DNA of 31,916 nucleotides from a virus. Under the pieces are notes generated by a model that saw nothing but the letters and a program-made list of their open reading frames with translations, did not search any database and had not been told where the DNA came from. A program made the translations under genes and the position numbers. The stretch is taken from positions 1-31,916 of IMG/VR virus record IMGVR_UViG_3300008952_001260. One strand, written 5' to 3'. Within the stretch, counting starts at the first letter, position 1. Each line of letters opens with the position of its first letter. Shown here one piece after another: positions 1 through 31,916 of this stretch.

Positions 1-3000
1 AGCTGTGTTTGTTTACCTGTTGTGTAAGAATCATCAGTAAATAAATTTCCTGTACCGTCGCCATGCATTAACAATAATGTATTTCCATCTGTTGTAAACG
101 CTGATGTTGGAGGTGTAAAATTAGCACTATACCTTACTGAATTAGAAATTCTAATTTCATCCAGATAACCATTTAAATATCGTGAATTATATGGAGCTCC
201 ACCAATTCTTAAAACTTGAGTAGTAGTATCAATAGTATCAGCACCTGAATAACTTGCTTCTGAAACTCCATTCAAATAAAGATTCCAATTACTACCGTTT
301 CTAACTATAGCTACATGATACCATGTATCTGTATTTAAGGTTGTTGTACCTTGAATACTCCTTAGATCAGCACCATAATCCCAATAGAACCTTAATTTAT
401 GACCACTATCATCATATAAGTAAAATTCCCAACCACCAGAATATCCCGGACCACCACTAGTCCAATTAGAAGCTATAATTCTATCACCACTTCCAGTATC
501 AGTCTTAATCCATCCTTCCACCGTAAAATTATCAGAACCAAAATTCCAATTAGCATGATTTGCCAGTTGCAAACAATCATCAGTACCATCAAAATAAATT
601 GATGATGTACCAAACTTTTTCTCAACAGGTATATGTTTATTACCAGATTCAGGAGTAATTGTACGACCATAACTACTACTATCTGTGAATGTAGTCGATT
701 CAGAATTTTCGTTTGAATGAATCAAAAGTAAAGTATTAGCATCACTTGTAAAAGCTGTTGTACTTGGTGTAAAATTAGCTGTATAACGAGCAACATCAGA
801 AATACGAATTTCATCAGAATAACCTGAAAAATTTCCTGGCGCTCCGCCACTGCCTATCCAAAGAGGATTTGTAACATTTGTATTCGGACCCATTGTACCA
901 GTAGCCGAAGCTTCAATAGTTCCGTTTATAGCTAGACTCAATTTATTACCTTCTTTAATCATAGCTATATGATACCAAGTATCTACACTAACTTGCGTTG
1001 TAGAATCCATATTAACTCCACCGGCTCCATTCCCACCTCCACAACCAACTTGGATTACATTATTAGTATCTGTTTGCATATAGAAGTTAATATTTCCCCA
1101 TGCATTAGAACCACCATTATGACATATAAGATTCTTTTTGTTACTAAGATCGTCAAAGTTAAACCAACCCTCAACTGTAAAATTTGTTCCAAAATCCCAA
1201 TCAGGTGAGTCTGGAATATTAAGAACACCATTTGAACTAGTGTGTAGTATTGACGAATTACCAATCTTTGCAATATAATTAGAATGTTTAACATCAGCTA
1301 CGGGTGCAATAAGATTACTTTTAACTTCATCCGATGTAAATGTTACACTATTATTTGCTTGATCTCCATGAATTAATAATAATGTTTGATTATCTTTTAC
1401 AAACTTTGTTTTACTTGGTGTGAAGTTAGAAGTATAGCGAGCTACATTTGACACCCGATATTCATCCATATAAGCGTCCAATTCATATTGTGTTGAATGT
1501 GATTTTCCGATTTTTAAAAGAGTATCAGGGAAAGCCATTTTACCAACTTGTGTAGCAGATCCGGAAAGAGCAACACCATCAAGATATACTTTGATATTAC
1601 CACTTCCTGTTCCAGACCTAACAGCTGCTACATGATACCATTGATTAGCACTAAGATTAGAACTATTAAAAGCCGCATTATTTGTACTTGTAGTTCGACC
1701 TTGCCAGTAAAGTTTTGAATCTGCAAGCTCGAATAATATTCCAATATCAGCATGTGCAGAATCAGCTATTGAAGTGGAAAAGATTGAACCTCTACCACCC
1801 GGATGTGATACGTCATTGAAGTAAATCCAAGTTTCAATAGTAAAATCAGATTCAAATTGCCACTTATCTTCTTTAGGTAAAGATAAATAATCACCAGTTC
1901 CATCAAACTTAATTACAGATGAACCAACTGGTGGCGATGAGTCCATATGATTAACATTAGTTACAGTAATAGCATAACCATTGGAGCTACTATCGGTGAA
2001 TACTGTGCTACCATCCGTTGTATCTGATTGAATCAATACAACAGTATTTGAATCATTAGTGAAAGCTTCTGTTGGAGGAGTAAAATTAGCTGTATATCTT
2101 GCACTATCAGACAGTCTAACTTCATCCAGTTTACCACCCCAAGATTCCATAGCACCATAAGAACCTATATACAGAGGAGATGTAACATTAAACCAAGGCG
2201 AAGTATTACTATATTGAAGTTCCTGATTACCGTCAACATAACATTTAATATTATTTGTTCCCGTTCCATTTCTAACCCAAGCTACATGATGCCAATTTCC
2301 ATCATGCAAACCAGTTGGCCCAAATAAACCATTATGGCCAGGTCCTTGAATCATTAATTGACCATTTGAAGAATCACGAAAACCAATCTGTGCGGTTGCA
2401 GTTCCTCGTCTTGAAATTATAGTACCACCTACACCAGAATGATCTGAAGGTACGAAATTAAACCAAAATTCAACAGTAAAATCTCCCGGGAAATTAAAAT
2501 CGGTTGTATGTGCCAATGATAATTCTGAAGCTGCATTAGCACCATTTCCATGAAACTTCATACAAGAAGAACCAATCTTTCCTGAACCACCTGCCAATGC
2601 AGTAGAATACTTAGCATCACCGTGAGGAGTTATAACACTTGCTGTATTTCCAACCGAACTAGCACCTTGTTGATTAGCAAACTCTGCTTTCATCTTAACT
2701 GCTGTACCAGTACCACCTGATAATGTAGTTTTTGGTAATGTAAGTAACTTGGTTGTTCCATCAAATGTAATTGGATTATCATAAGAAGCAGCTTCTGTCC
2801 AGTTAGCACCATCATCACTTGAAAGATGAACTTTCAAATCAGTACCGATTGTAGATGCATTATCTGTCGCATCAGAATACATCATTATACCAGATACTTC
2901 ACTAACTGTTGCATCAGCTGTTGTTGATGTTGAAATTAAAGTTCCTACTGTATTAGTTGTTGATGATGATACTGTATAATCACTTAGAACCGGTGGTGTA

Positions 3001-6000
3001 AAATTAGCACTCCATCTTGCTATCGTACTCATTCTCGGCATTTGAATATAACCATTCCAAGAATATGAAGTTGAACCACCACCCGGCCTAAAAGGGTAAT
3101 TAGCATCAGAAGCAGGGCGAGAAGATGAAGATAAACTCATATCATTTACTCCATCTATATATGTTTTCCATGAACTTCCATCCACTACTAGGGCAACATG
3201 ATGCCACTCATTATCTGATACCACTATTGAGCCTGTTGAGTTGAAATCCCAACCACCCAAACTACTACTCATTAAAATACGAACCTTGCCGCCGTTTGAA
3301 ACCATAAATCGTATGCAATCGTAAGACCCTGATCCCTGCTTATTAAACATATCTTGTGAATCAGTTGCCGATGTTTTAATCCAACAATCGTAAGTCCAAC
3401 TGTTTGATGCAAGCCAGGGTTGAGTGTCCGCATGAGGAATTGTTAGTTGATCCCCCGTAGAGCTGGTTGAACCATCAAAATAAATACTTGAAGTACCAAA
3501 TTTAGCTGCACCAGTATCCCAACGCACACCGTCAACAACAGTTACGGTCAAAGGGCTTGATGATTGATCTGTAAAAGTTTGCGAACCGTTTGCTTCTGTT
3601 GTTTGACCAAGCAAAAAGAGGTTGTCAGAGTCAGGCGTCGATGTCTGAATTGTAGTAGATATATACTCATTAGTTGTATCTCTCTTAACACCAATAGAAC
3701 CTGTGTTTGGTGTATCTGGTATCTGAGCTGCAGCCTCACCATGAAGTAATAACTTTGTATTTGCATCTGGTACAAAGACAGTTGTTTGAGGTGTAAAATC
3801 AGCAGTATATCTTGCGACATCACTAACTCTAATTTCATCCATAGAACCTTTTACAGGAAAACCTTGTCCTCCTTCATCATATCCAACCCAAATATTTTTA
3901 GATGTATCATTTACATCTCCCGTTTCAGCTTGAGTACCATCAGCCTTACCATTTAGATAATATGTCATTTGTCCACTAGCACGAACTAAAGCTATATGAT
4001 GCCATGTGTCTAAAGCCATTCCAGTAGAAGTTGTCAATAAAGTGCCACTATCAACTTTAATATGCATGGTTGGAGGATTGGCATTTGTTGTTTGGATTAC
4101 TATACCACCACCACTACCATAATTTTGATCCCAAAGTGTATGATGATGAGAACCAGTATTAAATCTTGCCCAAAATTCGATTGTCCAATCTCCGGTTCCA
4201 AAATGGAAATCAGAATGATTTGTTATATAAAAATATTTATTAGTAGCATTACTAAAATCCATAGCAGATGCTGCTACTTTACTTAGAAGCTCATGCTTTA
4301 CACCTCCACTTCCAGAATTAGCAGTATTAGAAATAGGATGTGCAGAACTACTACTATCAGTAAATCCATCACCTTCAAAAAATTTAAGTTCCGCAATAAC
4401 CCATGAACTACTGACACCCATATCTGCATTAGCCAATAACGACCAGTATCTATGAGAACCCGCTCCAGACGTTACCGATAAAAATTGTTCAGTAGAACTA
4501 TAAGTTGTAGATAATGCAACTGTTTGATGGTTTGTCCAGCTAGTACCATCATCCGAATAACGCACTTTGACAGAGGATATCCAATTATCACTATTCCCAT
4601 TTTGCCTTCCCAAAATCGAAAACGCACTCATCTCAAAAGCATTTCCTGCCCCAGCATCATAACCAATATAACTGATACCAGTTCCTTCAGCTGCAGTTTC
4701 ATCAGAACACCAATAAGTACCTGTATCATTATCAAAAGCTTTTGAGGCAGTATTGCTACCAGCGTGACTATAAGATAAAGCCGTTCCTCCTAATGAAGTC
4801 TCTGTTAATGGATTAGTAGTATCAGAATGAACCAAAAGTTTTGTATTGGCATCACTAGTAAATTTTGTTGTTTGAGGTGTAAAGTTAGCTGTATATCTTG
4901 CAACATTAGAAACACGAATTTCATCAAACAGAGTTCCATCTTGAACTTCTTTGTTTCCACCTCCATTGGTTTGTTGCTTTCCAAGATATAAAGGCGCACT
5001 AACATTTCTTACATCTAAATCAGCCTTAATCTTTTTTGCTTCTAATGTTCCATCTAAATAACCATAGATAGCATCACCATATCTAACAAGAGCAAGATGA
5101 TGCCAGTTATCATCAAGAATATTTATCGAGGAATTTATATCACTTCCACTAGCACCAAAAGCTGCACCTGTACCTCCATTATGTCCAACATAAGCTTGCA
5201 ATCTACCACTACTATCTGTATTAATCTGCCATCCTATATCTGACCATCCACCATCAGCAGCATTACCTAAAATTCCAGAACCAGCTGTTACACCTGAAGC
5301 TTTATACCAAAGTTCTACTGTAAAATCATTAGTTCCAAATTCCCAATCAGTATGGTCAGGTATAGATAAATGACTAGTACCATCAAATTTAATTACTGAT
5401 GCACTATCAGTAATAACACTACCAATCAATGCAGGTCCACCATTACCCATGTTTAATGTATGACTACTGCCACTATGATCTTCTAAAGTTCCTGCGGCAC
5501 TAAATCCTGATACACCATTATACGGAAGCCAACCAGTATCATCTTCAAAGTGGTCATAATATGATTGTACCAAATTCATTTTTGTTTTGTTTTCAAGATT
5601 CATCCAATGCATACCAACTGAATTTAAGGCATGCCATTGAGGCGTTACATCACTAGTAAACGAATTAGGTAAAGACCCAGTAAGTTTACCAGCATCCAAT
5701 GAAACGATCTTAGAATTGGTTAATGTATGTCCAGAAGGAAGGACACCTTCAGTTGCTTGAAGTCGTAGAAAAAGAATAAATATTTCAGTACCAGCTACAG
5801 GAGCTTCATCAAAAGTCAATGTTGTTCCAGACACCGTATAATCGGTCGTAGGTATTTGAGTAATACCATTCAACGATACCATAATTTCTTCTGGATTTGT
5901 AACAGAATTATTTAATGTAACTGGTGTAGTTGTTGCATTACCAGTACCTCTTTGATATTCAACATAGTCTAATGCTTTAACAGTTGTTAAATGTAATTCT

Positions 6001-6230
6001 CTTTCAATAAAAACAACGAATGTTGCTTGAGTTGGTGCTGAAGCAAAAACAATGTTTTTACCATTAACAGTAAAAGCAACGCCTGGCTCTTGAATAATAC
6101 CACCAACTGAAACAACCAAACCATTCTCTGCTGAATAATAGTCTAGCTCAAACGTAGTAGTTACACTATCAAATGCTAGAGTCTGTTTTTCAAGAACACC
6201 GCCTTCAATGTCTTGTCCTATATAAGCCAT
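1..6230 (-). CDS. Giant tail fibre/adhesin with tandem LamG-like domains (3' end beyond the window)
   Basis: A single reading frame stays open from the ATG at 6230 to the left edge, giving 2076 complete codons and no stop, so the C-terminus is missing. The start follows a strong GGAAGGGA ribosome site and begins MAYIG, as does the next gene upstream. Residues 1-165 are two beta modules (ending near 'GTTLTFDEAPVAG') homologous to the 689-residue fibre. Then come LamG/concanavalin-like domains at roughly residues 257-477, 633-847, 900-1077, 1213-1403, 1430-1620, 1657-1837 and 1863-2053. Most of these carry 'KFDGT..L.IP', 'W.FG..DFTVE.W', 'WYHVA.VR.G', 'LNG' and 'DEIRVSNVARYTANFTP'. A discoidin-like domain with 'YW' and 'KFFEG' strands lies near 487-620, and a module shared with the neighbouring fibre lies near 1087-1187. 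LamG and discoidin folds usually bind sugars or proteins, so host-surface binding is inferred. Frame continuity was read by eye along the gene and re-checked at several points. Confidence 0.85.
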   Translation of the reverse strand, partial: MAYIGQDIEGGVLEKQTLAFDSVTTTFELDYYSAENGLVVSVGGIIQEPGVAFTVNGKNIVFASAPTQATFVVFIERELHLTTVKALDYVEYQRGTGNATTTPVTLNNSVTNPEEIMVSLNGITQIPTTDYTVSGTTLTFDEAPVAGTEIFILFLRLQATEGVLPSGHTLTNSKIVSLDAGKLTGSLPNSFTSDVTPQWHALNSVGMHWMNLENKTKMNLVQSYYDHFEDDTGWLPYNGVSGFSAAGTLEDHSGSSHTLNMGNGGPALIGSVITDSASVIKFDGTSHLSIPDHTDWEFGTNDFTVELWYKASGVTAGSGILGNAADGGWSDIGWQINTDSSGRLQAYVGHNGGTGAAFGASGSDINSSINILDDNWHHLALVRYGDAIYGYLDGTLEAKKIKADLDVRNVSAPLYLGKQQTNGGGNKEVQDGTLFDEIRVSNVARYTANFTPQTTKFTSDANTKLLVHSDTTNPLTETSLGGTALSYSHAGSNTASKAFDNDTGTYWCSDETAAEGTGISYIGYDAGAGNAFEMSAFSILGRQNGNSDNWISSVKVRYSDDGTSWTNHQTVALSTTYSSTEQFLSVTSGAGSHRYWSLLANADMGVSSSWVIAELKFFEGDGFTDSSSSAHPISNTANSGSGGVKHELLSKVAASAMDFSNATNKYFYITNHSDFHFGTGDWTIEFWARFNTGSHHHTLWDQNYGSGGGIVIQTTNANPPTMHIKVDSGTLLTTSTGMALDTWHHIALVRASGQMTYYLNGKADGTQAETGDVNDTSKNIWVGYDEGGQGFPVKGSMDEIRVSDVARYTADFTPQTTVFVPDANTKLLLHGEAAAQIPDTPNTGSIGVKRDTTNEYISTTIQTSTPDSDNLFLLGQTTEANGSQTFTDQSSSPLTVTVVDGVRWDTGAAKFGTSSIYFDGSTSSTGDQLTIPHADTQPWLASNSWTYDCWIKTSATDSQDMFNKQGSGSYDCIRFMVSNGGKVRILMSSSLGGWDFNSTGSIVVSDNEWHHVALVVDGSSWKTYIDGVNDMSLSSSSRPASDANYPFRPGGGSTSYSWNGYIQMPRMSTIARWSANFTPPVLSDYTVSSSTTNTVGTLISTSTTADATVSEVSGIMMYSDATDNASTIGTDLKVHLSSDDGANWTEAASYDNPITFDGTTKLLTLPKTTLSGGTGTAVKMKAEFANQQGASSVGNTASVITPHGDAKYSTALAGGSGKIGSSCMKFHGNGANAASELSLAHTTDFNFPGDFTVEFWFNFVPSDHSGVGGTIISRRGTATAQIGFRDSSNGQLMIQGPGHNGLFGPTGLHDGNWHHVAWVRNGTGTNNIKCYVDGNQELQYSNTSPWFNVTSPLYIGSYGAMESWGGKLDEVRLSDSARYTANFTPPTEAFTNDSNTVVLIQSDTTDGSTVFTDSSSNGYAITVTNVNHMDSSPPVGSSVIKFDGTGDYLSLPKEDKWQFESDFTIETWIYFNDVSHPGGRGSIFSTSIADSAHADIGILFELADSKLYWQGRTTSTNNAAFNSSNLSANQWYHVAAVRSGTGSGNIKVYLDGVALSGSATQVGKMAFPDTLLKIGKSHSTQYELDAYMDEYRVSNVARYTSNFTPSKTKFVKDNQTLLLIHGDQANNSVTFTSDEVKSNLIAPVADVKHSNYIAKIGNSSILHTSSNGVLNIPDSPDWDFGTNFTVEGWFNFDDLSNKKNLICHNGGSNAWGNINFYMQTDTNNVIQVGCGGGNGAGGVNMDSTTQVSVDTWYHIAMIKEGNKLSLAINGTIEASATGTMGPNTNVTNPLWIGSGGAPGNFSGYSDEIRISDVARYTANFTPSTTAFTSDANTLLLIHSNENSESTTFTDSSSYGRTITPESGNKHIPVEKKFGTSSIYFDGTDDCLQLANHANWNFGSDNFTVEGWIKTDTGSGDRIIASNWTSGGPGYSGGWEFYLYDDSGHKLRFYWDYGADLRSIQGTTTLNTDTWYHVAIVRNGSNWNLYLNGVSEASYSGADTIDTTTQVLRIGGAPYNSRYLNGYLDEIRISNSVRYSANFTPPTSAFTTDGNTLLLMHGDGTGNLFTDDSYTTGKQTQ
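2670..2970 (-). repeat. Shared fibre module, copy in the giant fibre
   Basis: Residues about 1087-1187 of the giant fibre ('GTLISTSTTADATVS', 'SSDDGANWTEAASYDN', 'GGTGTAVKMKAEFANQ') match residues 416-513 of the 689-residue fibre. The match is also strong in DNA: 34 bases at 2791-2824 are identical to 6900-6933, and a further long near-identical block lies at about 2680-2730 versus 6795-6840. Confidence 0.8.
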
Positions 6231-6247
6231 TTATTGTCCCTTCCGTA

Positions 6248-8317
6248 TTAATAATTGACCGCCCAACCATGTAGGCGTTGTACTTTACCATCTACTGCTG
6301 GAGTTGATTCATAAAATTCTACTTCAGCAACATACATATCCACATATTGACCAGCTATGATAGCAACCCAAATATATTGGTATTGAGTTGCAGTTATACC
6401 AGACATCAACTCTCTAGGGTCGCCAGAATATGGAGCTGTTGTCCCAGTAGCTATCGTACCTACGAGTGTTCCATCTGTAGCATTAGCTGGTGCAGTATTT
6501 GAACCATATAGTCTTATATCAAAAGTATGACTATTATTGTTTATATATCCAGTATTAGTTGCTGCCCATATTTTTACACCACTAATTATTTTGCCATTAC
6601 CACTTCCCCAGTCTTTTCCGAGAAAACCAGTTGTTCCTCCTCTATGTGGAGAAGCACCACTAGCTGCATTTTGAGTACCATCAAAAGCATTACCAATAGC
6701 TACACCAGTTGTAAAATCACCTATAATTGTTCCTGTTGCTTGTGCAACCATCCCAGTTTGTCCAGCTTGTCCTGCTGCCTGATTTGCCCATTCGGCTTTC
6801 ATCTTAACTGCTGTACCAGTACCACCTGTTAATGTAGTTGATCCAAGAGGAACCATTTTTACATTACCAGAAAATCCCATTGAATTTCCATAAGAAGAAG
6901 CTTCTGTCCAGTTAGCACCATCATCACTTGAAAAATAAATTTTTAAGTCCGTTCCTAATGTTCCTGTACCTTCTGCATCTTCATAGAGCATAACACCAGA
7001 TGCTGTAGAAACAGTATTAGCTGCTGTGGATGCTTTAGAAATGAGTGTACCTGTTGCATTTGTTGTTGAAACCATACTTGCTTCTTCAAATTCCCATTCT
7101 GTCATTCGTGAATATGTATTACCGGGCGCGCCATTAACTATTCCACTAACACCAAGTACCTGATAATAACGCCATGCACTCGTATTTGCACTTAGCTCAG
7201 TTAAAGTATTAACATTTGCACCACCCAATGTAAAACTACTACCTATATCTGTCCAAGTAGTAGCATCATTAGAAACTTGCCATTTCCAATCACCATGAGG
7301 ATTTATCGAACCCGCCTGATACAATTTAGCCTCTTTAATTACTTTATGATTTGCAGTATCAGCTCCGTAATCAAATCTAATATATTTACCAGTAACATCT
7401 TGATTATCATACGGTAACCATCCATTTGTATTGTTATCAGCATTTGTACCATCAAGCAAATTTGTAACTACACCATTTCCAGAATCGTTCAAGGTACTTG
7501 TAGCAGTAATTGTACTTCTTCTATCACCAGTAACATAGGCAGCATTACCGACTGTTTCTGATGCTGAAGCAACATACTCACCAGCTGTATCACGGTCAAC
7601 ATCAGTTTCCGTCAAGATTCCACTATCATCTTGAAAAACATCAATATATGCTTCTGGTAAATTATATGCTATTTTATTTTCAGATGTACCAACGTGCAAA
7701 GCAAGACTTGCAATAGACTGATCTAATGTTGTCGTATTAACACCCATGCTACCTGGCAAACTACCAGTAAGTTTAGAAGCATCCATACTAACAATATGTG
7801 CATTTGTTACTGAAGCATCATTAACTGCAAATGCCTGTGCTTGATTTGCTAGATGATAAACAAGAATGGCCACTCCATTTGGAACGGCCTCGTTGAATGT
7901 TAATGTTGTACCATTAACCGTATAATCTGTCTCAGGTGTTTGTGTAACACCATTTAACATAACCATAATACTTTGTGCATTATTGGCTGCGGCACTAAGC
8001 GTTACTGGTGTTGTTGTATTATTACCTGTTCCAGATTGATATGTAATACTTTCTCTTGTAGCACCTGCTATCAACTCTTTACCCAAATATATCACATAAA
8101 CAATATTTCCTGTTACTGGAGCCTCGGAAAAAGTTAATGTTGTTCCAGATGCCGTATATGCTACATCAGGTTCTTGAATAACACCACCAACTGAAACCAA
8201 TAAGCTCTTTGCGTCTTTAACTGTGGTATTCAACGTGAATACTGTGGTTGAGCTATTGGCTGTGAAGGATTGTTTATCCAATGTGCCGTATTGAATATCT
8301 CTACCTATATAAGCCAT
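6248..8317 (-). CDS. Tail fibre protein with discoidin-like (F5/8 type C) domains
   Basis: This 689-residue protein is probably a tail fibre or tail-tip adhesin. Residues 1-80 and 85-160 are two related beta modules (each with 'GTTLTF.EA'), and they match the start of the giant fibre next door. Residues 165-195 contain 'MDASKLTGSLPGS', a short linker also found in other fibres here. Residues 265-412 look like a galactose-binding discoidin domain ('NLLDG', 'YIRFDYG', 'KWQVSNDATTW', 'WRYYQV', 'EWEFEE'). Residues 416-513 are a module nearly identical to one in the giant fibre. Residues 525-680 form a second discoidin-like domain ('NAFDGTQN', 'ISGVKIW', 'YVAEVEFYES'). The ATG is preceded by AAAGGAT. 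It lies 17 bases upstream of the giant fibre, so both are probably co-translated. Fold assignments are from pattern recognition only. Confidence 0.75.
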   Translation of the reverse strand: MAYIGRDIQYGTLDKQSFTANSSTTVFTLNTTVKDAKSLLVSVGGVIQEPDVAYTASGTTLTFSEAPVTGNIVYVIYLGKELIAGATRESITYQSGTGNNTTTPVTLSAAANNAQSIMVMLNGVTQTPETDYTVNGTTLTFNEAVPNGVAILVYHLANQAQAFAVNDASVTNAHIVSMDASKLTGSLPGSMGVNTTTLDQSIASLALHVGTSENKIAYNLPEAYIDVFQDDSGILTETDVDRDTAGEYVASASETVGNAAYVTGDRRSTITATSTLNDSGNGVVTNLLDGTNADNNTNGWLPYDNQDVTGKYIRFDYGADTANHKVIKEAKLYQAGSINPHGDWKWQVSNDATTWTDIGSSFTLGGANVNTLTELSANTSAWRYYQVLGVSGIVNGAPGNTYSRMTEWEFEEASMVSTTNATGTLISKASTAANTVSTASGVMLYEDAEGTGTLGTDLKIYFSSDDGANWTEASSYGNSMGFSGNVKMVPLGSTTLTGGTGTAVKMKAEWANQAAGQAGQTGMVAQATGTIIGDFTTGVAIGNAFDGTQNAASGASPHRGGTTGFLGKDWGSGNGKIISGVKIWAATNTGYINNNSHTFDIRLYGSNTAPANATDGTLVGTIATGTTAPYSGDPRELMSGITATQYQYIWVAIIAGQYVDMYVAEVEFYESTPAVDGKVQRLHGWAVNY
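6779..7070 (-). repeat. Shared fibre module, copy in the 689-residue fibre
   Basis: This is the second copy of the module at 2670-2970, with 'GTLISKASTAANTVS', 'SSDDGANWTEASSYGN' and 'GGTGTAVKMKAEWANQ'. In both proteins it follows a carbohydrate-binding-type domain and precedes another, so it may be a hinge or spacer. The closeness of the DNA suggests recent duplication or gene conversion. Confidence 0.8.
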
Positions 8318-8363
8318 TTAAATTATCCTTTATTAATTATTATTGATTATCCGTTAAATGAGA

Positions 8364-8687
8364 TTAATTAACATCTTCCAAGATTGAACAGACAACATCA
8401 CAAGCACCAGAAGCCGTTACACGAATACTATCGTTACGCTCAAGGATAATTTTCTGTCCTGAGATTACTTGTAGTGAACTACCGGAAGGGATTGGAGCAT
8501 CTTTAACAATAAACGCATCTGTACCAGCTGAATTATCAAGAACCTCAGCAGAAGCAGTTACTGCACTAGATGTTGTATTTGAAATATCCAATTCAAGAAT
8601 AATACTGTCTTTTGATGCGGGAGCTGTGTAAACTGTTGCCGCCGTGGTTACACCTACTGATTGTACGCCTTTAAAATCATTAGCCAT
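8364..8687 (-). CDS. Small beta-rich putative virion protein
   Basis: This 107-residue protein has no motif I can assign to an activity. It is rich in Thr, Ser, Ala and Val with alternating hydrophobic positions, which predicts an all-beta fold. Landmarks are 'TVYTAPASKDSIILELDISN' near residues 18-37 and 'KIILERNDSIRV' near 79-90. Short proteins of this pattern occur among tail genes of marine phages and are usually left as hypothetical. It is the first gene after the largest intergenic gap here (128 bases), which carries a T4-type late promoter octamer. It is followed 46 bases later by the 689-residue fibre. A minor structural or fibre-associated role is inferred from position only. The ATG follows an AAAAAAGGAAC ribosome site. 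Confidence 0.65.
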   Translation of the reverse strand: MANDFKGVQSVGVTTAATVYTAPASKDSIILELDISNTTSSAVTASAEVLDNSAGTDAFIVKDAPIPSGSSLQVISGQKIILERNDSIRVTASGACDVVCSILEDVN

Positions 8688-8759
8688 TTTTTTGTTCCTT
8701 TTTTATAGATATGTTATTAACAGATGGTTAGTGTTACGGAGTTTTACGACTCATACCAA

Positions 8760-8767
8760 TATTTATA
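8760..8767 (-). promoter_or_regulatory. Putative T4-type late promoter (TATAAATA)
   Basis: The coding strand reads TATAAATA, an exact match to the T4 late -10 octamer recognised by the phage sigma factor gp55 with the sliding clamp. It lies 73 bases upstream of the ATG at 8687, in the only sizeable intergenic gap of the fibre region. It would drive the 107-residue protein and the two large fibres. AT-rich DNA makes chance matches possible. Confidence 0.6.
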
Positions 8768-8815
8768 ATTCTACACCACTAGAAAATCATTATATAACAA
8801 ATTAATTTATTTTTT

Positions 8816-9574
8816 TTAACCTAAAGCTATTGCCATGCCTACTGCAAAGCCTTCTGAAGCACCGCTAATAGATAATACTGTATTTACCCATCTATTACTT
8901 GCTAAATCATACTGTAATATATCATTATTAGCAGGATTAGTAATATTAGTAGGTAATTGTGATGATGCACTAGTAGATACTTGAGCATCAACATATGATG
9001 TTGTTGCAACTTTTGTAGAGTTATCTCCACTTGTTTGTGTTACTGCTGTCGTTTCACTAGCTATAGAACCAACTAATTGACCCTGTAAACTGGTAGTTGC
9101 AATAACATCTGTTGCGTTAATTGTCGTTCCATTGACATTAGTAGCACTTAAAGTGCCACCAGTAAACGTACCATCACCAGTTATATTGATAGTACCAGTT
9201 CCTGTAACAACTTTTCCATTTAAATCTAAATCACCACCGAGTTGTGGTGTCTGGTCGGTTGATACTTCTATTGTTCCTGTGAACGTCTGAGCCGTAATAG
9301 TACCCGTTACAGTAATATTTGATGCGCCACTACCATTATTTATAATATTAAAATCATTCAGGTCTAAGTGGCCACCGAGCTGAGGAGTAGTATCATCAAT
9401 AACATTTTCCATATCATCACTATCACTAGCAACGATTTCATTGATAGCATCCACAAGACTACCTTTAGCTGTAGTAGATAATGAAGTCAAATCACCATTT
9501 TGTGATCCAAGGCTATTGGTCTTTACTCTCCATTGCTCAAAAGTATCTGATAAATTTATCGTTACGGTTGACAT
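8816..9574 (-). CDS. Putative short tail fibre or fibre-associated protein
   Basis: This 252-residue protein is low in charged residues and rich in Thr, Asn, Gly and Ser. 'TPQLGG.LDLN' appears twice (near residues 63-73 and 107-118), followed by repeating beta segments such as 'GTGTINITGDGTFTGGTLSA'. 'STKVATTSYVDAQ' near residues 186-198 is a sequence type common before the shaft or tip of phage tail fibres. The C-terminus ends in a hydrophobic 'GFAVGMAIALG'. The 'TTPQLGG' element also appears in the 523-residue fibre at 15632-17203. The start follows an AGGAGT ribosome site. A fibrous trimeric structural role is inferred; I see no enzymatic motif. A 128-base gap follows the stop. Confidence 0.65.
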   Translation of the reverse strand: MSTVTINLSDTFEQWRVKTNSLGSQNGDLTSLSTTAKGSLVDAINEIVASDSDDMENVIDDTTPQLGGHLDLNDFNIINNGSGASNITVTGTITAQTFTGTIEVSTDQTPQLGGDLDLNGKVVTGTGTINITGDGTFTGGTLSATNVNGTTINATDVIATTSLQGQLVGSIASETTAVTQTSGDNSTKVATTSYVDAQVSTSASSQLPTNITNPANNDILQYDLASNRWVNTVLSISGASEGFAVGMAIALG

Positions 9575-9589
9575 TTTTATTGTTACTCC

Positions 9590-9991
9590 TTATTCTGTTA
9601 TTTCTTTCCAATTTGTTGTTGCTTCATCCCACTCATAATCTTTACCATCACCTGGGTTCTCATCAGTTGCATTTTCGTTTGGATGTGGTACAGGGCAAAT
9701 CCAAATGCACATTTCTTCATTTAAAGTCCAGCTAGGAAAAGGCTGTGGAGGAATAAAAGCATCTCTATCTTTATCATAAGTATACCCAATACCAGCAAAG
9801 TTCTTTCTTAATGCTACACCATCATCTTCTTCTAAGGTTATTGGATCATAATGTTTTCCTGCTTGTGTATTATAAGAGGTTTGAATCCATTTACTAGGAT
9901 CGCCCAAATTCCCACTATTAACATACTCTTGTTTAACAACAAGCACTTGGACTACTTCATTGTTTTCATTTATTTGTGCAAAATGTGGCAT
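9590..9991 (-). CDS. Conserved marine-phage protein of unknown function
   Basis: This 133-residue acidic protein begins MPHFAQINENNEVVQVLVV and includes 'WIQTSYNTQAGKHY' (near residues 36-49), 'RKNFAGIGYTYDKDRDAFIPP' split across 62-82, and a closing 'YEWDEATTNWKEI'. I recognise this layout as a small protein widespread in marine phages, often beside tail-fibre genes and without a proven role. A fibre-assembly or virion role is only suggested by location. The four bases between it and the upstream oxygenase mean its ribosome site (AAAGGAT) is formed by the last codons and stop of that gene, so translation is likely coupled. Confidence 0.65.
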   Translation of the reverse strand: MPHFAQINENNEVVQVLVVKQEYVNSGNLGDPSKWIQTSYNTQAGKHYDPITLEEDDGVALRKNFAGIGYTYDKDRDAFIPPQPFPSWTLNEEMCIWICPVPHPNENATDENPGDGKDYEWDEATTNWKEITE

Positions 9992-9995
9992 TCAA

Positions 9996-10616
9996 TTATC
10001 CTTTAGTAAAAAAATGGGCCATACAAAATCTACCCAATCCTTGATTTTTATATTTGTCTTGCATCCTTACTATATTTACTTCATGCAAATAATAACTTGG
10101 AAACATTATCATTCTATTATGACGACATTCAACGATTTGATTTGACTGATTAAATATTAAATCACCACCATCAAATCTTTTAGGTTCTCTATAAAACCAA
10201 ATCAAAACTGTATGCATGAACTGGTCAAAGTGTTCACCATACTTATCTGAATTTTCATAATAACTAATGACTGAACAATCTTGATTTGTTATTTCAAATG
10301 TTCTCCAAGATGGAGTTGTTTTTCTATATGCTTCTAAAACTTCCTCTGATAATATTTTTCTATATAATGTTAATATATTTGAATCTTCTCTATGAGAAAT
10401 ATATATATCATCTAAATAAAATCTTTTTAATTGAGCAACAGGTTTATTATTCTTATCACAAGCTACACCATAACCACCTGTTTTATAATCTATTTTAAAA
10501 TCATCTTTATATGAATCTAATTCTTTCCATATTAAATTTTGTTCTTTAATATCATAAAAATCATCAATCATCATATAAGGAAAAACTTTATCTTCTTTGC
10601 ATAATGTAAATTTCAT
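9996..10616 (-). CDS. 2OG-Fe(II) oxygenase, prolyl-4-hydroxylase-like
   Basis: This 206-residue protein fits the 2-oxoglutarate/Fe(II) dioxygenase fold. The metal triad is visible: H129 and D131 in 'GEHFDQF' and H178 in 'YYLHEV'. R196 in 'GLGRFCMAHFF' is placed to bind 2-oxoglutarate. 'RFDGGDLIF' between them matches the conserved Gly-Gly strand of prolyl-hydroxylase-like enzymes. The N-terminal 100 residues are charged and less conserved. The family hydroxylates protein side chains or small molecules, and the substrate here is unknown. Only three bases separate it from the stop of the glycine-rich protein upstream, and a second oxygenase lies on the other side of that protein. This suggests, but does not prove, a fibre protein as substrate. 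Confidence 0.8.
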   Translation of the reverse strand: MKFTLCKEDKVFPYMMIDDFYDIKEQNLIWKELDSYKDDFKIDYKTGGYGVACDKNNKPVAQLKRFYLDDIYISHREDSNILTLYRKILSEEVLEAYRKTTPSWRTFEITNQDCSVISYYENSDKYGEHFDQFMHTVLIWFYREPKRFDGGDLIFNQSNQIVECRHNRMIMFPSYYLHEVNIVRMQDKYKNQGLGRFCMAHFFTKG

Positions 10617-10619
10617 TTA

Positions 10620-11468
10620 TCATGGGGCAGGCTGTACCTGATTAATGTCATATCTAATTACTACAATTCCAGAACCACCTAAACCATTTGGATTTGAATG
10701 AGCAGCTCCACCACCACCTGTATTTACTTCACCATTACGAGAACTACCGCCACCACCACCGCCAACTCCACCTGCACCTACAGATGAACTATGAACACCA
10801 GTTGATCCTGCACCACCACCAGCATAAAATATTTCAGTTCCTGTTCTATAATCATTTCCTGCACCAGGTCCTGCTGTTGGTGTACCTCCAGCTCCACCGG
10901 CACCACCGCCACCTCCACTTGTACCACTACTCCAGGAATCTCGATCAGTTGAATTACCTCCATTAGATCCTTGACCAGATGTTCCTGATCCACCGCCAAG
11001 ACCTCCATGATTACCACAACCAGCTCCACCTCCACTTCCACCTGCTCCGCCAGCACCACCGTAACCAGAACCTCGGCCTCCACCGACTGATGCCGTATAA
11101 GTGAAGTTTGTAATAGAAGAAGCATCACCTGCAACACTTTGAGACGCACCACCTGCACCAATAGTAACAACCTTTACACCTTGTTGAATTAACTTTCCAG
11201 TTTCTACAACCATTCCGCCTGCACCACCAGCTCCAGAGTGAGTTCCACCTTCACCAAGACCAGATGTTGCACCAGCACCACCACCAGATATAACTAGTAT
11301 ATCAACTACACCATCAGGACTAATAACAGTAAAATCACCTGTTTCAATAAAGGTATGAGATTTATATACAATATTATTTTGTGTATAGGTTTGTTCAATG
11401 CCACCAGTTGCTTGAAATGTTCCCGGGCCTCGTCTTCCTACTAACTGTGGTGCTAAAATAAAACTCAT
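10620..11468 (-). CDS. Glycine-rich tail adhesin-like protein
   Basis: This 282-residue protein starts with about 60 ordinary residues, including 'YKSHTFIETGDFTV' and 'VDILVISGGGAGAT'. Residues 65-265 are dominated by runs such as 'GGAGGSGGGAGCGNHGG' and 'GGVGGGGGGSS'. It ends with a hydrophobic 'GIVVIRYDI' strand and a Pro-rich tail 'QVQPAP'. Glycine-rich domains of this kind are found in phage fibre proteins. In the T-even-type adhesin gp38 they form packed polyglycine II helices that present receptor-binding loops; similarity to gp38 here is by composition only. The start overlaps the upstream oxygenase stop by four bases (ATGA), and the downstream oxygenase follows after three bases, so all three are probably made in coordinated amounts. 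Confidence 0.7.
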   Translation of the reverse strand: MSFILAPQLVGRRGPGTFQATGGIEQTYTQNNIVYKSHTFIETGDFTVISPDGVVDILVISGGGAGATSGLGEGGTHSGAGGAGGMVVETGKLIQQGVKVVTIGAGGASQSVAGDASSITNFTYTASVGGGRGSGYGGAGGAGGSGGGAGCGNHGGLGGGSGTSGQGSNGGNSTDRDSWSSGTSGGGGGAGGAGGTPTAGPGAGNDYRTGTEIFYAGGGAGSTGVHSSSVGAGGVGGGGGGSSRNGEVNTGGGGAAHSNPNGLGGSGIVVIRYDINQVQPAP

Positions 11469-11983
11469 AATTCTTGTCCTATAAAATTAAAATTTATTAC
11501 AACTCTTTGGTTATTATCAGTACAACTAACTCCACAATGTTCAAGGTTAGTTGGAAAAACTACTAATCTATTTTCAACTGATTCAACTTTTTCTTTACTC
11601 TCTTTAAATATAGTATAACCGTTATTACTATTCACATAAAATATGGCTGTTTGAGTCTTGTTAGTTTCATAGTCTCTATGCCATCCAGCAATCATATCTT
11701 TTTCTGGAGCAACTGTTCTCAAGTTAGCCTTTGCTCTTATTAAAACACGACATTCTAATTTCTTAATAATTGGTTTTAAAATATTAAAATAATTACTTTC
11801 GTTATAACCACAACCATCAACTGTACTATAAAATATATGAGTAAATTGAAAATCATTTATACCTGAAACAGTATCAGAATCTATTGTCACATTATTAAAA
11901 AACCATGGGAAAGTCTTTCCCAACATAATCTCTTGTATAATATTCAGTTCATCATCATTAATTGCATTATCAATAACTTCCAT
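11465..11983 (-). CDS. 2OG-Fe(II) oxygenase family protein
   Basis: This 172-residue protein carries a 2-oxoglutarate/Fe(II) dioxygenase signature: H102 and D104 in 'GWHRDYE', H149 in 'NLEHCGV', and R160 in 'NQRVVINFNF'. The preceding 'NRLVVFPTNL' is the usual strand before the distal histidine. It is shorter than, and not obviously a duplicate of, the oxygenase at 9996-10616: the residues around the triad differ and the prolyl-hydroxylase-like Gly-Gly strand is absent. Its substrate is unknown. It begins 30 bases after the last propeller-like gene with a GGAAGGAA ribosome site. It ends in an ATGA overlap with the glycine-rich adhesin gene. Confidence 0.78.
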   Translation of the reverse strand: MEVIDNAINDDELNIIQEIMLGKTFPWFFNNVTIDSDTVSGINDFQFTHIFYSTVDGCGYNESNYFNILKPIIKKLECRVLIRAKANLRTVAPEKDMIAGWHRDYETNKTQTAIFYVNSNNGYTIFKESKEKVESVENRLVVFPTNLEHCGVSCTDNNQRVVINFNFIGQEL

Positions 11984-12013
11984 ATATTCCTTCCCATAAT
12001 AAACGACATAGTA

Positions 12014-13177
12014 TTAGAATGTTGGTGGCACTTGACCATGCCCACCACCGCCTGCTGCTGATGTTAATGCAGTAAGCTGTGTTGCTGTTGTGTTAGAAGC
12101 ATAAGCAAATTCTTGTTTGTGAGCAACATAATTAACTGTATCATGGCCTCCAACAATTATTCCAGTAGTATTAGTTGATGCACCATAACCACCGACTACA
12201 TAAGTAGCTAAATCACCATGATCTGCTTGTGTTGCACCAGAGGCTAACTGGTATGAGTCAATTCTAGTATAGGTTACAGTATTACCTTGATTAGATGCTG
12301 AATTACCTCCAGCATTAAAACAAGTTGTATTATTACCAACAGTTATATGACCAGCACTAATCTCAGCCATACTATCTATATCTTCTCTAGTAGTATCATT
12401 AGCAAATGCAAATCGACAAACAGTTGCAACCGCTGTAACTACTGGATTATTACCACCACCAGATACTCCACCAAATGTATAACCATGAGTAGAATTTTGA
12501 TGTGTTCCCATGTTTGCTTTTGCTATTTCTAAACCTATTGTACTCCCTGAAGATGATCCAGTAGCAAAAGCAAATTTATGACCATTACTTGAATGTCCTG
12601 TAATATTGAATCCTGTTCCACCTAATACATAAGCGTCGGTTGATGAACTAATCCCACCTGCTACTGTTTTATGTTGACCTGTATCTCCAATATCAACTGC
12701 ATTACCTTGGCTTGAATATGAATATTTTTCAATAGTCGTTCTAAAAGTAGGTGATGAAGGAGTAACAGGATTAGGTATTGTACCAGTAGTATAAAAACCA
12801 TCAGTAGTAGAAGAATTAGAACAACCACTACTAGCTCCACCGGCACCACCATCTTCGCATGTACCCCAAACTGATTCAGTAGAACTTGCAAAAGCATAAT
12901 TAAAAATTTGATTTGTAGCAGCATTACCACGATTACCAGAAATTATAAATGCATCTCCAGGTCCACCGCCACCACCTGAACCACCACTACTTTGTCCCCA
13001 AGCAGGTAAACCACTTTCTAATTTTAACACTTCACCATCTGTACCTTTGGCAAGCTTAACATAATCTGTACCATCATAATATACAACATCTCCTGCTTCT
13101 GGTGTTCCTATTGACATCTTAGAGCCAGTTACAGAATTATCTTTTAGTATATCTGTTGTGATTTTTTGTATAGCCAT
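12014..13177 (-). CDS. Propeller-like fibre protein, paralogue C
   Basis: This 387-residue protein is the last of three tandem paralogues. Residues 1-62 form the shared head ('MAIQKITTDILKDN', 'GDVVYYDGTDYVKLAKG', 'GLPAWG'), and a Gly-Ser linker follows at 63-73. The rest contains six repeats marked by an aromatic-rich strand such as 'FNYAFAS', 'HKFAFAT', 'CRFAFAN' or 'QEFAYAS'. Each is paired with a Gly-Gly or His-Gly-Tyr element ('THGYTFGG', 'TGIIVGG'). This resembles kelch-type beta-propeller repeats, which often bind carbohydrate. The propeller reading is inference. The 5' end and ribosome site (AAGGATTACTA) are almost identical to those of paralogue B. A tail-fibre or receptor-binding role fits the neighbourhood. 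Confidence 0.7.
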   Translation of the reverse strand: MAIQKITTDILKDNSVTGSKMSIGTPEAGDVVYYDGTDYVKLAKGTDGEVLKLESGLPAWGQSSGGSGGGGGPGDAFIISGNRGNAATNQIFNYAFASSTESVWGTCEDGGAGGASSGCSNSSTTDGFYTTGTIPNPVTPSSPTFRTTIEKYSYSSQGNAVDIGDTGQHKTVAGGISSSTDAYVLGGTGFNITGHSSNGHKFAFATGSSSGSTIGLEIAKANMGTHQNSTHGYTFGGVSGGGNNPVVTAVATVCRFAFANDTTREDIDSMAEISAGHITVGNNTTCFNAGGNSASNQGNTVTYTRIDSYQLASGATQADHGDLATYVVGGYGASTNTTGIIVGGHDTVNYVAHKQEFAYASNTTATQLTALTSAAGGGGHGQVPPTF

Positions 13178-13186
13178 TAGTAATCC

Positions 13187-14422
13187 TTAAGAAAACGAAA
13201 ATGTTGGAGCTTGGCATGGTGATGATGCATTTTCTACTGTTATACCAAGATCAGCAGTTTGAGCTGCAGTTGTATTACTTGCAAATGAATATCCATTTAC
13301 CGTTGTAAGAGCAACTGAACCAACATATGTATAACCAGTAATTTCATAGCCATGGGTTTGTGTTTGTCCCGGATACATACCAGTTCGTCCTACTGTTGCA
13401 ATATCACCATGACTAGTACCTTGACCTGCTGATGCAAAAGAAATTTGTTCTATCGTAGTTACTTGCACACCTGGAGTGGGTGAATGAGAAGTAGAATGAC
13501 CAGCATAAAAATATCCATGTGTGGTTGTGCTATGACCTATTCCTCCTGAACCACGATCATCACCTAAATTATCCCAACTACCTTGCATGCTATCACTTGC
13601 AAAAGTAAATCTATCTATTGATGTTGTTGGATAAGGATTTTGACTATTCTGATGCCCATAATGTCCTCCACCCCAATAAGCGTGTGTTTGTCCTGAAACA
13701 CAAATTTGACCTGCCTTAGTATCTGAAAGATTAGCTAATCCCTCTGTAAAGGTTCCAGTTGCAAACTCTATTTTTCTAACAGGAGAACTAGCAATCGCAT
13801 ATCCGAAAGAAGAAAATTCACCTGAACGACCACCGCCTATATAACCATGTGTTTCAGATTCACAAGTAACATCTCCTTGACCAAAAACCAAAGTTGTAGT
13901 AGTACCAGCAGTTGAACAAATATCAGTTCCTCCATTTTGTGCAGTTGTTGCTGATGCAAATGCAAACTTTTCACAATGACTTCCATTGAATGGCGATGCA
14001 TTACCTATAACATAAGCTTCTGTGGAGGAGTTCATCCCTTGAGTTGCTGATGAAATACTAGGTGCAGTAGTAGGTCCAACTGCTGCATTATGTCCTACGA
14101 TTGCATGATTATCAGATGTAAAAGAATGATATAGTATTGTATTACCAGCAACGCCACCAAAATGTCCACCGTACTGCCAATGGTTTCCATGAAAGGGAAA
14201 TCCAGGAAGAGCTCCACTAGGTATTCCACCTGTTCCTACACCCCAAGTAGGCAAACCACTTTCCAATACTAAAGTTTGACCAGGAGTTCCTATTGGAAGT
14301 TTAGTATAATCTGTACCATCATAATAAAATATATCTCCAGCAGCAGGAGTTCCTACAGAAATTTTTGTACCTGTTACTGCATTATCTTCTATTATATCTG
14401 TTGTGATTTTTTGTATAGCCAT
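13187..14422 (-). CDS. Propeller-like fibre protein, paralogue B
   Basis: This 411-residue protein is the middle of three tandem paralogues. Its head (residues 1-62) is closest to paralogue C and contains 'FYYDGTDYTKLPIGTPGQ'. Six repeats follow, marked by 'LYHSFTSD', 'EKFAFASA', 'RKIEFATG', 'DRFTFASD', 'EQISFASA' and 'NGYSFASN'. They are interleaved with 'THGYIGGG', 'THAYWGGG' and 'THGYFYAG'. The repeat body is more diverged than the head. The gene lies nine bases from each neighbouring paralogue. I infer a beta-propeller receptor-binding body on a conserved attachment head; no catalytic motif is visible. Confidence 0.7.
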   Translation of the reverse strand: MAIQKITTDIIEDNAVTGTKISVGTPAAGDIFYYDGTDYTKLPIGTPGQTLVLESGLPTWGVGTGGIPSGALPGFPFHGNHWQYGGHFGGVAGNTILYHSFTSDNHAIVGHNAAVGPTTAPSISSATQGMNSSTEAYVIGNASPFNGSHCEKFAFASATTAQNGGTDICSTAGTTTTLVFGQGDVTCESETHGYIGGGRSGEFSSFGYAIASSPVRKIEFATGTFTEGLANLSDTKAGQICVSGQTHAYWGGGHYGHQNSQNPYPTTSIDRFTFASDSMQGSWDNLGDDRGSGGIGHSTTTHGYFYAGHSTSHSPTPGVQVTTIEQISFASAGQGTSHGDIATVGRTGMYPGQTQTHGYEITGYTYVGSVALTTVNGYSFASNTTAAQTADLGITVENASSPCQAPTFSFS

Positions 14423-14431
14423 TAGTAATCC

Positions 14432-15625
14432 TTAATGTGTCGTTGGAACTTGAGATCCCGCTGCATCACCATTTACTGTAAATGTAAGATCAGATACTTT
14501 TGTAGCAGTAACATTACTAGCAAATGCATAACTATTAATATCAGTAAAAAGAGTTCCAGTAAAATTGGTTCCTCCGATTGAAAATCCGTGTGTTGTATTT
14601 TGAGCTCCTTCATCACTTACTGTCCCAGCATTGGCTATATCACCATGATTTGCTTGTTGATTTCCAGATGCAAACGCAAATTTCTCTATTACTGTCTTAT
14701 GAGGATACGGTGATGATTGAGTTTGTATATATCCACCATATACAAAACCATGTGTCGTACTAGACGATTGTGAACCACCTTCACAAGTTTCACTTAAAGT
14801 TTCTGGACTAGCTGCCATTGTATTAGATGCAAAAGTATATTGATCTATACTTGATAACGTAGCTTGTCCACCACCAGTATTCGGATCTGTATATCTTCCA
14901 CCTAACCAAAGACCTATTGTTCCATTACTAGTAGCCTTTACAGCCATTTTGTTTGTAGATAGATTTCCAACATCTACTGTAATATTTTCACTTGCAAAAG
15001 CAATTCTGCGATTCTGACCATGTGGTAATGCCCAACCACCGCCACCACGACCACCAGCCATAACACCGTGGTCTGAACTATCTGTACCTGTTGATGATGA
15101 AGTAAACCAACCTCCGCCACCACTTCCTACATTAGTTAGAGAAGTAGGATTTGCTGAATCTGTAGCTGATGCAAAAGTAAATTTTTCACAAGTGTCCGTG
15201 TGAGTAGTACCATTTACAATTCCACCATTAAAATAAGATGCCGTTGCAGAATTAGTTACTGTAAGACCCCATACATAAGTGCTGATAGAAGTACCACCAA
15301 AAGTTCCTCCTGTAGCAACAGTTTGAGTGCTGCCTGAACTAAAAGCATAATATACTAAATTAGAAGTTTGAATACCACCCTGGGTTCCACTAAATAACCA
15401 CGCATTACCAGATGTAGGACTACCACCACCTCCAGAAGGAGTACCCCAAGCTGGTAAATTACCATCTACTATTAACTCTTGACCATCTGTACCTTTAGGT
15501 AATTCAACATATTTTGAACCGTCATAATATAATATATCTCCGGCTGCAGGACTTCCTACAGAAATCTTAGTTCCATCTACTGCATTATCTTCTATTATAT
15601 TTGTTGATATTTTCTGTAATGCCAT
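14432..15625 (-). CDS. Propeller-like fibre protein, paralogue A
   Basis: This 397-residue protein is the first-translated of the three paralogues. Its head is 'MALQKISTNIIEDNAVDGTK' followed by 'GDILYYDGSKYVELPKGTDG', and a Gly-rich linker ends near residue 70. The body again has six marked repeats: 'VYYAFSSG', 'EKFTFASA', 'RRIAFASE', 'DQYTFASN', 'EKFAFASG' and 'NSYAFASN'. These alternate with 'DHGVMAGG', 'THGFVYGG' and 'THGFSIGG'. Six bases separate it from the Mtd-type fibre upstream, and its ribosome site is weak (GAG in GAGTAAATTAAAATG), which suggests coupling to that gene. Function as a variable receptor-binding protein is inferred from repeat type and context. Confidence 0.7.
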   Translation of the reverse strand: MALQKISTNIIEDNAVDGTKISVGSPAAGDILYYDGSKYVELPKGTDGQELIVDGNLPAWGTPSGGGGSPTSGNAWLFSGTQGGIQTSNLVYYAFSSGSTQTVATGGTFGGTSISTYVWGLTVTNSATASYFNGGIVNGTTHTDTCEKFTFASATDSANPTSLTNVGSGGGGWFTSSSTGTDSSDHGVMAGGRGGGGWALPHGQNRRIAFASENITVDVGNLSTNKMAVKATSNGTIGLWLGGRYTDPNTGGGQATLSSIDQYTFASNTMAASPETLSETCEGGSQSSSTTHGFVYGGYIQTQSSPYPHKTVIEKFAFASGNQQANHGDIANAGTVSDEGAQNTTHGFSIGGTNFTGTLFTDINSYAFASNVTATKVSDLTFTVNGDAAGSQVPTTH

Positions 15626-15631
15626 TTTAAT

Positions 15632-17203
15632 TTACTCAATTTCTGTTAAATTGATTTTATATTTTTTACCAGTAATATTATTTAATAGAAAAAGATTCTC
15701 ATCTCCTTCTTCAAATGTCCAAGAACCAGATGTTCCATCTACACTATTACCATTTCGGTGAGTATTATCTAAATGCAAATCACCTGTTTTTAAATCTTGA
15801 ACAACGATTGCAGTACCTTCTGCTTTGATAGTTGCATCATCACCCATGTAGAGTGTATTAGACCCAAGATACATATCTCTAATTTTAAATTCAGCTGAAC
15901 CTATATCATAAGTATCATGTTGTGATGGTAAAATATGATTAGTAAATTTATGACCATTAAAATCTAAAACACCACCGAGTTGCGGTGTCGTATCTTCTAG
16001 TAAACTACCAATACCATTTGTTATTACTAAATGTAAAACTTTAACTTTAGAACCATTACCGGGTGGTGAACTTGGAAAATCAATACTAGTTGTAGTTGGT
16101 AAAGTATATGAACCTGTAGGTTGTGCTACACCATCAACAAAAACTAATACTGCTTCTTTATCATTAGCTTCATTAGTAAGTGGTGAAAATGTAGTTGCTG
16201 TTCCATCACCAATAAAGTTATCTTCTATAATACTGGTGTTTACTCCCATATGTAACACTCTAATAGAATCACCAGTTGCAGGTGGTGCTGAAGTAATATC
16301 AATAGTAGTTGGTGTTGGTAAAGTATATGTTCCTGTTGGTTGTGCTACACCTTCAATAAAAACAAGTATTTTTTCTTCACTACTAGCTGAAATACTTAAA
16401 GTAAATGTTGTGGTTGTTCCATCACCTGTGAAAACATCTTCCACATATGTAGAATTACCACCACCACCTCCTGTACTTGCAGCCCATTCAGGAGCAGTAG
16501 CACCACCATTCATTGTTAATACTTGACCAGCTGTACCCTTTCCCAACCGAACATAATCCGTTCCATTGTAATAAAGCGTATCACCAGCTGCATCACCACC
16601 CATTGCGATATGTGTTCCATTAACTTCATTAGTTGCGATGTCTTGTGCAACAATAACACCCGGTGCAATCATTGCTGATGTAATTGCATTATCAGGAATT
16701 TGAATATTTCCTACGGTACCTGTAACATCACCACCAACAGGTTCAGCAGAAATATCAGGAGTAGGTACAGTTCCAAAAGATATAACACCTGCACCATTTG
16801 TTTTTAAGAATTGGCCATTATTACCGTCATTCAGATTTAACTCAGTAATGCCAATCGTATTAGCATTAATCTGCGCATTGGCAACAGTACCCGACAAATC
16901 TCCACCGACAGGTTCAGCAGAAACATCAATAGTTGAAAATGTAAGACCATTCATATTATCAACTGATAATACTTGTCCTGCTGAAGGTGGTGTAATTTGA
17001 TCTACTTTTAATTGTGGAATACCTACAGCATTATTAACATTTGTCATATCCTCTTTTGCTAGAGGATGTCCACCAGCTGTCGCCTTGTCATGTACGACAA
17101 CTGTATCCTTATCAGTATCAACTGTTATCTCACCGGTCTCCCCGACAAAAATACTGTGATTAGATGTTGTACCTCTTCTTATTTGTACTAGTTTAGCGGG
17201 CAT
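15632..17203 (-). CDS. Tail fibre with Mtd-type N-terminus and duplicated beta modules
   Basis: This 523-residue protein opens with 'LVQIRRGTTSNHSIFVGETG' and 'DTVVVHDKATAGGHPLAKED'. That is the N-terminal attachment domain first known from the Bordetella phage major tropism determinant. Residues 98-145 and 155-200 hold 'GGD.(S/T)GTV.N' shaft repeats. Residues 200-242 contain 'GDTLYYNGTDYVRLGKGTAG', the same cassette that heads the propeller proteins. Residues 253-320 and 326-393 are a duplicated beta module ('VFVDGVAQPTGSYTLP'). The C-terminus has 'TTPQLGG', 'HDTYDIGSAEFKIRDMYLGS' and 'TGKKYKINLTEIE'. Unlike the two fibres upstream it lacks their common 120-residue C-terminal domain. A late promoter octamer sits 23 bases before the ATG. 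Confidence 0.75.
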   Translation of the reverse strand: MPAKLVQIRRGTTSNHSIFVGETGEITVDTDKDTVVVHDKATAGGHPLAKEDMTNVNNAVGIPQLKVDQITPPSAGQVLSVDNMNGLTFSTIDVSAEPVGGDLSGTVANAQINANTIGITELNLNDGNNGQFLKTNGAGVISFGTVPTPDISAEPVGGDVTGTVGNIQIPDNAITSAMIAPGVIVAQDIATNEVNGTHIAMGGDAAGDTLYYNGTDYVRLGKGTAGQVLTMNGGATAPEWAASTGGGGGNSTYVEDVFTGDGTTTTFTLSISASSEEKILVFIEGVAQPTGTYTLPTPTTIDITSAPPATGDSIRVLHMGVNTSIIEDNFIGDGTATTFSPLTNEANDKEAVLVFVDGVAQPTGSYTLPTTTSIDFPSSPPGNGSKVKVLHLVITNGIGSLLEDTTPQLGGVLDFNGHKFTNHILPSQHDTYDIGSAEFKIRDMYLGSNTLYMGDDATIKAEGTAIVVQDLKTGDLHLDNTHRNGNSVDGTSGSWTFEEGDENLFLLNNITGKKYKINLTEIE

Positions 17204-17225
17204 AATCTTTAACCTTATTTTTTAT

Positions 17226-17233
17226 TATTTATA
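17226..17233 (-). promoter_or_regulatory. Putative T4-type late promoter (TATAAATA)
   Basis: The coding strand reads TATAAATA, overlapping the stop codon of the 345-residue fibre. It is 23 bases upstream of the next ATG at 17203. With initiation a few bases after the octamer, the leader would be about 15 bases and still include the TAAGGT ribosome site. The position fits a T4 late promoter that restarts transcription of the fibre cluster. Confidence 0.55.
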
Positions 17234-18266
17234 CGCGACATCTTAAAGTAAATCGTAATCCTTGACCAGCAGTACCTGTACCAATCTGCGTTACTTTAAA
17301 TGTTATCCTATCACCAGAAACAAATGAAGCAAGATTAGAATCTATCGTACCACTTGATAATGATTGAACATCTTGTGCAAAGAATGGTTTATTAACACCA
17401 GTATATATTGATACTCCATTTTTTTCTATATCACAAATAACAGGTTGTGTTGTAGCTACAACATCAAGAAATCCTGCTTCACCTTCAATAGTACCTGAAC
17501 GAGCCATAACCAAGTGTCCATAAGTACCAACTTCCAAATCTTCTGCTACTAAACTTGTATCATATCCTCCAACAAATCCAAGATCGTATGGAAGATGTGT
17601 AACAGCTGCACCATTGAGTGCTGGCAAAGTAGTTCCTGATAATTTACTTGCATCCATTCCAATAATCTTTTCATCTGTTATAGTAGCATCTGATATTTTT
17701 ATATTGGTAATAGAATTAGCTGCAATCTTAGAAGCTGTTACTGCATTAGCTGCTATCTCTAATGAACCAACCGAATTAGCAACAATTTGTGCGTTATTAA
17801 TTGTACCAGATAAATCTCCACCTAATGCATATTCAGTTAATAAATCTCTGAATACAAGTGTACCACTACCATTAGTTGTAAGAACACTATTTGCAGTAGA
17901 ATCAACAACATTAAGTTCTGCAACATTAATTGTATTTGCAGCTATCTGTGCATTAGCAACAGTACCAGTTAAATCACCACCGACTGAAAATGCAGCGGCA
18001 GTCTGATCTATAAAACTTAATGTACCATTTCCATCCGTAGATAATACTTGTCCACTTGTTCCATCTGCAAAACTTAACTGTGCAATACCAATAGTATTAG
18101 CAACATTAGACATATCTTCTCTTGCCAACGGAAAACCACCAGCCGTTGAACCGTCATGGACAACAACAGTATCTTTAGCGGTATCAACCGTTGTTTCACC
18201 TAAAGCTCCGGTAAATGCGTTGTGATCTACCGTTGAACCTCGTCTTAGTTGTACTTGCTTAGCCAT
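17229..18266 (-). CDS. Tail fibre with Mtd-type N-terminus and shared C-terminal domain
   Basis: This 345-residue protein has an Mtd-type attachment domain at residues 1-50 ('QVQLRRGSTVDHNAFTGALG', 'VVVHDGSTAGGFPLARED'). The shaft spans roughly 60-205, with 'SVGGDLTGTVANAQI' and 'ALGGDLSGTINNAQI' repeats and short decapeptide units ('EIAANAVTAS', 'KIAANSITNI', 'KISDATITDE'). The linker 'MDASKLSGT' leads to a C-terminal domain at 227-345. That domain ('YDLGFVGGYD', 'EDLEVGTYGHLVMAR', 'DIEKNGVSIY', 'SGDRITFKVTQIG', 'GLRFTLR') closely matches the next fibre upstream. I infer a trimeric fibre with the C-terminal domain as tip. It is 14 bases from the upstream paralogue and starts after AAGGA. Confidence 0.77.
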   Translation of the reverse strand: MAKQVQLRRGSTVDHNAFTGALGETTVDTAKDTVVVHDGSTAGGFPLAREDMSNVANTIGIAQLSFADGTSGQVLSTDGNGTLSFIDQTAAAFSVGGDLTGTVANAQIAANTINVAELNVVDSTANSVLTTNGSGTLVFRDLLTEYALGGDLSGTINNAQIVANSVGSLEIAANAVTASKIAANSITNIKISDATITDEKIIGMDASKLSGTTLPALNGAAVTHLPYDLGFVGGYDTSLVAEDLEVGTYGHLVMARSGTIEGEAGFLDVVATTQPVICDIEKNGVSIYTGVNKPFFAQDVQSLSSGTIDSNLASFVSGDRITFKVTQIGTGTAGQGLRFTLRCRV

Positions 18267-18280
18267 ATTATTTTCCTTGT

Positions 18281-19372
18281 CTATACTCTAGTCTTTAACA
18301 AAAATCTTAAACCTGCACCAATATTACCAGCCGTTGAACCAATAGCTGTTACTTTAAAAGTTATTCGATCACCAGAACTAAATGACAGTTGACCACTATC
18401 CAATACGCCTGCTGTCATATTATTACTATCTATAACAAATTGTGGTTTGGTTGCATATATCGTAGTACCATTTTTTTCTATGTCAATAACAACAGCAGCT
18501 CCAAGAGCAACAGTCTCAAGGTGTCCTACTTCTCCATCAAATACACCATTTCTTCCCATAATAAGAACACCATAAGTACCAACTTCTAAATCTTCTAGTG
18601 CTAAGTCTGCATCATAACCAGCATTAAATGCCATATCATAATGAAGGCCTGTAAGACTTGAACCATCAATAGCAGGTAAAGCACCAGTTAATTTACTTGA
18701 AGCCATACCATTAATTTTAACATCAGTTATTGCATCATCAGCAACCTTAGTTGTTGTTACATTTAAATCTGCGATCTTGGCTGTTGTAATATTATTATCA
18801 GCGATCTTGGCTGTTGTTACATTTAAATCTGTAATCTTATCTGTGGTTACTGAATTGCTAGCTAGTTTAGTTTCAGTTACATTTGCGTCAACAATGTTTA
18901 TTGTGGTAACTGCATTAGTTGCTAAGTTTGCAGCCGTAACAGAAGTATTAGCAAGTTTTATATTTGTAACTGCTCCATCAGCTAACTCAGTTGTACCAAC
19001 TACATTGGCAACGATTTGTGCATTACTAACAGTACCAGATAAATCACCACCCATTGCTAGAGATGGAATTGTTGGTTGACTTGTAAAACTAAAATTTCCA
19101 TTACCATCTGTTTGTAATACTTCACCAGCATTACCATCTGAAAAGTTTAATTGTGCAATACCAATAGAGCCAGCAACATTAGACATATCAGCTCTTGCCA
19201 ACGGATACCCAGTTGGAAGATTTACATCAAGAGTAGCCCTACCATCAAGGTCTGTTCCATCATGGACTCTAATAGTTTTATCTGTAAGGTCAACAGTTAT
19301 TTCACCTTCCTCACCAGGAAAGTTTTTATGTTGGTCTGTGGTACCTCTTCTTATCTGAACAATTTTAGCCAT
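18281..19372 (-). CDS. Tail fibre with Mtd-type N-terminus, decapeptide shaft and shared C-terminal domain
   Basis: This 363-residue protein starts 'MAKIVQIRRGTTDQHKNFPG' with an Mtd-type attachment domain interrupted by about nine extra residues ('DGRATLDVN') compared with its paralogues. Residues 106-128 hold a 'GGDLSGTVSNAQIVANVVG' shaft element. Residues 129-228 are about ten consecutive ten-residue repeats of the type 'KIADLNVTTA'. Residues 244-363 are the C-terminal domain shared with the 345-residue fibre ('EDLEVGTYGVLIMGR', 'DIEKNGTTIY', 'SGDRITFKVTAIG'). Its ATG overlaps the stop of the upstream 68-residue gene by eight bases, with AGGA as ribosome site inside that gene. This suggests coupled translation. 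Confidence 0.77.
   Translation of the reverse strand: MAKIVQIRRGTTDQHKNFPGEEGEITVDLTDKTIRVHDGTDLDGRATLDVNLPTGYPLARADMSNVAGSIGIAQLNFSDGNAGEVLQTDGNGNFSFTSQPTIPSLAMGGDLSGTVSNAQIVANVVGTTELADGAVTNIKLANTSVTAANLATNAVTTINIVDANVTETKLASNSVTTDKITDLNVTTAKIADNNITTAKIADLNVTTTKVADDAITDVKINGMASSKLTGALPAIDGSSLTGLHYDMAFNAGYDADLALEDLEVGTYGVLIMGRNGVFDGEVGHLETVALGAAVVIDIEKNGTTIYATKPQFVIDSNNMTAGVLDSGQLSFSSGDRITFKVTAIGSTAGNIGAGLRFLLKTRV
18689..18988 (-). repeat. 30-base tandem repeat encoding a decapeptide fibre shaft
   Basis: About ten consecutive units of 30 bases lie in frame in the 363-residue fibre. Each encodes ten residues of pattern (K/N)-(I/L)-x-(D/N/S)-x-x-(V/I)-T-x-x. The three units near 18750-18840 are nearly identical at the DNA level, with a shared 'gcgatcttggctgttgt' core on the plus strand, whereas outer units have diverged. 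This suggests recent expansion of the shaft by slippage or unequal recombination. The regular spacing of hydrophobic residues suggests a beta-structured trimeric shaft. Confidence 0.7.
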
Positions 19373-19571
19373 TTTGTTTTCCTAATAAAGTCTTAAGCAT
19401 TTCTTTAAGATCAGCAATATCTTGTTTCATATTATTTATATCGTTAATCTCATCCATTTTTTTCTGTCTTGCAAGTTTATAATTTTCTAAAGCACTTCTA
19501 TTTGTGTTAAGAATTGCTTTAGAATCTATATCACGAACATATTTTGTTTCTTTTACTTTTATAGTTTCCAT
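19365..19571 (-). CDS. Small coiled-coil protein
   Basis: This 68-residue, highly charged protein has a likely coiled coil over residues 25-65 ('ALENYKLARQKKMDEINDIN' then 'MKQDIADLKEMLKTLLG'), with hydrophobic residues at heptad spacing. The N-terminus reads 'METIKVKETKYVRDIDSKAI'. I do not recognise a family with a known role. It sits between the 1896-residue structural protein (one base away) and the first Mtd-type fibre (eight-base overlap). A linker or assembly factor between baseplate and fibre is a reasonable but unproven guess. A late-promoter-like octamer lies inside it. Confidence 0.65.
   Translation of the reverse strand: METIKVKETKYVRDIDSKAILNTNRSALENYKLARQKKMDEINDINNMKQDIADLKEMLKTLLGKQNG
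19433..19440 (-). promoter_or_regulatory. Possible T4-type late promoter inside a gene
   Basis: TATAAATA on the coding strand falls inside the 68-residue gene, 60 bases upstream of the first Mtd-type fibre start at 19372. It has the right distance and orientation to drive the fibre cluster. However, it also simply encodes part of 'DINNMK', so it could be chance in AT-rich DNA. Confidence 0.35.
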
Positions 19572-19572
19572 A

Positions 19573-22500
19573 TTAAGCCAATGCGATTGCCCTTAAATCT
19601 TTTATTAATGGGACTCTGGTTGTTTCACTTGATGGTGCTGTCATAACAATTTTAACTGCAAATATCTTAAAATTTTCATATATAACAGAATTTTGTGTAT
19701 ATGTTATATTTCCATCATTTGTATTAGGAACAAACTCAAGTTCTAAATATTCACTCTCATCATCTGATATAGATTTACTATTTACATTAGAAGCTTCTTT
19801 CATCAAAGTCCAAGCCTTGTTATCAAACAAATCACTATCAAACTGTGATAATACTTTATAGTAAACAGCAATCTTAGAATTACCTTGTCTATTAGCTGTC
19901 AAGAATACTTGCAAGCTTGTTGCATCAAACCCATCTTTCAACGTAACCCTTCTTGTAATATACCTAGCTGTTGCATCACCACCTGATAGAATACCATCAG
20001 TATCTGCTGTATCATTAATAATATTTTGAATAGTAATAACACTATTCCTAGCTGTATCAATAACTGGACTAATATATTTACTTGATGAAGAAAGTGTAGC
20101 TCTCGATTCAAAAGAGCCTTGTGTAGATCCCTCAACTTCTTTTCTTGAATCTAATATAAAATTAGTATTCTGAATAAGAGGACGATACTCAACATCAAAA
20201 CTATCATCACCTTCATCTTTCATTTTAACGCCCCACTTAATATTAGTTTTATTAATTCTAATTTCTTGTGGAACAAGTTGAATAAGATCAGCCTTAGCAT
20301 CATAAGAGACACCTGCAAAATCTCTGAATACAGCATTACCATCAGTATTAGTAACAAACTCTGCTATATTAATATTGAATGATAAATCTTGATTTTGTTC
20401 TGGTGTCCACGTTGAAGCATTCTGTGATTTAAAGAATACACCAGCATAAGGTTGCTCAGATATTTTTCTATCTGTGCCAACAATATTCTCACCCATCTCT
20501 GCAATATAAGTTTCATATTTCAAACTATTACTAATTACAACTATTGAATACTCACCAGGTTGTAAATAAACTAATGATGGAAATGCAAACTTTGTAGCTA
20601 CACTTGCATCTTCACTTACAGTAATATCAGCAGGGAATTTTGTAACATTAGAGAATGGAACAATCGTCTGTGCAGGATAACCATTCAATGTATCTCTGAT
20701 TTGTAATGTAACAGGAATACCATCTTCATCTTTCGTCTTGAAGAATAATTCAACATCTGTTAGAAATACTCCATCTGGATATAATGCAGGATCAACCAAG
20801 AATGTTTCTGCAAGAGGATCAACCCATCCAACTGTATTAACACGATTGAATGTATTTGTAGTTGTTCTAAACTCTGTAGCACTACCCTGTGCAAATGTTT
20901 GGATTGTTGGAACCCTTGTAGATAGAACAACATTCTCTCTTGTTTGTAGTAGGCCTTGTGCTTGATAAACAACTTCAGCATAAGTACCAGCTGTAATCAA
21001 ATCACCAACTTGGTTATCTGTTAATAAGAATTGTCTTTCACCAGTTCTAAATCTCAATGTATCACTATTAGGAATACTAAAAGTTAAGTTACTAATAGAA
21101 CCAGCATCATCTGTAAAAATAGCACCACCTAAAGTTCCACCATTAGGAGTACAATAAACATTAACATCTTCACCATCAAAACGTGCATACACTCTTGTAT
21201 TAGGTTTCATGCCTGTTACATCAACAGTAATATCTCTAGCACGAATAAATGGTATAACAGAAACATCAACCACTCTATCACCAATGCTATTTCTTACAGT
21301 ATCAACACCAGTAATCTCATTACGAATACCAGTTCTTGTTTGTGTTACTTCACGTTCAACTGTCTGATTAACTTGAATAGCATTTCCACGTCGGAAAGAA
21401 CCACTTTGAGCAACTACTCTTTCTCGGCCTGTACCAAGTGTTTGCCAATCATTAAATTGTGTACCAAACGCTAAACCAACTAAACTTGACCATGCATCAT
21501 TCTCACCTTGAAGATTGACAACAACTTCTGGATTTGTTGATGTATCAATCCAGTTATCATTAGGTGGTGTTAGATCAACAGTACCAACCCATGCTAATAC
21601 TGCAAATGGATTTATGTTTACTGCTTTACTTGCAATAGGTTGTTTAATAAATGGTATAGTATTATATGGTAATGTAATACAATCACCAGTTTTTGCAACA
21701 CCCGTTGATGCTTCTTCTTTATATTCAACATCTACAATATTAGAAGAAAATCTTGGTCTTAAAATCTTATCATCAAAGTCTATTGAACATTGATAGTCTG
21801 GATTTAAAACATTACCAACACTATGGCCATTAAATCCATCAACCAATATTCCATTCTTAAATCTATCTAATCCAGCAGTATCTTTAATATCTAATGCTTC
21901 TGCATCTTTTTCCAACAATGATAGTGAAGTGTAATACTCAACATTAGAAATTCTTTTTTCTAGTTTACCAATATCTCTCATTGTATATCTTTTATTTTCG
22001 ATATACTCTGCTCTAATATCTTTTGCATTAAATGTATAAGCTGGAATATTAAGAGTATAGAGATTCATTGTACCATCAAGTGTAGCAGGCGGTGTTGCTG
22101 TTAAAGAAGAAACACCCGTATTATCACCAAATTTTCTTTCTTTACTTAAATAGATTGTATCTACTCTTGGAAGGTAATAACTATAATCCGAAGTGAAATC
22201 TTCATTTGGCACTGGTAACTCAATATTTTCTATTGTTGTACCACCATCTACTCGTCTTGGTCTAAAGTCAATACAATCTCTAAGTTCTAATTCATCACCT
22301 GATACTGGACTTGTAAATGCTGGAATGTCAGCAAAGCTTACTGAACCAGTATAAGAATCAACAGATAAATAACCATTACCAGTATGTGTAAAATAATCAA
22401 AGACAGCAGAGATTTGTCCGGTTGGTGCTGTTTGTCCTGACTTTAATTTAACTCCACCATGATCGTAAATATTATCTCTCTGTCCATTATCCAACATATA

Positions 22501-25263
22501 TCTTGATGTAACATCTGTACTACCAGCATTAACACCAGAAACAACTTTAGTAAATCCAGTAGTTGCACCTGTAACATTTTCAGAAGAAACAAATGTTCCA
22601 GATACAGGAACATAAGTTACTGATGTTGTACCAGAATCACCTACAATAACTAATCCCTTTGCACCAGATGTTTGACCAGTAATAGTTTCACCACGCTGTA
22701 ATGATTGAGCAGTGCTTGCAACAGTAAGTGTAGGTAATGTAGGTGCAGTATTAATATCCCCAGAATCATAAACTGCACGAAGCTTCCAAATATCTGAAAA
22801 TCCCAAACCATCCCAAACACTATCAGAGGTAGCTGGTGTAGCAAAAGTTTTTACTTCACTAGCTACTAATGACTTTACTCTTTCTTGTTTACTACTAACA
22901 TTTAATGTTGCAATAATTTCTGCTTTGAATGTTCCACCTGTACCAGTTACGCCTGTATTAAAAGTTGCACTTGTACCTGTATTTGAAATAACAATAGTAC
23001 CACCTTGGTCGAAGCGAACAATAGAACCTGCTGCAAGACCTGAACTTTCAGGATCCTTAACAACAACTAAATAATTTTCTCTTGCATTACTATCAGATAA
23101 TGTTGAACCCGTACCAATAAATTTTTCAGATGAACCAGCACTTGATATAGCACCAGTACCACCACTAAATTGAACGCCAAGTCCTCCGCCATTGAAAACT
23201 CTTTTAATTGGATAGCCTGTATCTATAACATCATTCAACCCACGAATAGATTTAATAACATCTTGGGGATATTTAAAAACAAGACTATTAAAATTAGATT
23301 CATTTAATACTGTATCTTTAGAAGGATCAGTACCACCAACTTTACCAGTAACATCAATCTCTGCACTTGCTCTTAATGCAACAGGAGTTGCAGTTGCATC
23401 AACTGGAATAACAACAGACTCAATATTCTCAAACTTATCAGATGTCAGTTGCACATCATAAATATATAAATTAAATATTCTATTTGCACCACTAGTAGAA
23501 GAAGAAAAATCAATACTTCTTACTTTAGCTGTTCCTATCTTCTTATCTGCATAAGTTGTTGGATTAGTTAAAACAGGATTAGCAATGCTATGTAAATCAA
23601 CTTCTTGATGTTCACTAATATTAAACAGGCCAACAAGATTTTTTACAATAACATAATTTCCAAATTGCATTAACCGACTAAAACCATTAACATTAACAAT
23701 TTCTCTAGCTTTATCTAATTCTAAATCTTGAGATACTAATGTCTCAAATTCAAAACCTTCAATAAATGCTTTCCCGGGATCAAGTCGTACAATAAATTTT
23801 TCTTCATTTGTAGGATGATCTCTTAATTGTATATTAAATGATCTTACTGTATAGCTACCAGACTCATCAAAAGTTCGTCTTGCAAAAGTTTCTTCCAATA
23901 CAGAATAGATAGGAACTTTAATATCTTTTTCTTTAACACCTTTATTAACTCGGAGTAGTTCATAGAAATCTACATCATCTTGTGAGTCAAGTGTTTTCTT
24001 TGTAAGTGTTAGTGAAAATTTCAAACGATCTGCACCAGGTGCGGCAAAGTTTGAAGAACCCTGTGCATTATCAAGTAATGATATATCACCACCAGCATTA
24101 ACTACTGTCTCAGTAACAGTCAATCCAATCTTATAAGAAGGATTGTCAAAATATTTATCCAGTATTAATGTTTGTGCAGGTACTTTAATAAAGTTACCAT
24201 TGATATAAAATACACCTTCTGATATTGATGTAGAACTACCTGTTCCAACAGCTGTAGAAAGAACACTCTCACCAGTTGCATTAACACCACCAGCTGGAGC
24301 AGCTGCAATCGTTACAGTTGGTGTGGCTCCACCAGAAGAAGTGCTATAACCTGCACCTTGATTGACAACAGTTATTTCTGTAACAACTCCATTTGTAATA
24401 GTAGCAAGTGCTGTTGCGTTTGTACCACTACTAGGTGCATTTGCAATCGTAATTGCTGGAGGTTCAGTATATCCAGCACCACCATTAGTAATTGTAATAG
24501 AACGAATACTGGTAGGCTCAGCATCAACAATTTCTGCTGAGATACTACGATCTGTAGCATACAATCTTTCACCAGCTAGAAAGGCAGGAGATGTTTCTAA
24601 TGTACCTTGAGCAGTTGCACCAGAACCAGTACCACCTGTTAGTTGAACAGTAACAATAGGTTTGCCATCAGAATCAGTAGCATTTGAAGCGTAACCTGAT
24701 CCACGATTTATAATATCAACACCAATAACAACACCACCACTAATGATTGCCTCAGCTTCTACTCCTGTACCACCACCTGCTACAGCTACTGCCGGTGCTA
24801 CTGTATATCCACTTCCTTGATTTATTACTCTAATGCCCTGTACTTTATCTGTCTGTGAACCACCCGTGATGTATTTTACAAATAATGTATCAGGATCCCC
24901 AGTTGTACTATCTACTGCCGAAGTACCAAGAACCAGAGCTTTGGAACCGGTCTGTGTTCCAACGATTGTCTTTCCTACAAAATTAGCTACATTAATATCA
25001 ACACCATTATATTGTGGTTTGAGTTTAATGTATTCATAATCCAAATTTAAAACAAGTTCACCACCAGATACTTTACTTCCATTTTTAAAAACATGATCTC
25101 CAAATTTCTTTACTTGATCTCGGAGTATGCTTTGTTGAGTAGTTAGCTCTCTAGCTTGTACTGGAAGCGATGGCTTATATAGGACTTGATGATAATTTTT
25201 ATCATCATCAAAGTCGTCAAAATAAGGACTCTGGTTTGTATTGATTGTAATATTATTCGACAT
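19573..25263 (-). CDS. Large baseplate/tail structural protein (DUF4815-like)
   Basis: This 1896-residue protein is the largest complete gene in the window. Its N-terminus ('SPYFDDFDDDKNYHQVLYKP', 'PVQARELTTQQSIL', 'FGDHVFKNGSKVSGGE') matches the start of very large structural proteins of marine T4-like phages. I recall these as carrying the uncharacterised domain DUF4815. Residues 141-340 hold four 'NQGSGYT'-type beta repeats. Further on, 'GETITGQTSGAKGLVIVGD' recurs as a short beta element. The middle third is less repetitive and includes 'LRDCIDFRPRRVDGGT' and a charged helical stretch 'YTMRDIGKLEKRISNVEYY'. The C-terminus ends 'RVPLIKDLRAIALA'. It follows gp8, where T4 has gp9/gp10, so it may replace the baseplate-periphery and fibre-attachment proteins. 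That is inference from synteny. Confidence 0.75.
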   Translation of the reverse strand: MSNNITINTNQSPYFDDFDDDKNYHQVLYKPSLPVQARELTTQQSILRDQVKKFGDHVFKNGSKVSGGELVLNLDYEYIKLKPQYNGVDINVANFVGKTIVGTQTGSKALVLGTSAVDSTTGDPDTLFVKYITGGSQTDKVQGIRVINQGSGYTVAPAVAVAGGGTGVEAEAIISGGVVIGVDIINRGSGYASNATDSDGKPIVTVQLTGGTGSGATAQGTLETSPAFLAGERLYATDRSISAEIVDAEPTSIRSITITNGGAGYTEPPAITIANAPSSGTNATALATITNGVVTEITVVNQGAGYSTSSGGATPTVTIAAAPAGGVNATGESVLSTAVGTGSSTSISEGVFYINGNFIKVPAQTLILDKYFDNPSYKIGLTVTETVVNAGGDISLLDNAQGSSNFAAPGADRLKFSLTLTKKTLDSQDDVDFYELLRVNKGVKEKDIKVPIYSVLEETFARRTFDESGSYTVRSFNIQLRDHPTNEEKFIVRLDPGKAFIEGFEFETLVSQDLELDKAREIVNVNGFSRLMQFGNYVIVKNLVGLFNISEHQEVDLHSIANPVLTNPTTYADKKIGTAKVRSIDFSSSTSGANRIFNLYIYDVQLTSDKFENIESVVIPVDATATPVALRASAEIDVTGKVGGTDPSKDTVLNESNFNSLVFKYPQDVIKSIRGLNDVIDTGYPIKRVFNGGGLGVQFSGGTGAISSAGSSEKFIGTGSTLSDSNARENYLVVVKDPESSGLAAGSIVRFDQGGTIVISNTGTSATFNTGVTGTGGTFKAEIIATLNVSSKQERVKSLVASEVKTFATPATSDSVWDGLGFSDIWKLRAVYDSGDINTAPTLPTLTVASTAQSLQRGETITGQTSGAKGLVIVGDSGTTSVTYVPVSGTFVSSENVTGATTGFTKVVSGVNAGSTDVTSRYMLDNGQRDNIYDHGGVKLKSGQTAPTGQISAVFDYFTHTGNGYLSVDSYTGSVSFADIPAFTSPVSGDELELRDCIDFRPRRVDGGTTIENIELPVPNEDFTSDYSYYLPRVDTIYLSKERKFGDNTGVSSLTATPPATLDGTMNLYTLNIPAYTFNAKDIRAEYIENKRYTMRDIGKLEKRISNVEYYTSLSLLEKDAEALDIKDTAGLDRFKNGILVDGFNGHSVGNVLNPDYQCSIDFDDKILRPRFSSNIVDVEYKEEASTGVAKTGDCITLPYNTIPFIKQPIASKAVNINPFAVLAWVGTVDLTPPNDNWIDTSTNPEVVVNLQGENDAWSSLVGLAFGTQFNDWQTLGTGRERVVAQSGSFRRGNAIQVNQTVEREVTQTRTGIRNEITGVDTVRNSIGDRVVDVSVIPFIRARDITVDVTGMKPNTRVYARFDGEDVNVYCTPNGGTLGGAIFTDDAGSISNLTFSIPNSDTLRFRTGERQFLLTDNQVGDLITAGTYAEVVYQAQGLLQTRENVVLSTRVPTIQTFAQGSATEFRTTTNTFNRVNTVGWVDPLAETFLVDPALYPDGVFLTDVELFFKTKDEDGIPVTLQIRDTLNGYPAQTIVPFSNVTKFPADITVSEDASVATKFAFPSLVYLQPGEYSIVVISNSLKYETYIAEMGENIVGTDRKISEQPYAGVFFKSQNASTWTPEQNQDLSFNINIAEFVTNTDGNAVFRDFAGVSYDAKADLIQLVPQEIRINKTNIKWGVKMKDEGDDSFDVEYRPLIQNTNFILDSRKEVEGSTQGSFESRATLSSSSKYISPVIDTARNSVITIQNIINDTADTDGILSGGDATARYITRRVTLKDGFDATSLQVFLTANRQGNSKIAVYYKVLSQFDSDLFDNKAWTLMKEASNVNSKSISDDESEYLELEFVPNTNDGNITYTQNSVIYENFKIFAVKIVMTAPSSETTRVPLIKDLRAIALA
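24244..24843 (-). repeat. Four Gly-Tyr beta repeats in the 1896-residue protein
   Basis: Four units of about 45-60 residues are marked by 'RVINQGSGYTVAP', 'DIINRGSGYASN', 'TITNGGAGYTEPP' and 'TVVNQGAGYSTS', each followed by an 'A.ATITNG'-like strand. Similar units occur in the gp7-position protein and in the gp8 insertion. Confidence 0.7.
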
Positions 25264-25275
25264 AGTAAGGCCTTT

Positions 25276-26763
25276 TTAAAATTCAACTACAAGTTTAACA
25301 TCTTCAGTAGAATCAGTTGATCTATGAATAGGAGGTCGATACTCTGTGTATAACATAATTCCAGTATCTTCCGTGATTTCATTTTTAGCATATGTATCAG
25401 CAGTAGCAAGAGTATTTTGCAAAGTTTTTGGATTAACCAATACATGAACCTTTCTGAAATCTTCATCAATAGGTAAATCAGTATTAGCAGCTCCTCTTAG
25501 ACGAGCATTCATCATAACAAATGCTCCACCCAATTCTCCAACTGGATCGCTACCATGACCACCTTTAGGATTTATAACAACTTTTAATATAGCACCAGCA
25601 CCAGAACCACTAGTTACTTCTGCTGTAGCTTGACGATAACCTGTTCCCTGATTTGGTGTTCTATTAACAATAGTAATTTCTTCAATAGCTCCTGTTCCAT
25701 CAGTCTGTCGTGAAACTCTTGCAGTTATTCCAGAACCACCACCAGATTGTCCACCACTAGTACCATCAATAGTAACGGCTGGTCGTACTTCATAAACACT
25801 TGCTGTTGTTGGTAGATTATTAACATCCCAAGCAGGTGATACTGTTGCCAATCTATCAACGGCAATATAATCTGTAACAGTTGTAAACTGTCCTGCACCT
25901 GGCCCACTTGTAATGTAGATTGTCATATCTTTATAATAATCATCAGTTGTTCCATCTGCTACTTGTGTAGTATTATTATTTGGATCAGCTGCGTTTTGTA
26001 AAGATATTTTATCTGGATTGTTAGCTGCAACATCTGATACTGGTTGACCAACAGTTGATCTATAACCTGTACCACCAGCAGTAACCTTAATATAATCTAT
26101 TGAACCATCTATAGCATTTTGTTGAACATCCCATTGCTTTGTTCCATCATCAGCTGTTAAGGTCTTGGTTGGAATCCAATCAGCTGTAACATATTTCAAA
26201 ACATCTGCTTGCTGGACTTCAAACATAAACTTCCATACATATCCATCTGCATCTGTCTTGGTCAATCCTTCACTATTACCTGTTGGTTTTACAGTAGAAG
26301 CTGCACCATTATTATTACTGATACACTTATATACTCTAAATTCATCAGTAAAAACATAAAATGGTGTTTCGGACACACTATTAGCAGGATTAATATTATC
26401 AATAATATCATCCCTATCATGGCTGTATTCACGATATATAGTACCACTTGTCCAATCATATCTAGCAATAACATGAGAAACATCAGTTATTCGTTTAATA
26501 GCACGGATGTCGTCCCAATGAAAAGCAGAGGCTTGAGTCGTATCAACTGGCAATGGAATATTAATATCACTTGCTGGATTGCCATCTGTTACTCTAAACT
26601 CAGCAAGGTTATCCGCAGTAGTGCCACTCCAAGCATCAGTCTTACCAAAAGCTAGATAAATGTTATTTTTTCTGGTATTAGTACCAGATACGGTCTCAGT
26701 AAAACTCTCAATGAAGTTATCTGCCTGAAACTTTCTGAAACTATTATTGATTATTGCACTCAT
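25276..26763 (-). CDS. 8: Baseplate wedge protein gp8 homologue with an internal insertion
   Basis: This 495-residue protein aligns by eye with T4 gp8 at both ends. The N-terminal part has 'NNIYLAFGKTDAWSG' and 'RVYKCISNN', then 'DADGYVWKFMFEV', matching the T4 'DGYVWEYLFEI' region. The C-terminus 'GIMLYTEYRPPI' plus 'TEDVKLVVEF' corresponds to T4 'GEMIYMENRPPI' and 'TEEINILFTF'. T4 gp8 has 334 residues. The surplus lies mostly at residues 220-395, which contain 'GGTGYRS' and 'NQGTGYRQATAEV' beta repeats and Gly-rich loops. gp8 is a dimeric part of the baseplate wedge that contacts gp6 and gp7 in T4. The gene follows a late promoter octamer 37 bases upstream. Confidence 0.85.
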   Translation of the reverse strand: MSAIINNSFRKFQADNFIESFTETVSGTNTRKNNIYLAFGKTDAWSGTTADNLAEFRVTDGNPASDINIPLPVDTTQASAFHWDDIRAIKRITDVSHVIARYDWTSGTIYREYSHDRDDIIDNINPANSVSETPFYVFTDEFRVYKCISNNNGAASTVKPTGNSEGLTKTDADGYVWKFMFEVQQADVLKYVTADWIPTKTLTADDGTKQWDVQQNAIDGSIDYIKVTAGGTGYRSTVGQPVSDVAANNPDKISLQNAADPNNNTTQVADGTTDDYYKDMTIYITSGPGAGQFTTVTDYIAVDRLATVSPAWDVNNLPTTASVYEVRPAVTIDGTSGGQSGGGSGITARVSRQTDGTGAIEEITIVNRTPNQGTGYRQATAEVTSGSGAGAILKVVINPKGGHGSDPVGELGGAFVMMNARLRGAANTDLPIDEDFRKVHVLVNPKTLQNTLATADTYAKNEITEDTGIMLYTEYRPPIHRSTDSTEDVKLVVEF

Positions 26764-26799
26764 GTTATAATTCCTTTTTAGATTGATTTATACTTGCTA

Positions 26800-26807
26800 T
26801 ATTTATA
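26800..26807 (-). promoter_or_regulatory. Putative T4-type late promoter (TATAAATA)
   Basis: TATAAATA lies on the coding strand within the 67-base gap between the gp7-position gene and gp8, 37 bases upstream of the gp8 ATG. The spacing and the presence of a real intergenic gap make this one of the better candidates for a gp55-dependent late promoter. Confidence 0.6.
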
Positions 26808-26830
26808 ATACTTTTTAAAGAATTTTAAAA

Positions 26831-29386
26831 TTATACTGGTGTAAATGGTAATGCTACATTTCTACTGCCATTTGCCTCAAAATCTGTCTTATATTGTGTT
26901 ATCATTGTATTCATACTTCTAACTGTTTTTAAACCACCTAAATAGCTATAAGTAAATATTTGTTCTGTTGAATAGTTTGATATTGCTGATTCTGCTTGTC
27001 TGAATATAACAGCAGTAGCAGTTGCTGTCGTACCAGAAACAGGTGCATCTATCGTAATTGTTGGCAAACTGGTATATCCTGTGCCAGCATTTGTAATATT
27101 AATATTAACCACTTTATCAGCATCTGCTCCTGTACCCATAACAGCAATAGCAGTAGCTTGTGTTCCACTAGCAGGTGCTGAAATCGTTACATTTGGAACA
27201 GTTGCATATCCTGAACCTTGCTCGAATACTACCATTTTGTCAATCATACCATCAGTCATATACTGACTATATCCTGGTTGTTTATTAAATTTATGATTAT
27301 CAAAAGTTCGTTTAATCGGACCTAATCGTTTCTGTGTATAAGACTTTGGATTTGGAAATACTATACCATAATCTTCAGCAGTTTGTGTTGCTGTTTGATC
27401 TGGGCTACCATAATCAGCATCTGGTTGTGATGTTCCAATATCTGTATATCTATAATCACTAATTCCATCTAGTTTTTGCAATTCTTGAATATGTAAATCT
27501 TTTTCATAATTTTGACACTTGGTTGGCTTGAAAGTGAAAATCTCATTTGTGATTAACTCGTAATCTTCCATCTGAAGATCAGTAAGACCACTAGTTACAT
27601 CTGTATCAGTAATCAGTCCAAAGTTTGTTGGTGAACAAATACCTATTTCAAATGGAAAATTAACATCACCAACACAACCAAGATTAACAGGTGCTATAGT
27701 AGCAGCCGCTTCTGTAATAGTTCCAAAATCATCAGTATCACCAACAGCAGTTGATAATGTTTCTACGCCAGGCTGATAATCTTCATTTGCAGGATCAGTA
27801 GCTTCTGACTCTGTAATGAGACTATAATCTATTGTTATGTGAGTTAAATCAAATCCACCGTAATCATCAGCTTCTCTATAATCTCTTATATCTTGTTCGG
27901 CATCACAAGTCTCAATATCCAAGTCAAGAATAACTGGAGGTCCAATACTTTCATCATGGAAGATAATAGTATATCTATCCAATGTATCTGGAATAATATT
28001 AGTAAGACTTAGTTGTAATGGAATATTTGATATTAATTGGTATCTACCAAATAATGCAAGGCCTGCTGGATGGACAACACGTTTAACAACATCTCTCCAT
28101 TTGTCAATCGTATGGCCAGATGCAATCTCATAAGAGAATAATTGATAAAAGAAACTATCTTGAATATACTTGTCTGAACTTAACCAACCATCTTGAGATG
28201 CAAAGTTAGGAGTTGGATTTTCATTATATCCACCTACATTAACAATAGCTGTTGCATTACCAGAACCTAAACCAGTCAAATCAAGTGTTGGTGCTGGAGC
28301 ATATGCAAAACCGGAATTAACAACTTCAAAAGATTTTATACCTCCAATACCAGTACCTGCAATATTAAAAACTATATCTGCACCTGTTCCAGAACCACCA
28401 GAAATAGTTGGAAGGGCAGTATAACCAGAACCAACATTCTCCATCCAAAGTCTTAATATTGTTCCATTAGTATCAACTTCTTTAACACAAAGACTTGCTG
28501 TTCTGCCATCTATTTCTAATTTACCTGTATTGTCAATAGTAAGTTTATCACCTGTCTTATATCCAGTACCACCATTATTAATTGTAACTCCACTCATTGA
28601 ACCCGTATTCAAATCTCTAATACGAATAAGACCACCAGACCCAAGACCACCACCTGACAATCTAACAATTTCTCCAGCTGTATATAATGTTCCAGGATTT
28701 GTTATTGTAACATTTGTAATAATAGAACCAACATTAAAATTATACAAACCATCTGTTATTACTTCATTAGCTTCAAAGACACCCAAGACACCAGATAGAT
28801 AAAGTGTACTTACACGATAACTACCAATAAACTCTGTTATTGAATTTTCAACAACTGCTGTTGCACCAGATGTTTGACCAGTAATCAGTTTACCAACAAG
28901 CTTACCAATAGTACCATCCGGGTCTATCAGTCTTAATACTTTACTTGTATCATACTTACCATCAGATACTCTTAAAATATCTTCACGAGGTAAACTAATT
29001 GTAATTTCTTCTTGATACAATAATCGAAATAAAAATTCAAATGATCTTGTTGTTCCCTTTGTTCTATAAAAATCCCTAAGACGTTTTAATAGAAATGGTT
29101 TATTGACATTAGTAAAGATTGCTTCTGGTATATCTTCACCAAACTGTTTTTTAAAGTATTGTAAAAACTCTGTAACAGTTTTATCAATATTAGCATAGTT
29201 ATCAAGATTACCAAGAATCTCATGGGCCTTGCCAGGCTGTTCCATATATTCAAAGTAAGCCTCCATAAAAGAAACAAAGGTCTCATGGTCTTTCTTTACA
29301 AAATCAGGTAACTGACTTTCTATTCTAAGACTTACCTTATCCTCATATGGAGGATGTATTGGATGATTTGGCGTTACTGTACTCAT
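26831..29386 (-). CDS. Probable baseplate wedge protein in the gp7 position
   Basis: This 851-residue protein has an N-terminal region (about residues 20-145) rich in charged helices: 'LPDFVKKDHETFVSFMEAYF', 'FLQYFKKQFGEDIPE', 'KPFLLKRLRDFYRTKGTTRS'. I know this region from structural proteins located between gp6 and gp8 in marine T4-like phages. Residues 170-390 and 720-800 are Gly-rich beta repeats with 'GGTGYKTGDKLTI', 'NVGSGYTALP', 'EQGSGYATVP' and 'NAGTGYTSLP'. In T4 this position is held by gp7 (1032 residues), a central wedge component. Position and size suggest the equivalent, but I cannot show sequence homology to T4 gp7. It begins one base after the gp6 stop, so translation is probably coupled. 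Confidence 0.7.
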   Translation of the reverse strand: MSTVTPNHPIHPPYEDKVSLRIESQLPDFVKKDHETFVSFMEAYFEYMEQPGKAHEILGNLDNYANIDKTVTEFLQYFKKQFGEDIPEAIFTNVNKPFLLKRLRDFYRTKGTTRSFEFLFRLLYQEEITISLPREDILRVSDGKYDTSKVLRLIDPDGTIGKLVGKLITGQTSGATAVVENSITEFIGSYRVSTLYLSGVLGVFEANEVITDGLYNFNVGSIITNVTITNPGTLYTAGEIVRLSGGGLGSGGLIRIRDLNTGSMSGVTINNGGTGYKTGDKLTIDNTGKLEIDGRTASLCVKEVDTNGTILRLWMENVGSGYTALPTISGGSGTGADIVFNIAGTGIGGIKSFEVVNSGFAYAPAPTLDLTGLGSGNATAIVNVGGYNENPTPNFASQDGWLSSDKYIQDSFFYQLFSYEIASGHTIDKWRDVVKRVVHPAGLALFGRYQLISNIPLQLSLTNIIPDTLDRYTIIFHDESIGPPVILDLDIETCDAEQDIRDYREADDYGGFDLTHITIDYSLITESEATDPANEDYQPGVETLSTAVGDTDDFGTITEAAATIAPVNLGCVGDVNFPFEIGICSPTNFGLITDTDVTSGLTDLQMEDYELITNEIFTFKPTKCQNYEKDLHIQELQKLDGISDYRYTDIGTSQPDADYGSPDQTATQTAEDYGIVFPNPKSYTQKRLGPIKRTFDNHKFNKQPGYSQYMTDGMIDKMVVFEQGSGYATVPNVTISAPASGTQATAIAVMGTGADADKVVNINITNAGTGYTSLPTITIDAPVSGTTATATAVIFRQAESAISNYSTEQIFTYSYLGGLKTVRSMNTMITQYKTDFEANGSRNVALPFTPV

Positions 29387-29387
29387 A

Positions 29388-31217
29388 TTAGATTAATGTT
29401 TCTGCTACCATGTTAATTGTTATTGATGTTGCTTCTGCTGAGTCATAAGTTAAAATCTGTTCTCTCAATGGTGTTATATCACTATTATTAATTTCTGGTG
29501 TTACAGTAAATTTTACATGATTACTTCCGTCAACAATAGATACCGGAGTAAATTTATTTACAACAACTTTTCCAGTATCATAATCTATTGTTCCATGATT
29601 AGTAGAACCGTCAGCTTGTATTAAAAACTGTCTAGGCTCGGTAATTACAGTATCGACACATCTAGCTGCCATAACATTTCCTTTACTATCATCAACAAAA
29701 CAATATGTATTACCATCTGTTCCAGTAAAGGTAGTAGAATGAACACTTCCCTTTTCTAACTGATTAGTAAAATACATAGTAAAATTCTCTGGAACATTTA
29801 GAGCTGTTGGTATCATTCGCTGTTGATATTTTACCAATGTTTTATTATTTCTAATAGAGTTATTAGTATTATCAATAGCTTGTACTAATTTTGAATGACG
29901 AAATTTCTGATCGAATTTTTCCAGATTTGTTTGAACATAACTTTTTATAGCTGTATCAATATTTGTCTTTAGTGTATTCTCGTCTGTTAAATTTTTAATT
30001 GGATCATAATTTATAGTAGATTCAATAACAAGATAAAAGAAAATAGGATCGACAATAACTGGCTCAACTGTTACAACATTTACATTTTTTAGTATATCTC
30101 TTTTAATAGATTCTTTAGCATTCTCATTTAAAAAATTATTTCCAAATATCTTAACTGCAACAAATACTCTACCATACTGGACTGTATCTGCATCCTCACC
30201 ACCATATACTTTTACTGATTCTATATCAGGACGCTGTTCCAATAAAAGAGCTTGATAGTCAAACTTTGTTGTAGCTCTTCTTTGTGCTTGATAAAGTTTT
30301 GGTGCTTGGAAACGTAATGATTCTATACTCTGAATCTCGGCCCCACCTGTTGCAACTTCAGTTGTAGTCAATACATATCGTTCAGAAGATAAACCAGCAA
30401 CACTACCAACAGCAGTAAATGCAGCTGCAAAATTAGCAGCAGCTCCTTTTGTTACAACATATTCAACAAAAATAACATTACCATCTGACAATGCACTACC
30501 TATCGTTCCATCACCAAAAGAAATTTCATATAATTCATCTTCTACTTCTTTAGTAAAATAAACTTTATCTGTTCCCTTGATAGTTGTAACATCTACTGCA
30601 TTACCATCTGTGTATGTAAAGACCTCAGTATCACTAACAGATTTTTGAACTTTTACAGAAAGAGTGCTAAGATCAACATTTCTATTTGGAATAACAAATC
30701 TTTGTGTGGTATCAACTGCATTAACTACAAAAGCTTTATTTAAAATTTGACCTTCTACAATTTCTAAATCAGTAATAGAATATGTACCCGTAACAGAACG
30801 TGGAATAGCCGTAGTTGTATTTGTCGTAAATGTATAAGATACACCATCAATACTTGTACTGAATTTAGTATCTTTTTCTATGGTTAAAGAAAGTGGAGTT
30901 CCTACTGGTGTGAACGTCATACTAATTTTAGCCTTTGCAGCTTTCTTAGATGTGCTATGTACGTTGAGATGTTGAGAATGTGATACAACTGATTCTCTTA
31001 GTGAGGAAGAATCCAAGAACATTTCGTTACCAAGCATATTAGCATAATAACTCATATAATGTGTATTATAAGCAAGCAAATCTAATAATACTGCCATACC
31101 ACTACCTTCAAAATCATAATCTTGAAATTCCACTTGGCCCTTCAAATATCCAACTAAGTTTGATTTAATAGTATCAAATTCTAATTCTGTTATTTCTAAT
31201 TTATTTGAACTTGGCAT
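29388..31217 (-). CDS. 6: Baseplate wedge protein gp6
   Basis: This 609-residue protein is close in length to T4 gp6 (660). It has the characteristic N-terminus of the family: 'LEITELEFDTIKSNLVGYLK', 'FQDYDFEGSGMAVLLDLLAY', 'NTHYMSYYANMLGNEMFLDS' and 'SSLRESVVSHS'. The middle part contains 'ESLRFQAPKLYQAQRRATTK', 'DYQALLLEQRPDIESVKVYG' and 'RVFVAVKI', typical of baseplate_J-type wedge proteins. In T4, gp6 dimers join neighbouring wedges and form the inner ring of the baseplate. The ATG shares its A with the gp25 stop (TAATG), and the downstream gene starts one base after its own stop, so the three are likely co-translated. Confidence 0.88.
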   Translation of the reverse strand: MPSSNKLEITELEFDTIKSNLVGYLKGQVEFQDYDFEGSGMAVLLDLLAYNTHYMSYYANMLGNEMFLDSSSLRESVVSHSQHLNVHSTSKKAAKAKISMTFTPVGTPLSLTIEKDTKFSTSIDGVSYTFTTNTTTAIPRSVTGTYSITDLEIVEGQILNKAFVVNAVDTTQRFVIPNRNVDLSTLSVKVQKSVSDTEVFTYTDGNAVDVTTIKGTDKVYFTKEVEDELYEISFGDGTIGSALSDGNVIFVEYVVTKGAAANFAAAFTAVGSVAGLSSERYVLTTTEVATGGAEIQSIESLRFQAPKLYQAQRRATTKFDYQALLLEQRPDIESVKVYGGEDADTVQYGRVFVAVKIFGNNFLNENAKESIKRDILKNVNVVTVEPVIVDPIFFYLVIESTINYDPIKNLTDENTLKTNIDTAIKSYVQTNLEKFDQKFRHSKLVQAIDNTNNSIRNNKTLVKYQQRMIPTALNVPENFTMYFTNQLEKGSVHSTTFTGTDGNTYCFVDDSKGNVMAARCVDTVITEPRQFLIQADGSTNHGTIDYDTGKVVVNKFTPVSIVDGSNHVKFTVTPEINNSDITPLREQILTYDSAEATSITINMVAETLI

Positions 31218-31627
31218 TATCTAAGCCTCTCTAAAAATAATTCGATTGTTACAGGATCAGCTACATTAATGACCCTAAAAGTAATTGTTACATTAACTCC
31301 ATTTCTATCTGGCTTAACAGAAACAAAAACATTTATTACTTCTGCACGTGGCTCAAAATTTCTAATAGTATTTTTAATAGCATACTCTATATCAGCCTTA
31401 GTTCTTGGAGTAGCATTTTCAAATAAATATCTTGTAACACCACCATCTATCTCTGGTTGAAATGGACGCTCATACCGATTAGTGAGAATCAAGTTTCGGA
31501 TTGATCTCTTTACAGCCTCTACATCTGTCTTTTTTACAATATCTTTAGTAGTAGGGTGCTTGATAAAGTCTAAATCAAGATCACTCCACCTTCTAGTATT
31601 GGTGCTGAGGCCTTTTGTAAATATCAT
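31217..31627 (-). CDS. 25: Baseplate wedge protein gp25
   Basis: This 136-residue protein matches the gp25/GPW family in length (T4 gp25 is 132) and motifs: 'RRWSDLDLDF' near the start, 'AVKRSIRNLILTNRYERPFQ', 'EIDGGVTRYLFE', 'DIEYAIKNTIRNFEPRAEV' and 'VTITFRV' near the end. The Glu-Arg-Pro-Phe segment is the conserved core shared with contractile injection systems. gp25 packs against gp6 and helps nucleate sheath assembly. It starts 69 bases after the upstream small gene with AAGG in an A-rich leader. It ends in a one-base TAATG overlap with gp6. Confidence 0.9.
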   Translation of the reverse strand: MIFTKGLSTNTRRWSDLDLDFIKHPTTKDIVKKTDVEAVKRSIRNLILTNRYERPFQPEIDGGVTRYLFENATPRTKADIEYAIKNTIRNFEPRAEVINVFVSVKPDRNGVNVTITFRVINVADPVTIELFLERLR

Positions 31628-31696
31628 TTTTTTTAACCTTTTTCCTTGTATTGCTATTTTTTTTGTGTTATTATTGATATGTGGGTGGGTTCAAGT

Positions 31697-31843
31697 TTAC
31701 TTTCTTCCCTGTCCCCTATAGCGTTTCCAACATCTTCTCTTATGTTTATTCTTTGGTGTACTTCTTGTTGGATGAGCTCCAATAGATGTAACTTTCTTAA
31801 CACGTTCTTTCTTTACTGATTCTAATCCTTTAGCTTTAGCCAT
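31697..31843 (-). CDS. Very small basic protein of unknown function
   Basis: An ATG at 31843, five bases after a GGAG ribosome site, opens a 48-residue frame ending in TAA at 31697. It begins MAKAKGLESVKKERVKKV and ends 'CWKRYRGQGRK'. About 17 of 48 residues are Lys or Arg, with one His pair and a single Cys, so it is expected to bind nucleic acid or an acidic partner; no known domain is visible. It starts nine bases after the stop of the preceding gene, and the ribosome site abuts that stop, which supports a real gene rather than chance. I recall short basic proteins near baseplate genes in marine T4-like phages, but cannot name a family. Confidence 0.65.
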   Translation of the reverse strand: MAKAKGLESVKKERVKKVTSIGAHPTRSTPKNKHKRRCWKRYRGQGRK

Positions 31844-31852
31844 TGTGTCTCC

Positions 31853-31916
31853 TTATTTTGCAATAACAAATTTTCCTGATTGAACGGATCTACTTGAAGT
31901 ATAAGCTACTAATTTT
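31853..31916 (-). CDS. C-terminal end of an unidentified upstream gene (partial)
   Basis: Reading in from the right edge, 20 codons (KLVAYTSSRSVQSGKFVIAK) precede a TAA at 31853-31855. This is followed directly by the GGAG site of the next small gene. The arrangement (stop, ribosome site, ATG) is typical of the tight packing here, so it is most likely the end of a real gene. Twenty residues are too few to identify the product. In T4-like phages other baseplate genes often precede gp25, but nothing in this tail shows that. Confidence 0.45.
   Translation of the reverse strand, partial: KLVAYTSSRSVQSGKFVIAK

Follow-up and report, generated by a model that had tools for sequence, protein, structure and literature searches.

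In marine T4-like phages, cultivated isolates included, the linkage of Fe(II)/2-oxoglutarate (2OG) oxygenase genes to fiber tips is a recurrent feature. Within the window (the whole 31.9-kb virus fragment analyzed here, which comes from a T4-like marine phage and carries its baseplate and fiber block), two such enzymes, OXA and OXB, flank a glycine-rich protein, GLY, and are followed by a small protein, d133. The interpretation that we favor, at a probability of roughly 40%, is that these genes constitute a fiber-tip module whose enzymes hydroxylate the phage's own fiber or adhesin proteins. In this model, GLY would be the receptor-binding glycine-rich tip and d133 its companion. OXA and OXB would be produced together with GLY through translational coupling and would hydroxylate side chains of fiber/adhesin proteins before virion assembly, with GLY as the first candidate, and the modification would alter the stability of the tip or its receptor contacts. 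Both the fiber protein as substrate and the residue that is modified are presumptive.

Few genes are as common in marine phages, yet as poorly explained, as those for 2OG-Fe(II) oxygenases, to which a role in host metabolism is usually assigned. Their reproducible association with receptor-binding fiber tips points to a concrete class of substrates, which can be tested in cultivated phages with virions accessible to analysis. If the model is correct, these phages would encode a post-translational modification of their own adhesin, which would bear on host range and on the prediction of phage-host binding from sequence. What is new is the module and the use proposed for it, its parts being known already. 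No report of 2OG oxygenases linked to glycine-rich fiber tips was found in the open-license literature, most subscription papers lying outside this search.

Organization of the fiber block

The baseplate block, followed by a 1,896-aa structural protein, a 68-aa virion protein, and the fiber/adhesin genes, all lie on the minus strand, and the series of fiber/adhesin genes houses OXA, GLY, OXB, and d133. The features, from the baseplate genes downstream, are as follows.

19573..31627, minus strand: T4-like baseplate block, with the 1,896-aa structural protein and then gp8-, gp7-, gp6-, and gp25-like genes in coordinate order
15632..19372, minus strand: fiber genes h523 and i345 (both with a major-tropism-determinant N-terminal domain) and j363
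12014..13177, minus strand: e387, adhesin-like gene upstream of OXA, missing from the same place in the related contigs L002 and L021
11465..11983, minus strand: OXA, 172-aa Fe(II)/2OG oxygenase of family phrog_274 (H102, D104, H149, R160)
10620..11468, minus strand: GLY, 282-aa glycine-rich fiber tip, a TNF-like part plus a glycine-rich bundle (by Pfam and predicted fold)
10692..11216, minus strand: glycine-rich part of GLY, a divergence island (by nucleotide identity to the closest relative)
9996..10616, minus strand: OXB, 206-aa Fe(II)/2OG oxygenase with a predicted prolyl-hydroxylase-type fold (H129, D131, H178, R196)
9590..9991, minus strand: d133, 133 aa, phrog_7759, a possible fiber chaperone or accessory protein

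On the coding strand, OXA and GLY overlap by the 4 bp ATGA (11465-11468), a 3-bp gap (10617-10619) separates GLY from OXB, and OXA starts 30 bp past e387. A preliminary description had given the order OXA, GLY, OXB inside a block of adhesins. Its order, coordinates, residues, and junctions were all verified, and the cassette does lie downstream of the gp25-, gp6-, gp7-, and gp8-like baseplate genes. Translational coupling through ATGA, the spacing of 30 bp from the adhesin upstream, and the protein-hydroxylase folds of OXB described below were counted in favor of fiber hydroxylation. The T4 late-promoter motif TATAAATA occurs in the window at a count not above chance.

Two remotely related oxygenases

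Both proteins contain the HxD...H metal triad and the following Arg/Lys for 2-oxoglutarate, and these residues are conserved across their families, as the preliminary description had supposed. Across 16 sequences for OXA, H102, D104, and H149 never vary and R160 is retained in at least 90%. Across 47 sequences for OXB, H129 and D131 never vary and H178 is retained in at least 90%; at least one relative has K in place of R196. OXB scores above the gathering cut-off of 27 bits for Pfam 2OG-FeII_Oxy_3 (PF13640) at 32.5 bits. OXA, at 23.9 bits, falls slightly under it, and 12 of 16 members of its family match PF13640 at E <= 0.01. That the two are not recent copies of each other was also upheld, in that a profile comparison aligns just 31 columns; they are only distantly related. 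Relative to the 93% relative, dN/dS is 0.26 for OXA, 0.34 for GLY, and 0.43 for OXB, and all three genes are thus under purifying selection in this comparison.

Public annotation would suggest a quite different function for OXA, since phrog_274 and many public records name its family "DNA endonuclease V." A role in DNA repair of this kind is very improbable. The family has an invariant HxD...H and matches 2OG oxygenase models. Apart from a few weak matches, its 16 members hit only 2OG families at E <= 0.01, and no hit is to the pyrimidine-dimer glycosylase family expected of a T4 endonuclease V (denV). The identification was consequently rejected; "DNA endonuclease V" is a misnomer, and the profile matches assign the phrog_274 family to the 2OG oxygenases. 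Public names also differ in cultivated phage P-RSM1, where a relative of OXA (L322:8664-9161) is called "tail fiber protein," which is contradicted by its match to a 2OG profile, and the glycine-rich gene is called "tail fiber assembly."

An AlphaFold2 model of OXB (pLDDT 93.3, from a 47-sequence alignment) predicts a double-stranded beta-helix fold, with Z >= 8 to 815 of 1000 aligned chains. The nearest solved folds are PHD2, Tpa1, PKHD hydroxylase, the P4H of P. putida (whose structure was determined with EF-Tu), and the PBCV-1 collagen hydroxylase, all at Z 15-16. However, two enzymes of metabolite pathways, PolD and PasI, score as high as these protein hydroxylases, and the fold therefore favors a protein substrate without demonstrating one. 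No relative of OXB was confirmed among 84,980 bacterial and archaeal species genomes.

The glycine-rich tip

GLY matches Pfam Gly_rich_2 at 47.6 bits, above the cut-off of 24.3. Its model (pLDDT 88.6, from a 35-sequence alignment) predicts a TNF-like part plus a glycine-rich bundle, and the best fold matches are the fiber of cyanophage Pam3 and the Bxb1 tail tip, both at Z 13.9 over 176-177 residues; the next match, the glycine-rich domain of ALK/LTK, is far lower. The glycine-rich part of the gene has 68-83% nucleotide identity to the 93% relative, whereas the flanking enzyme genes have 90-100%. Given this fold match and the island of divergence, the assignment of GLY as a putative adhesin tip is well supported. 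Such a sharp island (10692-11216), confined to the glycine-rich part of GLY, is a pattern expected of tip exchange by recombination.

Conservation of the gene arrangement

The preliminary description had proposed a search for the same gene order in related phages. The OXA-GLY-OXB triad is kept in two related contigs, L002 (OXA 93% identical) and L021 (OXA 67%), despite different upstream adhesins: L002 has the same genes but lacks three upstream adhesins, and in L021 OXA directly follows a different fiber gene. Elsewhere, GLY-OXB-d133 is found without OXA (L058-L061, with OXB 61-63% identical; L247, 64%; L003-L005, 53%), or OXB lies apart from GLY-d133 (L006-L009). In the more distant L010, L064-L068, L069, L073, and L097, arrays of oxygenases follow d133 and GLY. 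In two loci (L069:7026-13700 and L303, downstream of 8618), ~6-10 adjoining, mutually divergent 2OG oxygenases lie after one glycine-rich fiber gene.

Similar arrangements are present in cultivated phages. In S-SM1 and S-RSM4, GLY, d133, and oxygenases run in one direction; in HTVC008M, GLY-d133 faces a convergent set of four oxygenases; and in P-RSM1, a relative of OXA lies two genes before GLY, with its start overlapping the gene upstream. In the Synechococcus phage S-SM1, for which a virion proteome has been published (PMC3037559), GLY corresponds to SSM1_049, d133 to SSM1_050, and the oxygenases to SSM1_051 to 054 and 056; in the Pelagibacter phage HTVC008M, GLY corresponds to I899_gp065. 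Correlations among the distances of OXB, GLY, and a core structural gene gave no significant result in seven lineages. That OXB distances do not track the core gene is consistent with a self-moving module, seven lineages being few.

The small gene d133 adjoins the glycine-rich fiber gene in 69 of 112 loci that were fetched through GLY, blind to oxygenases. Its family, phrog_7759, has a strong match in 5 of 22 complete records, and in all five it lies <= 1.3 kb from an oxygenase (P < 1e-3), although S-SM1, S-SSM5, and P-RSM4 are close relatives among these genomes, and the effective number is therefore smaller. No chain was matched when d133 was compared by sequence with solved structures. The protein may be a companion of GLY, perhaps its chaperone. 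The three-gene cassette first described is real as an order, but the unit is wider: d133 belongs to it, and in other loci it is joined by flavin halogenases and as many as ~10 oxygenases.

Linkage of oxygenases to fiber genes

Three sets of sequences bear on whether this proximity exceeds chance. In the first, a DNA motif for the glycine-rich protein was used to collect viral loci irrespective of their oxygenase content, and 112 were confirmed. An oxygenase is present in 11 of these, ~90% having none, and half of the oxygenase genes (11 of 22) lie within two genes downstream of GLY on the same strand (3.9 expected, P 5e-5). In loci fetched through the neighboring structural gene, oxygenases are present in 5 of 15 with GLY versus 2 of 19 without it, which is the same direction but not significant (P 0.11). 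In complete marine phage genomes with GLY, an oxygenase lies <= 3 kb away in 9 of 15, cultivated phages S-SM1, S-RSM4, P-RSM1, and HTVC008M among them, compared with 3.3 expected by rotation (P 0.001), a test that retains the oxygenases' own clustering. This set takes in a few Gly_rich_2 matches under the curated cut-off, and its counts are not fully independent because S-SM1, S-SSM5, and P-RSM4 are close relatives. Furthermore, the complete records were found through their oxygenases, and thus the rotation test concerns position rather than presence.

The relation between GLY and the oxygenases is facultative in both directions. Complete records of marine T4-like phages each have 4 to 13 2OG oxygenase Pfam matches, all over the genome, and both oxygenase families also occur near psbA/hli, tail completion, mazG, or gp5 genes in other phages. 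In ACG-2014h, oxygenases follow fiber genes that have no Gly_rich_2 match; thus, the link may be to the fiber block (its 3' end) generally rather than to GLY. It had been suggested at the outset that a lack of conserved co-occurrence would speak against the proposal; instead, the order is kept in relatives, and oxygenases lie significantly near both glycine-rich genes and d133.

These numbers also bear on the possibility that the oxygenases are auxiliary metabolic genes of a general kind, or mobile cargo, gathering in a hyperplastic fiber region, with functions in 2-oxoglutarate/nitrogen control or, together with ferrochelatase, in iron metabolism. Their genome-wide abundance is in keeping with this idea. 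Both nitrogen signaling (PMC3037559) and a partnership with ferrochelatase (PMC9599517) have been proposed, and annotated ferrochelatase genes are present in oxygenase clusters beside glycine-rich fiber genes in HTVC008M (L321:6809-9682), S-SM1 (L341), and S-SSM5 (L344). However, the rotation tests place oxygenases near GLY and d133 above chance, and neither the ATGA coupling nor the persistence of the triad amid changing adhesins is expected of random cargo. We consider this explanation unlikely.

Is GLY the substrate?

For fiber hydroxylation as such, the intact 2OG enzymes (by residues and profiles), the fiber-tip fold of GLY, the persistent order, and the significant proximity all argue in its favor. 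The more specific suggestion that GLY is hydroxylated, for example at Pro, Asn, Asp, or Lys, did not fare as well, in that most GLY genes have no oxygenase nearby, the oxygenase families also occur away from fibers, and no target residue was found that discriminates the linked proteins. An apparent enrichment of proline in oxygenase-linked GLY (5.4% versus 2.5%, P 8e-5) was attributed to lineage and rejected: T4-like GLY proteins without oxygenases reach 4.5% (P 0.89). The GLY core of the window has 2.3%. A search column by column for a target residue gave a best raw P of 5e-5 over 191 tests, with no near-universal column in the linked GLY proteins, and is confounded by lineage.

Small molecules and tailoring islands

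Another possibility is that the substrate is a small molecule or a glycan. In concert with halogenases, carbamoyltransferases, methyltransferases, and sulfotransferases, the oxygenases would build or modify a sugar, a secondary metabolite, or the surface of the host, with exclusion of superinfecting phages as one conceivable purpose, and they would travel with the fiber block because both concern the host surface. Related clusters do contain a flavin halogenase (9 of 91 neighbors), carbamoyltransferase, O-methyltransferase, sulfotransferase, and epimerase genes; the S-SSM6a cluster has been proposed to serve secondary metabolite or capsule decoration (PMC7824862); and the closeness of PolD and PasI to OXB fits as well. 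However, the window has two oxygenases only and no identified tailoring partner, and the closest lineages keep just GLY, OXB, and d133 (with or without OXA) between fiber genes, although the enzymes could still act with those of the host. This explanation is quite possible but, on balance, doubtful.

Flavin-dependent (tryptophan-type) halogenases lie among 2OG oxygenases after GLY and d133 in several loci (L010:6186-7730, L047:5213-6730, L049, L051, L073:6142-7686, L106:2518-4068, and L153:8775-9935). We know of no natural substrate for viral halogenases, and fiber proteins are a candidate. A broader version of the fiber-hydroxylation model would then be that marine T4-like phages carry adhesin-tailoring islands, in which batteries of 2OG hydroxylases, some with flavin halogenases, decorate the adjoining glycine-rich tip and other adhesins, the window being a minimal two-enzyme version. 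This generalization is speculative and rather doubtful; if true, it would extend the chemistry of receptor contact beyond the 20 amino acids.

Comparison with known systems

Among characterized enzymes, the peptidyl prolyl hydroxylases (PHD2/EGLN, Tpa1, P. putida P4H, and PBCV-1 vCPH) share with OXB the predicted fold (over 155-183 residues) as well as the metal and co-substrate residues. OXB is just 12-17% identical to them, however, and likeness of fold says nothing of substrate. In the viral collagen hydroxylation systems of PBCV-1 and mimivirus, the substrate has regular proline-containing Gly-X-Y repeats. GLY lacks such repeats, having 8 Pro among its 282 residues and Gly runs of no regular pattern.

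Marine cyanophages encode several families of 2OG-Fe(II) oxygenases (T4-GC 100, 104, 240, 412, and 611; phrog_274 and phrog_81), which include OXA and OXB; T4-GC 100 and 611 of S-SM1 are their relatives. The literature consulted treats these genes as metabolic or DNA-repair genes rather than as fiber-linked. Phage 2OG oxygenases have been discussed as metabolic genes (PMC3037559, PMC9602691), and their resemblance in structure to the prolyl hydroxylase EGLN3 has already been reported (PMC12774648). The halogenase/oxygenase/carbamoyltransferase cluster of jumbo cyanophage S-SSM6a (PMC7824862) resembles that of the relatives L010, L047, and L073, which likewise pair 2OG oxygenases with tailoring enzymes. 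That cluster was assigned to a metabolite or polysaccharide, and in the window neither a halogenase nor a carbamoyltransferase was identified.

By Pfam and predicted fold, GLY is a glycine-rich tip of the Pam3 gp24/S16 gp38 type. Its closest parallel is the tail fiber gp24 of Pam3 with the chaperone gp25 (PDB 7ypx, 7yfw; PMC9608196); gp24 and the GLY model share the TNF-like and glycine-rich tip. The Pam3 domain joins a TNF-like part to glycine-rich motifs, the outer loops of which have been proposed to contact the receptor, and gp25, the partner protein of the fiber, is its chaperone (PMC9608196). The Pam3 fiber has a small dedicated partner, and d133 is in a like position near GLY, although it matches no solved chain by sequence. 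The passages on gp24 describe no oxygenase (PMC9608196), whereas GLY is flanked by two.
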